A stretch of 64,000 nt of DNA. It comes from Verrucomicrobiia bacterium. GTDB taxonomy: Bacteria; Verrucomicrobiota; Verrucomicrobiia; Limisphaerales; CAIMTB01. The translations under genes were made by a program, and so were the position numbers. Under the pieces are notes generated by a model. That model saw only the letters and a list, made by a program, of their open reading frames with translations. It was not told where the DNA came from and did no database searches. This document shows positions 1 to 64,000 of this stretch, piece after piece. The stretch's first letter is position 1. Each line of letters starts with the position of its first letter. Location of the stretch: assembly GCA_019634625.1 (NCBI GenBank), contig JAHCBA010000003.1, forward strand, positions 62,001 through 126,000, given 5' to 3'.

Positions 1-1
1 C

Positions 2-235
2 CTGATCCTGAACACCACCGACGGCGGTCTGAAGCGCCATGCCGGAGCTCTGTCGTGGGAGGTTCAGGTCGGGTCGAGTACCGCCGCGAAGGTCGGCTTC
101 CACGGGGCTACGCCCACCGCCCAGCGAGCGAACGCCGATCAGGCCGAGGCCACCGACCTCGCCAGCGTCATCACCCTCGCGAACGAGTTGCGGGCGGCGA
201 TGGTTGAAAAGGGTTTGGTCAACGGCGGACCGTAG
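2..235 (+). CDS. Phage tail-end protein, copy 1 (3' part only)
   Basis: This is the C-terminal ~77 residues of a protein whose start lies outside the window. It reads LILNTTDGGLKRHAG... to ...MVEKGLVNGGP and aligns without gaps to the C-termini of the complete 180-residue proteins at 4268-4810 and 46878-47420. In those copies the gene directly follows the tail-tip gene, so it is probably a small tail-tip or fibre-associated phage protein; its biochemical role is unknown. The three copies differ at many positions, which suggests separate related phages rather than a recent duplication. Downstream comes non-phage cargo. Confidence 0.8.
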   Translation: MILNTTDGGLKRHAGALSWEVQVGSSTAAKVGFHGATPTAQRANADQAEATDLASVITLANELRAAMVEKGLVNGGP

Positions 236-292
236 ATGGCGGACGCTATTAAGAGAAATGCCGAGCTACGCAATTCAGCCGCATTTGGCCGA

Positions 293-895
293 CTAGATCA
301 CGGCCAGAACTCCACCGAGCGAAGACATTCTAATCTTGCCCGTTAGGCTCTCCAGCCTCTCACGCTGCGTCTCACTGATGGCATTGGGGTTTTCATCACG
401 AATCAACTCGGCCCTTCGGATCCAAAGCTCCGCAATATCCGGTCGGCCGAGTTCCTCTGCATGCTGAACAACTTTCAAGCACTCGTCGAATCGCTCAGTT
501 GGGACTACATTTCCGGTCAACTTCTTTCGGGCATCATCGGTAAGAGCCGACAATGCACGATAACCCAAGTCCCGTCTAACTGCCCGAAGCAGCGCACGCT
601 CGACTTCCAAATCCGACAACTCACGTAACCGAAACACCTCGTCAGCCGCAGATTTCAAGACTTGAGCAAAACGAGAGAGCTCGGCTTTTGCATAGTCTAC
701 AAGTTTAACTTCTCTATCTCCATCCTTTATCGTTGCATTAGATCTAGCATTGCCAGGTGTCTTTCCCAAGAGTTCCTCAAGCGCAGTGACTGCCTCAGGA
801 GGGAGTTCACGCGAGAGCAACTCCACGTATCGCATCAGCAATGGGTCCAATGTGGTCGCAGCCCGCAAGTCTTGCTCAACCGCTGTTCTTTCCAT
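293..895 (-). CDS. Hypothetical protein, cargo gene
   Basis: A 200-residue soluble protein begins with MERTAVEQDL at 895. The open frame extends upstream to 1027, but those residues look non-native and overlap the propeller gene on the other strand. It is largely helical and charged, with no signal peptide, membrane segment or motif I recognise. It lies convergent to the phage tail gene at 2-235 and divergent from the propeller gene at 999, in the slot that holds cargo in the related elements. Its codon use is less GC-rich than the phage genes, which is consistent with separate acquisition. Function unknown. Confidence 0.5.
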   Translation of the reverse strand: MERTAVEQDLRAATTLDPLLMRYVELLSRELPPEAVTALEELLGKTPGNARSNATIKDGDREVKLVDYAKAELSRFAQVLKSAADEVFRLRELSDLEVERALLRAVRRDLGYRALSALTDDARKKLTGNVVPTERFDECLKVVQHAEELGRPDIAELWIRRAELIRDENPNAISETQRERLESLTGKIRMSSLGGVLAVI

Positions 896-998
896 TAACC
901 GGTCCTGTCTAGATTCTTGGCACAAACGATGCTTGCGGGCCTGCCGAAGTTGCACAAACGGACTTGCCCGAATGGAGGTATTGCTTAGGCTGCGAGAA

Positions 999-2354
999 AT
1001 GAAAACCCGACCCCACGAATGGAACAAAGATACCCTCCTGGTCTTGTTTATCGTTGGCGCCAGTCAGACGATCTTCGCTGCCGCGGACGAGCATTGGGAT
1101 GGACGCGTCGGATATCCTGGCGTTACTGATGCTGTCGGAGTCGTGGGAGTTGCTGAGCACCAGGGGGATCTGTATGTGTTTGGTTCATTCCATTCGGTGG
1201 GCGGCATTACCGCCACGAACATCGCTCGATGGAAGGGGGGTGATTGGTCGCCATTGGGGGAAGGCGTTGGCAGCAGGACTGTTAGCGCCGCAGCAAGCGA
1301 TGGCAGGTACCTGTATGCCGGAGGGTTCTTTGCAAGCGCGGGAGGCGTTACGGCCAATAACATTGCGCGCTGGGATGGAACAAATTGGTCATCCTTGGGA
1401 GAAGGTGTCAACGGGTCCGTTCGGTCCATTGTGGCGAGCGGCAGCAGCGTTTTTGCAGCGGGTTTGTTCACAAATGCTAGTGGGACCACAGCAAACAATG
1501 TAGCTCAGTGGGATGGCGCGAAATGGTTGGCCCTAGGTGACGGAATTGCGCCAATTGTTCAAAATAGCTTCTATCTTGGCACCGTTCATAGCCTGGCGGT
1601 TGATAGCACGAATCTGATCGTTGGAGGCAGTTTCCGAAGGGCAGGAAACGTCGCCGCAATGAATATTGCCAGGTGGAATGGTTCCGAATGGCAAGCCCTT
1701 GGGGGAGGGCTCCGCGTTATTGATGCATCCAATCCTTTGTATCCAGAAAACGGGAATGTCAGTGCGCTGGCTGTGATGAATGGGTTCATTTACGCCGGAG
1801 GAGATTTTCGGTTGGCCGGCGACATAAACGCCACCAATATCGCTCGATGGAGCGGTGACACCGGCTGGCAACCGGTGGGAAATGGGAGAAATGACCCGAG
1901 TATTTCCGCGTTGGTTCCCAATGGAAATACGCTCTATGCGGGAGGTTCATTTCTAATGATCGGCGGAGTTCAGGTCAATCGCATCGCCCTGTGGGATGGC
2001 AACACATGGGCTCCCCTCGGAAACGGCATCCAATGGGGCGATGGGATCAAGAATTTAGCTGTATCCGGTGACCGACTGTTCGTCGGCGGCCATTTTTGGG
2101 CTGCCGGAGGCAAACCCTCGACTAACGTTGCGATTTGGAACATCCCCCACGCCCTGAGCATCGAGCACCAGCGTGGTCAGGTGCGGATCCGATGGCCGGC
2201 GACGGGCAGCAACTATGTGCTGGAAGCGAAAAGCGCCATGCACGAGACGAATTGGTCGGAAGTTTCGGGAATCGGCGCCGTCGACAGGGACCAATGGGTC
2301 GTCCATGATCTCGTGGAGAACCACAACCGCTTTTATCGCCTTCGCCGAGAGTGA
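999..2354 (+). CDS. Secreted beta-propeller repeat protein
   Basis: The 451-residue protein starts at ATG 999, giving MKTRPHEWNK followed by a hydrophobic stretch ending near SQTIFA, a likely Sec signal peptide. An earlier ATG at 972 is possible. The body contains about seven repeats of ~45-55 residues with the pattern G-(G/D)-F-x-x-A-G-G-x-x-x-x-N-I-A-R-W-x-G-x-x-W-x-x-L-G, typical of extracytoplasmic beta-propellers. The last ~65 residues (RIRWPATGSNYVLEAK...FYRLR) form a beta-rich tail like those of secreted Verrucomicrobiota proteins. It has no catalytic motif, so a surface or binding role is inferred. It sits among phage remnants and is probably cargo. Confidence 0.75.
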   Translation: MKTRPHEWNKDTLLVLFIVGASQTIFAAADEHWDGRVGYPGVTDAVGVVGVAEHQGDLYVFGSFHSVGGITATNIARWKGGDWSPLGEGVGSRTVSAAASDGRYLYAGGFFASAGGVTANNIARWDGTNWSSLGEGVNGSVRSIVASGSSVFAAGLFTNASGTTANNVAQWDGAKWLALGDGIAPIVQNSFYLGTVHSLAVDSTNLIVGGSFRRAGNVAAMNIARWNGSEWQALGGGLRVIDASNPLYPENGNVSALAVMNGFIYAGGDFRLAGDINATNIARWSGDTGWQPVGNGRNDPSISALVPNGNTLYAGGSFLMIGGVQVNRIALWDGNTWAPLGNGIQWGDGIKNLAVSGDRLFVGGHFWAAGGKPSTNVAIWNIPHALSIEHQRGQVRIRWPATGSNYVLEAKSAMHETNWSEVSGIGAVDRDQWVVHDLVENHNRFYRLRRE

Positions 2355-2566
2355 GGTCCGTATCGAGGCCTAGTTTTTGCTCATGAGTGTGTAACAGTTC
2401 GAGATACCTGCGTATCCAAGTCTTCGATGGAGCCCCCTTTGGGCGTCGCGAACGCGGTCGGCCGGCGTGCCTGGATGTGTCTGTTGTCGGCGGCGCCTCT
2501 TCCGACCGTGACCACACCGGCCTTATTCTCGCGTCGGTCGACCGATTTTCAGGAGGCGTCGACACC

Positions 2567-2665
2567 ATGTACGGGTACTACACCGCCGTGGACTTAGCCA
2601 CAATCACCTATTCGGATTCGACCCCCAGCATGTCGAACGTTTATGATCGGCAGGGTCGTCGGCTG
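2567..2665 (+). pseudogene. Rhs/YD-repeat protein fragment
   Basis: The translation YGYYTAVDLATITYSDS followed by NVYDRQGRRLT matches the YD-repeat signature of Rhs-type surface or toxin proteins. Only about 33 codons remain. A TGA at 2664 in the frame of the neighbouring gene and a switch to phage tail sequence at 2668 show that the fragment has been cut by recombination. No start, partner domain or toxin tip is visible. It marks the junction between cargo DNA and a phage remnant. Confidence 0.5.
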
Positions 2666-2667
2666 AC

Positions 2668-4271
2668 CGGAAGGCCTGGGCATCTCGCCCGTCCTGACCA
2701 CGGCCACGTCGATCAACCAGGTTCTCGGCGCCTTGATCGAAAGCATCGACGCCTTCCCGGTCATCAATCCGGCAACGGGCCGGATCGGCCTCCGGCTGGT
2801 GCGGGACGGGACGGCGGTGCGAGGTTGGACCGAGAACGACTTCACCGCGGCCCCGGACCTCGATGCCACCGGCTGGTCGGACACCGTCAACCACCTGACC
2901 GTCCGGTTCACTAACCGCGACAAAGGCTGGGCGGCCGATGGGGTTTCCTTCCGCGACCGCGGCAACTTCGCCCTCACCGGCAGTGCCCGGACCAAGGTCG
3001 TCGAACGCCCCTGGGTCACCCAGCAGGCGGTTGCCTGGCGTATCGCCGCCAGCCTGGGGCGGCAGTCAGCCCTCCCCGTGATGTCCGGTACCTGCCGGGT
3101 CCGCAGGCCGTCCATGACCGGGGTGGGTGTCGGCGACCTGGTCACCCTGACGCATGACGCAGCCGGCCTGGAGGCACTCAAGGTCCGGATCGCCGAGGTC
3201 ACCGTGGACCGGCCCGACTCTGGTGAGGTCGGCATCCGCTGGAAGGAAGACCGGGGCTGACTCAACGCCGTGCCCACGGTCGTCACCCCCGACGAGGTCA
3301 CGCCAGAGGGCGCCTACGCCGCCCAGCCTCTCCTGGCCAATGTCGCCATCGAACTGCCCTACGGCTACCTCCAGGAACCGCGCCCTTCGATCCTGTTTCT
3401 GCCCGCCCGTGGCGACCCCTTGAGCGGCGGGTTCCACGCCTACTGGGAACGGACCACCGACTCGTTCGTTCAGGTCGCCGGCAGCTCCACCTTCGCCATG
3501 AAGGCCACGCTGAACGACGGCTTGGGCGCCGGGACCTTGGCCGGTGCCACCCTCGACCTGACCTTCAGCGGGGACGACTGGATGATCGAAGAAACCACCG
3601 TCGAGGAGGCCCTGGCCACCCAACCCCTGCGGGTGTTCCTCGGCTCCGAGATCCTGGTCGGCTACGACGCCGAACTGATCGGTCCCAAGCGGTACAGCCT
3701 GAAGGTCTTCCGGGAATGGTTCGGCACCCGGGCTGAAATCCACCCGGCGGGGGCTGCGGCCTACGTCCTCCAGTTGGGCATCGAACCCCCAGCCCTCTGG
3801 ACAGCCGATCTGACTGAGGGGACGGCACGCTTCAAGGAGCAACCCTACCTCCTGGCCCACGAACTCGACCTGGCCACCTGCCCGGCCATCGAGGTCAACA
3901 TCCAACGCCGAGCTCAACGCCCCGCCGCCCCCACCAACCTTCGCGTGTTCGAGGACGGCGCCCACCCCACCTACACCACCGGACAAGCCATCGCCGTCAA
4001 CTGGACCCCGACCAGCGAGCTGCGCTTCGGGTTCAACGTCGTCCAGAACCTCGAATGCCGGGCAGATGCAACGGTCCTCCAGGTCCTGACTACGGCGGGC
4101 CTGTTGATGGGCGAGATCGCCTTCGCGGGCAATGCCGGCCCGGTGACGATCACCAACGCCCAACTGGTCGCCCTGCTGGGCTCCGAGACCGACTTCAAGC
4201 TGCGGGCCTACTACTCCTTGGCCGGCCTGCGGAGCCTGAACTTCGACGAAATCACCGTGAGGAAACTATGA
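2668..4271 (+). pseudogene. Phage tail-tip protein, 5'-truncated with internal stop
   Basis: From 2668 the sequence is colinear with the C-terminal ~530 residues of the complete tail-tip protein at 44587-46881 (EGLGISPVL..., then IESIDAFPVINPATG...). Roughly the first 235 residues are missing, replaced by an Rhs scrap. At 3258-3260 the intact copy's WKEDRGW has its last Trp codon changed to TGA, splitting the frame into two pieces; the downstream frame stays open and in register to 4271. This is a decayed copy from an older related prophage. Its stop still overlaps the ATG of the next gene by ATGA, as in the intact prophage. Confidence 0.85.
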
Positions 4272-4810
4272 GCACCATCGCCCCCGGACGCCTCTTCAAC
4301 GTCACCGACGCCGCCAGCTTCGTCGCCCTGTCCCAGCAGAACTGGGTCATCGCCTCGGAAGAGATCTTCCGCCGCGTCCCCACCTACCAGAACGGGAGCC
4401 CGAACGCCCTGAACGGCCCGCCGACCTCCGGGACGTGGAATGCGGGCGACTTTTGGCGCGACCAGAACCGGGCCGAGTTCGTTTGCACGGTGGCCGGCAC
4501 GCCCGGGACCTGGCGGCAGATTACGCCGGCAGCGGTCACAGCCGATCCCGCGGGCGGGCCGTTTCCGGTCGGGTACCTGATCCTGAACATCGCCGACGGC
4601 GGACTGAAGCGCCACGCCGGGAGCCTGTCGTGGGAAGTTCAGGTTGGCGCGAGCACCGCTGCCAAGATCGGCTTCCACGGTGCGACACCCACCGCACAGC
4701 GCGCCAACGGCAACCAAGCGGCCGCCACCGACCTCGCCAGCGTCATCTCCCTCGCCAACGAGTTGCGGGCGGCGATGCTAGAGAAGGGCCTAATCAAGGG
4801 AGAGGCCTGA
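4268..4810 (+). CDS. Phage tail-end protein, copy 2
   Basis: This intact 180-residue protein begins MSTIAPGRLFNVTDAASFVA. It is clearly homologous, over its full length and with no gaps, to the protein at 46878-47420 and to the partial copy at 2-235. The ATG overlaps the stop of the tail-tip pseudogene (ATGA). The family has no known catalytic motif. The N-terminal part (LFNVTDAASFVALSQQNW...) and position after the tail-tip gene suggest a fibre-base or adaptor protein. The upstream gene is broken, so this copy is probably non-functional for phage assembly. The EcoRV-type cassette follows 48 bases downstream in convergent orientation. Confidence 0.8.
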   Translation: MSTIAPGRLFNVTDAASFVALSQQNWVIASEEIFRRVPTYQNGSPNALNGPPTSGTWNAGDFWRDQNRAEFVCTVAGTPGTWRQITPAAVTADPAGGPFPVGYLILNIADGGLKRHAGSLSWEVQVGASTAAKIGFHGATPTAQRANGNQAAATDLASVISLANELRAAMLEKGLIKGEA

Positions 4811-4857
4811 GCCAACGGTAACGAAACCAGCGCAGCAAGCGACACGGCGGGGCAGCC

Positions 4858-5772
4858 TTAGCTCGCACCGATGTCAAGTAGAGCGAGTTGCTGTGGCTTC
4901 TTCTTGATCCCGTGATTGTGGGAGTCGAATGCACCACAATCGAAGTTGCATATCAGCGCTTCGACTATTGAGCGTCGGTTCTCCTCTTTAGGACCCGAAT
5001 GATAGAAATGATCGCGAGTCAGAATATTGAAACTCCTCCAATATTTCTGAATGGCAATGTTTTCTCTGAAGTCATTGTGATGCCATGAGGAGACAATAAA
5101 CCGCGCTTTAGTCTCCGACAATGCCTGCGACAATCGGCGCTCATCATCCTCAGTCCAACTATTGTAGTAGTCCGTGTGGCGACCAAGGTATGGCGGATCA
5201 CAATAGATCAAATCACCGACTTCAGCCTGACCGATGATTTCGCTGTAATCGCAACATTGAAAGCTCCAGGTGGGTCGCATAGCCTTACCAACCCAAGCAA
5301 CCTGATTGGCAATTTTGGTGATGTATGAGGGGGCGAAGCGATCTGGCTTCTTGCAAAACGGAATGTTCCAATTCCCCTTCTTGGAAAACCTCATCATTCC
5401 GTTAAACCCTGCGCGCGATAGAAATAGAAAGTCCAACTCAGAACCCAACTCATTGAATCGGTCTCGAACAAGCCGGTAGTGAGCATAGCCCGCATCGTCA
5501 GCGTTTCGCAAAAGTTGGCCTTCCCCCTTGAGGAAGTCTCTCACGACCGTTGGGGTGATCCGTTGAGCCTGGATAGCCGAGTAGAAATTGATAATATGCG
5601 GGTTCGAATCAGCAAACACCGCAACCTTGGGATGCATGTTGAATCCCACCACACCGCTTCCCATGAAGGGCTCTATCCATCGTCTGAATCCTTCCCCTGC
5701 GACTTCCCGGATCCACGGGACGAGCTTCGTTTTTATGCCCTGGCACTTCAGCGGAGGAACCGTAGTCTTCAT
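4858..5772 (-). CDS. Adenine-N6 DNA methyltransferase, EcoRV-type partner (D12/Dam class)
   Basis: The 304-residue protein has the D12-class layout: motif I PFMGSGVVG near residues 35-43 (SAM binding) and motif IV DPPY at about 192-195 (catalysis). M.EcoRV and Dam belong to this class. Its ATG overlaps the stop of the EcoRV-like endonuclease gene by four bases (ATGA), so the two are translationally coupled with the endonuclease first. It should methylate the adenine of the cognate site to protect host DNA; GATATC is inferred from the partner. The cassette is visibly AT-richer than the phage genes around it, a sign of independent transfer. Confidence 0.9.
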   Translation of the reverse strand: MKTTVPPLKCQGIKTKLVPWIREVAGEGFRRWIEPFMGSGVVGFNMHPKVAVFADSNPHIINFYSAIQAQRITPTVVRDFLKGEGQLLRNADDAGYAHYRLVRDRFNELGSELDFLFLSRAGFNGMMRFSKKGNWNIPFCKKPDRFAPSYITKIANQVAWVGKAMRPTWSFQCCDYSEIIGQAEVGDLIYCDPPYLGRHTDYYNSWTEDDERRLSQALSETKARFIVSSWHHNDFRENIAIQKYWRSFNILTRDHFYHSGPKEENRRSIVEALICNFDCGAFDSHNHGIKKKPQQLALLDIGAS

Positions 5773-6620
5773 GCTTCTTCATCTCCGGGTTCGTCTTCGC
5801 CCAACTTTTTTATTTCGTCTTCATGCTGAGTTAAAGACTCGATTCCCTTCGTCTTATATTCCAGATAGGTCTTGATAGATGTGTAAGGCCGCTCGATCTC
5901 CAGCGCTTTGGCCATGTCTTTGGTGAGATAGTACATCCAATAGTCGTCGTAGACATCCTCGCCCAGGACGCTGAAGGGCCCTGTTCCATTAACCAGTTCG
6001 GATATTTTTTGGCACGATCCAATGTTCTTGGTATTCCCGCTCCCAGGGCGACCAACCGCGAGTTTGTATTTTGGTTGAGCGAAAAACCTAAAGGAATGAA
6101 TCACCGATGGAATCTTCTCTAGATCATCCAACATGTAAACTGCGCGTTCATCAATCGCTTCGAGGCACTGGGTATAGATAACTCCAAGAACGAAGTGACC
6201 GGTGTAATCACCGTATGCGTACCGGGTATTCTTAGTGCTCTTACGATTGCGGAAGTAACCCGTAAAGGCGCCCAAGGTCATTCCATTGACGGTATCAGCT
6301 CCTGTGCGGTAAGTGCTTTTCACATCGACCGCGAACTTCGCGCCAGTGGTTTCGTCAACAAATGAAATGTCCGGGTAGAAATTCTGCTGAGGCGATAGAT
6401 CCAAGCGCAGTCCGTGTTTCTTGCCGAATTCTGCGAACATTGGAAAAAGCAGAAGCTCCAAAACCTTCGAGACGATTTTGGTGTCAACCGAGATGGTATA
6501 GATGCGCTTATGGACATCGATAAACCCCTTGATGATCCACTGACCTTCGTCTGTCGCTACGGCTTTGGCGAACCGATCGGTTTCCCCTTGCAGGGCGTCG
6601 AGGAAGGCTTCCTTCGTCAT
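5769..6620 (-). CDS. Type II restriction endonuclease, EcoRV family
   Basis: Starting at ATG 6620 (MTKEAFLDALQGE), the 283-residue protein matches the EcoRV fold along its length. It has DTKIVSKVLELL near 46-57, QQNFYPDISF with the metal-binding Asp at 84, AVDVKSTY with Asp99 and Lys101 (equivalent to EcoRV D74, D90 and K92), and GSGNTKNIGS at 193-202 matching EcoRV's DNA-recognition loop. It should cut double-stranded DNA, probably at or near GATATC with blunt ends. The ORF extends upstream to 6683, but EcoRV's N-terminus aligns with 6620. It ends next to the attachment repeat, as cargo of the older element. Confidence 0.92.
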   Translation of the reverse strand: MTKEAFLDALQGETDRFAKAVATDEGQWIIKGFIDVHKRIYTISVDTKIVSKVLELLLFPMFAEFGKKHGLRLDLSPQQNFYPDISFVDETTGAKFAVDVKSTYRTGADTVNGMTLGAFTGYFRNRKSTKNTRYAYGDYTGHFVLGVIYTQCLEAIDERAVYMLDDLEKIPSVIHSFRFFAQPKYKLAVGRPGSGNTKNIGSCQKISELVNGTGPFSVLGEDVYDDYWMYYLTKDMAKALEIERPYTSIKTYLEYKTKGIESLTQHEDEIKKLGEDEPGDEEA

Positions 6621-6888
6621 TGTCGTGGGAGTTTGAAACCGCGCTGACGAAAATCCGATTTGTTTCTGAGGTGGAGCTCGCACCGCGGTGCTATTCCCAC
6701 GGTCTGGCGCGTGCGGCAGCGAGTTTGAACCTCAGCCCTTCAGGCCTTTGTTCCAAAATGAACCCATGATTGGCGGGGCTTTCGGGCCAAATTATTTGGC
6801 AAAAATTTGGAAACGCGCCCGAGTGCACCCCTGTGCGCCCCAGCGCGCCCAAATGCCAGGGAAAATCAGGAAGCGTGCCAGAAAAGCA

Positions 6889-6914
6889 AGAAAGCCGCTG
6901 GAGGCCAGCGGCTT
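6889..6914 (-). terminator. Intrinsic terminator of the tRNA transcript, copy 1
   Basis: A perfect 10-bp stem (AAGCCGCTGG at 6892-6901 and CCAGCGGCTT at 6905-6914) has a 3-base loop. On the minus strand it is followed by TTTCTTGCTTTTC. It lies ~25 bp beyond the 3' end of the tRNA fragment and is preserved in the second repeat (53947-53969), so it is probably the tRNA gene's own terminator. Confidence 0.7.
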
Positions 6915-6938
6915 AAGTCGTTGCGGTGCAACGGAAAT

Positions 6939-6983
6939 TGGTTGCGGGGCTAGGATTTGAACCTAGGACCTTCAGGTTATGAG
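6939..6983 (-). other. Initiator tRNA-Met (CAU) 3' fragment at attachment site
   Basis: Read on the minus strand, this is GGCTCATAACCTGAAGG followed by a T-arm CTAGG-TTCAAAT-CCTAG, then CCCCGCA, A and CCA. It closely matches the 3' half of bacterial initiator tRNA-Met, including the CAU anticodon (6979-6981) and the CCCCGCAACCA end. The 5' half is absent: beyond the anticodon loop the sequence does not pair with the anticodon 3' strand. It is therefore a remnant created by integration, not a working tRNA. Confidence 0.85.
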
Positions 6984-7064
6984 CCGAAGGCGGCATACCT
7001 GATTACCAATCTCTTAGGCCGGGTCCGGCCCGATTTATTTGGCAATTGTTTGGTTCGACTCGAA

Positions 7065-7110
7065 AAGTGCGCCCCAGCGCACCCGAACGCACCCCAGTGC
7101 GCCCAACGAA
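7065..7110 (+). repeat. Ten-bp iterated motif (candidate integrase arm sites)
   Basis: Four adjacent ~10-bp units (GTGCGCCCCA, GCGCACCCGA, ACGCACCCCA, GTGCGCCCAA) lie between the attachment core and the integrase start. Three similar units occur on the other side of the core near 6820-6849 and again near 53876-53905. Short iterated motifs flanking the core and next to the integrase gene resemble arm-type binding sites of tyrosine integrases. The role is inferred. Confidence 0.5.
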
Positions 7111-7116
7111 CCGAGT

Positions 7117-8685
7117 ATGAGCCTTGAACTCAGAAAATCCAGCAAGTGGTGGTACGGCGTGTTCATGGAGAACGGCCAGAAGACCATCGTCAACCTGAAG
7201 GTCCCCATCGCCGGCAAGCGACCGCCGAAGCGCACGATGCAGGGGGACGACGAGTTCGAGCAATCCCGCGGCATGGCCCTGGCCGCCTACGACCTACTGG
7301 CCCGGAAGATGCGCGACGACCGCACCGGCGAGAAGACCCTCCAGAAACTGGCCGAGATGAAGACCGGCCGGGAGGTCACCTTCCCCAAGCTCGCCGAACT
7401 CGCCGACTGGTGGGCCAAGATCCCGCGTCGGAAGACCCCGGACGAACGGTACGCCCTCCAAGTCCGGCTCCGGTTGAAGCGGTTCGCCGAGTTCGTCGCC
7501 GAGCACCAGAAGGGCGCCACGGAGTTCATCGAGGTGAAGCCGGCCACAGCCCAGGCGTTCATGGATGCCGAGGCCGACCGGAACGTGTCGCCAAAGACGT
7601 GGAACGACACGCTCAAGCTCCTGCGGGCGACCTTCAAACACCTCCACCCCCAACTGGCGGACGGCAGCAATCCCTTCCACGGGCTCGTCACGAAGGCCTC
7701 CGAGACGGTCAACCGCGAGCCGTTCTCCGTCGAGGAACTGAAGGCCATCGTCGACACCTGCGCCGGGGACGACTTCATCCGGCCGATCATCGTCACCGGA
7801 ATGTGTACGGCGATGCGCCGCGGCGACTGCTGCCTCCTGAAGTGGGCCGACGTGGACCTGAAGGCCGGCTTCCTCTCTGTCGAGACCGCCAAGACCGGCG
7901 AGCGCGTCGACATCCCCATCTTCCCGATGCTCGCGGAAGAACTGCACCGGGCGAAGGCCAAGGCCGGCAAATCGGAGTTCTGCTTCCCGGAAGCCGCCCA
8001 GATGTACCAGAACAACCCGGATGGCATCACGTGGCGGGTCAAGCAGGTGATCGCCCGGGCGCTGGAGTCGATGGCGAAGCCAGACGCCCCCGCGCTGCCG
8101 CCGCCCGCATCGGCAGAGGAGGTGCGGACCCGGGTCGACGCATACCTGACCAAGCTCGGCGAATCGAAGCGCGCCGTCAGGCTCCGCGCCGTGTTCGACG
8201 CGTACGCGGCCGGCGCCCCGCTGGGCGAGGTCATGGCAGCAACAGGGTTCAGTCGCGGCGCGGTCTCGAACTACCTGAACGAGCTCGAACGCGAGACCGG
8301 CACCTCGATCGTGCGAGGCAACCGGAGAGCGCCAAAGACCGATGCCCTGCAGGAGGAACGCGAAGTGGGCCTGCGGCGCGCCTCGCTGCACGACTTCCAC
8401 AGCTTCCGAGTCACCTGGATCACGCTCGCCCTGGCCGCCGGGGTTCCCCTTGAGCTCGTGCAACGGGTCACCGGGCATCGGACCGTCGAAGTAGTGATGA
8501 AGCATTACTTCCGTCCCGGACGGGAGGACTTCCGCCAGGTCCTCGTCAAGGCGATGCCCAAAATGCTCGGTGTCGGAGAGCGCCACTCCGCGAAAGACGA
8601 AATGAGAGCGATCATCCAGCAAATGACCCCAAAGAATTGTCGGGACGCGAAATCCCGACTTCTCGAGCTGCTGGACACGATCTGA
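7117..8685 (+). CDS. Tyrosine-type phage integrase with internal HTH insertion
   Basis: The start is taken at ATG 7117 (MSLELRKSSKWWYG) because the sister integrase at 54171 begins at the same point. The 522-residue protein has a core-binding domain and the catalytic set Arg234 (AMRRGD), Lys259 (AKTGE), His428/Arg431 (HSFR), His454 (TGHRT) and nucleophile Tyr464 (KHYF). The gap from Lys259 to His428 is about 100 residues longer than in typical family members. It contains an HTH-like segment near 369-391 (LGEVMAATGFSRGAVSNYL). The enzyme should integrate and excise the element at the tRNA-Met site directly upstream. Confidence 0.92.
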   Translation: MSLELRKSSKWWYGVFMENGQKTIVNLKVPIAGKRPPKRTMQGDDEFEQSRGMALAAYDLLARKMRDDRTGEKTLQKLAEMKTGREVTFPKLAELADWWAKIPRRKTPDERYALQVRLRLKRFAEFVAEHQKGATEFIEVKPATAQAFMDAEADRNVSPKTWNDTLKLLRATFKHLHPQLADGSNPFHGLVTKASETVNREPFSVEELKAIVDTCAGDDFIRPIIVTGMCTAMRRGDCCLLKWADVDLKAGFLSVETAKTGERVDIPIFPMLAEELHRAKAKAGKSEFCFPEAAQMYQNNPDGITWRVKQVIARALESMAKPDAPALPPPASAEEVRTRVDAYLTKLGESKRAVRLRAVFDAYAAGAPLGEVMAATGFSRGAVSNYLNELERETGTSIVRGNRRAPKTDALQEEREVGLRRASLHDFHSFRVTWITLALAAGVPLELVQRVTGHRTVEVVMKHYFRPGREDFRQVLVKAMPKMLGVGERHSAKDEMRAIIQQMTPKNCRDAKSRLLELLDTI

Positions 8686-8791
8686 CCCGACATTGACCAC
8701 AGCCGGTTCCTCGATCCGAGGATCGCCGGCACCAGCGCGACCCTGTTCTCCTTGCTCATGCTTCGAGGGACGACCCATCCTCGGTCGATTC

Positions 8792-9784
8792 ATGAACCTG
8801 GAGACGAAGTTCCGAGAACTCCTGCGCAACGGGACGCTCAGACGGCCCCCTGATGCCCTTCAAGGAATCAGCAAGGCCCGAATCACCGAAGTGCTCCAGC
8901 ATCTCTCCCGCGGGTCGAGGGACCAGGTCGACGCGATTTTCGCGCTCCTTGACGACCAGAACCCAAGCCTGTTCTCCGGCGCCGCCGAAATCGGCCTCCG
9001 CTTTAATGCTGGCGCCTCCACCGCCCAGATTGCCTGCCACATGGGCGTACTCCAGCGCGGCGCGGGCAAGCTCGACCGAGAGGGCCGCGACTACTGGTTG
9101 AAGCCCCTTTGGGAAATCGCCGCCCTTGAGAAAGTGTACTTCGATCCGGAGCTGAGTTCGTTTCGCCTCGGCCACCCGGTGGCAAAGTCCCCGAACAGCG
9201 CCTACCGGGTCGTGGATTCGTTCGTCGCAGTCCTCACCGCATCGAGCGCCGAACTGCCTGCGAAACTCGCCATCTGGGGAGCCGACTCCGAGATTCAGGC
9301 GCGTCTTGCGGCTCAGGCTGCGGCAGCAAGAGCGACTCGCGAGGCGATTGGATCCCCTCACGACATCCTTATTCACGCCGCAATGGAACACTACGCGCCC
9401 CGGTTTCTTCCGGGGTTCCAAGTTCTCTACATCGACGCAGAAGACGGGATGCGAATCAAAGACGAGTATCGTTCGCCGCTGAAGGAGGCCGGAATCGAGA
9501 TCCTGCTCGATGACGCGATGCCGGACGTCCTTTTATGGAATCCCCGCACGGACTGGCTTTGGGTAATCGAGGCGGTCACGAGCGACGGCGAGGTGGATTT
9601 CCACAAGGTGAATCGCCTACGCATGCTGGCAACACGCCACGGAAAAGCGGGCATCGGGTTTACTACCGCCTATCCCGACTGGAAAACGGCAGCATCCCGA
9701 CAAGGAAAGCACAAGAATCTTCCACCGGGAACCCATCTCTGGATCTGCGAGGACGGCGCGAAGCAATTCAAGGTAGAGGGATAA
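8792..9784 (+). CDS. Type II restriction endonuclease, BsuBI/PstI family
   Basis: The 330-residue protein starts at ATG 8792 (MNLETKFRELL). Its C-terminal third carries the family hallmark: MPDVLLWNPRTDWLWVIEAV, then TSDGEVDFHKVNRL and KAGIGFTTAYPDWKTAASRQ. This region holds the PD-(D/E)XK-related core of BsuBI and PstI, which cut CTGCAG. The N-terminal part is a helical recognition domain. It is tail-to-tail with the methyltransferase gene, one base separating the stops, so the pair makes a complete cassette. It sits between the integrase and the phage early region. CTGCAG specificity is inferred from the family only. Confidence 0.9.
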   Translation: MNLETKFRELLRNGTLRRPPDALQGISKARITEVLQHLSRGSRDQVDAIFALLDDQNPSLFSGAAEIGLRFNAGASTAQIACHMGVLQRGAGKLDREGRDYWLKPLWEIAALEKVYFDPELSSFRLGHPVAKSPNSAYRVVDSFVAVLTASSAELPAKLAIWGADSEIQARLAAQAAAARATREAIGSPHDILIHAAMEHYAPRFLPGFQVLYIDAEDGMRIKDEYRSPLKEAGIEILLDDAMPDVLLWNPRTDWLWVIEAVTSDGEVDFHKVNRLRMLATRHGKAGIGFTTAYPDWKTAASRQGKHKNLPPGTHLWICEDGAKQFKVEG

Positions 9785-9785
9785 C

Positions 9786-11324
9786 TCAAGCCGCTTGCAT
9801 TTTCAGAGATAGGGTACGAGCCAACGACTCGTCGATCTCGTCTTGGTCGGCGGCGCCTTCACTCACACTCGCCGCCAGTCTCCGCAACTCTGCTGCACTC
9901 GGATAACGCAGGCGGCGCAGGTCGCTGGCATTGACTTGCGTGTGTCCATTGAACTGGCGGAAGAGTCTATCCACGAGAGTGGAGTTAAGGAACAGCGCGA
10001 GCCCTGTCGCGAGCGCCTTCTCTAAGGGTCGCCCGTTCGTGTGGAAGTAATTCAGATGATTCTCGAACCCAACCCGATTGTACCGCGCTGGCGACGAAAT
10101 CGGCTCGAACAAAGCAGCCACGATGCGCCTGCGCTCCTCCTTTGCGCTGAATCGCTTCACCAGGACGTAGACACCATTCGGCACGAGCAGGCCCTCGGTT
10201 CCGATTGAGGCAACGATCGCATTGGCTTTCTTCGATGCTGGGATTGGCCACACGACGCGACCGCTCTTCAAATGCCCTGGATAAAGCAAGGGGACAGTGT
10301 CCACGGAGGGCTCGGATCGGAGAAACTCTTTCGACCGAAAATCAACTACCCGTCCGGTTGAAACCTGTATTCCAAGATTCTCAAGGGAGGATGTCAGACA
10401 GTCGGCGGTCTTACTGACTTCCAAATCTTCGTTGCCGGCGGGGAGGTGTATGACTCGTTGTGGATCGCTCTCCGAAACAACCGTCCCCTGCCGCACTAAG
10501 TGTGTCTCGATTTCTGCTGCACTGCGCCAATTGCTGATTCGGAGCTCGCAATTCGGCGAGCCGCGAATCGCATGAAAGACAATGGTCTCTTGCAGCACCT
10601 GATCGTCGGCGAAAAGTTCATCGCGCTTCTCGAAGAGGGTTACGTGCCGGAGCGCCATGAAGGAGAGGAAGGCCTCCCGGAACGGCTGAAAGTACGGACC
10701 GTTACAGAAGCTCCTGGGAGTAATCGCGGCCATCTCGCCTCCTGCCGTCAAGAGGCGTGATGCCATCCAGACGAAGCCGGCGTACAGATTCGTGGTCTCC
10801 AACCCGGCGCGTCGGAGTATCCGCCGCGCATCTGAATTGGTCGCTATCTTGCCGTACGGTGGATTGATCGCGCAGTGGGTAAATCGCTCGCGCTTGCTGA
10901 AAAGTCCATCCGCGATTAGCGCGGCCTCTTGCAGAAAATCTCGCGCATGAATTTCGCACGTCGCACGAATGCCCATGCCTGAAGCCATTTCCAGGCAATC
11001 ATCGAGAACGAGTTGAAGCCCGGGTAGGAACGCAGGTTCGATCTCCCATGCCTCTATATGCAGGGACTTCGGCTTGGACCTCAGGGACAGGAGGCGTTCC
11101 ACAAATGCCGCCGACAGCGAGCCCAAACCGGCTCCGGCGTCCAAGAATCTGATGTGCTCGCCATACCCCTGAAACTGGCCTGCCAAGTAGCGACCGACGG
11201 AAGGAGGGGTAAGGAACTGCCCCAGCCTCGATCGAGAACCGCCGTCCAGACGCCCGCACACCTCCTCCCTTAGCCGATCTGCGAGGGCTAGTGCGTTGGG
11301 TTCCTTTGCGCTGCGGATGAGCAT
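9786..11324 (-). CDS. Adenine-N6 DNA methyltransferase, BsuBI/PstI partner
   Basis: The 512-residue protein has SAM-binding motif I FLDAGAGLG (~60-68), an acidic motif II region EAWEIEP and the catalytic NPPYG at 154-158. This is the N6-adenine methylase arrangement used by M.BsuBI and M.PstI. QFLTPPSVGRYLA near the N-terminus is the usual lead-in for this class. The C-terminal half should hold the target-recognition domain. It faces the restriction gene convergently and protects host DNA at the same site. Its start lies beside an apparently gene-free region, so its promoter should be at about 11325-11400. Confidence 0.9.
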   Translation of the reverse strand: MLIRSAKEPNALALADRLREEVCGRLDGGSRSRLGQFLTPPSVGRYLAGQFQGYGEHIRFLDAGAGLGSLSAAFVERLLSLRSKPKSLHIEAWEIEPAFLPGLQLVLDDCLEMASGMGIRATCEIHARDFLQEAALIADGLFSKRERFTHCAINPPYGKIATNSDARRILRRAGLETTNLYAGFVWMASRLLTAGGEMAAITPRSFCNGPYFQPFREAFLSFMALRHVTLFEKRDELFADDQVLQETIVFHAIRGSPNCELRISNWRSAAEIETHLVRQGTVVSESDPQRVIHLPAGNEDLEVSKTADCLTSSLENLGIQVSTGRVVDFRSKEFLRSEPSVDTVPLLYPGHLKSGRVVWPIPASKKANAIVASIGTEGLLVPNGVYVLVKRFSAKEERRRIVAALFEPISSPARYNRVGFENHLNYFHTNGRPLEKALATGLALFLNSTLVDRLFRQFNGHTQVNASDLRRLRYPSAAELRRLAASVSEGAADQDEIDESLARTLSLKMQAA

Positions 11325-11815
11325 TTATCTAAGGTTACGGCGCGACATCCAGCGGTTCCAGTTGGAACCCCGGCGCGGATGATGCGCCGATCCGGTCACG
11401 GAGCACGCGCAATATCGCCGTGTCGGGAATGACGGGCGCCGGTACTGGGCCCGAACTCCCCCCCGGGCCACCGCGCACAATCGGCGTCTTGCTCCGCGAA
11501 CGGTGGGCTCCGGGCGTCCCTTCACCGATCACGTCAACCTCCCCGTCACCTTTCGGCTGAAGCCTGCGTACGAGCTGGGCCCCTATCCTCCGTCGGAAGG
11601 GGCAGCGGCGTCGAACCAGCACCTGCAGCACTACGCACCAGACTCCGCCAGCCAGGCACCTGCATCACGCGCAACCCAAACATCCAAAATGCAAATTCAA
11701 GCAACCCAAACATCACAGTGCGCACGGAGCAACATTGTCGATGATTTGACGTCCTTTGGATCGCGGCATTATTTGTCCTCGTAGCAATCGAGATGCTTGA
11801 CGTCCGCATTCCGAG
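11325..11815. other. Gene-poor spacer with 14-bp direct repeat
   Basis: I see no convincing gene in this ~490 bp between the methyltransferase start and the next gene. Near its right end GCAACCCAAACATC occurs at 11671-11684 and again at 11701-11714, a 30-bp period. The stretch around it is AT-richer than its surroundings. Promoters for the divergent genes on both sides must lie here, but I could not assign them. Confidence 0.4.
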
Positions 11816-11836
11816 ATGCATACTGATCCCGTTCTT

Positions 11837-12655
11837 ATGAGCCAAGACCCAACTTCGCCCGAGACTCCCACCGCGCCGAGCACCGATTCCGAGCTCGCAA
11901 AACCGCAGCGGCGCACCACGTTGACCAGAACCATTCCCACAGACCGGGTGACCTTCCCTCGCCAGTGCGAGATCATCCGGGCGCACGCCGCTGCATACGA
12001 AGCTGAGGGCGCGCCTGTGGTGGTCGAGGCTCTCACTAAGTTCGCCGACATGACCCCGGGCACGATCAGCATGGGGAATGCGTTCCTCCTGGATGTCGGG
12101 ATTATTCGCAAGGAGGGACGGAAGTTCCTGCCCTCCGACGAATTGATGGCAATGCATCGGATGTACGGCATCGACGAGTCGCGGGCGTGGAGCAAACTCG
12201 CACCGTTGTTCGAGCGTTCGTGGTTTGGTCAGCGATTGATTCCTCTGCTGAAATTCAAGCCCATGACCGAGGACGAGGCTGTTCACGAGCTTGCCGAGGT
12301 CTCCACCGCTGAAGCCGGCCATCTTCCGCAGCTTCGGGTGATCGTCGAGTACCTGATCCTCGTAGGCCTCATCGTACGACAAGGCGGACAGTTGAAGCTG
12401 AAGAACCCAACCACCACGTCCGAGCCATCTCCCTCGATCCAGCAACCCCAAGGTGATGCCCCGAAAACCGGCAACGGCGAGCCTGCCGCCTTCGACAATC
12501 CGCCCGCCATCTTGCTCCTCGACCCGAAGGGAAAACGTCGAGTGTTGGTCCAAGCCCCGCCGACCGTGACCCAGAAGGAGTTGGACCGAATCAAGAACTG
12601 GCTCGCGGTTCAGCTGATCGTCGAGGAGGACGCACAAACCGACCTGCCCCGGTGA
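11837..12655 (+). CDS. Hypothetical protein, prophage left arm
   Basis: The product is about 272 residues from ATG 11837 (MSQDPTSPETPT); an in-frame ATG at 11816 is an alternative, and neither has a clear ribosome site. The first ~35 residues are low-complexity Pro/Thr/Ser. A central folded region (RQCEIIRAHAAAYEAEG...) includes segments that look like winged-helix modules (LPQLRVIVEYLILVGLIVRQ). A short linker is followed by a basic C-terminal segment, DPKGKRRVLVQ. I do not recognise the family. A DNA-binding regulator is possible but unproven. A GC-rich hairpin follows the stop. Confidence 0.55.
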   Translation: MSQDPTSPETPTAPSTDSELAKPQRRTTLTRTIPTDRVTFPRQCEIIRAHAAAYEAEGAPVVVEALTKFADMTPGTISMGNAFLLDVGIIRKEGRKFLPSDELMAMHRMYGIDESRAWSKLAPLFERSWFGQRLIPLLKFKPMTEDEAVHELAEVSTAEAGHLPQLRVIVEYLILVGLIVRQGGQLKLKNPTTTSEPSPSIQQPQGDAPKTGNGEPAAFDNPPAILLLDPKGKRRVLVQAPPTVTQKELDRIKNWLAVQLIVEEDAQTDLPR

Positions 12656-12662
12656 AGATTTT

Positions 12663-12678
12663 GGCCCCGCGAGGGGCC
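12663..12678 (+). terminator. GC hairpin after 12655, terminator-like
   Basis: A perfect 6-bp stem GGCCCC/GGGGCC closes a GCGA (GNRA-type) tetraloop eight bases after the stop codon. No U-tract follows, so it may be a weak terminator or an mRNA-stabilising hairpin. Confidence 0.35.
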
Positions 12679-12833
12679 GAAACGGTTAGCCCCGGGGCGT
12701 TAGCGCGCACACCGGGGCAGAACCGAACTCGGGTGGAACGAGACCCCACTCCGAGCGAATAGAAGGTCCGCCGGTTGTCTTACACCGGTCTTCTCTTCGG
12801 ATCAAGCAGCGTCTCCCTTGAAAGGCCAGTTCG

Positions 12834-12962
12834 ATGATCATCGAGCATTGGTGCTGCCCCGGAGCGGGATGGCGTGAGGTGGAGATCACCTTGGTCATCT
12901 GTCCGATCTCGGGGCGGCAGGAAGTTCCTGAGCCGCAGCGGCGGTTCTGGATCCGCGGCTAA
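12834..12962 (+). CDS. Possible small protein (42 aa)
   Basis: An ATG at 12834 opens a 42-codon frame (MIIEHWCCPGAGWREVEI...RRFWIRG, stop TAA), with AAAGG about 10 bases upstream as a possible ribosome site. It contains a Cys-Cys pair and is rich in Trp and Arg. It lies alone in a ~460-bp gap between two hypothetical genes on the same strand. Nothing identifies a family, and it may be a chance frame in GC-rich DNA. Confidence 0.3.
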   Translation: MIIEHWCCPGAGWREVEITLVICPISGRQEVPEPQRRFWIRG

Positions 12963-13114
12963 CTGCCGTCGCTGAACACCAAGCCGCGGGGGCAAAAGCT
13001 CCCGCGGCTTCCCGGTGACCCGCGAGCGCCTACGCCCCAATTCGATGCACCCATCCGTCTGGCAGCGGGCCAACCCCGCATCCGTCATCTCGACAACCGA
13101 AGAAGAAGAAGACC

Positions 13115-14302
13115 ATGAAAACCGTCAACCTCCGGCGATTCTCCGACCCCGACGCGCTCAAAGAGCTCGCTCCGCCACGGCTGCATGAACTGCTCGTCCC
13201 TCACCGCGGGTTCTTCGAAGGCAAGGGCCTCAACATCGGGCCTCTTGGTTCGTGCGCCGAGTTCGACTATCCGGCTCTCGCGACCCTTTTCGCATCTCCA
13301 GACGACATCCCGCCCGAGTTGGTGGAGAAGTTCGACATGATCCGACAGCTGGGCAGCCCAAACGGGCTCGACCACATTGTTGAGGGCCTGCGCGCCCGGA
13401 GCATCGTGATCGCATTCGATCCGGACTCGTCGCCAGCGGATGTCGCGGCGCAACTGCTTCTCCGTGATCGCAGGCTGTTCAACGAACTGCATGCCGAGCA
13501 GGCCGTCTCCAGGTTCCGCTCCTTCACCTATTTTGTCTCTCGCCAAAGGGTGCGGAGGGTTCAACCGCCGGAGGATCTGAGCCCACTTGAGGCAGAACTC
13601 AACGACTTCTACGAACAGCACCACCGGGGCAGGACGGCTCGCGTCTTCTACCGGGAGAAGGATGGCCACTTCTGGTATTACATTCGTCACGCGGAGCCCA
13701 TGAAACGCGAGGGCTCCGTCGAACTCCGCGGCAACGCATCCGGCTGCACAATCTATCGGCCTGAACGCCATGATCTGGTCATCTACGACAGCGTGCGTTG
13801 CGAACTCGCCGTCCACGGGGACAGCCGCTACGAGCCCGAGCTGTTCCGACGCGCCTTCGGCCGGCACCTGTTCAATGACGCCGACTTCTTCCCGACGACC
13901 ACGAAGAAGTACACCCTTGAACCTCTGAAGACGGCCCAACGGGCCGCGCTCGTCTCCGCGGGAATCCCGGGGATTGAGGCGATCACGCTGGTGGAGGTCG
14001 AACTCGCCACCCCCGGGGCGCTGTGGGTAAGGGAGCGGTATCAAGCGCAGGACGTCTTCGGCGTCTTTGAACGGCGAGGCTACTCGATTCCGATGACGCT
14101 GGAGGTCAGGAAGGCCAAGTTCCTCGTCCACTTCACTGACTCCAAAAGACCACGAACGCTGACCATCAGTCCATCGAACCACGCGCAGTTCGGGCGGGAC
14201 GATGATGCAGTGGTCCTCGCGCCATGGCTCCAGCGTCAGGGCTTCGTTCACCCCGCCGAGCATTCTGAACCGAACTCCAATGGCACTCTGGAAAGCGCTT
14301 GA
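13115..14302 (+). CDS. Hypothetical protein, first gene of two-gene unit
   Basis: The 395-residue soluble protein starts at ATG 13115 (MKTVNLRRFSDPDALKELAP), just after a purine-rich GAAGAAGAAGAAGA run that can serve as ribosome site. It has no signal peptide or membrane segment. Visible blocks such as FYREKDGHFWYYIRHAEPMK and YEPELFRRAFGRHLFND look like a folded globular protein, but I recognise no catalytic motif. The next gene starts inside its 3' end (23-bp overlap), so the two are expressed together and may form a complex. Located in the left arm between R-M and regulator genes, it could be accessory or defence cargo. Confidence 0.7.
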   Translation: MKTVNLRRFSDPDALKELAPPRLHELLVPHRGFFEGKGLNIGPLGSCAEFDYPALATLFASPDDIPPELVEKFDMIRQLGSPNGLDHIVEGLRARSIVIAFDPDSSPADVAAQLLLRDRRLFNELHAEQAVSRFRSFTYFVSRQRVRRVQPPEDLSPLEAELNDFYEQHHRGRTARVFYREKDGHFWYYIRHAEPMKREGSVELRGNASGCTIYRPERHDLVIYDSVRCELAVHGDSRYEPELFRRAFGRHLFNDADFFPTTTKKYTLEPLKTAQRAALVSAGIPGIEAITLVEVELATPGALWVRERYQAQDVFGVFERRGYSIPMTLEVRKAKFLVHFTDSKRPRTLTISPSNHAQFGRDDDAVVLAPWLQRQGFVHPAEHSEPNSNGTLESA

Positions 14303-15527
14303 AGTCTTCGAGTTTCCATCCGCGCCGCTGATCGAGTGGCGACTTCATCTCGGCGCGGACGCGGACACCGTTGCCAACTACCTTCGCCCGTCCGCCCAAC
14401 GCGTCGCGACGTGTCCCTGCGTTCATCCCGCGCCCTGCGGATGCCGTCATGAGCTTGTTCCGTTCGACGATGATCGCTTCGCGGCAATCTGCAGGTGTCC
14501 TGGATCAGCCTGCCCAACTTTCCAGGTCACCGCCGCTGACGGGCTGGTGTACGATCTCGATGTCGCAGGTCTCGCGGTCGCCATCGGCCGATCTCTCGGC
14601 TTTGCCCCTGTTGCTCCAAACGCAATCACGGGCACTCGATGTTCATTCGCCGCGGGCGCACTTCCAAGCGCAGGGCATCCAGCGGTCCTGACTGTCGCTG
14701 GCATGCCACCCAACTTCCTCAGAGAGTTCGCCACCCTTCGTTCAGTCCTACCCGGCCCATTTGTTCAGCTGACGCCAACTGCGTCGATTCTGAGTGCCGA
14801 GTCGCTCGGCCAAATGCAGCAGCACTCGGCACTGCATATCCCGTTGGACCGCCACGTCGCGACAAAGGCTGGTGGTGGATTTGAAGTGCGCGACACAGCC
14901 GATGCTTTGATACGGCGGTTCATCGGGAGCGCCGTGAAGATGATGCCCCATCAGCAGGTGTCCGCAGCCATCTCGGCTCGCCAGCCGCCGGAACGATTCG
15001 TCTTCCGCAGGTCCGGTCAGGTCTGGCGTGTTGTGTTCGCCGGGGGGCCGGAGTTTCACCTCGCTGACAACCTGGGAGCGCGCTATCTCGACCATCTGTT
15101 GCACCATGCCGGCGAAACCATCGGGGCACTTGACCTTGAAGTAGCGGTAACCCCTGAAAAGGCGACGTCGCGATCAGGCACTTCGATTCATCTCGCCGCG
15201 GACCCGGAGGCCAACCGCAACTACCTCCGGGATTTGGCCAGGTTGCGAGCGGATCGCGACCAAGCGAGAGACCAAGGTCGCCATGTCGAGGCGGACGAAA
15301 TCGAAGCAGAAATCGGCCCGCTTGAGGCCGCCCTGAACAAAGGCGAAATTGCCACCGATACCGGAGAGCGAGCGCGAGGGAACGTCAGCAAGGCAATCAG
15401 GGCGGTCGAGCGTTCGCTCTTAAAAGGAGAGAGGCACGAGAGGGCGTTCGGCGAGCACCTCAAGCAGTGCGTGAGCAAGGGATATTCATTCCGGTACGCC
15501 CATCCGACCGGAGGTGTCTGGCACTAG
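14280..15527 (+). CDS. Cys-rich hypothetical protein, second gene of two-gene unit
   Basis: From ATG 14280 (MALWKALEVFEFPS) the product is 415 residues. An N-terminal segment has two Cys clusters, CPCVHPAPCGCRH and CRCPGSACP, a plausible zinc-binding unit. The C-terminal ~170 residues begin QVWRVVFAGGPEFHLADNLG and continue through a charged helical stretch to a final RYAHPTGGVWH. This resembles a C-terminal domain found in assorted bacterial regulators and ATPases, with conserved W-R-V-x-F, a YLxxLL-like strand and an ERAR...V.KAI helix. The name and function of that domain are not certain to me. A strong terminator follows. Confidence 0.7.
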   Translation: MALWKALEVFEFPSAPLIEWRLHLGADADTVANYLRPSAQRVATCPCVHPAPCGCRHELVPFDDDRFAAICRCPGSACPTFQVTAADGLVYDLDVAGLAVAIGRSLGFAPVAPNAITGTRCSFAAGALPSAGHPAVLTVAGMPPNFLREFATLRSVLPGPFVQLTPTASILSAESLGQMQQHSALHIPLDRHVATKAGGGFEVRDTADALIRRFIGSAVKMMPHQQVSAAISARQPPERFVFRRSGQVWRVVFAGGPEFHLADNLGARYLDHLLHHAGETIGALDLEVAVTPEKATSRSGTSIHLAADPEANRNYLRDLARLRADRDQARDQGRHVEADEIEAEIGPLEAALNKGEIATDTGERARGNVSKAIRAVERSLLKGERHERAFGEHLKQCVSKGYSFRYAHPTGGVWH

Positions 15528-15543
15528 AGTCGTAGCACAACGT

Positions 15544-15572
15544 TTGGGAAGCCCGGCTTCCCAATTGGGAAG
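15544..15572. promoter_or_regulatory. Operator-like palindrome cluster upstream of XRE gene
   Basis: Three TTGGGAAG half-sites alternate in orientation. TTGGGAAGCC (15544-15553) and GGCTTCCCAA (15555-15564) form a perfect inverted repeat around one base, and CTTCCCAATTGGGAAG (15557-15572) is a perfect 16-bp palindrome. They lie ~80 bp before the XRE-family gene, as expected for a repressor's own operator. The cluster sits just before the terminator hairpin. Confidence 0.6.
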
Positions 15573-15580
15573 CGTCATTT

Positions 15581-15621
15581 CCCGCCATTTAGGCAGATGC
15601 CTGGATGGCGGGTTTCGTTTT
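15581..15621 (+). terminator. Intrinsic terminator of the 13115-15527 unit
   Basis: An 8-bp outer stem (CCCGCCAT/ATGGCGGG) encloses an inner AGGCA/TGCCT stem and is followed by TTTCGTTTT. It lies ~55 bp after the stop at 15527 and separates the unknown two-gene unit from the regulator operon. Confidence 0.8.
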
Positions 15622-15650
15622 CGCCCCGCCAGAAGGCGCCGACGAAGAAG

Positions 15651-15857
15651 ATGCAAACGACGCAGAACCAACAATCGCTAGCGATGCGCGAGGCGCGACG
15701 TCGCCTCCGCCTGACGCAGTTCGCGCTGGCGAAGCGGGTGGGATGCTCCGAATCCCAGATCACAAAGATCGAGACCGGCAGAGCCACCCCGGAGAAGTGG
15801 CTGAAGGAAGCAATTGCCCGGGAACTGGGCGTCGCCACGTGGGAGGTCGGCGTATGA
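15651..15857 (+). CDS. XRE-family HTH transcriptional regulator
   Basis: This small Cro/CI-type protein is 68 residues from ATG 15651 (MQTTQNQQSLAMREARRR); a shorter start at 15684 is possible. It is almost entirely one HTH_3 domain: RRLRLTQFALAKRVGCSESQ forms the helix-turn-helix, followed by ITKIETGRATPEKW. Its size suits a Cro-like repressor or lysis-lysogeny switch. The inverted-repeat cluster at 15544-15572 is its likely operator. Its stop overlaps the next start (ATGA), beginning the early operon. No CI-sized repressor was found elsewhere in the prophage. Confidence 0.85.
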   Translation: MQTTQNQQSLAMREARRRLRLTQFALAKRVGCSESQITKIETGRATPEKWLKEAIARELGVATWEVGV

Positions 15858-16033
15858 AGCGGGCCGCTCAGAAGAAGCGCGCCGCGACTCCCGGCGACAA
15901 GGCGGCTCCGGTTCGCCCCCTCCGCGACGGTCGCTTCCACCAACTCCTGGACCTCGCCCGCGAGGGCGACCTCGGCGCCATCGCTGAACTCTGGAACCGC
16001 TACGAATACCGGTTCCCGGAGGACGAACCGTGA
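15854..16033 (+). CDS. Small hypothetical phage protein (59 aa)
   Basis: The ATG at 15854 overlaps the stop of the XRE gene (ATGA). The product has a basic N-terminus (MKRAAQKKRAAT) and an acidic helical C-terminal part (FHQLLDLAREGDLGAIAELW). Its own stop overlaps the GTG of the next gene, so it is embedded in the early operon. No family recognised. Confidence 0.6.
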   Translation: MKRAAQKKRAATPGDKAAPVRPLRDGRFHQLLDLAREGDLGAIAELWNRYEYRFPEDEP

Positions 16034-16332
16034 TCGCCTTGGAGGACATCATGTCCGCGGCGATGACGGCACCGCCCGAGCGTCGTGAAGCGGCCCTTCG
16101 CATTCTCCGCGGCGAACTCCCGAAGGAGGAGCCGTACCTGACCCTCCGCGAGCTGTCCCGCCGCCTGGGCTTCGGCATCACCACCCTTCGCCGGTGGCGT
16201 GTTCCCGGCCACGGCGTCAGCGGTGCCAAGCGATACCGATTCGCCGAGGTGGAGGCCTACTTCGCCACCGAAGCCTTCCAGCGGCGGAAGGCGGCAGTAC
16301 GGGCCGAACGCGCCCGCTCCCGCAAAGCCTGA
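16030..16332 (+). CDS. MerR/excisionase-like HTH DNA-binding protein
   Basis: A GTG at 16030 overlaps the previous stop (GTGA) and gives a 100-residue product. Its middle contains YLTLRELSRRLGFGITTLRR then a wing RVPGHGVSGAKRYRFAEVEA, the winged-helix pattern of MerR/AlpA/Xis-type DNA-binding domains. The basic C-terminal tail could contact DNA. In an early operon with a Cro-like regulator it may be an excisionase or a transcription factor. It is well away from the integrase gene, so the excisionase role is uncertain. Confidence 0.65.
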   Translation: MIALEDIMSAAMTAPPERREAALRILRGELPKEEPYLTLRELSRRLGFGITTLRRWRVPGHGVSGAKRYRFAEVEAYFATEAFQRRKAAVRAERARSRKA

Positions 16333-16420
16333 TTCCCCTTTGGCAGCAGTGACCGCCGGGCTCGCTGTCTCGCCATCCCAATCCCGCCCGGCACGTCAGC
16401 AGCAATCGCAAGACACCAAC

Positions 16421-16648
16421 ATGGAAACGCAGAAACGCAAAATCGACTGGAACATGACCCTCAAGAAGTTCGCCACCGGCGTATGGGGCTTCAGCACGTA
16501 CATCGCGCTGCTTCTCTTCGCGGCGTGGTTCGCCATCGCCACCGGGGAAAAGAACGCCACCCAGATCGCGCTCGGCGCGGTCTTCTTCTCCACGTGGGTG
16601 AACTGGATGGCCTTCATGACCATCGAGCGCTCGTCCTCCAACCGCTGA
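16421..16648 (+). CDS. Small membrane protein (75 aa)
   Basis: From ATG 16421 (METQKRKIDWNMTLKK) the product has two hydrophobic helices, GVWGFSTYIALLLFAAWFAI and ATQIALGAVFFSTWVNWMAF, joined by a short polar turn. It is predicted to be an inner-membrane protein. The frame is open further upstream, but that part is a shadow of the preceding gene. Early-operon membrane proteins often act in superinfection exclusion, but nothing here shows that. About 90 bases separate it from the previous gene. Confidence 0.6.
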   Translation: METQKRKIDWNMTLKKFATGVWGFSTYIALLLFAAWFAIATGEKNATQIALGAVFFSTWVNWMAFMTIERSSSNR

Positions 16649-16678
16649 TCCCCAACCCCTGAAAGGAGAAGTCTGACT

Positions 16679-17248
16679 ATGGCAGTCCTCACTCAACCCA
16701 CCGACACATCCAACCCGTTCATCGAGGTCATCGGAAACGACCTCGCACCGGCGGGCACCTACATCGCAACCGTCCTCGACGTGCGCGACGAGTTTGGCGT
16801 CGTCCGAACGAAGTTCCAATCCACGGAGACCGAGAAGGTCGACTTGACCACGTTCTTGTTCGGCTTCCGCAGCCCGCAGGGACTGCCCCATCGCGTCGCC
16901 AGTCGGCGGATGAAAATCAGCGGCAACGAGAAGTCCGCGTTGTTCGCGTTCCTGAAGGCCCTGCTGGGAAAGGCCCCCGAGTACGGATGGGACTACTGCA
17001 CGCTCAAGGGGGCGAAGTGCCTCCTGACCGTCGAGCATGTGAAGCGCAAGGACGGCGTCGGAGTGTTCGCCTCGATCGCTGCGTTGTCCCCGGTGCCGCA
17101 GGGGCTCGTGGCACCCGCTGCCCCCGCACCTGTCCCCGCTCCCGCGCCCGTGCAGCAGCCGCTCGCGCCGCCGCGCCCCGCACCGGCTCCTGCTCGGGTT
17201 CCCGCAGCGCCGAGCATCGAGACCTTCGTCGACGACGTGCCCTTCTGA
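16679..17248 (+). CDS. Phage SSB-like single-strand DNA-binding protein
   Basis: The 189-residue protein (start ATG 16679, preceded by GAAAGGAGAAG) has an N-terminal ~130-residue beta-rich domain compatible with an OB-fold (LAPAGTYIATVLDVRDEFG...). A Pro/Ala-rich linker follows (about residues 140-178), and the acidic tip is VDDVPF. Bacterial SSBs end in DDDIPF, which recruits partner proteins, so layout and tip point to an SSB analogue. It begins the replication block, just before the exonuclease and polymerase. The N-terminal domain itself shows no clear SSB signature, hence moderate confidence. Confidence 0.65.
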   Translation: MAVLTQPTDTSNPFIEVIGNDLAPAGTYIATVLDVRDEFGVVRTKFQSTETEKVDLTTFLFGFRSPQGLPHRVASRRMKISGNEKSALFAFLKALLGKAPEYGWDYCTLKGAKCLLTVEHVKRKDGVGVFASIAALSPVPQGLVAPAAPAPVPAPAPVQQPLAPPRPAPAPARVPAAPSIETFVDDVPF

Positions 17249-17320
17249 TCGGCGAACCAACCCCAACCCCGCGGGGAGGATCGGCCGCAGGTCCTCCCCG
17301 CACTTCCTCCCAATCTTACC

Positions 17321-18124
17321 ATGGCAGTCTTGAGCAAGAACAAGGTCCCCGCCGGTCACTGGTACCGCGAGGACGGCACGCCGGTTCATCGTCTTCCGAC
17401 TTCCGACGGTCGGGGCGAACGTCCGACCACAATCCGCGACGCCAAGCGCCTCGGGCTCTACCCGAGCGTCACCGGCATCCTCGGCATCCTGGCCAAGCCA
17501 GGTCTCGAAAAGTGGAAGCTCGACCAGGTCGCCCTCGCCACGCTCCGCACTCCGAAGGCGCAGGAAGAGTCCGAGGACTACTGGTGCAACCGGGTCCGCA
17601 CTGTGGCCTTCGAGCAGGTCGAGCAAGCCGCTGACCTCGGCACGATGATTCACGGTGCGCTCGAAGCCGCGATGGCGGGCGAGCCCTACGCCGAGGACCT
17701 CCGCACGTACGTCGAGCCCGTGCTCGCGTGGAAGCAGCAGGTCGGAATCGAAATCGTCGACCGCGAGTCCCGTCTCGTGAACCGGCAGCACGGGTTCGCC
17801 GGTACCGCCGACGTGCTCTTCCGGTACGGCCGAAACGGCATCGGCATCCTCGACTACAAGACCCGCAAGACGAAGCCGGGCGAGGACGTTCAGGCCTACG
17901 ACAACCAGGCCATGCAACTCGCCGCGTACGGCGCCACATACTGGGGCGAGGAACAGATTGGCCGCGTTCTCGCCGCCAACATCTTCATCTCGACGACCGA
18001 GCCCGGCCGCGTGGTCGTGGTGAAGCATCCCGATCCCACTCGCGACTGGCAGGCCTTCCGCATGGTCGCGGCCCTCTGGCGCTACAAGAATGGCTACGAC
18101 CCTCGCAAGGCCGTCCTGGGATGA
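17321..18124 (+). CDS. RecB-like PD-(D/E)XK exonuclease
   Basis: The 267-residue protein (MAVLSKNKVPAGHWY) carries the RecB/Cas4-like nuclease core. HGFAGTADVLFRY gives the Asp, ILDYKTRKT gives the (D/E)-x-K pair, and NQAMQLAAYG is the downstream QxxxY-like helix. TMIHGALEAAM supplies the N-terminal conserved His. In phages such enzymes act as exonucleases in recombination or DNA processing. The stop overlaps the polymerase start (ATGA), so both are translated from the same message. Confidence 0.85.
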   Translation: MAVLSKNKVPAGHWYREDGTPVHRLPTSDGRGERPTTIRDAKRLGLYPSVTGILGILAKPGLEKWKLDQVALATLRTPKAQEESEDYWCNRVRTVAFEQVEQAADLGTMIHGALEAAMAGEPYAEDLRTYVEPVLAWKQQVGIEIVDRESRLVNRQHGFAGTADVLFRYGRNGIGILDYKTRKTKPGEDVQAYDNQAMQLAAYGATYWGEEQIGRVLAANIFISTTEPGRVVVVKHPDPTRDWQAFRMVAALWRYKNGYDPRKAVLG

Positions 18125-19953
18125 TCGCGGAACCCGTCATCCTGACCCCGGCGATGTGGTTCGCGCAGCCGACCGGAGACCTGGTCGCCGTCGACTTCGA
18201 GACCTTCTACACATCGGCCTACTCGGTGAAGGAACTGGGCCACTGGGCCTACTGCCACGACCCGCGCTTCCACGCGTACCTCGTGGCAGTCACCGACGGC
18301 GAACGAACCTGCGTCTGCGCCCCACGACAGTTTCCGTGGGCGACCATCGCGGGCCGACGGTGGGTCAGCCACAACCGCGACTTCGACCGCGCCGTGTTCG
18401 AGCGGCTCCGCGAGTTGGGGGCGATTCCATCGGACGCCCGCGGTCCCGCCGAGTGGCACTGCTCCGCTGCCCTGTGTGCCTTCCTGCAACTTCCCCGCGA
18501 CCTCGCGGGCGCGGTGAAGGCCGTCTTCGGCCAGACGCTCGACAAGGCGCCGAGGTCTCGGGCGAAGGGTTGGAACCCGATGGAGGACGGATTCCTCGCC
18601 GTCGAGATGCGCCGCTATGCCGGTCGAGACGCGTTGGCGTGCCTCGCCCTTTGGAACCACCTGGAGCGCCACTGGCCGACGCACGAGCGCCGCCTCTTCG
18701 AAATCACCTCCGAGATGGGCCGGCGCGGGCTTTGCGTCGACTGGGAGCACGTTCGGGCGAGTCGCCAAGGCCTCCAAGAGTTGGTCAGCGCGATGTCTGC
18801 GGGGCTGCCGTGGGATCGGGCGCTGTCGATCAAGTCGTTTCGCGCCGCCTGCCAACTGAAAGGCGTCGAGGCCCCGGCCAGCACCTCGGCCAAGGACCCG
18901 GGCTTCATCGAGTGGGCGGACGCGAACCCGGAATCGGTGGGCACGGGCTGGGCTCGGGACATGCAACGCATCCGGTCCGCGAACCGGACCGCCCGGGTGC
19001 TTGAAGCGATGGAAGCGCGGCGGATGCCTGGCGGCCGGATGGCCTACGAGTTGCGGTACTTCGGCGCGAGCACGGGCCGCTGGTCCGGTGGCGGCGGGCT
19101 GAATCTCCAGAACCTTAACCGGAAGACTGCCGAAGGCGTTGACCTCCGCCGCGCCATCGTAGCTCCACCAGGACGAGTGCTCGCCGTCGTCGATTACAGC
19201 CAGATCGAGAGCCGGGTCCTGCTCTACCTCGCCGGGGACACCGAGGCCCTGCGCCTCTTCCGCGAAAGCCCGGAGGCCGACGCCTACGAAATCCACGCCC
19301 GCCGGACGATGGGCTACGCCGAGCCCGAACCGCTGAAGGCCTACTGCGACCGGACCGGCTCCGGACTCCGACAACTCGCGAAGGCACGCGTGCTGGGCCT
19401 CGGCTTTGGCTGCGGGTGGCGGAAGTTCATCGAGGTGGCCCGGGTGATGGCGGGCCTCGAACTCTCGGACGCGGAGTCGAAGCGAATCGTGACCGAGTTC
19501 CGCGATTCCAACCCGCTGATCGTCGACCTCTGGGACCGGCTTCAAGCGGCGTGCGAAGCTCGCGACCGTCAGCACTACGCCCTGCCGCTGCCGGTCGCGC
19601 AACACGACCCCGCGTCGAAGCGGTTCCTGCTCTACCGCGACATCAGCGTCACCGAGGACGGTATCACCTGCACCGTGGGCGGTGAGCGTATCCGGGTCTA
19701 CGGCGGTCTCCTGGCCGAGAACTGGACGCAGGCCACCGCCCGCGACGTTCTCGCCTTCGCGTGGCTCCGATGCGCCGACGCCGGCTTCCTGCCCGTCCTC
19801 AGCGTCCACGATGAACTCGTGTTCGAGCTGCCCGAGGCCTCCGCCCGCGAGGACCTCGAACGCATCACCCGGATCATGGAAACCCCGATGCCTTGGGCAC
19901 CGCACCTCCCGCTGAAGGTCGACGGCAAGCTGACCCCTTTCTACGCCAAGTGA
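18121..19953 (+). CDS. Phage DNA polymerase, family A, with 3'-5' exonuclease
   Basis: The 610-residue enzyme starts at ATG 18121. The N-terminal exonuclease domain begins AVDFETFY, with catalytic Asp25 and Glu27. In the polymerase domain, motif A is VVDYSQIESRVLLYLAGD (Asp358), motif B/O-helix is the RQLAKARVLGLGFGCGW region, and motif C is SVHDELVFELPE (Asp564). RYFGASTGRWSGGGGLNLQN is the usual template-binding block. It has no 5'-3' nuclease domain, as in T7-like and many siphophage enzymes. It replicates the phage genome together with the primase and helicase encoded next. Confidence 0.95.
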   Translation: MIAEPVILTPAMWFAQPTGDLVAVDFETFYTSAYSVKELGHWAYCHDPRFHAYLVAVTDGERTCVCAPRQFPWATIAGRRWVSHNRDFDRAVFERLRELGAIPSDARGPAEWHCSAALCAFLQLPRDLAGAVKAVFGQTLDKAPRSRAKGWNPMEDGFLAVEMRRYAGRDALACLALWNHLERHWPTHERRLFEITSEMGRRGLCVDWEHVRASRQGLQELVSAMSAGLPWDRALSIKSFRAACQLKGVEAPASTSAKDPGFIEWADANPESVGTGWARDMQRIRSANRTARVLEAMEARRMPGGRMAYELRYFGASTGRWSGGGGLNLQNLNRKTAEGVDLRRAIVAPPGRVLAVVDYSQIESRVLLYLAGDTEALRLFRESPEADAYEIHARRTMGYAEPEPLKAYCDRTGSGLRQLAKARVLGLGFGCGWRKFIEVARVMAGLELSDAESKRIVTEFRDSNPLIVDLWDRLQAACEARDRQHYALPLPVAQHDPASKRFLLYRDISVTEDGITCTVGGERIRVYGGLLAENWTQATARDVLAFAWLRCADAGFLPVLSVHDELVFELPEASAREDLERITRIMETPMPWAPHLPLKVDGKLTPFYAK

Positions 19954-19960
19954 CCCCGCC

Positions 19961-20851
19961 ATGGCCCTCCTGCTTCCCATCTCAAATCGAACGGCCGAGC
20001 GCCTGAAGACCGTCCCGACCCCGGGCAACACGCACCGGTGGCTCGCCCAGGTCGCCAGCGGCCTGCGTCACGTCCTCGACGCCGACGCCTGTTTCGCCTT
20101 CCTGCGCCGGTGCTGCGACGAATTCGTGGACCACCGGAAGATTCCGGACCGCGAAATCGAGGCCGCGGTGGACCTCGCCTACTCCGGTCGCCCGGTCGCC
20201 AAGGTCAACTTCGGCCGGCAACCCGTCGACTGGCCCGAACTTAGTCAGGCGCTCATCGACCGGGTCCTGTTCGAGACCGCACCGGCCTTCGATGTCACCG
20301 GCGACACCGGCCTCGGCGCCGCCGACGTGCTGCCGCGTCTCTTCAAGCCGGGCGAACTCGTCTGCACCGGGCGCACCACCGAGAGGGCGCTCGTGCGACC
20401 GCTCAAAGACACCCTCGCCGACGCTGACTGGCTCCAGTTCATCGTGGTGAACCCGATGCGAGATCGGGAGGCCCCGAACTATCAGGGCAAGCTCGCCCCG
20501 CGCTGCCAGAACAACACCGGCCTGCGCCGGCATCTGGTCGCCGAGTTCGACAACCCGGCCCTGTCCAAGGAACAGCAGGCCCGACTGTCGACCAGGCTCG
20601 GGCAACTCGCGCCCCTCGTCCTGGTCGTCGATTCCGGCGGCAAGAGCCTGCACGCCTGGTTCCGGGTCGATCACCTGTCCCGCCAGGACCAAGTCCGCTT
20701 CTTCTGCGTCGCCTGCCTCCTGGGCGCCGACGCCACGCGCTGGGACGTCTGCGGCTGGCTCCGGATGCCTGGCGGCCTCCGCGTCGTCGACGGCGTCCCC
20801 GCCATCCGCCAGCGCATCCTTCACTTCGAACCCCAGGCTGCCCGTGTCTGA
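19961..20851 (+). CDS. AEP-like phage primase
   Basis: The 296-residue protein contains VLVVDSGGKSLHAWFRVDHL, a block seen in archaeo-eukaryotic-type primases of phages and plasmids, and WDVCGWLRMPGGLRV near the C-terminus. Metal-binding acidic residues are less obvious, so an inactive relative is possible. It sits between the polymerase and a RecA-fold ATPase whose GTG start overlaps its 3' end, a usual primase-helicase pairing. It would make primers at the phage origin. Confidence 0.7.
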   Translation: MALLLPISNRTAERLKTVPTPGNTHRWLAQVASGLRHVLDADACFAFLRRCCDEFVDHRKIPDREIEAAVDLAYSGRPVAKVNFGRQPVDWPELSQALIDRVLFETAPAFDVTGDTGLGAADVLPRLFKPGELVCTGRTTERALVRPLKDTLADADWLQFIVVNPMRDREAPNYQGKLAPRCQNNTGLRRHLVAEFDNPALSKEQQARLSTRLGQLAPLVLVVDSGGKSLHAWFRVDHLSRQDQVRFFCVACLLGADATRWDVCGWLRMPGGLRVVDGVPAIRQRILHFEPQAARV

Positions 20852-22064
20852 GTCCACCCCATTCAACGTCCTGCTGACCGATTTCCTCCCCGCCGCCCTC
20901 GTCGAGTCCGTCCACAAGGAGGCGGTCAAGGTCGAGAGCGTGCCTCCTGTCCGGCTGCTCGATGACCTTCGCGCCCCGGCCGCCGAAAACGATCCATCCG
21001 AACTCATCATGCACCGATTCCTCTACCGCGGCGGCGTCTGCCTCGTGCTCGGCCCCACCGGCATCGGCAAGTCGTCTTTTCTGATGCAACTCGGGATCCA
21101 CTTCGCCGTCGGCAAACCGCTCTTCGGCATCACCCCCGGCGGGGCCTACCGCGAACGCGGGATGCGGGTCCTCCTGATCCAGGCTGAGAACGACGAGGGC
21201 GACCTCGCCGAAATGCGCGATGGCGTCCTCAGCGGCTGCAACCTGCCCGAAGTCGAAAAAGCGCAGGCCCAGAAACGATTCATGGTCTGCACGGTCAACG
21301 ACCGCAGCGGCGACAAGTTCGCCCTCACTCTCGATGCGCTCCTGACCGAGTTCGGTCCCTTCGACCTCGTCATCATCGATCCGGCCTTCGCCTACCTCGG
21401 CGGCGATTCGAACAGCCAGAAGGATGTCAGCCACTTCATGCGCGAGCTGCTGAATCCGCTCCTGCAACGGCACCGGGTCGGCCTGATTCTCGCGCACCAC
21501 ACGAACAAGCCGCTCCGGGGAAAGGAGAAGGAGAACTGGGAGGCCGGGGACTACGCCTACCTCGGCGCCGGCTCCGCGGAGTGGATCAACCCGGCGAGAG
21601 CAGCCATCGCGCTTCGGTCGATCGGTTCGGACACCGTCTTCGAACTCAGGGCGCCCAAGCGCGGCAAACGACTCCGATGGCAGTCCGACGGCGTTCCCAC
21701 GGTCACCCGTTTCATCGCCCACCACCGGGCGGTCGGCGTCATCTGCTGGCGCGAGGCGGAGAAGTCCGAGGTCGAGGAGGTGCTGGCCGGCAACCCCGGT
21801 GGCCGCCCGCGCAGCTGCGACTTGGTCGAGGTCCTTCACTGCATCGCAACGCACCCAGGTCGCCACCAGGGCTTCCTGAACGGCGTCGTCGCAAAGGCCC
21901 TCGACTGCTCCGAGCAGGCAGTCCAGCGGACCATCCAGGACGCCGTCGAGGCCGGCTTCGTGCGCTTCACCGAGAAGGGGCGGACCCGCCTCTACCACCT
22001 CACGGAAAAGGGCCAAACCAAGGCCGAGGAACGCCCCACCGCTCACGACTGGAAAAAGCCCTGA
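20844..22064 (+). CDS. RepA-like hexameric helicase/ATPase (AAA_25)
   Basis: The 406-residue protein begins at GTG 20844, overlapping the primase stop by 8 bases. Walker A is GPTGIGKSSF, Walker B is FDLVIIDPAFAYLGGDSNSQ, and GLILAHHTNKP is the sensor-like strand, the RepA/KaiC-type RecA fold. The C-terminal ~100 residues (AKALDCSEQAVQRTIQDAVE...RLYHLTEKG) form a winged-helix domain, suggesting DNA binding. It should be the replicative helicase or its loader. A candidate origin lies directly downstream. Confidence 0.85.
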   Translation: MSESTPFNVLLTDFLPAALVESVHKEAVKVESVPPVRLLDDLRAPAAENDPSELIMHRFLYRGGVCLVLGPTGIGKSSFLMQLGIHFAVGKPLFGITPGGAYRERGMRVLLIQAENDEGDLAEMRDGVLSGCNLPEVEKAQAQKRFMVCTVNDRSGDKFALTLDALLTEFGPFDLVIIDPAFAYLGGDSNSQKDVSHFMRELLNPLLQRHRVGLILAHHTNKPLRGKEKENWEAGDYAYLGAGSAEWINPARAAIALRSIGSDTVFELRAPKRGKRLRWQSDGVPTVTRFIAHHRAVGVICWREAEKSEVEEVLAGNPGGRPRSCDLVEVLHCIATHPGRHQGFLNGVVAKALDCSEQAVQRTIQDAVEAGFVRFTEKGRTRLYHLTEKGQTKAEERPTAHDWKKP

Positions 22065-22083
22065 ATCAAAACCCCTCTCATGC

Positions 22084-22212
22084 GATTCAATTATTGCCCA
22101 ACTCTCTGCTGCCAAGCCCTTTCGACAAAATGCCGGACTGCCCATCAATCAACTCGATTCTCAATTGAATCGAATCACCGCCCCCCTAAAGGGGGGGGCG
22201 GACGATTCAATT
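22084..22212. other. Candidate replication origin: GATTCAATT repeats and GC hairpin
   Basis: In an AT-rich island within GC-rich DNA, GATTCAATT occurs at 22084-22092 and 22204-22212 and inverted at 22163-22171. Near the inverted copy, CGATTC and GAATCG form a further dyad. Between them stands a very GC-rich hairpin (CCGCCCCCC at 22178-22186, TAAA loop, GGGGGG...CGG). It lies directly after the helicase gene. Iterons, an AT-rich stretch and a hairpin resemble a phage origin, though an operator for the next genes is the alternative. Confidence 0.45.
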
Positions 22213-22261
22213 CATTCAAGGGCGGCCATTCTGAGTTCAACGTCCTCGCTGGAGGTAGCCG

Positions 22262-22657
22262 GTGAAAGGCCTCTCCCCCACCCAGCGAACGCTTCGCGCT
22301 CTCCGCGAGCAAGGCCTCGTCTGCACCATCGTCGAGAAGTGGAATCCCTACGGCGGGCCTCACGGCATCCGGCAGGACCTCTTCGGAATCATCGACATCC
22401 TCGCCCTCGACCCTCGGCGCGGCGTCGTCGGCGTCCAGTCCACCGGCCAGGACTTCGCCGGCCACCTTCGCAAGCTGACCGAGGAGAAGGCCCAGGAGTG
22501 CCTCGACTGGCTGACCACGCCCGGCACCGCGCTCGAGTTGTGGGCGTGGCGGAAGGTGAAAGCCCAGCGCGGCGGCAAAGCGCTGATCTGGCAACCCCGA
22601 GTTCAGGTCCTGACTTCGAACGATTTCAAACCCCAACCCCAGGAGCAGCAGACGTGA
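22262..22657 (+). CDS. Predicted small nuclease-like phage protein
   Basis: A GTG at 22262 gives 131 residues (MKGLSPTQRTLRALREQGLV). The core KWNPYGGPHGIRQDLFGIID followed by ILALDPRRGVVGVQSTG has the spacing of a VRR-NUC or resolvase-type PD-(D/E)XK fold, with Gln where Lys is usual (GVQ). Downstream blocks LDWLTTPGTALELWAWRKV fit the same fold. It may resolve or trim DNA, or be an inactive relative. Its stop overlaps the next GTG (GTGA). Confidence 0.6.
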   Translation: MKGLSPTQRTLRALREQGLVCTIVEKWNPYGGPHGIRQDLFGIIDILALDPRRGVVGVQSTGQDFAGHLRKLTEEKAQECLDWLTTPGTALELWAWRKVKAQRGGKALIWQPRVQVLTSNDFKPQPQEQQT

Positions 22658-23076
22658 AACCGGAGTTCCACGAAGGGTGGATTGCCAAGCATCGCGATCC
22701 GCTCGACGCCGCAGACCAGGACTTCGAGTGGAACGAAATCTTGGACCGCCTGGACGAGGACCTCGAAGCGGGCAAGACGGACAAGACCGTTGCCGAAGCG
22801 GTGAAGCGGCTGATCCAGCTGCTCGTCCCGAACTACACGAATCGTCGCGTCTGGCCCAAATCGCTCGGCGTTCGACTCCTCGCCCTCGCGTGGGTTCTCG
22901 ACCCCGGCTACTTCCCCGGCAGCCCTTCACTTCGCGAACTCGCCCGCCGCGCGAAGGTGACCCCGGCCAAGCTCGCCAAGCACGCAGGCCGCTACAGCCG
23001 CCTCCTGCGCTGGCGTCACCGTGGCCAGCGTCACGCCTGGAACTGGCGCAAAGGACAACGTTCCGCACGTGGGTAG
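22654..23076 (+). CDS. Hypothetical phage protein ending in the 18-bp repeat
   Basis: The GTG at 22654 overlaps the previous stop. The 140-residue product has an acidic N-terminal half (WNEILDRLDEDLEAG) and a basic C-terminal half (SLRELARRAKVTPAKLAKHA) that looks like a helix-turn-helix. The last codons WRKGQRSARG are written by the 18-bp repeat at 23047-23064, so its natural C-terminus may have been altered by insertion of that repeat. Function unknown, perhaps a late regulator. Confidence 0.6.
   Translation: MKPEFHEGWIAKHRDPLDAADQDFEWNEILDRLDEDLEAGKTDKTVAEAVKRLIQLLVPNYTNRRVWPKSLGVRLLALAWVLDPGYFPGSPSLRELARRAKVTPAKLAKHAGRYSRLLRWRHRGQRHAWNWRKGQRSARG
23047..23064 (+). repeat. 18-bp repeat CGCAAAGGACAACGTTCC, copy 1
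   Basis: Full match to the consensus. It is the last part of the 22654-23076 gene, read in the frame that gives KGQRS, 12 bases before its stop. Confidence 0.9.
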
Positions 23077-23167
23077 AACGATGCACTGCGACCCAACGCT
23101 CCAACCGCGCACAGCCAGCCTGCGCAGCCGGTGCCTCAGCCTGCGAGAGGCCGCCGTTGACGCCGAC

Positions 23168-23184
23168 CCAAAGGACAACGTTCC
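23168..23184 (+). repeat. 18-bp repeat, copy 2 (variant 5' end)
   Basis: It reads CCAAAGGACAACGTTCC, differing from the consensus only at its 5' end, and is followed by CGC. It lies in the ~240-bp non-coding gap before the ParB-like gene. I see no gene in the rest of this gap. Confidence 0.85.
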
Positions 23185-23319
23185 CGCTTCCCTGAAAACG
23201 CACGAGAACCGGCTTCTCGCAGGCGAGACGGGGTGCCTCGGCCCCGGGCCGGTGGGGGGAAGGAATCTTTTGCCGGCCCCCGGTGGGGTGGAGGTGTGGC
23301 GTCAGCCCCGACAACGCGC

Positions 23320-23919
23320 ATGAACGACCGAAAACCAAAAAAACGCGCCGCGGTTCCAAGCCCGGCCCCGGAACCCTCCGCCAATCCGCCCGCCGGCCCA
23401 GCGGTCAACTGCGCCTTCGACGAGCTGGTGCCGCTGGAAAAGCTGGTGCCGAACCCACGCAACCCAAACCAGCACCCGCAGAGCCAGGTCGCCCTTCTGG
23501 CCAAGGTCATCGGGCATCAGGGCTGGCGCTCGCCGGTGGTCGTCTCGACCCGGTCCGGGTTCATCGTCGCAGGCCACGGTCGCTACGAAGCGGCCAAGGC
23601 ACTCGGACTATCGGTGGTGCCCGTCGACTACCAGGACTTCGCAACCGAGGCCGACGAGTGGGCGCACCTGATCGCCGACAACCGGCTGGCTGAACTCGCG
23701 GAGGCCGATGACGCCGCGCTTCGCTCGCTGCTCGGCGAACTGAAGGCGACCGATCTCGACATGGACCTGTCCGGGTTCGACGCGACGGCGCTGCAAGGCC
23801 TCCTGTCCGGCGCGGCAGAGCCCGAGGCCCCGGCCGACTTCCCCGCGGTCGACGAGAACGTGCCGACCGAGTTCCAGTGTCCGAGGTGTGCCTTCAAGTG
23901 GTCGGGCAAGCCGTCGTGA
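23320..23919 (+). CDS. ParB-like nuclease-domain phage protein
   Basis: From ATG 23320 the product is 199 residues. After a basic Pro-rich leader comes a ParB N-terminal domain: LVPLEKLVPNPRNPNQHPQS, a GWRSPVVVSTRSG strand, and IVAGHGRYEAAKALG, the conserved GxxR-type nucleotide-binding motif. It lacks the HTH of true partition ParB. Such stand-alone domains are common next to DNA methyltransferases in phages, and here a C5-methyltransferase overlaps its stop by GTGA. It may be a nuclease or a CTP-binding switch. The C-terminal PTEFQCPRCAFKW is a zinc-knuckle-like end. Confidence 0.85.
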   Translation: MNDRKPKKRAAVPSPAPEPSANPPAGPAVNCAFDELVPLEKLVPNPRNPNQHPQSQVALLAKVIGHQGWRSPVVVSTRSGFIVAGHGRYEAAKALGLSVVPVDYQDFATEADEWAHLIADNRLAELAEADDAALRSLLGELKATDLDMDLSGFDATALQGLLSGAAEPEAPADFPAVDENVPTEFQCPRCAFKWSGKPS

Positions 23920-25169
23920 AGATCGAGAAGCCACCCTACCGCGTTCCGAGCATGGCGGAGATCGCCGCCGTGCCGCGGAACGGTTTCACCGCCATCTCGA
24001 CCTTCAGCGGGTGCGGCGGTTCGTGCCTCGGGTACCGGATGGCCGGCTTCCGTCTCGTGTGGGCGAGCGAGTTCATCCCGGCCGCCGCCGAGGTATACCG
24101 GGCCAACCACCCCGACACGATCCTCGACACTCGCGACATCCGGGAGGTGAAGCCCAGCGACATCCTTGAAGCGGCAGGGCTCAAGGCGGGCGAACTTGAT
24201 CTCATGGATGGCTCGCCGCCGTGCGCCTCGTTCTCTACAGCGGGCAAGCGCGAGAAGCACTGGGGCAAGGCGAAGAAGTACTCCGACACCGTCCAGCGCA
24301 CGGACGACCTCTTCTTCGAGTTCATCCGGCTCCTGGATGGGCTGAAGCCCCGGGTGTTCGTGGCGGAGAACGTCAGCGGTCTCGTGAAAGGCGTGGCCAA
24401 GGGCTACTTCCTCGAAATCCTCGCCAAGCTGAAGGCCTGCGGCTACCGAGTCGGGGTCAAGGTCCTCGACGCGCAATGGCTCGGCGTCCCGCAGGCGCGG
24501 CAACGAACCATCTTCATCGGCGTGCGCGAGGACCTCGGGAAACCGCCCGTCTTCCCGAAGCCGCTGCCCTACCGCTACACGCTCCGCGACGCGTTGCCGT
24601 GGATCGTGCGCGGCAAATACGGTCCGACGTGGAAGCCGGCGGACGCGCCGTCGCCGACCGTCAGCGCGCACGGGTCGTACAACCCGGTGACGAGCCATCA
24701 GGGTCTCGAACTGGTCGAGGCGCGGATCACCGGCGGCACCGGCGCGGCGTTCGATCAAAAGGGCCAGGCGTTCGACCCTGACCGTCCGTGCCCGACGGTG
24801 CTGGGCACCAAACCGAACCAGTTCGCGGTCGAGGGCCTCGACATGTCCCGCTTCGCCATCGGCAAGGAGTGGGATCGGCTCAAGCCCGGCGAATCGTCCG
24901 ACCGCTACTTCAACCTCGTGCGACCGCATCCGGACGCACCGTGCCCGACCATCTGCGCCAGTCACGGGCATCCGGGAATTGCGAGCGTCACGCACCCGAC
25001 CGAGAAGCGGAAGCTGGCCATCGCCGAGTTGAAGCGCATCTGCGCCTTCCCTGACGACTTTGTCCTGACCGGCAGCTACGGCCAGCAGTGGGAGCGTCTC
25101 GGTCGCGCCGTGCCCCCCGTCATGATGGCAGCCATCGGAAGGACCATTCGGGATGAAATCCTCGCTTGA
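23916..25169 (+). CDS. DNA (cytosine-5) methyltransferase
   Basis: The start is GTG 23916, overlapping the previous stop; the product is 417 residues. Motif I is STFSGCGGSCLGYRMAGF, motif IV is LMDGSPPCASFS with catalytic Cys, motif VI is AENVSGL, and motif VIII is VPQARQRTIFIG. The variable region holds the target-recognition domain, and the C-terminal part contains the motif IX-X region. No partner endonuclease is adjacent, so it is an orphan methylase, probably shielding phage DNA from host restriction. Confidence 0.93.
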   Translation: MKIEKPPYRVPSMAEIAAVPRNGFTAISTFSGCGGSCLGYRMAGFRLVWASEFIPAAAEVYRANHPDTILDTRDIREVKPSDILEAAGLKAGELDLMDGSPPCASFSTAGKREKHWGKAKKYSDTVQRTDDLFFEFIRLLDGLKPRVFVAENVSGLVKGVAKGYFLEILAKLKACGYRVGVKVLDAQWLGVPQARQRTIFIGVREDLGKPPVFPKPLPYRYTLRDALPWIVRGKYGPTWKPADAPSPTVSAHGSYNPVTSHQGLELVEARITGGTGAAFDQKGQAFDPDRPCPTVLGTKPNQFAVEGLDMSRFAIGKEWDRLKPGESSDRYFNLVRPHPDAPCPTICASHGHPGIASVTHPTEKRKLAIAELKRICAFPDDFVLTGSYGQQWERLGRAVPPVMMAAIGRTIRDEILA

Positions 25170-25821
25170 GATCCCCCAGCACTGGACGTTCCGCAGCCGT
25201 GCCGTCGCGAAGCACTTCGACCAGCACGTGCGCGAGCAGCTTCCGTGGTATGACGTTGCCACAAACGCCGTCGCCCACTTCGGCCGCCACTACATCCCGA
25301 ACGGAGGTCGGGTGTACGACATCGGGGCCTCGACCGGGAACATCGGTAACGCCCTCCGGGAGACGCTCGCCCAGCGGAAGGCGAAGTTCACCGCGATCGA
25401 GGAAAGCCAGGAGATGGCCGACAAGTACGCAGGCCCGCCTCAACTCATCGTCGCCGACGCCGTCAGCTTCGCCTACGAGCCATTCGACTTCGCGGTGGCC
25501 TTCCTGGTCTTCATGTTCCTGCCCGTCGCCACCCGCGGCTCGTTCCTGCGCCGGTTGCAGGGCCTGACCAAGCCCGGCGGCGCCCTCGTCATCCTCGACA
25601 AGATCCAGATGCCACCCGGGTACGTGGGGACCGCGTTCAGCCGGCTCACGCTCCAGCAAAAGCTCGCGGTGGGCGCGGAACCGGGCGCGATCCTCCAGAA
25701 GGAACTTTCCCTCGCCGGGTATCAGCGACCCTTCGACACTCGGCTCCTGCCGAAGACGGCGCGGGTGTTCTTCCAGGTCGGCGAGTTCGTCGGCTGGATC
25801 ATCGAGGCACCGGAGGCCTGA
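25153..25821 (+). CDS. Class I SAM-dependent methyltransferase, CmoA-like
   Basis: The 222-residue protein (MKSSLEIPQHWTFRSRAVAK) overlaps the C5-methylase end by 17 bases. It has GGRVYDIGASTGNIGNAL as SAM-binding motif I, FTAIEES as motif II and FAVAFLVFMFLP as the motif IV-type strand. The layout resembles CmoA/tRNA or small-molecule methyltransferases rather than a DNA methylase. Substrate unknown. It lies between the DNA methylase and the putative small terminase gene, so a role in modifying phage nucleic acid is possible. Confidence 0.8.
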   Translation: MKSSLEIPQHWTFRSRAVAKHFDQHVREQLPWYDVATNAVAHFGRHYIPNGGRVYDIGASTGNIGNALRETLAQRKAKFTAIEESQEMADKYAGPPQLIVADAVSFAYEPFDFAVAFLVFMFLPVATRGSFLRRLQGLTKPGGALVILDKIQMPPGYVGTAFSRLTLQQKLAVGAEPGAILQKELSLAGYQRPFDTRLLPKTARVFFQVGEFVGWIIEAPEA

Positions 25822-25824
25822 TCC

Positions 25825-26472
25825 ATGGCCGACCCCGGGACAATCGACACGGCTCAACTGATCCGGCTGTCGGGACTGACCGACCGGCGTCTGCGCGAAC
25901 TCGCTCGTGAAGGCTGGCTCCCAGCGCCCCACAACGGCCGGTATCAGCTCGTGGCCGCTATCCAAGGCCTGCTGCGCTACTACCGTGAGCGGGACGAGAA
26001 GCGCACCGTTCAGGAATCCTACGACAGCATCACGTCCTGCGCGGCCGCGACCGGCATTCCCTCGACTTCGATCAAGCACGCCAAGCGGTCGGGGTGCGGG
26101 GCGTTTCGCGGGAGCCGGGTCTACCTCGCCCCGCTGATCCGTTGGCTGTTCGAGACGCCGAACCGGTCGCCGGTGAACTACGAGCAGGAGAAGGCGCAAC
26201 ACGTCGTCCTGCAGAACGCCAAGCTGAAGGTCCAACTCCGGGAACTGAAGCGGCAGCTGATCCCGGTCGAGGAAGTCTCCCACCTGGGCGCCGAACTCGG
26301 CTCCGCGATCCGCAAGGTGCTGACCCGTCTGCATCGCATCGCGCCCTCCCTCGTCGGGCATCCGGTCGAAGTCGTCGAGGCTCGGCTCAAGGAGGAAGAG
26401 GACGAGGTCCTAAAGCAGTTGCATACCATCGACGAACGGCTCGGCCAGTGGCAGCGCTCCTCTTCGGACTGA
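25825..26472 (+). CDS. Putative small terminase subunit (Nu1-like)
   Basis: The 215-residue protein starts three bases after the methyltransferase stop. An N-terminal winged HTH (TAQLIRLSGLTDRRLRELAR followed by GWLPAPHNGRYQL) is followed by a second HTH-like block and a long charged coiled coil (KLKVQLRELKRQLIPVEEVS onward). Nu1-type terminase small subunits combine such a DNA-binding head with a helical oligomerisation and TerL-binding region. It precedes the large terminase gene by ~1.7 kb, with two accessory genes between. It would recognise the packaging site. Confidence 0.65.
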   Translation: MADPGTIDTAQLIRLSGLTDRRLRELAREGWLPAPHNGRYQLVAAIQGLLRYYRERDEKRTVQESYDSITSCAAATGIPSTSIKHAKRSGCGAFRGSRVYLAPLIRWLFETPNRSPVNYEQEKAQHVVLQNAKLKVQLRELKRQLIPVEEVSHLGAELGSAIRKVLTRLHRIAPSLVGHPVEVVEARLKEEEDEVLKQLHTIDERLGQWQRSSSD

Positions 26473-26525
26473 CCACGGTCGACTCTGGCCGCTGCCCGGG
26501 CGCGCCCTTTACGAGGCTCGTTCGT

Positions 26526-26960
26526 ATGGACGCTGCTTCGATCCCTGAAACCATCCGCACTATCATCGCCCAGTCGGGAGGCCTCGGCCTCCGCGGGGCC
26601 TTCACCTACATCGGCGCGCAGGACTTCCGCTACAAGTGCGCCCGAGCCGAGGGCGAATACCGTTCCGGCTTCCGGTCCCGGCTCACCTCGGAGGGCGGTC
26701 CGCCCCGTGTCGAGTTCGATGTTGGAATGATGGCGCGGGTGAACGGGAAGCCCGGCCGGGCGTGGACCCTCCTCATCGTCTACGAGCCCGACGACACTTA
26801 CACCGTCTGGCTCGTGGAGGGGCATGCACGGCGGAAAGCCGAATCGATGGTGCTGGCCTGCGTCCTCGGCGTGTACTGCGACACGCTGCAATCGGTCATC
26901 GAGGAGGCCTACGACCGCGCCATCGCCGAGCACAATGGCGGCTTCATCCCCTTGGGCTGA
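26526..26960 (+). CDS. Hypothetical phage protein (144 aa)
   Basis: The ATG at 26526 gives MDAASIPETIRTIIAQSGGL. The mid-part has beta-strand blocks (FRSRLTSEGGPPRVEFDVGM, WTLLIVYEPDDTYTVWLVEG). Its C-terminal SMVLACVLGVYCDTLQSVIE looks like a buried helix rather than a transmembrane one. No family recognised. It lies between the small terminase and the RadC-like gene on the same strand. Confidence 0.65.
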   Translation: MDAASIPETIRTIIAQSGGLGLRGAFTYIGAQDFRYKCARAEGEYRSGFRSRLTSEGGPPRVEFDVGMMARVNGKPGRAWTLLIVYEPDDTYTVWLVEGHARRKAESMVLACVLGVYCDTLQSVIEEAYDRAIAEHNGGFIPLG

Positions 26961-26962
26961 CC

Positions 26963-27460
26963 ATGAGCGAAACACCTCCCCGTCGTCGGCGCTCGAAGGA
27001 CAACCACGAGTTCGGTGTCGTCCGCCTTCGTGAGCTCCCGGTGCCCATCGCCTGCTGCGACAGCCCCGAGCGCATCTACGACTACTGGATGGCGAACATC
27101 GCCACGGCATCGTGGTACAGCCAGGAGGTCGAGTGCCTTTGCGTGATCCACCTGAACACACGACGGCGCGCCACCGGCTTCCACCTCGCCGGCATCGGCA
27201 CGCTCGATACCGTGCTCATGTCTCCGCGTGAGGTGTTCCGGACCGCGATCCTGAGAAACGCCGCGGCCATCGTGGTGGCCCATTCGCACCCTTCAGGGGA
27301 CGCGAGGCCCAGCGAATCCGACATCCGAGCGACTCGCGAACTCGTTCAGGCGGGCCGCATCATCCGCATCGAAGTCCTCGATCATGTTGTGATCGGACAG
27401 TCCGGTCCCGATCACCCGCGCCCGTGGGCGTCGTTGCGCGAGCTCGGCCTGTTCTACTGA
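26963..27460 (+). CDS. RadC-like JAB-domain protein
   Basis: The 165-residue protein has the JAB/MPN metalloprotease-fold signature of RadC-family proteins: VVAHSHPSGDARPSESD gives H-x-H-P-S-G...S-x-x-D, the metal-binding set. LAGIGTLDTVLMSPREVFR is the usual upstream block. It lacks the N-terminal helix-hairpin-helix of chromosomal RadC, as is common for mobile-element copies. Molecular function is unsettled for the family. It starts two bases after the previous stop, next to the terminase genes. Confidence 0.88.
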   Translation: MSETPPRRRRSKDNHEFGVVRLRELPVPIACCDSPERIYDYWMANIATASWYSQEVECLCVIHLNTRRRATGFHLAGIGTLDTVLMSPREVFRTAILRNAAAIVVAHSHPSGDARPSESDIRATRELVQAGRIIRIEVLDHVVIGQSGPDHPRPWASLRELGLFY

Positions 27461-27572
27461 ACCGGGGTCCACGGTTTGTTCGGAGAACCCTTGGACACTC
27501 TGACGGCCTCACCGTAGCGAGACTCACGTTCGGAGCGGACCAACCAAACCCCCGCGCCGACCCAAGATCAAC

Positions 27573-28001
27573 ATGAAGAAGACGACCGAAACCACCAAGG
27601 ACCAGACCTCGAAGACCACCACCGCGACTGCCACCGAGCCGAAGGCCGCGAAAGCAAAGAAGGCGACCCCGGCCCCCGCGACCGAGCAGCCGGTGGCCCA
27701 GCCCGCCGCCGCCGCCCCGGCGAAGGTCGAGAAGCCCGCGAAGGCTGCCAAGGCGTCGAAGTCCGACTCCGACGGGGAAGCGACCGACCGGCTCCCGACC
27801 ACGCTCGACGAGCTCAAGGAGACCAAGGGCGGCTTCGTCGCCTTCCACTTCCTGACCGGCAAGGACAAGGACGCCATCGCCAAGGACCTCGCCGCCGCCT
27901 TCAAGCTCGCTGAGCCGCAGGCCGCCAAGATCGTGCGCCGGATCACCGGCCGCGTCCGCCTCTACGCCCGGGTGTTCGAACTGGTCCCGGCGAAGAAGTA
28001 A
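27573..28001 (+). CDS. Histone-tail-like Lys/Ala/Thr-rich phage protein
   Basis: From ATG 27573 the 142-residue product has a ~70-residue N-terminal tail of Lys, Thr, Ala and Pro (MKKTTETTKDQTSKTTTATA..., AKVEKPAKAAKASK), like bacterial H1-type histone tails. A small folded domain follows (LDELKETKGGFVAFHFLTGK...AKIVRRITGRVRL). It lies just upstream of terminase and is followed by a strong terminator. DNA compaction or packaging is a plausible role, but this rests on composition only. Confidence 0.65.
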   Translation: MKKTTETTKDQTSKTTTATATEPKAAKAKKATPAPATEQPVAQPAAAAPAKVEKPAKAAKASKSDSDGEATDRLPTTLDELKETKGGFVAFHFLTGKDKDAIAKDLAAAFKLAEPQAAKIVRRITGRVRLYARVFELVPAKK

Positions 28002-28023
28002 CCGACGCGCACCGCGCCACGAC

Positions 28024-28053
28024 GCCCCTCTGACGAACCAGAGGGGCTTTTTC
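28024..28053 (+). terminator. Intrinsic terminator before terminase
   Basis: A perfect 9-bp stem (GCCCCTCTG/CAGAGGGGC) with loop ACGAAC is followed by TTTTTC, 22 bases after the stop at 28001. It closes the early/accessory block and implies a new promoter for the packaging and head genes downstream. Confidence 0.9.
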
Positions 28054-28055
28054 GT

Positions 28056-28119
28056 GTCCAAACGCGCCCGCGAGACCGCCGCGAGACCGCGCGAGGACCG
28101 GCCGAGGCGCTGTTTGGAC
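28056..28119. other. Candidate packaging (cos/pac) region
   Basis: An 8-bp inverted pair, GTCCAAAC (28056-28063) and GTTTGGAC (28112-28119), encloses two tandem 11-bp copies of CGCGAGACCGC (28069-28090) and a third imperfect unit. It lies in the short gap before the large terminase gene. Iterated and dyad sequences at this position are where terminases often bind or cut. The role is inferred. Confidence 0.35.
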
Positions 28120-28168
28120 GGTCCGGCAGGTAGGTCGACCGGGGTTTCGCTGGATCAGGCCAGCGAGG

Positions 28169-28186
28169 CGCAAAGGACAACGTTCC
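28169..28186 (+). repeat. 18-bp repeat CGCAAAGGACAACGTTCC, copy 3
   Basis: Full consensus match followed by CGC. It is non-coding and ends 10 bases before the GTG start of the large terminase. Confidence 0.9.
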
Positions 28187-28196
28187 CGCCTGATGT

Positions 28197-29999
28197 GTGG
28201 GACCGTCCAGACACCCCCTGATCGAAGGCTTCTGCAGCGCATGCAAACCAGCCGACCGCCGGCCTCCTTGGCAGTGGTGCGAGGAACACGTCCGGGTCGA
28301 CGAGACATCCCCGCTGCCGGGCCGCTGGCGATCCGATGCGTCCCCGTGGGTCCGGCCGGTGATGGACGACTTCGCCAACAACGCTATCCGGGACATCGCC
28401 GTCCAGTGCGCGGCCCAGAGCGCCAAGACCCAGACCGTCATGAACTGCGCCTGCTGGGCCATCGCGGAGGACCCCGGCCCCGCGATGTGGGTGACGGCGA
28501 CCAAGGATGAGCTGCGAGACTTCCTCCGCGACCGGCTGACACCGACCTTCGAAGACTGCCCCCCGGTGAAGGCGCGCATGGCCGAGCCCACGTTGACCGG
28601 CTTCGCCTTCGACGGCATGCCATTCTACGCGGGCTGGTCGGGCTCAAAGGCCCGGCTCCAGTCGAAGCCCATCCGCTGGCTCTTCTGCGACGAGGTCCGC
28701 AACTACGCACCCGGCCGGCTGGAAATGGTCCTGAAGCGCACCCGATCCTTCTGGAACTCCCGCCGGTTCCTGATTTCGACTCCTGGCACCAAGGGCGACG
28801 CCATGGACACCGCGTTTCGCGCCGGTGACCAGCGTGTCTGGCACTTCGAGTGCCCTGCCTGCCACCACCTACAGCCCCTGAAGTTCGAGCAGCTCAAGTG
28901 GGATTCCGACGACACCACGAAGCCCGAGGGCAAGTGGCGCTTCGACGCCCTCGCCGAGACGGTCCGCTTCGAGTGCGCGGGCTGCGGACACCGGATCAAG
29001 GACACGCCCGTGGACCGCCGATGGATCGAAAGCCACGGGCAGTTCATCCCGCAGAACGCCAACGCCCCGAGGTCACGGGTGAGTTACACGTGGAACGCGC
29101 TCCTGCCGCACTGGATCGAGTGGCGGTCCATCGTCGAAGAGTTCCTCGCCGCCGTAGATGCCATGCGGATCGAGGGCGACATCGAACCGATGTTCACGTT
29201 CGTCACCGAGACGTTGGGCGAACCGTGGGACCTCGACCGTTGGCTGGTCACCACCGACGACTACCTCCAGCAGCGCAAGGCCGACTACGATTTCGGCGAC
29301 CCTTGGCCGCTGGAAAAAGCCCGCTTCATCGCGGCCGACCGGCAGGCCCGAGGCGGCGAGCACTACTTCTGGGTGGCACGGGCCTTTGGCGCCGGCGGGG
29401 CCAGCCGGCTCCTCGGTTACGGCCGGTGCAGCAACACGACCGAACTCGAAGAAATCCGTCGGCAACTGAACGTGCCGGTGGTCAACGCCATGATCGACAC
29501 CGGCTTCAAGGCGTCCGAGGTCTACCGCTTCTGCATGGCCACCGGCTGGAAGGCGATGAAGGGCGACGACGCCGAGTGGTTCCTCAGCCAGGACCCGCGA
29601 ACAGGCAAAACCTTCCGTCGCGTTTGGCGTCGCATCCTGGTCGACCCGACTCTCGGGGCACGCAGGGCGCGAGTCCGGCGGCACCTGCCACTCTTCCAGT
29701 GGTCGAACCCGAGCCTGAAGGATCACCTTGCCCTGTTCACTCATGGAGTAGTCGGCCAGTGGTCCATTCCCCGCAAGACGGGCCGGGATTACGTCGACCA
29801 GATGACGGCAGAGGTTCGCGAGGAACGGGAGGATTCGCGTGGTCGGATCAAGGTGCTCTGGGTTCAGAAGCGGCGGGACAACCACTACTTGGACTGCGAA
29901 CTGATGATCGACGCCGCCGCGGTGATTTCAGGCGGCCTGAAGGTGGGCACGATCCCCGATTCCGAGACCGCAAAGGACAACGTTCCCGCTGGGGCGTGA
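28197..29999 (+). CDS. Phage terminase large subunit (GpA family)
   Basis: The 600-residue protein starts at GTG 28197. CAAQSAKTQTVMNCA is the variant Walker A of GpA-type terminases, and WLFCDEVRNY gives the Walker B Asp-Glu. A Cys-rich knuckle follows (FECPACHHLQPL and FECAGCGHRIK), typical of this family. The C-terminal nuclease domain includes NAMIDTGFKASEVYRFC. The motor cuts concatemers and pumps DNA into proheads through the portal. The last codons (AKDNVPAGA) come from an 18-bp repeat, so the natural C-terminus may have been altered. Confidence 0.93.
   Translation: MGPSRHPLIEGFCSACKPADRRPPWQWCEEHVRVDETSPLPGRWRSDASPWVRPVMDDFANNAIRDIAVQCAAQSAKTQTVMNCACWAIAEDPGPAMWVTATKDELRDFLRDRLTPTFEDCPPVKARMAEPTLTGFAFDGMPFYAGWSGSKARLQSKPIRWLFCDEVRNYAPGRLEMVLKRTRSFWNSRRFLISTPGTKGDAMDTAFRAGDQRVWHFECPACHHLQPLKFEQLKWDSDDTTKPEGKWRFDALAETVRFECAGCGHRIKDTPVDRRWIESHGQFIPQNANAPRSRVSYTWNALLPHWIEWRSIVEEFLAAVDAMRIEGDIEPMFTFVTETLGEPWDLDRWLVTTDDYLQQRKADYDFGDPWPLEKARFIAADRQARGGEHYFWVARAFGAGGASRLLGYGRCSNTTELEEIRRQLNVPVVNAMIDTGFKASEVYRFCMATGWKAMKGDDAEWFLSQDPRTGKTFRRVWRRILVDPTLGARRARVRRHLPLFQWSNPSLKDHLALFTHGVVGQWSIPRKTGRDYVDQMTAEVREEREDSRGRIKVLWVQKRRDNHYLDCELMIDAAAVISGGLKVGTIPDSETAKDNVPAGA
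29969..29986 (+). repeat. 18-bp repeat CGCAAAGGACAACGTTCC, copy 4
   Basis: Full consensus match followed by CGC. It lies inside the 3' end of the terminase gene in the AKDNVP frame, 10 bases before the stop codon. Confidence 0.9.
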
Positions 30000-30025
30000 C
30001 TGCTCGTCCACGCCTTGAAGTCCGG

Positions 30026-30328
30026 ATGCTCGTCCGGGCGCTCAAACTCCAACTTGCGACCGAGGGAACCTTGGTCGCCGCCCTGAACGCGCTCGTGACC
30101 CAGAAGTGGGCCGCGAACGTGGTCAACGGCCAGACCGTCCTGTCGACCTCCGAGGCCGGCGGGTCGGTGACGTTCACCTTCGAACGCGCTTACACGCCCA
30201 GCGAACTCGCCGTGATGGCGGAGGAAGCCCTCGAATGGGTGAACACCCTCGCCGATCCGGAGAACCCGCCGCTGGACGTCGCCCGGTACAATCGCCTCCA
30301 CCCCACCTTCCACAAAGCCGTCCTGTGA
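30026..30328 (+). CDS. Small head-tail joining protein (gpW-like position)
   Basis: From ATG 30026 (MLVRALKLQLATEGTLVAAL) the 100-residue product lies between terminase and portal, where lambda-type phages carry gpW. It has an N-terminal helix and a beta-strand pair (VNGQTVLSTSEAGGSVTFTF), then a C-terminal helix, compatible with a small head-completion protein. Its stop overlaps the portal GTG by four bases (GTGA). Function is assigned mainly by position. Confidence 0.6.
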   Translation: MLVRALKLQLATEGTLVAALNALVTQKWAANVVNGQTVLSTSEAGGSVTFTFERAYTPSELAVMAEEALEWVNTLADPENPPLDVARYNRLHPTFHKAVL

Positions 30329-31899
30329 TAACCCTCTTCCGCCGCCTCTTCCCGTCCGCCTCGAACCCGGCCAAGGGAACCTCGAACGTTCGCCCGCCCC
30401 AACCCGCGGCAGGCCCCGCACCCACGGTGACGCCTGTCCGGCACTACTTCGAGGCGCTGAACACCGTCGACCACCGGACGCCGATCCCAGCCACCGGGCT
30501 TTACGTCCACCGGCTGCTGTCGAAGTTCAACCGGCTTCAACTGGCCTCGGTCGCCCGCTACCTCTGGGACAACGTCGGGTTGGTGTTCTACGCCACGGAC
30601 CTGGTCGCCAACTACTCCACCCCGATGGTCCCCCGAGCGGCGACCTTGGACCGGAAGTGGAACGAGGCCGCCAACAGCTTCTTCGACGAGTGGGCCGAGC
30701 GCGCCGATTTCACAGGCCGGTTCGATTTCTGGGACCTGCAACGGCTGGGGTCCTTCTACCTGGACACCGACGGCGAGGTGTTCGCCCTCTGGACGGACGA
30801 GGCCGGCTTCCCGCAGGTCCAGCTCCTGGAATCGTGGCGGATCGACAAGCCGACGGTCGCGGATGACCGCATCTTCGACGGCGTCCAAATCGACACGCAG
30901 GGCCGGGTCCTCGGGTACTGGCTCGACGGCAAGACCCTGCTCGATGCCAACGCCCTCGTTCATCTCTTCGACCTGGAGCGGTACACCCAGTACCGGGGGA
31001 TGAGCCCGATTCGCCGTGGGGCGAACGACATGCGGGACGGGAACGACATCAAGGGATTCCAGAAGGTCCTGTCGAAGCTCTCCACGGTCCTGACCCTCGC
31101 CATTCAGGGGGCGCCCCTCGAAGAGAACCCGTGGGGCTCGCCCCCGGAACCGGCAGGCGAAGGCTCGACCGAGGAGGAGTCGGCACCGGAGTCGAACGCC
31201 AAACAGCGCAGCTTCACCGTCGCCGACCTCGTCGCCGGCGACATCCCCACCGTCCCGGAAGGTCACGAACTGAAACAGGTCAACACTCCCAGCGCGCCGG
31301 CCAACAACATCGAGGTCATCAGCTACCTCGCCGGGTGCTTCGTCGCCGGTATGGGCCTCCCGCCCGCCTTCTTCCTCGACGAGAAGCTGACCGGCCCGAA
31401 CCAGAGGGCGGTGAATGGCAAGGCCCAGCGGAAGTTCGACCGCCGCAAGCAGGTCGCCGCCCGGCTGGGGCGCTCGGCCTGGCAACGGGTCATCGCCAGC
31501 GGGATCGCATCCGGCGCACTGCCGGCCACCGACGGCTGGGCGCGGTGCGACTTCATCGGCCCGTCCAAGATCACCATCGATGCCGGCCGCGAGATGGCGC
31601 AGGAGCGCGAGGACGTGGCCCGCGGGCTCATGACGCGGCGGGATCACTACGGCAACCGGGGCCGGTCGTGGCGACGCGAGACCGACCAGCTCTTCGAGGA
31701 GATCGACTACATCCTCGACCGGGCCAAGACCGTCGCGGGCGAGCACGGCATCCCGGTGGAAACGGTCATGGCGAGCTTCGGTCTTGCCACCCCGAAAGGC
31801 GGCGGTGGGCCGTCCCCCGACAACGCAAAGGACAACGTTCCGGCATCGGGTAATGAGCAGAGTTCTGACAATGCTGGCGGCGCAGGTGCCGATGCTTGA
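30325..31899 (+). CDS. Phage portal protein (lambda GpB family)
   Basis: The 524-residue protein begins at GTG 30325. NVGLVFYATDLVANYSTPMV, the LDRKWNEAANSFFDEWAERA block and DANALVHLFDLERYTQYRGM are typical of lambda-family portals. It would form the dodecameric ring through which DNA enters. The C-terminal ~35 residues, rich in Gly/Pro/Asp, include AKDNVPAS from an 18-bp repeat. The next gene starts inside its 3' end (47-bp overlap), so the repeat also precedes the protease start. Confidence 0.92.
   Translation: MITLFRRLFPSASNPAKGTSNVRPPQPAAGPAPTVTPVRHYFEALNTVDHRTPIPATGLYVHRLLSKFNRLQLASVARYLWDNVGLVFYATDLVANYSTPMVPRAATLDRKWNEAANSFFDEWAERADFTGRFDFWDLQRLGSFYLDTDGEVFALWTDEAGFPQVQLLESWRIDKPTVADDRIFDGVQIDTQGRVLGYWLDGKTLLDANALVHLFDLERYTQYRGMSPIRRGANDMRDGNDIKGFQKVLSKLSTVLTLAIQGAPLEENPWGSPPEPAGEGSTEEESAPESNAKQRSFTVADLVAGDIPTVPEGHELKQVNTPSAPANNIEVISYLAGCFVAGMGLPPAFFLDEKLTGPNQRAVNGKAQRKFDRRKQVAARLGRSAWQRVIASGIASGALPATDGWARCDFIGPSKITIDAGREMAQEREDVARGLMTRRDHYGNRGRSWRRETDQLFEEIDYILDRAKTVAGEHGIPVETVMASFGLATPKGGGGPSPDNAKDNVPASGNEQSSDNAGGAGADA
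31824..31841 (+). repeat. 18-bp repeat CGCAAAGGACAACGTTCC, copy 5
   Basis: Full consensus match. It lies in the portal gene's 3' end in the AKDNVP frame and ends 11 bases before the ATG of the protease gene. Confidence 0.9.
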
Positions 31900-32683
31900 G
31901 GCCCGTGCCGGGCAGGCCCTCTTCACCCGCATCCTCGGTCCCGCCGCCGCGGAGCCCGACTCCTGGCGCAAAGTCCGGCAGAACTTCGCCCCGCGGACCA
32001 CGATCGAGGACGGGGTCGGCGTCCTCGAAATCAACGGGGTGCTGGCCTACCGGCCCGACCTTGGGGAGCTGATCTTCGACGGCTTCGAGGATAGCGCGGA
32101 GGTCCTGGCATCGTTTCATCGGCTCGAAGCCGATCCCGAAGCCAAGGCCATCGTCCTGAACATCAATTCCCCCGGCGGCTTTTCCGTCGGCGGGGCCGAG
32201 ATCGCCGATGCCGTTCGTGGTTCCGCCAAGCCCGCCGTGACCTGGGTGGGCGGGATGATGTGCAGCCTCGCCTACTGGATCGGCTCGCAGGCGAAGGCCG
32301 TCATCTCGGGTCGCAGCGCGATGGTGGGGAGCATCGGGGCCTATGTGTCCGTGGTGGACTACCACCGGATGCTGGCCAATGCCGGCATCGAGGTCCGGGT
32401 GTTCACGAACAAGGAAGGCGCCTTCAAAGCGGCGGGCATGCCGGGGACCGAAATCACGTCCGATCACGCGTCAGAATTCACCCGCCAGGCGCAGCGCACT
32501 TTCGACCTCTTCCGGGCCGATGTGCTGCGCGCAAAGGACAACGTTCCCGCTACGGCGATGCAAGGTCAGGTCTTCGATGGGGCGGAAGCCAAGCGCAACG
32601 GGCTTGTCGATGCGTTGGGAGACCTGAATTACGCCAAGTCGGTGGCCCGTCGTTTGGCACGCAAAGGACAACGTTCCGCCTGA
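31853..32683 (+). CDS. S49-family prohead protease
   Basis: From ATG 31853 (MSRVLTMLAAQVPMLEARAG) the 276-residue enzyme has INSPGGFSVGGAEIADAV as oxyanion/strand block, nucleophile Ser138 in GMMCSLAYWIGSQ, and probable catalytic Lys192 in NKEGAFKAAG, the SppA/phage S49 dyad. It should process scaffold and coat during capsid maturation. Two 18-bp repeats lie in it: one internal (LRAKDNVPATAM), replacing a normally variable loop before GQVFDGAEA, and one supplying the last codons (KGQRSA). Despite this the conserved core is intact. Confidence 0.92.
   Translation: MSRVLTMLAAQVPMLEARAGQALFTRILGPAAAEPDSWRKVRQNFAPRTTIEDGVGVLEINGVLAYRPDLGELIFDGFEDSAEVLASFHRLEADPEAKAIVLNINSPGGFSVGGAEIADAVRGSAKPAVTWVGGMMCSLAYWIGSQAKAVISGRSAMVGSIGAYVSVVDYHRMLANAGIEVRVFTNKEGAFKAAGMPGTEITSDHASEFTRQAQRTFDLFRADVLRAKDNVPATAMQGQVFDGAEAKRNGLVDALGDLNYAKSVARRLARKGQRSA
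32530..32547 (+). repeat. 18-bp repeat CGCAAAGGACAACGTTCC, copy 6
   Basis: Full consensus match followed by CGC. It lies inside the protease gene, in the AKDNVP frame, at a variable loop. This is the only copy not near a gene end. Confidence 0.9.
32660..32677 (+). repeat. 18-bp repeat CGCAAAGGACAACGTTCC, copy 7
   Basis: Full consensus match ending three bases before the stop codon of the protease gene and 22 bases before the next ATG. It is read in the KGQRS frame, unlike copy 6 in the same gene. Confidence 0.9.
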
Positions 32684-32699
32684 AGAAAAAAGGAAAGCC

Positions 32700-33113
32700 A
32701 TGCCCGACACGATCCCTGACCAAAACGACGTTCTGGCGACCAACGAACGCCTGACGGCCGAGGTCACTCGGCTGACCGCCGAACTGACCGCCGCCACCGA
32801 GTTGCTCGAAGCCGGCCAGACCCAGTTGACGGCGGCCCAGAAGGAGGCCGCGAAGGTCCCCGACCTCACCGCCAAGGTGACGGCCCTCACAGAGAACCTC
32901 GAACGTTCCAAGGCGGAGGTCGCCGGCCTGAACACCAAGCTGGGCGACTTCAACAAGGCCGTCGCCGCCGAGGTTCAGAAGCTCGGTCTGCGCCCCAAGG
33001 CCGCGGAGCACAAGGAAGCCGCGGCCGATCCAGACCTGACTCCGACCCAACGCGTCCTCGCCGCCAAGGGCGTCGGCTCGATCCGCGAACTGTCCCCGAA
33101 GCTCAACGCCTGA
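32700..33113 (+). CDS. Coiled-coil scaffold-like protein
   Basis: The 137-residue protein begins MPDTIPDQNDVLATNERLTA, preceded by AAAAAAGGAAAG as ribosome site. Most of it is heptad-rich coiled coil (LTAEVTRLTAELTAATELLE..., LTAKVTALTENLERSKAEV), with a short C-terminal conserved-looking end (RVLAAKGVGSIREL). Position between the prohead protease and the coat gene and all-helical character point to a capsid scaffold or a head-decoration assembly factor. It lacks a signature motif. Confidence 0.65.
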   Translation: MPDTIPDQNDVLATNERLTAEVTRLTAELTAATELLEAGQTQLTAAQKEAAKVPDLTAKVTALTENLERSKAEVAGLNTKLGDFNKAVAAEVQKLGLRPKAAEHKEAAADPDLTPTQRVLAAKGVGSIRELSPKLNA

Positions 33114-33146
33114 ACCCCGTCTCCCGAACCTCAGCCACTCACGAAC

Positions 33147-34172
33147 ATGCCCACCACCATCAGCGATCTGTGGATTCCCGACATCTGGCTCCAGACGATG
33201 CGGGAGAAGCAGGCCACCTTTCCCACGCTCCTGAACTCCGGGGTCGTGGTCGACAACCCCAAGGCCACCGAACTCGCTTCCGGCCCCGGCGAAGTCGCCA
33301 CCATCCCGTTCTTCAAGGACATCACCGACCAGGACGACGAGATCCAGATCGAGAACGCAGAGCCCACGGTCGACAACAAGATCACCAGCGGCCAGATGAA
33401 GGCCGTCGCCTGCAACCGGGTCTGCAAAAGCTCGGCCACGGCGTTCGCGGCCCAACTTTCCGGCGAGGACCCCGTCGGCGAGATCGTTGCCCAGATGGCG
33501 CAGCGCCGGCTGAAGCAGCGCCAGAAGACCCTGCTCGCCATGGTGCGTGGGGCCTTCGGTTCTGCGGGCGCCTCCGGCGTGGCTGCGCCCCTGAAGGCGG
33601 TCCGCGTCGATGCCTTCGACGAGTCCGGCACCGACGCCACCGCTGCCCAACTGATGGGCATCGAACTCTTCATCCACGCCAAGAGCCTCATGGGCGAACT
33701 GGCGGATGACCTCATGGATGGTGCCTTGTGGCTGCACCCGACCATCCTCGCCGCGCTCGAACTGGCCGATGAGACCAGCTTCGACAAGGCCAGCCAGGGA
33801 CCGTGGACCATCCGCACTTACCGCGGCATCCCCATCTACACGTCGGAGGCCCTGGTGCGTGCCGGTACCACCAACGGGTTCGTGTACGACACCTACCTCC
33901 TGGCCAAGGGGATCATCGCCAAGGGTGAGAAGCCGCAGAAGACCGACGTGGTCGATGTCGCCGCGCTCCAGATGGAGAAGAAGTTCGGGCTCAACAACGA
34001 GATCATCTACGACCGGACCCGGTTCGTGCTCCACCTGAACGGCACCAAGTGGGTGGGGACGCCGGCCGCGGAAAGCCCGAGCAACGCCGAGCTGGGGACC
34101 ATCGCCAATTGGAACCTCGTGCTGGGCACGGCCAACCGCGTCGGGGCCGTGTGCATGCGCACCAACGGCTGA
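33147..34172 (+). CDS. Major capsid (coat) protein
   Basis: The 341-residue protein starts MPTTISDLWIPDIWLQTMRE. The region TLLNSGVVVDNPKATELASG and the FFKDITDQDDEIQIENAEP stretch resemble phage coat proteins of the HK97-fold class. The middle has the P-domain-like block MVRGAFGSAGASGV, and the C-terminal part is beta-rich. No separate N-terminal delta domain is present, consistent with the scaffold being encoded upstream. Position after protease and scaffold supports the call. It assembles the icosahedral shell. Confidence 0.85.
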   Translation: MPTTISDLWIPDIWLQTMREKQATFPTLLNSGVVVDNPKATELASGPGEVATIPFFKDITDQDDEIQIENAEPTVDNKITSGQMKAVACNRVCKSSATAFAAQLSGEDPVGEIVAQMAQRRLKQRQKTLLAMVRGAFGSAGASGVAAPLKAVRVDAFDESGTDATAAQLMGIELFIHAKSLMGELADDLMDGALWLHPTILAALELADETSFDKASQGPWTIRTYRGIPIYTSEALVRAGTTNGFVYDTYLLAKGIIAKGEKPQKTDVVDVAALQMEKKFGLNNEIIYDRTRFVLHLNGTKWVGTPAAESPSNAELGTIANWNLVLGTANRVGAVCMRTNG

Positions 34173-34195
34173 GTGCTGCGCACGGCCACCAAAAC

Positions 34196-34408
34196 ATGAG
34201 CACTCCCAAAGTCGATCCGTACCCGGAGCCCGTGGCGCTGACGGCCCTCGACCTGAAGCGCCTCACGGTCGTGCAGGGCGAGAAAGGCCGGGATGCCCGG
34301 CTGCGACGGCTCGCTCGCCGCAACCGGGACGTGGCCTGGCTGCTTGCCGAGCACCAGCGCCTCGCCACTACCAAGCCCAAGAAGTCCAAGCCCGCCGAGA
34401 CCCCGTGA
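34196..34408 (+). CDS. Small hypothetical head protein (70 aa)
   Basis: Starting at ATG 34196 (MSTPKVDPYPEPVALTALDL), the product has a basic helical C-terminal half (RDARLRRLARRNRDVAWLLA). Its stop overlaps the GTG of the next gene (GTGA). It could be a head-completion or decoration protein. No family recognised. Confidence 0.6.
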   Translation: MSTPKVDPYPEPVALTALDLKRLTVVQGEKGRDARLRRLARRNRDVAWLLAEHQRLATTKPKKSKPAETP

Positions 34409-34746
34409 CCCTGACCGAACAGGCACGCATGGCTGGGATCCAATCCCAGCTCGCGGTTCGCGGTCGCACCGTGACTCACGTCCGGAGCGGCCTGCTGTTC
34501 CGTGCGCTGGCGGATCATCAGCCGGGGTTCAAGGCCCGGCCGGCAGCCGAGGGCGAGTACGCGTTCGGGGCGGAGGAACGTTCGGAGGATAGCCTCCACA
34601 TCCTCCGCTCCGACCTTGGCGAAACCGAAATCGCCGTCGGTGACGAACTGACGGACGCGAATGGCCGCAGCTTTCGCGTCGTCGCGGTGGAGGACTCCGC
34701 CCACAACCTCCTGATCCGTTTCACCGTGGAGGTGGCCCGTGCTTGA
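34405..34746 (+). CDS. Head-tail connector-like protein
   Basis: A GTG at 34405 gives 113 residues (MTLTEQARMAGIQSQLAVRG). It is mostly beta-strand: SEDSLHILRSDLGETEIAVG then NGRSFRVVAVEDSAHNLLIR. Proteins of this size and fold at this position act as head-closure or stopper proteins. It overlaps the next gene by eight bases. Confidence 0.6.
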   Translation: MTLTEQARMAGIQSQLAVRGRTVTHVRSGLLFRALADHQPGFKARPAAEGEYAFGAEERSEDSLHILRSDLGETEIAVGDELTDANGRSFRVVAVEDSAHNLLIRFTVEVARA

Positions 34747-35461
34747 TCTCAAGGTCAACGCCCACGGCTTCAACGACGCCGTCACCCGGTACGTCCTGAC
34801 GCTCGGCAAGGATGCCCGCGTCGCCGTCCGGCAGCAGTCGATGCTGCTCGGTCGGAAGCTCGTTCAGTTTACGCCTCCGGGAACGCGGGCGCAGGGTCGC
34901 AAGGCCGTGGCCCGCGACATCCGACGGGCGGTTACGCCGATCCGGCCCTCGGACTTCGAAGCTCCCAGCATCAAGAAGCTGATCCGCAAACGCGATTACG
35001 CCGGTCTGGAAGTTGTGTTCTCGCGATTCAAGCAGGGCGGCTTCGCGAGCTTCCAAGTCCTGCCGTTCTCCGCCGAACTCCACCGCTCGCGCCGTGACAA
35101 GCGCGGTCGGGTGACCCGCTCCGCGAGGGTCGCCACACCGGATGCGCCGCAGGTCCGCGACTACATCCGCGAAGTTCAGACCCACGTCGGCCGCGCCAAG
35201 GGCGGCTGGGTGCCCACGGTGACGCGCCTTGGCGGCAACGTCCCGGAATGGCTCCTGCAACACGCCGTCACCGGCACAGTCGAGGACCGTACTGGCTCCA
35301 TGAACCCGTCGGTGAAGATGAAGAACCGTTCGGAGTGGGCCGGGGACGCCTACGTCGATCGCGTTCTCTCCAACGCTATGGGCGCCCGCAGACAGGCCAT
35401 CCTCGCCTCAATCGAGAAGGCCACGAACACCGCCGCTCGAACGTCCGGCCTCAAGAAATGA
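34739..35461 (+). CDS. HK97 gp10-like tail-completion protein
   Basis: A GTG at 34739 opens a 240-residue frame (MLDLKVNAHGFNDAVTRYVL). The N-terminal helix with RQQSMLLGRKLVQFTPPGTR resembles gp10/minor tail proteins, which begin with a helix and a PPxxT turn. The protein is longer and more basic than typical members. It lies between head connector and tail terminator-like genes. It would join the tail tube to the head. Confidence 0.6.
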   Translation: MLDLKVNAHGFNDAVTRYVLTLGKDARVAVRQQSMLLGRKLVQFTPPGTRAQGRKAVARDIRRAVTPIRPSDFEAPSIKKLIRKRDYAGLEVVFSRFKQGGFASFQVLPFSAELHRSRRDKRGRVTRSARVATPDAPQVRDYIREVQTHVGRAKGGWVPTVTRLGGNVPEWLLQHAVTGTVEDRTGSMNPSVKMKNRSEWAGDAYVDRVLSNAMGARRQAILASIEKATNTAARTSGLKK

Positions 35462-35910
35462 ATCTCTGGGAGATCCAACCCGCGGTGAAAGCCGCCCTCG
35501 TCGCGCACCCGTCGATGGCCGGGGTTCCCGTGCTGCTTGATGACGGCGCCTACGACCGCACGCCGGGTCGCGAGGCAGCCCTGAAAGGTGCCGGCGTGGT
35601 GATGATCGTCTGGCAGATCGCCAGCTTCGGCATTCCGGCGTCGGCCCGCGACGGCGTCGCGGCCCACCTCGTCTACGTGCCGGTGGTCATCGAGGAGAAC
35701 GTCGAGCGCAACCGCCACGGTGGGCTCGGGCTCCCGTGGGAGCGGCTTCTCCAGTCGAGCCTCGAAGCCCTGAGCGGCCACCGCGCCCCGGGCACCCAGT
35801 TCCAGCTCTACGACCCCGCTTGGCAGAACCTCGGCAAAATCGACGGGGTCAACCGCGTCGTCCTGAACGTTCTCTGCACCGCCTACGTGAAACCTGTCGG
35901 CACCCTATGA
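35458..35910 (+). CDS. Tail terminator-like protein
   Basis: From ATG 35458 (MNLWEIQPAVKAALVAHPSM) the 150-residue protein has an N-terminal helix, a VPVLLDDGAYDRTPGREAAL strand-loop and a central VVMIVWQIASFGIP strand. This arrangement is like gpU-type tail terminators. It overlaps the previous stop by four bases and the next start by four bases. Function by position and fold guess. Confidence 0.55.
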   Translation: MNLWEIQPAVKAALVAHPSMAGVPVLLDDGAYDRTPGREAALKGAGVVMIVWQIASFGIPASARDGVAAHLVYVPVVIEENVERNRHGGLGLPWERLLQSSLEALSGHRAPGTQFQLYDPAWQNLGKIDGVNRVVLNVLCTAYVKPVGTL

Positions 35911-36236
35911 AGTCCCCCGAACGATTCCGAAAACTGTCGCTCGTCGCCATCGGACTCTGGGTCCTGCACGCCTTTGCGCTCCTCGCGGCGACCACCGATG
36001 CGCTGGCCCCGGTGACGCACGTTGCCGACGTGGCCCGCGAGAAGGACGTGGTGTGGCTTTCCCTCGTCACCGCCATCGTTTCGCTCCTCTTCAGCGCGTG
36101 GTTGGTCCGCCAGATGATGGCGCAGTCGGTCGCCTCCATCACGGCGATCAACGCCCTGGCTCAAGAACTCCGCTCCCGCCCGTGCTTCTACCACGACGCG
36201 CCGAGCACCCATCACCGACCGCACTCGAACGCATGA
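35907..36236 (+). CDS. Small membrane protein within tail operon
   Basis: The 109-residue protein (MKSPERFRKLSLVAIGLWVL) has two hydrophobic helices, around residues 10-30 (LVAIGLWVLHAFALLAATTD) and 49-67 (VVWLSLVTAIVSLLFSAWLV), with a polar C-terminal tail. Start and stop both overlap neighbours by ATGA. A holin or spanin-like lysis protein is conceivable because no other holin was found, but the position inside the head-tail joining genes is unusual for that. Confidence 0.6.
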   Translation: MKSPERFRKLSLVAIGLWVLHAFALLAATTDALAPVTHVADVAREKDVVWLSLVTAIVSLLFSAWLVRQMMAQSVASITAINALAQELRSRPCFYHDAPSTHHRPHSNA

Positions 36237-36403
36237 GCACCCCCAAGGTCCGCCAACTCCAGGAAGTTGAACTCACCCGGGAGCACTGGGTGAACGGTCA
36301 GCGCTTCGAGCCTGGCACCATTCTCACTCTCCCCGCCACTTGCGCCCAGAACCTGATCGAGGCCGGCGCTGGCGTCGCCCACGACACCGAAACCAACGAC
36401 TGA
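36233..36403 (+). CDS. Small hypothetical protein (56 aa)
   Basis: From ATG 36233 (MSTPKVRQLQEVELTREHWV) the product is short and beta-rich (GQRFEPGTILTLPATCAQNL). The first six residues are identical to those of the 34196 gene product (MSTPKV), suggesting shared leader sequence. Small head-tail proteins of this kind are frequent next to the tail tube gene. No further assignment. Confidence 0.55.
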   Translation: MSTPKVRQLQEVELTREHWVNGQRFEPGTILTLPATCAQNLIEAGAGVAHDTETND

Positions 36404-36407
36404 TCCC

Positions 36408-37157
36408 ATGCCAACCGCCATCACCCTCGGCCACATCGAGGCCCACGAGAAACTCACCGCCCGCCTGTTCGTCCAACCGACGGGCGAATCGGGGTACGTC
36501 GACTGCGGCAACGTCGCCGACTACAAGCACACGCCCGAAAAGCAGTACAAGACCCGCATGGTGGCCGAGGGCGGCTTCCGCCGGGTCAATGACGAGCAGG
36601 TCGACACCGTCCACGACCGTTGGGAGTTCACCCTCGACGAGATGGACGCCTTCAACCACCGACTGCTCCACCTCGCCAAGGCCCCGGCTACCGTCAGCCA
36701 GGCGGCGAGCACGGCTCCGGCGGGCACCGCGAGCCTGACCGGCGTCGTGAAAGGCCGCTGCTACTTCGTCGGCGCGGTCGGCCTGAACACGGTCGTCGTG
36801 AAGAAGGGCGTCACGACGCTGGTCGAGGGCACCGACTACACCCTCGATCATGGCGCGGGCGTCGTCACCGTCCTCCCTGCGAGCGTCACCGTCAGTGATG
36901 GTGATGACCTGAGCCTCACCTTCGGCGCCAGCGCCGTCTCGTTCGAGAGCTACACCGGCAACAGCCAGGTCCTGTTCCGCGGCTCGGTTCGCATCCTCGA
37001 ATCGAACCAGTTCAGCGGGGTGCCCCTCCGCGACATCAGCTTCACCGGCATCCTCAGCGTCACCGCATGGCCCGAACAGAGCGGCGAGTTCGGGAAGTAC
37101 ACCGTCCGTGCCACCGCCACCGGCACGCCCACCGTCAAGCGCCGCAGCGCCTCCTGA
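36408..37157 (+). CDS. Major tail tube protein
   Basis: The 249-residue protein begins MPTAITLGHIEAHEKLTARL. It has the mixed beta pattern of siphophage tube proteins: RWEFTLDEMDAFNHRLLHLA in the first half, and an added domain in the middle (SLTGVVKGRCYFVGAVGLNT through EGTDYTLDHGAGVVTVLPAS) reminiscent of Ig-like extra domains on tail tubes. It precedes the chaperone and tape-measure genes, as expected. It polymerises into the tail tube. Confidence 0.75.
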   Translation: MPTAITLGHIEAHEKLTARLFVQPTGESGYVDCGNVADYKHTPEKQYKTRMVAEGGFRRVNDEQVDTVHDRWEFTLDEMDAFNHRLLHLAKAPATVSQAASTAPAGTASLTGVVKGRCYFVGAVGLNTVVVKKGVTTLVEGTDYTLDHGAGVVTVLPASVTVSDGDDLSLTFGASAVSFESYTGNSQVLFRGSVRILESNQFSGVPLRDISFTGILSVTAWPEQSGEFGKYTVRATATGTPTVKRRSAS

Positions 37158-37187
37158 ACCTCCCCCCCCCCAACTCACGTCTCCGCC

Positions 37188-37502
37188 ATGAAAACCAAGC
37201 TCACCCTCCTCGCCCTCTGCGTGGCTCTCGCTCTTGTCGCCGGCTGCTCAACCACGGCCGACAAGGACAAGCGCTGCGCCACCTACGCCGACGTGTACAC
37301 CCTCTACCTTGCGAGCACCGAGGTCCGCCCCGTCAGCAAGGAGGAGTCCGCCGCCGCCGCGGCTGCCGCCATCTTCCTGCGCACCTACTGCGGGTGGACC
37401 GGCAAGACCACGACCCCGGCCACGAAGGGCAGCCGGGGTGCGAAGTCCGAGCCCGAAGTCGATGCCAACGGCGTTCCCATCATCTACCCGCCCTCGAAGT
37501 AA
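37188..37502 (+). CDS. Phage-encoded lipoprotein
   Basis: The 104-residue protein has a clear lipoprotein signal peptide, MKTKLTLLALCVALALVAGC, with lipobox LVAGC, so Cys20 would be lipidated. The mature part is short and helical (EESAAAAAAAIFLRTYCGWT) with a Lys/Thr-rich, Pro-ending tail. It lies between the tail tube and the chaperone genes. An outer-membrane spanin (Rz1-like) or superinfection-exclusion lipoprotein are options; neither is demonstrated. Confidence 0.75.
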   Translation: MKTKLTLLALCVALALVAGCSTTADKDKRCATYADVYTLYLASTEVRPVSKEESAAAAAAAIFLRTYCGWTGKTTTPATKGSRGAKSEPEVDANGVPIIYPPSK

Positions 37503-37505
37503 CCC

Positions 37506-37916
37506 ATGAGCACCGAACTCGAACTTCTGGACCCCGTGCGGGTCGTCGACATCGGCACCGAACAGGTGCAGGTCCGTGAACTCCGCTGGCTGGACACGCT
37601 CCAGTTCCTGCAAAAGCTCGCCGCTGGGATCGAGCAGGTTGTCGGTTCGCAGGCGATCGGAGCGGATGGATCGGTCCATTTGAACGCCGACCGGCTGCGA
37701 GACGCCGTGCTCGCGGGCGGAGAGCTGGCCAATACGCTGCTAGCGAAGTCCACCGGCCTGCCTCAGGCGCGACTGGAAGCGCTGTCCGCCTCGCAGGCGC
37801 TCACGCTTCTGAGTGCCGCCGTCCAAATCAACTTCCGCGAGGAACTCCTGGGAAAGCTCAAGGCGGTCGGCGGCGTGCTGCAAGGGGCGGTCACGGCGAC
37901 CGTCACGACCCGCTGA
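37506..37916 (+). CDS. Tail assembly chaperone (gpG-like)
   Basis: From ATG 37506 the 136-residue helical protein (LRWLDTLQFLQKLAAGIEQV...) sits directly before the tape measure, the position of the lambda G/GT chaperone. Its stop TGA at 37914-37916 is immediately overlapped by the next frame, which encodes the T-like part. The pair should chaperone the tape-measure protein during tail assembly. Confidence 0.7.
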   Translation: MSTELELLDPVRVVDIGTEQVQVRELRWLDTLQFLQKLAAGIEQVVGSQAIGADGSVHLNADRLRDAVLAGGELANTLLAKSTGLPQARLEALSASQALTLLSAAVQINFREELLGKLKAVGGVLQGAVTATVTTR

Positions 37917-38062
37917 CCCGGGCCGTCGATTTCCTGGTCTGGCAGGGCTACCCGCCGGACTGGGTCATGAGCCTGACCTTGCGCCAACTCCTCGCCTACC
38001 TCGATGCCGCCGCCGCCCGCATGGCGCTTGCGGCGAAAGCTGGCCTCAACCCGCACCTCTGA
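37913..38062 (+). CDS. Second tail-chaperone ORF (T-like), CTG start or frameshift product
   Basis: In the -1 frame relative to the preceding gene an open stretch encodes TRAVDFLVWQGYPPDWVMSL then LRQLLAYLDAAAARMALAA, ending with TGA at 38062. It looks protein-coding and matches the short T part of G/GT chaperone systems. It has no upstream ATG or GTG. A CTG codon at 37913 overlaps the G stop as CTGA, copying the ATGA/GTGA overlaps common here, so a CTG start is possible. A -1 frameshift is the other option, but I see no classic slippery heptamer. Confidence 0.55.
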   Translation: MTRAVDFLVWQGYPPDWVMSLTLRQLLAYLDAAAARMALAAKAGLNPHL

Positions 38063-38065
38063 ACC

Positions 38066-40474
38066 ATGCCCGCCGACACGGTCGAAGTCGTCGTCAAGCT
38101 GACCGGCCTGGGGACCGTGCAGGCGGGCATGCGCCAGTTCCGGAACGCGGTGACGGTGCCGCTGGAAGCGATGGCGACCAAGGTCCGCGGGTTCGCCCTT
38201 GGGCTCGCCAGCACCGTCGTGGCCGGGTTTTCGGTTCGCGAACTGGCCTCGCAGCTCAAGGGTGCCCTTGAGGCGATGGACCAAGCGGCGGAGGCTTCGC
38301 AGAAGCTCGGCATCGTCGCCAGTGACCTGACCGCGCTCGATTACGCCGCGACCCTGTCCGAGTCCTCCGCCGAAGCGCTGCACAACGCGCTGAAGTTCCT
38401 CGCGAAGTCGGCCTCCGCGGGCTCGGACGCCTTCGTCACCCTCGGCATCGAGGTGAAGACGACCGACGGGCATTTCCGCTCGCAGACCGACCTCCTGCAG
38501 GACATCGCCACCCGGTTCGCCGCGATGCCGGACGGCGTCGCCAAGACCACGCTCGCCCTCGAACTGTTCGGCAAGGAAGGCCTGAGCATGATCCCGATGC
38601 TCAACGCCGGGGCCGACGGCATCCGCGAGATGATGGAGGAAGCAAGGGAGTTCGGGATGGTGATCGCCCCGGAGACGGCGGCGGGTGCCAATGCGCTGAA
38701 CGACAACCTCGGCCGGTTGCACATGGCCGTTCAAGGCATCGCCCGCACGGCCCTCGCGGAACTGATCCCGACCTTTCTCGACCTGAGCAACCGACTCGTC
38801 GAGTGGGTGAAACAGAATGACGCCGTCCGCAAGGGCGCCGCGTTCCTCGCCGAAGCCCTCCGCTACCTCGTCTTCGACATCCAGGCGCTCATCGTCGCTG
38901 GCCGCATCTGGTTCAATACCTGGACCGTTCAGACCGCGACGATGGGCAAGGTGTATGAGGCCTTCGGCAAACTGCTGGCCCGCATCTGGCAACAACCCAT
39001 CGAAGTCATCCGCGCCCTGATCGAGCACATCAAGGTCGCGGTACTCGCCGCCGGGGATCTCGCCGAGGCTCTGGTCCTGGCCGCCCAAGGTCGCTTCGGT
39101 GAAGCCAAGGACAAGGCCAAGGCCGCCGCCCTCGAAATCGCCCAATCCTTCCTGGCGACCGGGAAGGCCGTCATCGATAGCGCCGACAAGACGGGCGAGG
39201 CCCTTCGGAACGCTCTGGTCACGCCCATTCAAGGAGCGGCAGCAACGGTCGCCACCTTGGTCGCCGAGACCAAGAAGGGCTTCGACGAACTCCGCACCAC
39301 CGCCGGTTCGCTCTGGTCGCCGCCATCGCTTCCGGGTGCCAAGCCCGGGGGTGCGGCCACCGACACCGATGTCGATCCCGCCGCGGAACGTCGCAAGCGC
39401 ATCGCCCGCGAACTCCGGGACTCCGAGTACGAGCTACGGCGCCGCCGGCAGTCGGTCGAAGACGAGATGGCCCGGCTGGAGGCCAACTTTGGCACCACCG
39501 AGGCGGACAAGTACCGCGAGCGCATCGCCCTCCTCCGAGAGGAAGTCACCCTCATCGATCAGGAAATTGAGAAGCTCCGCACCCGCCTCGAAGTCGAGAA
39601 GGATGCGGAGGTCCGCGACAGCCTCACCCAATCCATGCGCGGTCTCGAAAGCGAGCGGCACGGGGCCGAGGGACAACTGACGCGGGCCGAAGGAGCCCCG
39701 GACCCGTATTCGATGCGGGACCAGATGCTCAACACGGTGACCGAACTGGAGAACCGGATCGGCACCGCGGCGGAATCGGTGGCCCGGGCGTTTTCCAGCG
39801 TGATCGGCACCGCCATCGAGGGCATCGCGCAGGGCATCGAAGGCTTGGTCAAAGGGACGATGGACTGGGCAGACGCACTCCGGAGCATTGGCAGTTCCAT
39901 CCTCAACGGCGTCATCTCCGCCATCAGTCGGATGTTTGCGGAATGGATCGCCAAGCGCGCTCTGATGGCGATCAAGAACATGATGTTCTCGACACAGGAA
40001 GGCGCCACAGACGCGGCGGCGAAGGCCCCCGGCGCGATGATGTCGTCCATCTCTTCCTACGGCGTCGCAGCAGTCGTCGGCATGGCAGCGATGCTCGCGG
40101 CCTTGGCCGCAATCTCCGGGGCATTCGCTCAAGGTGGCCGGCCGACGCCGGGCATGCCCGCGCTGGTGGGCGAGGAAGGCCCGGAACTCTTCGTGCCCGA
40201 CCGGCCCGGCCTGATCGTCCCCGCCGGCATCACCGAACGGATCATGTCGGCCGTCTCCGCCCCCACTGAAGGTTTCTACCAGGGGGCCGAGAGCGAGTCT
40301 CAACCGGCCGCCTCAGCGTCGGCGCCTCAGCCACGAGGGACCAACGCCAACATGAGCCTCGTCCTGGTCGACAACCGTCGCCACGCCCGCGAGTTCCTCG
40401 AAAGCTCGGACGGCCAGGCGCTGATCGTCGACGTGATCCGCCGTCGCCGAATGGACATCGGCCTCAAGACCTGA
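38066..40474 (+). CDS. Tape-measure protein
   Basis: The 802-residue protein starts MPADTVEVVVKLTGLGTVQA. It is long, helical and repetitive, with a membrane-like segment near the C-terminal part (SYGVAAVVGMAAMLAALAAI) and GGRPTPGMPALVGEEGPELF, a block commonly found near the end of tape-measure proteins. The EQGDVL-like coiled region around residues 440-560 is heptad-rich. It sets tail length, so a tail of about 110-120 nm would be expected at ~1.5 angstrom per residue. It is encoded right after the chaperone genes. Confidence 0.88.
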   Translation: MPADTVEVVVKLTGLGTVQAGMRQFRNAVTVPLEAMATKVRGFALGLASTVVAGFSVRELASQLKGALEAMDQAAEASQKLGIVASDLTALDYAATLSESSAEALHNALKFLAKSASAGSDAFVTLGIEVKTTDGHFRSQTDLLQDIATRFAAMPDGVAKTTLALELFGKEGLSMIPMLNAGADGIREMMEEAREFGMVIAPETAAGANALNDNLGRLHMAVQGIARTALAELIPTFLDLSNRLVEWVKQNDAVRKGAAFLAEALRYLVFDIQALIVAGRIWFNTWTVQTATMGKVYEAFGKLLARIWQQPIEVIRALIEHIKVAVLAAGDLAEALVLAAQGRFGEAKDKAKAAALEIAQSFLATGKAVIDSADKTGEALRNALVTPIQGAAATVATLVAETKKGFDELRTTAGSLWSPPSLPGAKPGGAATDTDVDPAAERRKRIARELRDSEYELRRRRQSVEDEMARLEANFGTTEADKYRERIALLREEVTLIDQEIEKLRTRLEVEKDAEVRDSLTQSMRGLESERHGAEGQLTRAEGAPDPYSMRDQMLNTVTELENRIGTAAESVARAFSSVIGTAIEGIAQGIEGLVKGTMDWADALRSIGSSILNGVISAISRMFAEWIAKRALMAIKNMMFSTQEGATDAAAKAPGAMMSSISSYGVAAVVGMAAMLAALAAISGAFAQGGRPTPGMPALVGEEGPELFVPDRPGLIVPAGITERIMSAVSAPTEGFYQGAESESQPAASASAPQPRGTNANMSLVLVDNRRHAREFLESSDGQALIVDVIRRRRMDIGLKT

Positions 40475-40477
40475 CCC

Positions 40478-41209
40478 ATGCCCGTCACGACCTACAACGA
40501 TGCCGTGGTGATCCCGCACCCGCCCGACTGGCGGCAGCCGGTCGAGTGGTCGCGCTCGTGGGATACCCGGATCGAGTCGGCCGTCACCGGGTCCGAAGCC
40601 CGGGTCGGGATGCGGTTAAAGCCTCGCCAGCGCATCCGGTTTCGACTCGTCCCGCAGGACCTCACCGAGCGTCGATGGTTGGCGGACCGACTTCGCGCCG
40701 CTGCCAAAGCGGGCCGAGCCATCGTTCCGCACTGGGGTCGAGGGTTGGAACTCGCGGCCGCCGCCGGTGGCAAGAAGGTCACGGTGACCGCGGACGGCTT
40801 CCAGAGCCAACCCGGCGACGTGCTCTTCATTCACCGACCGGACCTGGAGAGCTTCAACCTGTTCGACCTGGCGGTGGTCGTTTTCCACGAGAGCAAGACC
40901 ATCCACCTCGCCGACCCGCTCGCCCGCACCTACCCGGCCGGAGCCCGGGTGTACCCGACCATCCTCGGCAAGGTGACCCTCGGCGAACTCGAAGCCCTCG
41001 ACGACTGGCGGCAAGCGGTGAGCGTCGAGGTCCTCCAACTCCAGACCGTCCCGGACATCGAGGGCGAGCCGCCCATCGATCCGGAGCCCGAGGGCGACCC
41101 CGGCTTGTTCGAGTTCGACTACTGGTTTCACGGCGCGCCACTGCCACGGATGTCGGCGGGCGGCGACTTCGATCACTGGCTGCAACGGGCACCGATCCTC
41201 AGCCCGTAA
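40478..41209 (+). CDS. Tail protein (distal-tail region)
   Basis: The 243-residue protein (MPVTTYNDAVVIPHPPDWRQ) follows the tape measure by three bases. It is beta-rich with a domain like distal-tail proteins: RIRFRLVPQDLTERRWLADR, then TADGFQSQPGDVLFIHRPDL. It has a negatively charged linker near the C-terminus (IEGEPPIDPEPEGDPGLF). It probably forms part of the tail-tip baseplate hub. No specific family recognised. Confidence 0.6.
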   Translation: MPVTTYNDAVVIPHPPDWRQPVEWSRSWDTRIESAVTGSEARVGMRLKPRQRIRFRLVPQDLTERRWLADRLRAAAKAGRAIVPHWGRGLELAAAAGGKKVTVTADGFQSQPGDVLFIHRPDLESFNLFDLAVVVFHESKTIHLADPLARTYPAGARVYPTILGKVTLGELEALDDWRQAVSVEVLQLQTVPDIEGEPPIDPEPEGDPGLFEFDYWFHGAPLPRMSAGGDFDHWLQRAPILSP

Positions 41210-41227
41210 CCTCAACACCTGATCACC

Positions 41228-42169
41228 ATGGGATGGAAACTCTACAAGCACGACGACGCGAGCGCCCCAGTCCTCAACGGGACCCGCGGCTCACTCATCG
41301 CCCTCCTCGACGCCTGTCTGGTCAACGGCTACGGCTCCAAAGCCGCCGCCGGCTGGACCAAACCCTACGTCGACGTGAACCGAGCCGCCTTCCGCATGGG
41401 CAGCGGTCGGATGCGCGCCTACTTCCGCGTGGATGAAGCCAACGCCACTCTGGCCTCGGAAGCCCGCATCCAGAGCTTCGAGGACATGACCGGCATCGAC
41501 GCCGTCACCAACCCCGTCGCCTCGGTTGGCCACCTCGTCGCCAAGAAGTCGAGCGGGGCCGATTCGAGTTCTCGCCAATGGTGGCTCGGGGCCGATGACC
41601 GGACCTTCGTGCTTTTCACGCACTACGACGCCTCCGGGATCGTCAGCGGCGTCTATTTTGGCGAGTTCCTGTCCTACCTGCCCAACGACAACTACGCCGT
41701 GGCGATCATCGGGCGCTATTGGGAGAACACCAACAACTGGACTTCAGGGATCGAAGGCATCGGCTCGCAGACGCAGGGGGCCTACTCCGCCATGCCCGGG
41801 CACTTCCTGTTCCGCGACTCGACGGCCATCGTGAAGAGCCCGCAGTTCGATGTCCTGGCCGGGTTCTCCGACATGCCGAACTGCGCCGGCAACTTCGCCT
41901 TCCCGAACCCGGCCGACGGCGGGCTCATTCTCTCGCCCCTCTTCATCCGGACCTCTGACGCGCCCGGCGTGGTGCTGCGCGGTCGCCTCCGCGGGATATG
42001 GGCACCCGCCCATGCGCCGGCGTCCATCACCTACGCACAGGGTGACACCGTCAGCGGCACGGGCGCCTTTGCCGGGCGGTCCTTCGTTCACGTTGGGCGG
42101 GTGGCGAACTCGGCGAACACGAACGGACGGATGTTCCTGGAGACCAGCGACACCGTCGAAAGGAGCTGA
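41228..42169 (+). CDS. Tail-associated protein, unknown
   Basis: From ATG 41228 the 313-residue product (MGWKLYKHDDASAPVLNGTR) contains blocks such as LDACLVNGYGSKAAAGWTKP, FRMGSGRMRAYFRVDEANAT and a C-terminal beta-rich half. Similar LLDACLVNGYG...GW(T/E) openings recur in phage proteins of the tail-tip region, so a structural role is likely. The next gene follows two bases after its stop. Confidence 0.65.
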   Translation: MGWKLYKHDDASAPVLNGTRGSLIALLDACLVNGYGSKAAAGWTKPYVDVNRAAFRMGSGRMRAYFRVDEANATLASEARIQSFEDMTGIDAVTNPVASVGHLVAKKSSGADSSSRQWWLGADDRTFVLFTHYDASGIVSGVYFGEFLSYLPNDNYAVAIIGRYWENTNNWTSGIEGIGSQTQGAYSAMPGHFLFRDSTAIVKSPQFDVLAGFSDMPNCAGNFAFPNPADGGLILSPLFIRTSDAPGVVLRGRLRGIWAPAHAPASITYAQGDTVSGTGAFAGRSFVHVGRVANSANTNGRMFLETSDTVERS

Positions 42170-42171
42170 CC

Positions 42172-42663
42172 ATGGCAGACGGCGGATCAATCGCGAAATA
42201 CCCGGGGGCACTGATACCCACGATGGCGGTCCAGTTGCACCCAGTCCTTCCGCTCACCCACCGTTGCATCCGGACGGTCAGCGCGGAGCCGTCGGCGGAG
42301 TGTCTGGCGCTGGGTGCTGGTCGCGACGACACCGAAGGGTCCGCTGCCGCGCCAAGCCTCTACCTTCCGAAGGGCGGCGTGATCCGCCTCCGCATTCCCG
42401 TCGCGGCCGGAAGCCGTTCGGTGACGATCAAGGCCAAGCAACCTTCGGCCACGTTACCTCGCCCGTCCGCTCGGCTGGTGGCGAATGCCGACATCGGGCT
42501 CAACGCCGATTTCAGCGCATCGGCCCCGGCCGGCTCCGATTGGATCGTCATCGGCCCATTGACGTTCACCGCCACGGCCAAGGGCGGCGTCATGATCGAA
42601 CTCTTCGCTCCGTGGTCCGGCGGCGAATCCGGCTGCTGGTTCGACAGCCTCATTGTGACCTGA
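42172..42663 (+). CDS. Hypothetical tail-region protein (163 aa)
   Basis: The product starts MADGGSIAKYPGALIPTMAV. It is mostly beta-strand: YLPKGGVIRLRIPVAAGSRS, DWIVIGPLTFTATAKGGVMI and ELFAPWSGGESGCWFDSLIV. It looks like a compact sandwich domain, perhaps a small fibre or baseplate protein. No family recognised. It overlaps nothing, with spacers of two bases on either side. Confidence 0.55.
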   Translation: MADGGSIAKYPGALIPTMAVQLHPVLPLTHRCIRTVSAEPSAECLALGAGRDDTEGSAAAPSLYLPKGGVIRLRIPVAAGSRSVTIKAKQPSATLPRPSARLVANADIGLNADFSASAPAGSDWIVIGPLTFTATAKGGVMIELFAPWSGGESGCWFDSLIVT

Positions 42664-42665
42664 CC

Positions 42666-44111
42666 ATGGCCATCACCCTCTACTTCTCGCGTCCGGTCTT
42701 CACGTGGGACCTGGACTGGTCCACGTCGCCGGTCCAGCGCCTAGACTACGACATCCAGGAGGTCGGCTACGGGCTCAAGGAAACGCTGCTCTGGGGTGAC
42801 CAGACGCACGTCATCCGGGGGTGGACGGCGGAGGTGCCCCTCGATTCCGGCGAGGCCATCTCCGAGTTCGATGCCTGGACGGCTGCCCTGCGGGGGCGGT
42901 TGGTCGGCTTCTGGCTCCCGGCCCCGGAGCAGGCCTTCCGGATCGTGGCTGCGACCTCGCCGACCCAGTTCGACATCGAGGCCGCTGGCGTGGCCGCCAC
43001 GTTCGAGGACGGCCCCGAACTCCATCTCTGGTTCACCAAGGCTGGGGAGGCTCCCGTGGCCGTGAAGGTGTCCTCGGTCGCCGACCTCGGCGAGGGCCTT
43101 GAGCGGGTCACGGTGTCGCCCGGCCTTGGGGCGACGCCCGATGCCGACTGGTACGTCCGCCCGCTGCTCTACGTCCGCTTGGCCGACGACACGGAACGCG
43201 CCCAGATCATTGCGGAGAATCGGCAGGTGCGCTCGATCAAGGTCATCGAGCTTCCGCTGGAGTACGCGGCCGCCGAGACCGGGCAATCGCCGGTCTACCT
43301 CTACCGCTTCTGGATCGACACTGATCCAGTCACGGAATGGCGCCTCACGGGTTTCTCGTGGGACCTCGAAATCGAGGAGCACACCTGGACTGCCAAGCGG
43401 ATCACGCACGGGCAGATTCAGCGCAGCACCCGGGCGGACATGCCCGACTTCTCAATCGAGTGTGAACGGGACCCGGACATCCCGGTGATCCACTTGGTGC
43501 CGCCCGCGTTGTCTCTGCCGCTGAACGTCGAGGTTCGGGAATCCCTCTCCCTCGCCGACACCGGCAACGTGATCGCCATTGGCCGGGTCCAGAGCGTTCG
43601 CGCCTCTGGGCGGAGCCTTGTCGCCAAGTGCACCTCGTTTTCGGAAGTCCTGCCGCGCTCGGTGCCCGGCTTCCTCCTGCAGGCCCGCTGCAACTGGCAG
43701 GTGTTCTCCGGTCCCTGCGGCGCCAGCCAGGCAGCCTACCGGAAGACCGCGGAGGTGACCGCCGTTTCGGGTCGGAGCGTCGTCGTGACCGACGCCTCCC
43801 TGTCCGGAATCGGTGCGGCCTGGTTCGCCGAGGGTTGGATTGAAGTCGGAGCCGGCGTGAACCGCGAGGTTCGCACCGTCATGGCCTCGTCGGCTGCAGC
43901 CGGCAACGCGGTGACGCTGACCCTCAGCTACCCGTTCCACCGGGCGCAGACCGGTAACGCGGCCACCGTCATTCCCGGCTGCGACGGGAAGGCCGACACC
44001 TGCACCTCGAAGTTCGCCAACTTCATCAACTGGGGCGGGCACCGGAGCGTCTCCCGCAACATCACCCTCAAGGGCATGCGCACGCCCGACATCGGAGGAG
44101 GCAAGAAATGA
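42666..44111 (+). CDS. Tail protein, phage BR0599/DUF2163-like
   Basis: From ATG 42666 (MAITLYFSRPVFTWDLDWST) the 481-residue protein ends with a Cys-patterned domain, LLQARCNWQVFSGPCGASQA...GCDGKADTCTSKFANFINWG. This is the form of the phage BR0599/DUF2163 C-terminal domain, where Cys residues coordinate metal. The N-terminal half carries the matching distal-tail-like fold. These proteins sit at the tail tip, just before the NlpC/P60 gene, as here. The stop overlaps the next ATG by four bases. Confidence 0.8.
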   Translation: MAITLYFSRPVFTWDLDWSTSPVQRLDYDIQEVGYGLKETLLWGDQTHVIRGWTAEVPLDSGEAISEFDAWTAALRGRLVGFWLPAPEQAFRIVAATSPTQFDIEAAGVAATFEDGPELHLWFTKAGEAPVAVKVSSVADLGEGLERVTVSPGLGATPDADWYVRPLLYVRLADDTERAQIIAENRQVRSIKVIELPLEYAAAETGQSPVYLYRFWIDTDPVTEWRLTGFSWDLEIEEHTWTAKRITHGQIQRSTRADMPDFSIECERDPDIPVIHLVPPALSLPLNVEVRESLSLADTGNVIAIGRVQSVRASGRSLVAKCTSFSEVLPRSVPGFLLQARCNWQVFSGPCGASQAAYRKTAEVTAVSGRSVVVTDASLSGIGAAWFAEGWIEVGAGVNREVRTVMASSAAAGNAVTLTLSYPFHRAQTGNAATVIPGCDGKADTCTSKFANFINWGGHRSVSRNITLKGMRTPDIGGGKK

Positions 44112-44614
44112 CCGCGACCCTTCCGCTTGAACTGACTCCCGAACTCCGCGAGCGAATCGCGGCAATCAGCCGCGGGTGGATCGGCACGCCCTTCGTCCCC
44201 CACGCCCGAATCAAACGGGCTGGGGTCGATTGCGTGAACCTGCCGGCCGCCATCCTGATCGAGGCTGGCGTCATCGAGTTCGTCCTCACCGGGCCGTACA
44301 CCATCGACGCCGGGCGCCATGCCCCGACCAGCCTGCTCGTGACCTGGCTCCGACAGGACGGGCGCTTCGAGGAATGGCCGGTCGACGAGCCGCCCGACCC
44401 CCTGACGCCGCTGCTCGAAGGCGACCTCCTGTGCTTCCGCTTTGGCCATGGCGTCGCCCATCACCTCGGCCTGGTCACCTCCACGACCGGTAATTTCGTT
44501 CACTGCCTGCGCGGGCACGGCGTCATCCAATCGACGCTCAAGGACCCCACCTACCGCAAGCTCCTGACCAACCACTTTCGACCACGATGGGCTTCGGTGC
44601 CTCCAACGATCTAA
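44108..44614 (+). CDS. NlpC/P60-family tail-tip peptidase
   Basis: The 168-residue enzyme has the NlpC/P60 motif set: WIGTPFVPHARIKRAGVDCV, with nucleophile Cys in VDC; a GDLLCFRFG strand; and His in GVAHHLGLV. Phages of this layout use it to cut peptidoglycan during DNA injection. It lies between the BR0599-like protein and the tail-tip protein, the usual order. Its 3' end overlaps the following gene by 28 bases in another frame. Confidence 0.85.
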   Translation: MTATLPLELTPELRERIAAISRGWIGTPFVPHARIKRAGVDCVNLPAAILIEAGVIEFVLTGPYTIDAGRHAPTSLLVTWLRQDGRFEEWPVDEPPDPLTPLLEGDLLCFRFGHGVAHHLGLVTSTTGNFVHCLRGHGVIQSTLKDPTYRKLLTNHFRPRWASVPPTI

Positions 44615-46881
44615 GGGAAGCCAGCGAGCAAGAACCCCTGGGGGTTGATCCCAAGCGGACCAACACGAACGAACAGGGGCGCCCGCTGCCGTACTTCGCC
44701 GGCATCGCCAAGCTCGGCGTGACCTGGATTTCCGAGCCTTGGGATGTCCGCTCGAAGCCCATCAAGAAGAAGGTCGGCAAGAAGAAGGAAACGGTGGGCT
44801 TCAACTACTACGCCCGCGCCGCCGCCATCGTCTGCCATGGGCCGGTCGATGCCCTCGAGGAGATCCTCTTCGACGATGACGTGGTGTGGACGGGGCCAGT
44901 CGAGCGGGAGGGCACGGACTCCACGGCCATCACCATCCCGGACCGGGGCACCATCACGGTCTACTGGGGCACGGCGACGCAGCCCCTCGATGCCAGCCTC
45001 GCGGCGAGCGGTGTCACCCATCCGGCCTACCGCCGCCAGTGCTACGTGGTGGTGGACCTCTTCCTCGGCGCCAACAAGACCTCGATGCCCAACATGGAGT
45101 TCGTCCTGCGCCGGGCGCCCATGGTCCCGTGGCTGGCAGGCTCGGCCCTGATCGGACAGGACGCCAACCCGGTAGCGGTCTTCGCCGAGCTTTGGTCTTC
45201 CGAGGTGTTCGGCCTCGGGCTACCGGCGTCCCGTCTCGACCAGACCACCCTCGGCACCGTCGCTGGCACCCTCGCCTCGGAAGGCATGGGCATCTCGCCC
45301 GTCCTGACCTCGCCGACCTCGTTCAACCAGGTCCTCGGCTCCCTGATCGAGAACATCGACGCCTTCCCCGTCATCGACCCCGCCACTGGGAAGATCGGCC
45401 TGCGGCTTGTTCGCGATGGCGAGGCGCTCGCGGCCTGGGACGAGGACGACTTCACCGATCCGCCCGATGTGGATGCCGGTGGATGGGAGAGCACCTACAA
45501 CCTCCTGACCGTGAAGTTCACGAACCGGGAGAAGGCCTGGACCGCGGACGGTGTCTCGTTCCGAGACCGGGGGAACTTTGCGCTCACTGGATCGATTCGG
45601 ACCCGCAGCGTGGAACGCCCGTGGGTGACCCAGCAGGCTGTCGCGTGGCGGATTGCGGCGAGCCTCGGGCGGCAGGCGGCCCTGCCAGTGATGACGGGAA
45701 CAGCCCGCGTGAAGCGCACGTCCATGGCCGGTGTCCAGGTCGGCGACCTCGTCACCCTGACGCACACCGCGGCCGGACTGACTGGGCTGAAGGTCCGCAT
45801 CGCCGAGCTGACCATCGACAAGCCCGACTCGGCTGAGGTGGCGATTCGGTGGAAGGAGGACCGGGGTTGGCTGAACGCCATTCCCACAGCAGTCGCGCCC
45901 GACGACGTGGGGCCGGAGGGCGAGTACTCCGCTCAGCCCCTCCTGGCTAACGTCGCCCTCGAACTGCCCTACGGCTACCTGCGGGATGCCAAGCCGTCGC
46001 TGATCTTCCTGCCCGTTCGCGGTGACCCGCTGACCAACGGCTTTCACGTGTGGTGGGAGCGCACCGCCGACTCCTTCGTCCAAATCGCAGGGGGCTCGTC
46101 CTTCGCCATGAAGGGTACGTTGAATGCCGTCCTCGACGGCGGGACCCTCGCCGAGGCCACCGTCGACATCACGTTCACCGGCGACGATTGGGACCTGGAG
46201 GAAACCACCCTCGAAGAAGCGACGACCACGCAGCCGCTCCAGGTGTTCCTCGGGAACGAGATCATGGTCGGCTACGACGCCCTGCTCACCGGACCGAAGC
46301 GTTACACGCTGAAGGTGCTGCGGGAATGGTTCGGGACCCGGGCCGAGACGCACGCCACCGGGGCCACGGCCTACGTCCTCCAACTGGGCCTCGAAAAGCC
46401 CGTGACCTGGACGGCCGACCTGCCCGAGGGAACCGCCACCTTCAAGGAGCAGCCCTACCTGCTTGCGCAGGAACTCGACTTGGCGACCTGCCCGGAGATC
46501 GCCGTCACCATCCAACGCCGCGCCCAGCGTCCGGCTGCGCCCACCAACCTCCGCGTGTTCGAGGACGGCGCCCACCCTACCTACGCCACCGGGCAGGACA
46601 TCGTCGTCAACTGGACCCCGACCAGCGAACTGCGGTTCGGATTCAACGTGACGCAGAACCTCGACTGCCGGGCCGATGCCACCGTTCTTCAGGTCCTGAC
46701 CACCGGCGGCACGCTGAAGGGCGAGATCGTCTTCGCCGGCAACACCGGCCCGGGGACCATCACCAATACCCAACTGGTCGCCCTGCTGGGCGCCGAGACC
46801 GATTTCATGCTGCGGGCCTACTACTCGTTCGCCGGCCTGCGAAGCCTGAACTTCGACGAGATCATCGTGAGGAAAGTATGA
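44587..46881 (+). CDS. Tail-tip attachment protein (J-like), intact copy
   Basis: The 764-residue protein starts MGFGASNDLREASEQEPLGV. Blocks WTADGVSFRDRGNFALTGSI, VTQQAVAWRIAASLGRQAAL and FRPAAPTNLRVFE-type fibronectin-like segments are typical of tip/attachment proteins of the J/gp37-like class. It is highly similar to the decayed copy at 2668-4271 and shows what that copy has lost: about 235 N-terminal residues and a Trp codon in WKEDRGW. It determines adsorption and baseplate structure. The stop overlaps the next ATG (ATGA). Confidence 0.85.
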   Translation: MGFGASNDLREASEQEPLGVDPKRTNTNEQGRPLPYFAGIAKLGVTWISEPWDVRSKPIKKKVGKKKETVGFNYYARAAAIVCHGPVDALEEILFDDDVVWTGPVEREGTDSTAITIPDRGTITVYWGTATQPLDASLAASGVTHPAYRRQCYVVVDLFLGANKTSMPNMEFVLRRAPMVPWLAGSALIGQDANPVAVFAELWSSEVFGLGLPASRLDQTTLGTVAGTLASEGMGISPVLTSPTSFNQVLGSLIENIDAFPVIDPATGKIGLRLVRDGEALAAWDEDDFTDPPDVDAGGWESTYNLLTVKFTNREKAWTADGVSFRDRGNFALTGSIRTRSVERPWVTQQAVAWRIAASLGRQAALPVMTGTARVKRTSMAGVQVGDLVTLTHTAAGLTGLKVRIAELTIDKPDSAEVAIRWKEDRGWLNAIPTAVAPDDVGPEGEYSAQPLLANVALELPYGYLRDAKPSLIFLPVRGDPLTNGFHVWWERTADSFVQIAGGSSFAMKGTLNAVLDGGTLAEATVDITFTGDDWDLEETTLEEATTTQPLQVFLGNEIMVGYDALLTGPKRYTLKVLREWFGTRAETHATGATAYVLQLGLEKPVTWTADLPEGTATFKEQPYLLAQELDLATCPEIAVTIQRRAQRPAAPTNLRVFEDGAHPTYATGQDIVVNWTPTSELRFGFNVTQNLDCRADATVLQVLTTGGTLKGEIVFAGNTGPGTITNTQLVALLGAETDFMLRAYYSFAGLRSLNFDEIIVRKV

Positions 46882-47420
46882 GCACCATCGCCCCCGGCCG
46901 CCTGTTCAACGTAACCGACGCCGCCAGCTTCGTGGCCCTGTCCCAGCAGAACTGGGTCATCGCCAGTGAGGAACTGTACCGCCGCGTTCCGACCTACCAG
47001 AACGGCAGCCCGAACACCCTCAACGGCCCGCCGACCTCCGGGACGTGGAGCGTGGGCGACCTCTGGCGCGACCAGAACGGCGCGGAGTTCGTTTGCACTG
47101 TGGCCGACACGCCTGGTACCTGGCGGCAAGCCACGCCGGCAACCGTCACCGCCGACCCAGCCGCGGGTTCGTTCCCGACCGGGTACCTGATCCTCAACGT
47201 TTCCGACGGCGGCCTGAAGCGCCACGCTGGGAGCTTGTCTTGGGAGGTGCAAGTCGGGGCAGGCACATCGTCCAAAGTTGGTTTTCACGGTGCGACGCCT
47301 ACGCCCCAGCGGGCGAACGCAGATCAGGCCGCAGCCACCGACCTCGCCAGCGTCATCACCCTCGCTAACGAGTTGCGGGCGGCGTTTGTCGAAAAGGGCC
47401 TGATCAAGGGAAGCACATAG
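46878..47420 (+). CDS. Phage tail-end protein, copy 3 (intact)
   Basis: The 180-residue product (MSTIAPGRLFNVTDAASFVA) overlaps the tail-tip stop by four bases. It is the intact reference copy of the family found at 2-235 and 4268-4810. Conserved blocks include FVALSQQNWVIASEE and GGLKRHAGSLSWEVQV. It is the last phage structural gene; the metal cassette starts ~95 bp downstream. A tail-fibre adaptor role is inferred from position. Confidence 0.85.
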   Translation: MSTIAPGRLFNVTDAASFVALSQQNWVIASEELYRRVPTYQNGSPNTLNGPPTSGTWSVGDLWRDQNGAEFVCTVADTPGTWRQATPATVTADPAAGSFPTGYLILNVSDGGLKRHAGSLSWEVQVGAGTSSKVGFHGATPTPQRANADQAAATDLASVITLANELRAAFVEKGLIKGST

Positions 47421-47478
47421 CGAACGCGCTGTTCGAATCGAGACGAGGCGAGAGGCGAAACATAGCAATCGTTTTCGG

Positions 47479-47507
47479 TTGAACACCCCTCAAACCAATA
47501 ATAAATT
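47479..47507 (+). promoter_or_regulatory. Candidate promoter of metal-efflux operon
   Basis: TTGAAC (47479-47484) and TAAATT (47502-47507) are separated by 17 bp in an AT-rich stretch before the czc operon, resembling a sigma-70 type promoter. It would start transcription only a few bases before the GTG at 47516, so the first message may be leaderless or the start is the in-frame ATG at 47549. Confidence 0.3.
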
Positions 47508-47515
47508 CGCATGAC

Positions 47516-47908
47516 GTGCGCGCGTTGAGCCAAACACTGTTCCTCGTCATGGCCCTACTGTGGGTGCCACTGACGGCGCGTTGCGTGGTCGCGTCCGTGC
47601 CCGGTCTGGATTTTCTGCGCTGCGCCGACCACGAGCATTCCGGAAATCAGGATCATCAATCTTGCGACGATTGCGGTTGCTGCACTCTGGAAAGCGAGAA
47701 GTACCAATCCTCGCGATGGGAAGACCTTGCTCCTGACCTGCATCCCAATCTTGTCGGGGCCATCGAATGCATTGCTTTCGACATCGGTTCACCCGCCGAG
47801 GAATCTGAAGGTGTACTGATTGCGGCACCGCCGCCGCCTTTGTCGACCTCTTGGGCATTTGCCCTCCGTCTCGCCCTCCCCGTCCGCGCTCCCTCCGCAG
47901 CTTCCTGA
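47516..47908 (+). CDS. Secreted Cys/His-rich small protein, efflux operon
   Basis: A GTG at 47516 gives 130 residues (MRALSQTLFLVMALLWVPLT) with a Sec-type signal. The mature part has CADHEHSGNQDHQSCDDCGC followed by another Cys, a plausible metal-binding cluster. The C-terminus is hydrophobic and Pro-rich (VLIAAPPPPLSTSWAFALRL). It starts the Czc-type operon, ~100 bp before the outer-membrane gene. A periplasmic metal sensor or binding protein is likely, but the family is not recognised. Confidence 0.6.
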   Translation: MRALSQTLFLVMALLWVPLTARCVVASVPGLDFLRCADHEHSGNQDHQSCDDCGCCTLESEKYQSSRWEDLAPDLHPNLVGAIECIAFDIGSPAEESEGVLIAAPPPPLSTSWAFALRLALPVRAPSAAS

Positions 47909-48008
47909 ACGGCTCACGCACCTCGCGTGAGTCTTCACATTCCTGGGTACGCATGCATTCGCATGTCGTTTCAGGTCATTTTCATGCACTCAACCATTCT
48001 CCGCTCTC

Positions 48009-49346
48009 ATGCTTTCGATACCATCATCTGCTGCACCCATTTTTTGCGGCGCCAGGCCGGGCCCCGCGATCCTCCTCGTCCTCAACCTGATGGCTCACCA
48101 AGCCATCGCTTGGACCAATACCCGGCCCGCTGAACCTCATTCGGCCACGTTGGAGGCCATAGTGGATGAGGCTCTTGCCAAGAATCCGGAACTCAAGTTC
48201 TACGAGGCCGAGATCACCGCCGCGAAGGCCGGGCGCAAGATCGCCGGGCTGCTCGGCAATCCGCAGCTCAGTGGCGACATAGGAGATAACGTTCAGAAGT
48301 TTGGTGGCCTCTCCGCCGAGGGCGTCGCTTGGTCCTTGTCCGTCGTCCAGCCGTTCGAGTGGCCGGGCCGCATCGGATTGCGCAAAGCCATCGCCAATCA
48401 CGACATCGAACTCGCCCAACTCGGCTTCGAGCGGTTCAAGATTGCGCTGGTGGGCCGGGTGCGGACGCTGGCCTACGGTCTGTTCGCCGCGCAGGAGAAA
48501 TCCGCCGCCGCGACCGAAGTGGCCGAGCGGTTTATGGCATTGAGGGAAGTGTTGGTGCAACGCGACCCCGCCGGGCTGACGCCGCTGTTGGAAATGCGCG
48601 TCATCGAGGCGACCGAGTTGAACGCGCAGCGAAAGGCCAGCGAAGCGGTATTGGCTACGCAAGCGGCGTTATTGGAGTTGAACCAGCTTCGCGGCGTCGC
48701 GCCGGACACACGGCTTTCCGTGAGCCAGACCCAACTGGCATTCCGTCCGCCGGAGGCCAGGAGCGCGTTGCTGATGCTGGCCCGCTCGAACAATTTCGAG
48801 CTGAAGGTGCGCGCAGTCGAACTCGCGCAGCAGGGCTTCCGCGTAGATCTCGCCCGGAACGAACGCTACCCGACCATCAGCGTCGGGCCAAGTTACTCGG
48901 AACAAAAGGCAGGCTCGGAGGAACAGCGCATTATTGGCATGGTCATCTCGCTGCCGCTCCCGCTGTGGAATCGCAACAAGGGCAACATCGAAGCCGCCGC
49001 CGCGCGCCAGATGCAGGCTGAGGTTTCGCTCAACGTCACCGAGCGCGAGCTTCAGCGAAGGGTTCTTGAGGCTGCACTGACCTACGAGATGAAGCTGCGC
49101 GAGATGGCCAGGTGGCGGCCCGACTCGGTGCAGCACTTTAAGGAAGCCGCCGAAGTGGCCGACCGCCATTACCGCCTCGGCGCAGTGCCAATCTCCACCT
49201 ACGTCGAATTGCAAAAGCAATACCTCGATGCCGTCGAGGGTTTGCTCGACACGAAGAAGGAAGCGCTGGAAGCGGCGGCGCAACTGGAACTGCTGACTGG
49301 CATCCCCTGGCCGCTGTCGAGATCCACCCCAGCCGAAGAAAAGTAA
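48009..49346 (+). CDS. czcC: TolC-family outer membrane efflux protein (CzcC-like)
   Basis: The 445-residue protein has a signal-like start, then the duplicated outer-membrane-efflux helical pattern: ALAKNPELKFYEAEITAAKA in the first repeat and YRLGAVPISTYVELQKQYLD in the second. NPQLSGDIGDNVQKFGG is a strand region of the barrel. It should form the outer-membrane channel of a tripartite metal pump. Its stop overlaps the ATG of the adaptor gene by one base, so expression is coupled. The symbol is assigned by operon context with CzcA. Confidence 0.85.
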   Translation: MLSIPSSAAPIFCGARPGPAILLVLNLMAHQAIAWTNTRPAEPHSATLEAIVDEALAKNPELKFYEAEITAAKAGRKIAGLLGNPQLSGDIGDNVQKFGGLSAEGVAWSLSVVQPFEWPGRIGLRKAIANHDIELAQLGFERFKIALVGRVRTLAYGLFAAQEKSAAATEVAERFMALREVLVQRDPAGLTPLLEMRVIEATELNAQRKASEAVLATQAALLELNQLRGVAPDTRLSVSQTQLAFRPPEARSALLMLARSNNFELKVRAVELAQQGFRVDLARNERYPTISVGPSYSEQKAGSEEQRIIGMVISLPLPLWNRNKGNIEAAAARQMQAEVSLNVTERELQRRVLEAALTYEMKLREMARWRPDSVQHFKEAAEVADRHYRLGAVPISTYVELQKQYLDAVEGLLDTKKEALEAAAQLELLTGIPWPLSRSTPAEEK

Positions 49347-50122
49347 TGAAACCTCCACGAATCTTCTCCCTGACAGTCTGCAATGCTTTGCTCCTGCTGC
49401 TGCCGTGCGGTTGCAGCCAGCGGGGCGAGAAAGCAACGGCAGAGGCCGCTTCAGAAGCCGCCGGTGTCTCTTTCAACGCGAAATCGGGGCTGCGCGTTCG
49501 CCCCGAGACGGCGAAGTTCATCGGCTTGAAGATAGCAGATGTTGAGGAACGGCAGATAGCGTCGGCGCTGGAGTTCTCCGCGCGCGTGTATCGGGCCGCG
49601 AACGAGGCGCAGTTTGTCTCGTTGCAGCCGGCAATTTCAACAGAATCGAGGGCGAGCGGAGTGATCGGCCCTGTTCAAGCCGCACTATTGCGCGAGGGTC
49701 AGGTGGTCGCAGTGAAGGCGGAGGGAACAGACGCACTCTCAGCGCGTATCGAAGCTGTGAAACCGAGGCTCGGCCAGAGCAATGCCCCGGTGGAAGTATT
49801 GGTTGGCATCGAGGACACCCAAGCGCGGTTGGCCCAGGGGACATTCGTTTCCGTTAGTGTGCCGCTGAACAGCGAGAAGAGGGTGGTGTCCATTCCGCGC
49901 ACGGCGCTGCTACGGACGTCCGAAGGCGACTTTGTCTATACGGTGAGCGGTGAAAGTTTCGTCCGCGCACCCGTGAAGCTGGGCGCCATAAACCACGAGT
50001 GGACGGAAGTGACCGACGGTCTCTATGCAGGCGACCAAATCGTTGTGAGTCCGGTAATGACGCTCTGGCTGGCGGAACTGCAATCGCTGCGCGGCGGCAA
50101 GGCGTGCGCGGATGGGCACTGA
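49346..50122 (+). CDS. CzcB-like periplasmic adaptor, short (hairpin-less)
   Basis: The 258-residue lipoprotein-like protein (MKPPRIFSLTVCNALLLLLP, lipobox-like CGC) keeps the adaptor's beta-barrel and membrane-proximal domains: VEVLVGIEDTQARLAQGTFV, VSIPRTALLRTSEGDFVYTV and LYAGDQIVVSPVMTLWLAEL. It has no room for the lipoyl and coiled-coil hairpin domains of normal CzcB (typically ~380-500 residues). It should still link CzcA with CzcC in some form. The protein at 63388-64000 shares this layout. Probably functional, not truncated, because the reading frame is intact and operon spacing is tight. Confidence 0.75.
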   Translation: MKPPRIFSLTVCNALLLLLPCGCSQRGEKATAEAASEAAGVSFNAKSGLRVRPETAKFIGLKIADVEERQIASALEFSARVYRAANEAQFVSLQPAISTESRASGVIGPVQAALLREGQVVAVKAEGTDALSARIEAVKPRLGQSNAPVEVLVGIEDTQARLAQGTFVSVSVPLNSEKRVVSIPRTALLRTSEGDFVYTVSGESFVRAPVKLGAINHEWTEVTDGLYAGDQIVVSPVMTLWLAELQSLRGGKACADGH

Positions 50123-50125
50123 GCT

Positions 50126-53100
50126 ATGTTGAACTACCTGCTCGAGTTTTCACTGCGGCAGCGCGTCGGGATCTTGCTGGCTGCTGGAGTGCTGGTGGTT
50201 GTGGGAATTGCGTCGGCGCTTCGCCTGCCGATTGATGCCGTGCCGGACATCACCAGCCCGCAAGTTCAGATCAACACTGCCACGACAGCGCTTGCGCCGG
50301 AGGAAATCGAGAAGCTCGTCACGTTCCCGATCGAGAGCGAAATGGCGGGCCTTCCGGGCATGGTGGAATTGCGCTCCCTGTCGAAGTTCGGGCTTTCGCA
50401 GGTAACGATGACTTTCCGGGACGGTGTGGACCTGTATCGCACCCGTCAACTTGTGACCGAACGGTTGCAGGGCGTGCTCGATGAATTGCCACCGGGATTG
50501 ACCCCGAAGCTCGCGCCCATTGCGACCGGGCTTGGTGAGATCTTCTATTACGCGCTTGAATTCACGGACTCGGCCACCAACAAGCCCGCTACGCATCGCG
50601 AGCAGTTGATGGCGCTCAGGCTGATTCAGGATTACCAGATCAAGCCGCTGCTACGTGCGACACCGGGAGTGGCGGAGGTGAATACCAGCGGCGGTTACGA
50701 CAAGCAGATCGTCATCATGCCTGATCCCGTCCGACTGGCCAGCGCGGGGATGGCCCTTTCCGACCTCGCCGAACGCATTGGCCAGAACACGCATAATGCG
50801 GGTGGCGGAATGGTAGAGATTGGCGGTGAGCAAATCGTCATCCGCGCCAATAGTCGCGTTGCCACCACCGAGGAGATTGCCAAAACGCCGCTAAAGTTTG
50901 GCAGTGGGGTAAAGCCGCTATTGGTGGGTGACGTGGCCATAGTCGGCATCGGAAGCGCGTTTCGGACGGGCGCGAGCACCGACCAGGGAGAAGAAGCCTT
51001 GATTGGCGCGGCGATCATGCTGGCGGGAGAAAACTCGCGGATTGTGGCGAGTGCTGTGCGCCAGAAACTAACCGAGATTCAGACCAAGCTGCCTCCGGGG
51101 GTGATGGTTCGTCCGCTCTACGACCGCGCCGAACTGGTCAACCGCACCATACACACCGTGGAGCGGAATCTGTCCGAAGGGGCGCTGCTGGTCGTGATAA
51201 TTCTTTTCCTGCTCTTGGGCAACTGGCGCGCGGCTGTCATTGTAGCACTGGCGATTCCGCTCTCAATGTTGTTCGCGATCACTGGCATGAACCGCCTGGG
51301 ATTATCCGGGAATCTGATGAGCCTGGGCGCAGTGGATTTCGGTCTCATCATTGATGGCGCGGTGGTGATGGTGGAAAACATCGTGAGACATCTGGCCGAC
51401 CGCCAGCACAAGCTTGGTCGTCCGTTGACGGCAGCGGAGCGCGCCCGCGAAGTATTGTTTTCTGCAAAGGAAGTCGCCCGCCCGATGTTCTTTGGCGTGC
51501 TGATTATTACTCTCGTCTATGTGCCCATTCTTTCGTTGCAAGGTATCGAGGGAAAGATGTTCAAGCCGATGGCCGTGGTGGTGATGCTCGCGCTCGGCGG
51601 AGCGCTGGTGCTGGCGCTCACATTGATGCCTGTGCTGTGCTCGTTCTTTCTCGGCGGTCGCATCACCGAAGGAGATAACTGGCTAGTGCGCGGAGCAAAA
51701 GCTGTCTACACCCCGCTGCTTAACTTTGGTCTGCGCTTCCGTTGGCTGATCATCCTGCCAATGGTGCTCGCGTTCGCCGGCTCGCTGTGGCTGTTCACCA
51801 AGCTTGGCGCGGAGTTCATCCCCCAGTTGGACGAAGGCGACCTGACGTTGCAACTCATCCGCAGCAGCAGCGCGGGTCTGGAGGCCTCGTTGGACTTGCA
51901 AAAGAAGTCGGAAGAAATCTTGCGCCGCGAGTTTCCCGAAATCCGCGAATTGTTCTCCAAGATGGGCACGGCCGAGGTCGCACTGGACCCGATGGGGCCG
52001 AACGTGGCCGATACGTTTGTCCTGCTGCACCCACCGAAGCAGTGGCGAAAATTGGACGGAAAGCGACCCACCAAGGAACAGCTTGGAGAGATGATGCGCC
52101 GCTCGCTGGCCGGGAAAGTGCCCGGTCAGGGCTATCTGATCACTCAACCGATTCAGATGCGTTTCAACGAAATCATGGCGGGCGCGCGGGCGGACCTCGT
52201 CTGCAAGATTTACGGCGACTCATTCGAAGAGTTAGAACGACTGGCTGGTGAAGTTCGGACGGTGCTTCAATCTCTGCCCGGCGGGAAAGAGAGCGAGTTT
52301 GACGCCATTGGACGCGTGCCGATGCTGGAAATCACGCCCGACCGCGACGCGCTGCGCCGGTACAACGTCCACGCTGATGATTTGAATCGTGTGGTGGCGA
52401 CTGCGCTGGCAGGCGAGCAAGTCGGAACCCTGATTGACGGCAACCGCCGGTTCCCCATCGTCGTGCGGTTAGCCGAGTCTTTGCGTGGCGACGTGGATAC
52501 CATTCAAGGCCTTCCACTCCGCACGGACGACGGCGGTCTGCTCACGCTGGGACAGGTCGCGAGCATCAAGACCATCGAGCAAGTCGGCACCATAGCCCGT
52601 GAGAACACCCAACGGCGTGCGGCCATCTTGGTCAATGTGCGCGGACGTGACACAGCGGGCTTTGTTGAGGAGGCGACAAAGTCGATCCGCGGGAAAGTGA
52701 GGTTTCCGGAAGGTTACTACTTCGAGTTCGGCGGCCAGTTCCGCAACTTGGTCGAAGCGCGGCAACGACTGGCGATTGTGGTTCCGCTGGCGCTGGCGCT
52801 TATCTTCGTTCTCATCTTCCTGAGCTTCGGCAGTCTGCGGCAGGCAGCTTTGATCTTTGTCTGTGTGCCGTTGGCTGTGACCGGAGGCATCGTCGCGCTC
52901 TGGCTACGTGGGATGCCGTTCACCATTAGCGCGGGCGTGGGCTTTATCGCATTGAGCGGAATCGCCGTGCTCAACGGCATAATGCTGATCAGCTTCATCA
53001 ATCAACTCCGGGAACAGGGTAGCAACCTGCGCGACGCCGTCGTGGAAGGCACGCTGACCCGGCTTCGTCCAAAACTGATGACGGCGCTGGTCGCCAGTTT

Positions 53101-53314
53101 CGGTTTTGTGCCGATGGCGATTTCGACCGGTGCTGGCGCGGAAGTCCAACGTCCGCTCGCGACCGTTGTCATTGGCGGCATCATCACTTCAACTTTCCTC
53201 ACGCTTGTATTGCTGCCCGTGCTCTACGAGTGGATTGAGCGAAGCGTCCGCCCGGCGCTGGCCAAGGCGGAGGTCATAGAACACTCACGGGAAACGAACG
53301 AACGAATACAATGA
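50126..53314 (+). CDS. czcA: CzcA-family heavy-metal RND transporter
   Basis: The 1062-residue protein is a complete RND pump with twelve-helix layout. The HME-class signature is visible: [19 protein letters not shown] near the N-terminus, [20 protein letters not shown] in the transmembrane relay, and PLAVTGGIVALWLRGMPFTI later. It exports divalent metals such as Co, Zn, Cd or Cu/Ag by proton exchange; the exact metal cannot be told by eye. A second pump of the same class is at 59721-62927 on the other side of the attachment site. It overlaps the next gene by four bases (ATGA). Confidence 0.93.
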   Translation: MLNYLLEFSLRQRVGILLAAGVLVVVGIASALRLPIDAVPDITSPQVQINTATTALAPEEIEKLVTFPIESEMAGLPGMVELRSLSKFGLSQVTMTFRDGVDLYRTRQLVTERLQGVLDELPPGLTPKLAPIATGLGEIFYYALEFTDSATNKPATHREQLMALRLIQDYQIKPLLRATPGVAEVNTSGGYDKQIVIMPDPVRLASAGMALSDLAERIGQNTHNAGGGMVEIGGEQIVIRANSRVATTEEIAKTPLKFGSGVKPLLVGDVAIVGIGSAFRTGASTDQGEEALIGAAIMLAGENSRIVASAVRQKLTEIQTKLPPGVMVRPLYDRAELVNRTIHTVERNLSEGALLVVIILFLLLGNWRAAVIVALAIPLSMLFAITGMNRLGLSGNLMSLGAVDFGLIIDGAVVMVENIVRHLADRQHKLGRPLTAAERAREVLFSAKEVARPMFFGVLIITLVYVPILSLQGIEGKMFKPMAVVVMLALGGALVLALTLMPVLCSFFLGGRITEGDNWLVRGAKAVYTPLLNFGLRFRWLIILPMVLAFAGSLWLFTKLGAEFIPQLDEGDLTLQLIRSSSAGLEASLDLQKKSEEILRREFPEIRELFSKMGTAEVALDPMGPNVADTFVLLHPPKQWRKLDGKRPTKEQLGEMMRRSLAGKVPGQGYLITQPIQMRFNEIMAGARADLVCKIYGDSFEELERLAGEVRTVLQSLPGGKESEFDAIGRVPMLEITPDRDALRRYNVHADDLNRVVATALAGEQVGTLIDGNRRFPIVVRLAESLRGDVDTIQGLPLRTDDGGLLTLGQVASIKTIEQVGTIARENTQRRAAILVNVRGRDTAGFVEEATKSIRGKVRFPEGYYFEFGGQFRNLVEARQRLAIVVPLALALIFVLIFLSFGSLRQAALIFVCVPLAVTGGIVALWLRGMPFTISAGVGFIALSGIAVLNGIMLISFINQLREQGSNLRDAVVEGTLTRLRPKLMTALVASFGFVPMAISTGAGAEVQRPLATVVIGGIITSTFLTLVLLPVLYEWIERSVRPALAKAEVIEHSRETNERIQ

Positions 53315-53757
53315 AAGCATCACGAACACTCCTGACCCTGGCCACCGCGCTTTGCGTTGGAATCCTGACGCTGAACGCCGACGACAGAAAACACTTGGGC
53401 GGACCAAAAGGCGGACGCCTGCTGGAAAGGACCGAACCAAAGGCCGAGTTCTTTTTGGAGAAGGATCATACCGTCACCATCACGTTCTACGATGCCGCTC
53501 TGAAGCCGGTTCCTGCCACCACACAGTCCGTGACGGTGGTCGCCGACGCGAAATCTGGGAAGCGGACCATCGAGCTTGAGAAAAAGGGAGACGTGTTGGT
53601 GAGCAAATCAAAGCTCCCGGAGGGTGACGGCTACAACCTCGTAGTGCAGTTCAGGCAGACTTCGGACGGCAAGCCACAGAACGTTCGCTTCAAGCTGGAA
53701 ACGCACGAGTGCAATGGTTGCAAACGGGCGGAGTACGCTTGCACCTGCGACGAGTAG
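53311..53757 (+). CDS. Periplasmic metal-operon protein with CxxC...CTC tail, copy 1
   Basis: The 148-residue protein begins with a signal peptide (MKASRTLLTLATALCVGILT) and ends HECNGCKRAEYACTCDE, a compact Cys/His metal-binding tail. The middle is beta-rich (PKGGRLLERTEPKAEFFLEK, YNLVVQFRQT). It is homologous across its length to the 58895-59350 product, which ends HTCGECKRAEYACTCDH. Both lie beside CzcA-type pump genes. A periplasmic metal chaperone or sensor is a reasonable guess. The attachment repeat starts just after it. Confidence 0.75.
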   Translation: MKASRTLLTLATALCVGILTLNADDRKHLGGPKGGRLLERTEPKAEFFLEKDHTVTITFYDAALKPVPATTQSVTVVADAKSGKRTIELEKKGDVLVSKSKLPEGDGYNLVVQFRQTSDGKPQNVRFKLETHECNGCKRAEYACTCDE

Positions 53758-53779
53758 TCCTGGGGCATCGTCTGCTCGA

Positions 53780-54038
53780 TTTGAACCTCAGCCCTTCAGG
53801 CCACGGCTCAAAATGAACCCATGATTGGCGGGGCTTTCAGGCCAAATTATTTGGCAAATATTTGGAAACGCGCCCGAGTGCACCCCTGTGCGCCCCAGCG
53901 CGCCCAAAAGCCAGGGAAAATCAGGAACCGTGCCAGAAAAAGAAGAAAGCCGCTGGAGGCCAGCGGCTTAAGTCGTTGCGGTGCAACGGAAATTGGTTGC
54001 GGGGCTAGGATTTGAACCTAGGACCTTCAGGTTATGAG
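53780..54038. repeat. Attachment-site direct repeat, copy 2
   Basis: This ~259-bp segment matches 6724-6983 apart from a few mismatches and one indel. It includes the tRNA-Met 3' half (53994-54038, minus strand), the terminator hairpin (53947-53969) and the 10-bp motif units near 53876-53905. It forms the right boundary of the ~47 kb prophage and the left boundary of the next element, whose integrase begins at 54171. The intact tRNA is not in the window. Confidence 0.88.
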
Positions 54039-54170
54039 GCCAAGGCTGCACTGCTGTTTACCAGCAACTTAGGACAATTCCATTGGCTTTACGGTTCCTT
54101 TGTTCCACAATTGCCGGTCGGCCGTTTAGAGTCTTTCAAACGCTTTCATAGCGTTGCACAGGAGACACTT

Positions 54171-55739
54171 ATGGCACTGGTTATCAAGCGCACAAGCAGC
54201 TGGTGGTACGCCTTGTTCAAGTCCAACGGGCGTCGGCGGGCGATCAACCTCAAGGTCCGGATCGAGGGCACCCGCCCGGCCTCGATCGGCGACACCGGCG
54301 ACGATGCCTTCGAACGGTCCCGAGGCAAGGCCATCGAGGCCCACGACCAACTCCTCCGCAAGTTCGAGGAGGACCGGACGGGCGAACGCGCTCTGAAACG
54401 GCTCGCCGAACTCAAGGTAGGTCGCGAAGTGACCTTCCCGAAGCTCGCCGATCTGGCAGACCACTGGAACAAGATCCCGCGTCGGAAAGCCCCGGACGGG
54501 CAATACGCGAACCAGTGCCGGCTTCGCCTGAAGCGGTTCGCCACCTGGGTGGCGGAACACCAATCCGACGCCACCGAGTTCGTGGCCGTGAAGCCGGAGA
54601 CCGCGAAGGCGTTCATGGAAGCCGAGGCGAAGCGGGAGGTCTCGCCGAAGACGTGGAACGACATGCTCAAGTTGCTTCGAGCCACGTTCAAGCACCTGCA
54701 TCCCCATCTCAGCGATGGCAGCAACCCGTTCCACGGCCTCGTCACCAAGGCAACGGAGACGGTCAACCGGGAGCCCTTCACGGTCGAGGAACTAAAGGCC
54801 ATCATCGAGGCCTGCGCCAACGACGACTTCATCCGCCCCGTGATCGTCACCGGGATGTGCACGGCCATGCGCCGGGGCGATTGCTGCCTCCTGAAATGGT
54901 CGGACGTCGACCTCGCGGCCGGGTTCCTGTCCGTCAAAACGGCAAAGACCGGCGAGACGGTGGACATCCCGATCTTCCCCACGCTCGCCGAGGAGTTGGC
55001 CAGGGCGAAGGCCAAGGCTGGCACCTCGGAGTTCTCCTTCCCGGACCCTGCCCTGATGTACCGCAGCAATCCGGACGGGATCACCTGGCGGGTGAAGCAG
55101 GTCATTGCCAGGGCGCTGGATTCGTTGTCGCCGAAGGGCACTCCGGCTCTGCCCGAGGCCACGGACCCGGCTGAGGTCCGGGCGCGCGTCGAGGCGTACC
55201 TGGGACGGCTGGGGGATTCTGCACGGGTGTCGAGGATGCGGGCGGTCTTCGATGCCTACGCTGGCGGCGCGAACCTCGGCCAAGTCATGGCCACGACGGG
55301 TTGCAGCCGGGGAACGGTGTCCAACTACCTGAACGAACTGGAACGTGAGACCGGCGCCTCGATCATCCGAGGGAACCGGCGGGGGGTGAAGGTCGACGTC
55401 CTGCAAAGGGACCGCGAGAATGGCCAGCGACGAGCCTCTCTGCACGATTTCCACAGCTTCCGCGTGACCTGGATCACGCTGGCGCTGGCGGCCGGAGTCC
55501 CCCTCGAACTGGTCCAGCGCGTCACCGGCCATCGGACCGTGGCCGTCGTCCTGAAGCACTACTTCCGTCCGGGGCGAGAGGACTTCAAGCAGGTCCTGTT
55601 CAAGGCTATGCCGAACATGCTGGGAGCCACCGCACTTGCTCCGGCGAAGGTGAACATGCGCCGCATCATTGAACGCATGACCCATCGAACGCTGAAGAAG
55701 GACCGCGTCCGTCTCCTCGGACTTCTCGCAAGCATCTGA
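54171..55739 (+). CDS. Tyrosine-type integrase of the next element
   Basis: The 522-residue protein starts at ATG 54171 (MALVIKRTSSWWYALFKSNG), with AGGAG upstream; the frame is open from 54012 but that part is attachment-site sequence. It is colinear with the 7117-8685 integrase: Arg234 is conserved, as are AKTGE, HSFRVTW, TGHRT and KHYF blocks, and it has the same long Lys-to-His spacing with an HTH-like segment (LGQVMATTGCSRGTVSNYLN). It belongs to the element lying to the right and probably uses the same tRNA site. Confidence 0.92.
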   Translation: MALVIKRTSSWWYALFKSNGRRRAINLKVRIEGTRPASIGDTGDDAFERSRGKAIEAHDQLLRKFEEDRTGERALKRLAELKVGREVTFPKLADLADHWNKIPRRKAPDGQYANQCRLRLKRFATWVAEHQSDATEFVAVKPETAKAFMEAEAKREVSPKTWNDMLKLLRATFKHLHPHLSDGSNPFHGLVTKATETVNREPFTVEELKAIIEACANDDFIRPVIVTGMCTAMRRGDCCLLKWSDVDLAAGFLSVKTAKTGETVDIPIFPTLAEELARAKAKAGTSEFSFPDPALMYRSNPDGITWRVKQVIARALDSLSPKGTPALPEATDPAEVRARVEAYLGRLGDSARVSRMRAVFDAYAGGANLGQVMATTGCSRGTVSNYLNELERETGASIIRGNRRGVKVDVLQRDRENGQRRASLHDFHSFRVTWITLALAAGVPLELVQRVTGHRTVAVVLKHYFRPGREDFKQVLFKAMPNMLGATALAPAKVNMRRIIERMTHRTLKKDRVRLLGLLASI

Positions 55740-55979
55740 ATGCCCGGCGCATCCGCGCAGGATCCGGGTGCATGTCGAGCAGTCCGAAAAAGTAAGCCGG
55801 CTTCCATTCAGCCGTATCGAATCCCGAAATTCTAGTGTGTTCGGCTTGGGCGCCCAAGCGGCGCCTCCACGAGATTTCGCCCCAATCCAGGGAACAACCG
55901 CTTCATCGCCAAAGTCATCCGGCATCGTGGATAGCCATCTCCACCAGATCAGAACTCCAGTGGGTGCATCACCGGGCCT
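55740..55979. other. Spacer, no gene seen
   Basis: About 240 bp between the integrase stop and the convergent ATPase stop. I see no coding frame with good features and no strong hairpin. It separates the plus-strand integrase from the minus-strand metal operon. Confidence 0.4.
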
Positions 55980-58208
55980 TTATGTAACAACCCTTTGGCC
56001 AGGACGTCGAAGCAATCGAGTTGCATTGCCAATGACGATAATGGTCGCCCCGGTGTCTGCCAGAATTGCCAACCACAGGCTAGTGTGACCGGTCAATGCC
56101 AGTGCTAGAAAGATGGCTTTCACGCCGAGTGCGAAGATGATGTTCGCCTGAATCACGCCCACCGTTCGACGCCCCAAACGGATGGCTTCAGCCACTTTGC
56201 TCAGATCATCCTGCATGAGTGCGATGTCCGCTGTTTCGATTGCGGTGTCCGTGCCCGCGCCGCCCATCGCGATTCCGATGCTCGCTGCTGCCATCGCGGG
56301 CGCGTCGTTCACGCCGTCGCCGATCATGCCGACGTGTTTGTGCTTCGCGAGTAGTTCGCGAACCCGCTCAATCTTCTGGTCCGGCAACAAATCACCTTTC
56401 GCTTCGTCTATGCCGACCTGTTTAGAAATCGCGTCCACCGTCCGTTGATTGTCGCCGCTCAACATGACGACTTTTTCGACACCGGCAGCGTGAAGGGCTT
56501 TGATGGCATCGGCGGCGTTGGGACGAACCGCGTCGGCGACCGCGAGGATGCCCAACACTTCGCCTTTGCAGTCTTCGTGCGGTTTGTGGCCAACGATGAC
56601 CACGGACATCGCCTGGGCTTCCAGTTCGCCCAGCTTCCTTTCGAGTTCGTCCGAGCAGACGGCGGATTCGTGCGTGAAGCGATGGTTGCCGACGAAATAG
56701 AGATGCCCGTCAATCCGCGCTTCCGCTCCTCGTCCGGTTTTGGACTGATAATTCTCGCTGCGCGGGAATTGAACCGTCTTTTCCTTCGCATACTTCACGA
56801 CGGCTTGCGCAAGGGGGTGTTCCGAGTGGGTGTCAATCGCGGCGGCAATGCGCAGGATTTCCTCCTCGGATTTCCCGTTCCACGGAATCACCTGTTGAAC
56901 GCGCGGTTTGCCTTCGGTGATCGTGCCGGTCTTGTCCACGGCGAGGGCCTTCAGCTTGCCGATTTCCTCAAGGAACACACCGCCCTTGATGAGCACGCCG
57001 CGCCGCGCCATTGCGGTCAGACCGGAGACGATTGAAACCGGCGTGGAAATCACTAACGCGCACGGACACGCAATGACCAGCAGTACCAAGGCGCGATACG
57101 TCCAATCCAGCCATGAACCATTGAAAAGCAACGGGCCGGATACAAGAATCAGAATGGCGGCGACGAAAACCGTCGGCGTGTAAATTTTCGCGAAACGGTC
57201 CACGAACCGCTGCGACGGCGCTCTTCGTCCCTGCGCTTCGCCCACGAGCTTGATGATTTTCGCGAGCGTGGTGTCGGTCGAAGTCTTGGTAACTTTCGCT
57301 TCGAGCGAGCCTTCACCGTTGATCGTCCCCGCGAACACGGTGTCCCCCGCATTCTTTTCCACCGGCATGGATTCGCCGGTAATGGGTGCTTGGTTGATTG
57401 CCGATTCGCCGGAAGTTACAACGCCATCGAGCGGGACGCGCGCTCCCGATTTGATGATGAGGGTTTCATCCACTTTGACTTCTTCGACGCGCACTTCTTG
57501 AATCTGGTCGCCGCGCTTTACCAACGCGGTTTCCGGCGTGAGTTCAAGCAGCGATTGAATCGCCCGGCGAGCGCGACCGACGCTGAATCCTTCCAGCAGT
57601 TCCGACAACGCGAAAAGAAACACGACTGCCGCTGCCTCCGTCCATTCGCCAATGCACGCCGCGCCGATCACTGCGACGCTCATCAGCACATTCATGTCGA
57701 GCGAGGCATGGCGCAGTGCGCGAATCGCTTTCGGAAAAATGAACCAGCCCCCCGCGAGTATGGCGACGGCAGCGGCAACTGCCTTTCCGTAAGGCGCAAA
57801 AAGATTCTGCCACTGTAGCAGGAGCGAAACTCCGGTGAAGATGCCGGAGATAATCACCAAGATCAGATGCACTCGGCTCGCATCGCCGCTGTGTTCCTCC
57901 CCGGCTTCGCTTCCATCCATCGTTGAAGCCTTCAATCCTGCCGTGCCAATGGCTTGAATCAATTGTTCCGGCGTGACGCGCTGGTCGTGGGCAATCGTCG
58001 CCGTCCCCGCCATCAGGTTCACCTTGATTTCGCCCACTCCTGCGATCGGTTTCAACACACGCTCAATCGCGGCGATTTCATCGGGGCAGTCCATCCCCGC
58101 CACGCGCAAGGTCGTTCCCGGTCCTCCGGCCGACACGGGCGCGGGAACCGACGCGGTGGGAGCGCCGGCTTTCGATCCGCAACCGCAACTGCTGGATTCT
58201 TCACTCAT
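55980..58208 (-). CDS. P1B-type heavy-metal ATPase (Zn/Cd/Pb type)
   Basis: The 742-residue pump has an N-terminal Cys cluster (SSSCGCGSK), one HMA domain with GMDCPDEIAAIER, and the membrane motif IACPCALVIS that defines the transport site. DKTGTITEGKPR is the phosphorylation loop, SEHPLAQAVV the HP motif and MIGDGVNDAPAMAAASIGIA the hinge motif. The CPC plus GMDCxxE combination points to ZntA/CadA-like export of Zn, Cd or Pb. It is the last gene of the minus-strand metal operon. Confidence 0.92.
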   Translation of the reverse strand: MSEESSSCGCGSKAGAPTASVPAPVSAGGPGTTLRVAGMDCPDEIAAIERVLKPIAGVGEIKVNLMAGTATIAHDQRVTPEQLIQAIGTAGLKASTMDGSEAGEEHSGDASRVHLILVIISGIFTGVSLLLQWQNLFAPYGKAVAAAVAILAGGWFIFPKAIRALRHASLDMNVLMSVAVIGAACIGEWTEAAAVVFLFALSELLEGFSVGRARRAIQSLLELTPETALVKRGDQIQEVRVEEVKVDETLIIKSGARVPLDGVVTSGESAINQAPITGESMPVEKNAGDTVFAGTINGEGSLEAKVTKTSTDTTLAKIIKLVGEAQGRRAPSQRFVDRFAKIYTPTVFVAAILILVSGPLLFNGSWLDWTYRALVLLVIACPCALVISTPVSIVSGLTAMARRGVLIKGGVFLEEIGKLKALAVDKTGTITEGKPRVQQVIPWNGKSEEEILRIAAAIDTHSEHPLAQAVVKYAKEKTVQFPRSENYQSKTGRGAEARIDGHLYFVGNHRFTHESAVCSDELERKLGELEAQAMSVVIVGHKPHEDCKGEVLGILAVADAVRPNAADAIKALHAAGVEKVVMLSGDNQRTVDAISKQVGIDEAKGDLLPDQKIERVRELLAKHKHVGMIGDGVNDAPAMAAASIGIAMGGAGTDTAIETADIALMQDDLSKVAEAIRLGRRTVGVIQANIIFALGVKAIFLALALTGHTSLWLAILADTGATIIVIGNATRLLRRPGQRVVT

Positions 58209-58473
58209 GATTCGCGGTTGGATTCTGCCCGACTACCGGCTCTGCGGAGGCTTGAGCGTTGGTTCTCGCGCCGCGATGGTAGCGCCGCTCGTGCTTCTGC
58301 TTCGCCTGATGCAGCAGCCAGAAGTAATCGGCGACTACCAGTCCCACGGACACGACGGCAACGCCGATGATCAGCATCAGGCTTCGACGCTTGTCGCAGC
58401 GGAGCTGCTCCGCATCCTTGGCGGCGCGTTCGGCACGGCGGCCGGCTTTTTCGGGTGACAACCATCGGCTCAC
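58201..58473 (-). CDS. Small single-pass membrane protein in metal operon
   Basis: The 90-residue product starts at 58473 (MSRWLSPEKAGRRAERAAKD). A basic helical N-terminus leads into one transmembrane helix (SLMLIIGVAVVSVGLVVADY) and then a charged tail. Its 3' end overlaps the ATPase start by eight bases, so the two are probably co-translated. It could be a regulatory subunit of the ATPase. No family recognised. Confidence 0.6.
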   Translation of the reverse strand: MSRWLSPEKAGRRAERAAKDAEQLRCDKRRSLMLIIGVAVVSVGLVVADYFWLLHQAKQKHERRYHRGARTNAQASAEPVVGQNPTANHE

Positions 58474-58489
58474 GATTCCGTCTCCGGTG

Positions 58490-58825
58490 TCAGCTCCCGT
58501 TGACCCAAACCACTTTTGTCACGAACGGCTTTCCGAAAAACGGCGTGCGATAATAGACCACCGCCCTCGTGCCGTCCTTGAGTTCGTCCGCCGGGGCGAA
58601 GTGCCAGTTGTGAATGAACCTCGTCTGGCGGGTCAGGGCGAGTTCGGTCGGTGCATTGCCGCGCGTCGGTGAGAACTTCACCGTGCGCGTGTCCACATCC
58701 AGCGACTCGACCGTGCCGCTGGCCGTGCGCGAACGCACGGTATGCGCGGCCGCGGGTGTCGCTGGAACGACGGCCGCGAGCATCAGTGCCGCGGCGATGA
58801 GTCCTGGTTTGCATGAACGTTTCAT
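58490..58825 (-). CDS. Secreted small protein (DUF5666-like size), metal operon
   Basis: The start is ATG 58825 (MKRSCKPGLIAAALMLAAVV), with GGAAGGAGAAG upstream; the frame extends 30 bases further. A signal peptide ends near PAAAHT. The mature part is one OB/barrel-like domain: ASGTVESLDVDTRTVKFSPT then LKDGTRAVVYYRTPFFGKPF. It lies between the Cys-tail protein and the membrane protein. A large GC hairpin (arms 58845-58853 and 58872-58880) precedes its start. Function unknown, probably periplasmic. Confidence 0.65.
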   Translation of the reverse strand: MKRSCKPGLIAAALMLAAVVPATPAAAHTVRSRTASGTVESLDVDTRTVKFSPTRGNAPTELALTRQTRFIHNWHFAPADELKDGTRAVVYYRTPFFGKPFVTKVVWVNGS

Positions 58826-58894
58826 AAACTTCTCCTTCCAGTTGGCCCGCCGCACGGCGAAAGGCGGCCACGCGGCGGGCGTCCCGTCGGTTGA

Positions 58895-59350
58895 TCAATG
58901 GTCGCAGGTGCAGGCGTATTCCGCGCGCTTGCACTCGCCGCAGGTGTGCATATCCAGCTTGAAGCGGAGGTTCAACGGCTTCGCCTCGGCGGTCTGCTTG
59001 AACTGCACGACGACGTTGTAGCCTTCGCCATCGGGCAGCTTGGTCTTGCTGACGAGCGAGTCGCCCTTCTTCTCGAACTGAAGCGTCTCCTTCCCGCTCT
59101 TGGCGTCGGCGATGACGGTCACGGTTTGCGTCGTTGCGGCAACGGGCTTCATGTCCTCGCTGTAGAAGTTGATGCTGACGCTGCGGTCCTTCTCGACAAC
59201 GAACTCAGCATGGGGTTCGGTTTTATCGAGCAGACGTCCGCCCTTGGGCGTGGCCTTGTGGTTGTGGCCGTCCTTGTCGGCGGCGGTGGCGGTGAATAAC
59301 CCGACGCACAAGGCGGTGGCCAGGGTGAGGATACGGAGGTTTGTTTTCAT
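58895..59350 (-). CDS. Periplasmic metal-operon protein with CxxC...CTC tail, copy 2
   Basis: The 151-residue protein begins MKTNLRILTLATALCVGLFT (signal peptide) and ends MHTCGECKRAEYACTCDH. It aligns along its length with the 53311-53757 product. This copy adds a His-containing stretch after the signal (DKDGHNHK). Both are neighbours of CzcA-type genes, one in each element, so the family seems specifically tied to this efflux system. Metal binding is inferred from the Cys/His tail. Confidence 0.75.
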   Translation of the reverse strand: MKTNLRILTLATALCVGLFTATAADKDGHNHKATPKGGRLLDKTEPHAEFVVEKDRSVSINFYSEDMKPVAATTQTVTVIADAKSGKETLQFEKKGDSLVSKTKLPDGEGYNVVVQFKQTAEAKPLNLRFKLDMHTCGECKRAEYACTCDH

Positions 59351-59365
59351 GTTTGTGTCTGTCTT

Positions 59366-59713
59366 TTAGTTTGAGGTTATGGTTTCAACGTGAGGGAACA
59401 AAATGATGGCCGCGCCGGTCAGACAAACCAGCGCGCCGAGAAAATCCCAGCGATCGGGTGACAGCCCGTCCACGAACTTGAGCCACGCCAGCGAAGCCGC
59501 GATATACACCCCGCCGTACGCTGCATAGGTCCGGCCCGCCGCTGTGGGATGGAGTGTGAGCAGCCACGCAAACAGCGCGAGGCTCGCCACGCCGGGCAAG
59601 ATCCAGAGCGGGGACTTCTTCAGCGTCAGCCAGAGATAGAAGGTGTAGCAGCCGAAGATTTCGGCCAGCGCCGTGATGGCGAACAATCCGATGGCGGTGA
59701 AGTAGATCTTCAT
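59366..59713 (-). CDS. YnfA/UPF0060-family membrane protein
   Basis: The start is ATG 59713 ([20 protein letters not shown]), matching YnfA-family N-termini; the longer frame is a shadow. The 115-residue protein has four hydrophobic helices, and [20 protein letters not shown] followed by [20 protein letters not shown] is the family signature. YnfA-like proteins are small DMT-type transporters. Here it sits in a metal-resistance operon between CzcA and the Cys-tail protein, so a role in metal or cation export is plausible. Confidence 0.88.
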
Positions 59714-59720
59714 AGGCTGT

Positions 59721-62700
59721 TCACGAAACGGGCGCAGCGTCGGGAGACGGTCCGCCTTCACTCGAAGGGGATTCCCCAGGCGCGTCCTCCGCAGTTGGTT
59801 TTCGCCTTTCCAGCCACTCGTAGAGCGTCGGCAGCAACACGAGCGTTAGGAAGGTGGAACTCAGGATGCCGCCAATGACGACAGTGGCGAGCGGGCGTTG
59901 CACTTCCGCGCCTGCGCCGCTGGCAATGGCCATTGGGACGAAACCGAGTGAGGCCACGAGCGCCGTCATCAGCACCGGGCGCAAGCGCGTCATCGCTCCT
60001 TCGCGGACGCACTCGGTAAGGCTGTGCTTGTGGCCTTGCTCGCGCAGGAGGTTGAAGTAGGAAATCATCATCAACCCGTTGAGCACCGCCACGCCGGAGA
60101 GGGCAATGAAGCCGACACCGGCTGAGATACTGAAAGGCAGGTCGCGCAACCAAAGCGCGAACACGCCGCCGGTCACGGCAAGCGGGATGCCGGTATAGAC
60201 GAGCAAGGTCTGCCGCAGGCTGCCGAGCGCCATGAACACAAGCACGAAGATGAGTCCTAGCGCGACCGGCACAACGATGGCCAGCCGGGCGCGGGCTTCC
60301 TGCAAGTTCTTGAATTGGCCGCCGAACTCGATGGTGTAGCCGTCCGGCAGTTTGATTTGTTCGGCGACTTTCTTCTGCGCTTCAAGGACGAAGCTCTCCA
60401 CATCGCGCCCGCGCAGGTTCACCATGATGGCGGCGCGGCGCTGGCTGTATTCGCGCGCAATGGCGGCGACTTGTTCCACCACGCGGAAGTCGGCGACCTG
60501 GCCAAGCGTGAGCAACCCGCCGTCGTCCACGCGCACGGGCAGGCGTTTGAGGTCATCGATTTGCTCGCGCTGCTCTTCGCTCAACCGCACGACGATGTCG
60601 AAGCGGCGGTTGCCTTCGATCAGCTTGCCGACTTCCTGCCCGGCCAGCGCGGCGTGAACGACATTGTTCAACTCCGCCGCGTGAATCTTGTATTTGCTCA
60701 TGGCCTCGCGCTTGGGAACGATTTCGAGCAACGGCGATTTGCCGAGCGCGTCGAACTCCACGTCGGATGCGCCGCGAATCTGCTCCAGAATCTCTCTCGC
60801 CTCGCTGGCCACTTTTTCGATCACCGCGAAGTCCTCGCCGAAGACTTTCACCGCGATGTCGGCGCGCGTGCCTTCGAGAATTTCGTTGAAGCGCATCTCG
60901 ATGGGCTGGCTGAACAGGTGACCTTCGCCGGGCAGGTGTTTCCCCAGTTCCTCCGTCATGAGCGCCGCCAGTTCCTCCTTGCTTATGATTTTCCCGTTCA
61001 CCTTCCGCCATTTTTCCGGCGGGTTGAACATGATGTAGGTGTCCGCGACGTTCACGCCCATCGGGTCGCTGGCGATTTCCGCCGTGCCCAGGCGACTGAA
61101 GGTGTAGGCCACTTCGGGGAACTTCTCGATGAGCAGCTTCTCGCCCTGCTTCTGCATCTCCACGCTGGCGTCAATGCCGATGCTGGTGGTGCGAATCATG
61201 TGCGTGGCAAACGAGCCTTCGTCCAACTGCGGCACAAACTCCGCGCCGAGGCGGCTGAACATGAACACCGCCAGCGCCAGCAGCGCAACCGCGCCCCCGA
61301 CCACCGGCCAGCGGGCGCGCAGGGAGAAGTTGAGGAAGGGCGCGTAAATCTTCTTCGCGAACTTCACGAGGAAGGAATCCTTTTCGCTGATGTTGCCGCC
61401 GAGCAGATAGGAACAAAGCGCGGGCATGAGCGTCAGCGCCAGCACGAGCGCGCCCACGAGCGCGAAGATGACGGTCATGGCCATCGGCTTGAACATCTTC
61501 CCCTCGATGCCGGTCAGCGCGAGGATCGGGAAATAGACCACGGTGATGATGATGACGCCGAAAAACATCGGGCTGGCGACTTCCTTGGCACTGACGAGGA
61601 CTTCGTGCGCGCGTTCGACCGCCGTGAGCCTGCGCCCGAGCTTGTGCTGTTTCTCCGCGAGGTGACGGATGATGTTCTCCACCATCACGACTGCGCCATC
61701 AATGATGAGGCCGAAGTCAATCGCACCCAGGCTCATCAGGTTGCCGCTCACCTTGCCCTGCACCATGCCCGTCATGGCAAACAGCAGGGAGAGCGGGATC
61801 GCCAGTGCCACGATCAGTGCCGCACGCCAGTTGCCAAGCATGATAAGCAGCACCACGACGACGAGAATCGCGCCCTCGAACAGGCTGGTCTCGACCGTGC
61901 GGATGGTCCGGTCCACGAGCACCGTGCGATCATAGACCGGGATGATCTCCACGCCCGACGGCAGCTTGGGCTGGATTTCCTTGAGCTTCGCGTCCACGGC
62001 CTTGGCGACGAGGCGGCTGTTTTCTCCCGCGAGCATCAGCGCCACTCCGAGCAGCGCCTCCTCGCCCTTGTAGGTGGCCGTGCCGGTGCGGACGGCCTTG
62101 CCGATGACGACGTCCGCCACGTCCTTGACGCGCAGCGGCGTGGCGCGCGAACCGAACTTCAGCGGCAGCATCTCGATTTCTTCGGGTGTCTGGACGCGGC
62201 CTGCCGTGCGGATTGTCAAGGTTTCGCCACCGAGTTGAATGATACTGCCACCCGCGTTCTCGACGTTCTCGCCAACGGCTTCGGCGATTTCGCTGAATGA
62301 CATGCCGACGCTCTTGAGCTTGTCGGGGTTCGGCTGGATGATGATTTGCTTTTCGTAACCGCCCTGTGAGTTAACCTCCGCCACGCCGGGCGTCGAGCGC
62401 AGACGCGGCTTGATGACGTAATCGTGGATGAGCTTCAACTCCATCAACTGCTCGACGCGCGTGGGCGGCTTCTTGGTCGCGTCGGCGGCGTATTCGACCA
62501 CGTAGTAATAAATCTCCCCGAGGCCGGTGCTGATGGGTGCGAGCTTGGGTGTCAGGCCCGGCGGCAGTTCATCAATCACGGTCTGCACCCGTTCGCTGAC
62601 GAGCTGGCGCGAGCGGTAGAGGTCCGTGCCGTCCTCGAAGATGAGGTTGACCTGCGAGAGTCCGAACTTGGAAAGCGAGCGCAACTCCGTCAGACCGGGG

Positions 62701-62927
62701 ATGCCGGCCATCTCGTTCTCGATGGGGAACGTGACGAGCTTTTCGATCTCTTCCGGCGCATACGCTGGGACGGCGGTGTTGATCTGCACCTGGACGTTGG
62801 TGATGTCCGGCACGGCGTCAATCGGCAGCCGCAACGCGGAGTAAACACCGATGCCGACCATGACCACGGTGGCGAGCAGCACGAACACGCGCTGGCGGAC
62901 GGAGAATTCGAGGAGACGGTGCAACAT
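59721..62927 (-). CDS. czcA: CzcA-family heavy-metal RND transporter, second copy
   Basis: From ATG 62927 ([20 protein letters not shown]) the 1068-residue protein is a complete HME-RND pump; upstream codons to 63161 overlap the neighbouring lipoprotein frame and are not native. Signature blocks are [40 protein letters not shown] and [20 protein letters not shown]. It is clearly homologous to the 50126-53314 pump but differs at many positions, so it is not a recent copy. It is encoded with a CzcB-like adaptor at 63388. Confidence 0.93.
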
Positions 62928-62934
62928 TTGGGTG

Positions 62935-63363
62935 TCAGGTGCGGCAGTCCGCGATGGAGGTGGCGTGAACGGCGACGCGGACCGTGCTGCCGACAGGCGG
63001 AGGCTCGGGCAGCGTGATGGCGAAACTGGAATGGGGATGCCCGAAGCGGGAATGCCGGATCGGATTCGGGAAGAACCTGACCGGAGTACGGCTGGAAAGC
63101 CGGCCATCAGGACCGAGGACCTCGATGTCGAGGTGTCGTCGTGGGGATTGGTAGTACCCAAACGTGCTGCTCACGGTGCCCGAGATTTGGACACCCTTGG
63201 AGGTATCCAACACGCGGACACTGGTAACCCGAACGCCGGATCTAGATTTCACGGTGGTACTCAGTCCGGGGCGTGTTGGCGGAGTCGCGCAGCCGTCGGC
63301 CAAGAAGAGGAGAGCCAGCAGGATTGATCCGATGGAGAATTTTCGAGCGGAGATCGTATTCAT
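62935..63363 (-). CDS. Lipoprotein in czc operon
   Basis: The 142-residue protein has a signal peptide with lipobox (LLALLFLADGC), giving a lipidated Cys, then a beta-sandwich-like domain (KSRSGVRVTSVRVLDTSKGV, VSSTFGYYQSPRRHLDIEVL). It lies between the adaptor and the CzcA gene with 7-base and 24-base gaps. No known family recognised. It may replace structural parts missing from the short adaptor, but this is speculation. Confidence 0.65.
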   Translation of the reverse strand: MNTISARKFSIGSILLALLFLADGCATPPTRPGLSTTVKSRSGVRVTSVRVLDTSKGVQISGTVSSTFGYYQSPRRHLDIEVLGPDGRLSSRTPVRFFPNPIRHSRFGHPHSSFAITLPEPPPVGSTVRVAVHATSIADCRT

Positions 63364-63387
63364 GGAGTGAGAACCTCGGAGGCCTGT

Positions 63388-64000
63388 TTAGTGGGAGTGT
63401 CCGCCTCCCTTGGTGGCACGGAGTTCGATCAACCAGAGCGTCTGCACTGGCTTCAGGACGACCTGGTCGCCGGGTAGCAAGCCATCCGTGATGCCGATCC
63501 GGCCGCCGCTCTCGGCACCCGTGCGAACCGGCGTGCGAAAGTACGCATCGCCGTTGACCGTATAGACAAAGGTGCCCTCCGAGGTCCGAAGCAGTGCCGA
63601 TCGAGGCACGGTGGCCGTAGGCTGTTCCACGGGATGGATGATCGAGGCGGGAACGAACTCTCCGGCTTGCAGAACAGAGATGGCGTTGGAGATGCCGACA
63701 ATGACCTCGGATTCTCCCAGCGCCACCGCCTTCTGAATGGCGAGAATGACCCCATGCAATGAATCGCGGGTGGGGAGTTGGATCAGGACGGGGTCACCTT
63801 GCTTGAGATTGGACGCGACTTCCTGGGAAACGAGCCCCGAGCCATGGACGTCGCACCCGGAGTGGTCGGCGGGATTGGGGAGGTGATGGTGTCTTTCGCC
63901 AAATATCTGGGCGGTGAATCGCGTCTCGGCGGGGAGCCGTTCCTCCAAGACGTCGGCGACTTCGAGACCCAGAATTTTCTTGGTCTCCTCGGTGACGATC
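63388..64000 (-). CDS. CzcB-like adaptor, hairpin-less (N-terminus outside window)
   Basis: The reading frame enters from the right edge (…VTEETKKILGLEVADVLEER) and ends at 63388. It resembles the 49346-50122 adaptor: the membrane-proximal block is VPRSALLRTSEGTFVYTVNG, with the same final LPGDQVVLKPVQTLWLIELR. As there, the lipoyl/coiled-coil hairpin is missing. A His stretch (GERHHH) and a His-rich C-terminus (GGGHSH) suggest metal contact. It would connect CzcA (59721-62927) to a channel encoded further right. Confidence 0.75.
   Translation of the reverse strand, partial: IVTEETKKILGLEVADVLEERLPAETRFTAQIFGERHHHLPNPADHSGCDVHGSGLVSQEVASNLKQGDPVLIQLPTRDSLHGVILAIQKAVALGESEVIVGISNAISVLQAGEFVPASIIHPVEQPTATVPRSALLRTSEGTFVYTVNGDAYFRTPVRTGAESGGRIGITDGLLPGDQVVLKPVQTLWLIELRATKGGGHSH

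Follow-up and report, generated by a model that had tools for sequence, protein, structure and literature searches.

Oriented, phage-specific sites at packaging and head gene junctions of Verrucomicrobiota prophages covary with an adjacent helix-turn-helix protein

Introduction

Several phages coordinate late transcription with phage-encoded regulators such as P2 Ogr and Mu C, which are made before the late phase and act on several late promoters. The satellite P4 responds to Ogr by using sites of its helper's regulator. Promoters of T7-type single-subunit phage RNA polymerases are oriented short sites before genes, with a phage-specific half. Cluster A stoperators are short asymmetric sites at gene junctions, nearly all facing the same way relative to transcription, and each phage's consensus goes with its own repressor, whose helix-turn-helix (HTH) domain recognises part of the sequence (PMC9283540, PMC6550527). 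The start-associated sequence (SAS) of cluster K mycobacteriophages, GGGATAGGAGCCC, is an asymmetric, oriented repeat located directly before start codons, and the factor acting on it was left open (PMC3203893). Our literature search found nothing on point about late promoters in Verrucomicrobia prophages.

Here, we analysed a repeat in a 64-kb stretch of Verrucomicrobiota DNA (the window). Like the cluster A stoperators of L5, Bxb1, and TipsytheTRex, its copies are oriented, asymmetric junction sites with a phage-specific consensus matched to an HTH protein. Unlike them, they number 5-7 rather than 20-30, are confined to the packaging/head region with none seen at an early promoter, show no sequence relationship that we could find, and may function in activation. 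The consensus, NNNNNNNN-AACGTTCC, differs from that of SAS, and its 5' half switches with the HTH protein; SAS-like proximity to a start codon holds for the TerL, gpW, and protease sites, but not for site i and more loosely for site v. No sequence relationship to Ogr or Mu C was found, with Mu Mor and Mu C appearing only as non-significant structure matches, and the sites abut start codons rather than being located near -55. Some site types carry CTATAGG near their end, as T7-type promoters do, but the covarying protein has 140 aa and no T7-like RNA polymerase was recognised in the genome, a weak result since control genomes were equally blank. Judged from sequence, the site set and this protein, g22654, probably form an undescribed lock-and-key switch for late phage genes.

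Results

The original prediction described six exact copies of an 18-mer, and all six were recovered (23047, 28169, 29969, 31824, 32530, and 32660; + strand). The variant copy that it placed at 23168 also exists, with one mismatch on the + strand, but spans 23167-23184. All seven copies lie within ~10 kb (23047 to 32677) of a lambda-type Verrucomicrobiota prophage. As predicted, all are on the coding strand (7/7, and likewise in relatives), and no further copies occur in the 64-kb window at up to 3 mismatches. Shuffles gave a mean of 0.10 copies and a maximum of 2, compared to 7 observed, so the 18-mer is more frequent than expected. This part of the prophage is its packaging and head module, in the order ParB-like nuclease, methylases, TerS, TerL (GpA), gpW-like, portal, protease, small head gene, and capsid. 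Its features are as follows.

22654..23076, + strand: g22654, 140-aa helix-turn-helix protein, proposed cognate regulator (basis: HTH/site-type covariation, AF2 model)
23047..23064, + strand: site i, type A, in the 3' end of the proposed regulator gene
23167..23184, + strand: second copy at site i, 1 mismatch, upstream of the ParB-like gene
23320..23919, + strand: ParB-like nuclease gene, first after site i (PHROG 620, E 1e-37)
28024..28052, + strand: intrinsic terminator between gene 27573 and TerL, upstream of site ii (9-pair stem + T run)
28169..28186, + strand: site ii, 10 nt 5' of the TerL start codon
28197..29999, + strand: terminase large subunit (TerL), GpA type (PHROG 15, E 3e-93)
29969..29986, + strand: site iii, in the TerL 3' end, 9 nt 5' of the gpW-like GTG
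29996..30328, + strand: gpW-like head-tail connector gene (ORF and conserved start; name inferred by position)
30325..31899, + strand: portal gene (PHROG 21, E 5e-31)
31824..31841, + strand: site iv, in the portal 3' end, 11 nt 5' of the protease ATG
31853..32683, + strand: head maturation protease gene (PHROG 53, E 2e-41)
32530..32547, + strand: extra copy within the protease gene, 10 nt 5' of an in-frame ATG
32660..32677, + strand: site v, in the protease 3' end, upstream of the gene at 32700
32700..33113, + strand: small head gene (decoration or scaffold position)
33147-34172: major capsid gene, after the small head gene

The 18-mer is translated as AKDNVP in the terminase, portal, and mid-protease and as KGQRS at the 3' ends of gene 22654 and the protease, and two copies (28169 and 23167) lie outside called genes, in agreement with the earlier reading of the sequence. 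Because copies are read in two frames or are non-coding, their common constraint acts on nucleic acid. Relatives pointed the same way: AKDNVP was not conserved in homologues, where the same gene ends read KRNVP, PNVAP, or PDIAP according to site type, and the mid-gene protease stretch reads REGVP or RESIP in other phages. The gene-end peptide follows site type and is therefore not the conserved feature, which upholds the claim that constraint falls on DNA or RNA. The extra protease-internal copy at 32530 is also present in one relative (L033) and missing from the other site types compared.

A search of the genome that holds the prophage (6.74 Mb, 88 contigs), which had been proposed as a check, found few matches outside the window and none outside phage elements. 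The remaining matches are on the same contig (C3) and strand as the window, ~34-42 kb downstream of the last window copy: a near-copy, CAAAGGACAACGTTGC, at C3:128986; a match with two core mismatches at C3:129065; and the exact 16-mer core at C3:136139, the sole such copy in the rest of the genome. They fall in a second phage-like element. A REP-like element with dispersed host copies at non-homologous positions was considered and rejected, as copies are confined to phage elements and their positions are homologous. A pattern scan also returned six viral contigs besides that of relative L009, each with a single copy in one similar, unrelated CDS, which we set aside as a coding coincidence.

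Sequence analysis of relatives from Verrucomicrobiota genomes (several carrying a Pedosphaerales or subdivision 3 label) and IMG/VR revealed a site of the same build at the same gene junctions in ~25 related phages. The exact 18-mer is absent from most relatives with ~90%-identical TerL, and other site versions occupy the same junctions, such as TGAAGCGTAACGTTCC (type B) in several relatives; most phages carry a version of their own throughout. Each site consists of an 8-nt 5' half followed by a roughly constant core, AACGTTCC; the type-A site of the window phage is CAAAGGACAACGTTCC. The 8-nt half is uniform within a phage and varies between phages, with CAAAGGAC here, TGAAGCGT elsewhere, and xxxxGCGT, xxATCGT, xxxxTCCG, xxxxxCTT, and xxxxCCTG among the others. 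Some phages carry core variants (AACGTCGC, GACATCGC, AGCGTTCC, AGCGTGCC). A weaker 3' flank prefers C, T, and G at 10, 12, and 15 nt after the core start, and several types have an AT-rich, TATAGGT-like flank that is missing in types A and B. When all occurrences of AACGTTCC were listed together with the sequence flanking each gene start, five positions proved conserved: at the 3' end of gene 22654, ahead of TerL, ahead of gpW, at the portal end ahead of the protease, and at the protease end ahead of the next gene. Sites were picked at ≤1 mismatch to a list of cores, with two wrong picks removed by hand.

Comparison with a relative of 86% DNA identity (L009/L033) showed that all five copies it covers are kept, four of them intact, against an alignment background in which 16.6% of all 15-mers are conserved; the flanks have diverged at the TerL and portal sites. 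A complete type-B prophage of ~48 kb, joined from L222, L116, and L223, has five sites, all of them between its regulator and capsid genes, with none in its early, lysogeny, or tail parts. The window prophage likewise has no site in its early or lysogeny regions. Site types are mosaic within some prophages (L112, L121, and L124), and a clear repeated site set was not seen in the more distant loci L233, L126, L042, L043, and L046.

A homologue of g22654, ~140-200 aa long and with an HTH, adjoins site i in relatives where this could be read. An AF2 model of g22654 (mean pLDDT 72) places the HTH at helices 93-99 and 104-118. The protein had no Pfam match, no PHROG match, and no match among INPHARED phages; homologue searches yielded 9 loci in IMG/VR and two among 388 genomes from the phylum. 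No structure retrieved by fold searching reached significance; the top Foldseek hit was Mu Mor (E 0.32), and Mu C scored E 1.4. Neither a regulator role for this adjacent gene nor the phage-to-phage switch of the 5' half was part of the original prediction.

Sequence analysis also revealed that the 5' half covaries with the HTH. Across positions, identity of the 8-nt half is 0.76 within phages compared to 0.45 between them, a difference reached in 0/2000 permutations. Using site halves at positions ii-v, which lie kilobases from g22654, Mantel tests against HTH residues gave r = 0.86 (15 phages) and 0.91 (11 phages), with an overall range of 0.86-0.92. The corresponding controls were 0.33/0.22 for TerL, 0.22 for portal, 0.14 for MCP, and 0.18/0.09 for ParB; ten other genes ranged from -0.19 to 0.33, and g22262, which has a 4-nt overlap with the regulator gene, gave r = -0.01. 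The partial correlation of HTH and site was at least 0.84 given TerL, portal, MCP, or ParB, and 0.66-0.78 when conditioned on the protein's own N-terminal part. Shared phage ancestry leaves fewer independent points than pairs, and keeping a single phage for each HTH type (r = 0.72, p = 0.0006) addresses kinship only partly; for the 8 clearly distinct HTH types, r = 0.51 (p = 0.012). A small number of recombination events between related phages could account for part of the covariation. In L039, the head-region DNA is 86.5% identical to that of the window phage, comparable to L009/L033 (85.8%), and protein identity over the compared stretches is 99% for both ParB and capsid; despite this closeness, L039 carries type-B sites and a regulator with the type-B helix. 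Since the site half covaries with the HTH and not with the site-holding genes or the neighbouring gene, g22654 is very probably the cognate DNA-binding regulator of the sites.

The second element (L028), at C3:128661-136241 of the same contig, has counterparts in another three genomes from the genus (L030, L031, and L032). Its ~500-bp leader contains six oriented sites in tandem, of at least three types: TGAAGCGT twice, a CTCG/TCG type twice, CAAAGGAC, and GAGGGAC. In three aligned sequences, these sites are conserved islands between diverged spacers. The leader precedes an HTH_17 gene and replication genes, after which L028 has TerS, a RadC-like gene, and a TerL stub that carries a type-A site of its own. 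We recognised no structural genes and no g22654 in this element and no integrase beside it, and the method used found no IMG/VR relative of its HTH_17 protein.

Discussion

We lean towards reading the repeats as oriented binding sites of a late-gene regulon, bound by the g22654 protein, which most likely would start transcription of the late units; we infer the physical binding, the activating effect, and the RNA start position from the patterns above. Made from the end of the early region, g22654 would bind the asymmetric, oriented sites, its recognition helix reading the phage-specific 5' half (here CAAAGGAC) and conserved parts of the protein contacting the more constant AACGTTCC core. Bound g22654 would then start transcription, or recruit RNA polymerase, at each late unit: ParB-like nuclease to TerS (after g22654), TerL, gpW-portal, protease, and head/capsid/tail. 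The RNA start could be the conserved G 15 nt after the core start.

Several observations bear on this late-promoter model. Strong hairpins with T runs precede site ii in many relatives of several types, and with a terminator there, TerL needs either a new start or antitermination. No sigma-70-like promoters were found in the 21.9-33.2 kb region, where 0.5 was expected. In relatives with 0.3-1.3 kb of cargo between TerL and gpW, the site remains next to the start of gpW, and the cargo's longest ORF in most cases runs on the opposite strand. The terminator, the lack of early or lysogeny sites, and opposite-strand cargo upstream of a site favour a late-promoter function, and the six-site array upstream of the HTH_17/primase operon of the second element also counts for a regulator-site reading. 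Against it stand the missing AT-rich flank in types A and B, the mosaic prophages, and the absence of a significant fold relative. Moreover, sites ii and iii end only 9-11 nt 5' of start codons, so a promoter there must yield an almost leaderless mRNA, and a sigma-70 -10 box in the 3' flank would place the RNA start downstream of those start codons.

The sites might instead act like stoperators, with g22654 as a repressor that is expressed in the lysogen and halts RNA polymerase at the oriented sites to keep the late region silent. Site build and placement resemble those of cluster A stoperators, a close parallel being the two-domain recognition of an asymmetric site described there (PMC9283540, PMC6550527). 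Such a block needs no leader room before a start codon, and it explains the placement of the sites as well as late promoters do. However, stoperator repressors also act at an early promoter, and neither the window prophage nor the complete type-B prophage has sites in the early/lysogeny region; g22654 is located at the end of the replication genes, and the window has another, Cro/CI-like HTH ORF at ~15651-15857. We regard this main rival as a rather unlikely account.

Antitermination, in which the sites load g22654 onto passing RNA polymerase in a Q-like manner for read-through of terminators such as that at 28024, would suit a terminator located between two sites and a gene position like that of lambda Q. 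This is improbable, as a single operon would not need five or more loading sites, we recognised no paused late promoter, and the sites lie directly 5' of gene starts, not of terminators.

Slightly less probable still is an RNA-level, start-associated element that controls downstream translation, like the cluster K SAS, which the position of AACGTTCC 9-14 nt 5' of the TerL, gpW, and protease start codons would fit. Site i lies in a coding tail without an adjoining start codon of a known gene, most sites of the second element's array have no gene start after them, and the specificity half follows an HTH. No consensus RNA fold was found for the sites or for the stretch upstream of the ParB-like gene, the sequence upstream of site ii yielded no more than a weak 4-pair stem, and there was no Rfam match; these results also argue against the RNA-processing site once proposed. 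A mobile REP-like unit, a recombination seam, or a chance repeat would accommodate the two extra local window copies (23167 and 32530) but is very improbable, given homologous positions with different, phage-own sequence versions in many phages, sites that stay with the downstream gene, oriented islands conserved in non-coding DNA, and a copy number far above chance. Among the options first put forward, the oriented phage DNA signal is the one left standing.

The ~10 natural pairs of recognition helix and site amount to a readable protein-DNA code from uncultured phages of a poorly studied phylum, built on a regulator family missed by Pfam and PHROGs. A whole site set can change specificity together in phages that are otherwise closely similar in their genes.

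The second element may be a satellite answering several phages or a defective prophage. We suggest, tentatively, that in a family of Verrucomicrobiota phages an undescribed HTH regulator and set-switched sites control late genes, and that the conserved array of this satellite-like or defective element answers more than one helper phage. If the mixed-type array does answer the regulators of several phages, it would directly exemplify an element that listens to different helpers. The ends of the TerL stub differ between two genomes (G000 and G004), which fits decay.

Conserved stretch and second element

The window and a second element on the same contig share a non-coding stretch.

window 23258-23348 and L028:7585-7675: conserved non-coding stretch
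L028:2661-10241 (G000:C3:128661-136241): second element, with counterparts at L030, L031 and L032/L219 in three other genomes of the genus

The stretch retains the pattern GGAAGGAATCTTTT...CCCCGGTGG...GGAGGTGTGGCGTCAGCC and lies upstream of the ParB-like gene in the window and near TerS in the second element, with a resembling motif at L233:4820-4860, a more distant related locus. We sought an RNA fold in the stretch upstream of the ParB-like gene and found none; it is possibly a packaging site.

The second element encodes HTH_17, primase-like proteins, TerS, a RadC-like protein and a TerL stub, and carries six sites related to the 18-bp repeat, of mixed type. No structural genes were recognised in it or its counterparts, and it could be a phage satellite or a defective prophage.

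Cargo and neighbouring genes

The TerL-gpW junction is a cargo hotspot, where variable ORFs, on the opposite strand in most cases, are inserted in related phages but absent from the window.

L113:11749-12555, and the equivalent junction in L116, L120, L037, L110, L039 and L121: ORF insertions between TerL and gpW

By reading alone, the early region of the window prophage holds a family A DNA polymerase gene (18124-19953) followed by primase-like and helicase-like genes. The segments flanking the prophage integrase (window 4858-6683 and 8693-11324) were likewise interpreted by reading alone: they hold a gene for a DNA methylase, which may have a partner gene, and a restriction-modification pair of PstI/BsuBI-like type. 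Three segments (window 1-4810, 44587-47420 and 54012-55739) may be remains of additional prophages adjoining heavy-metal efflux genes, as suggested by tail-gene ends that are related and by another integrase, also related.
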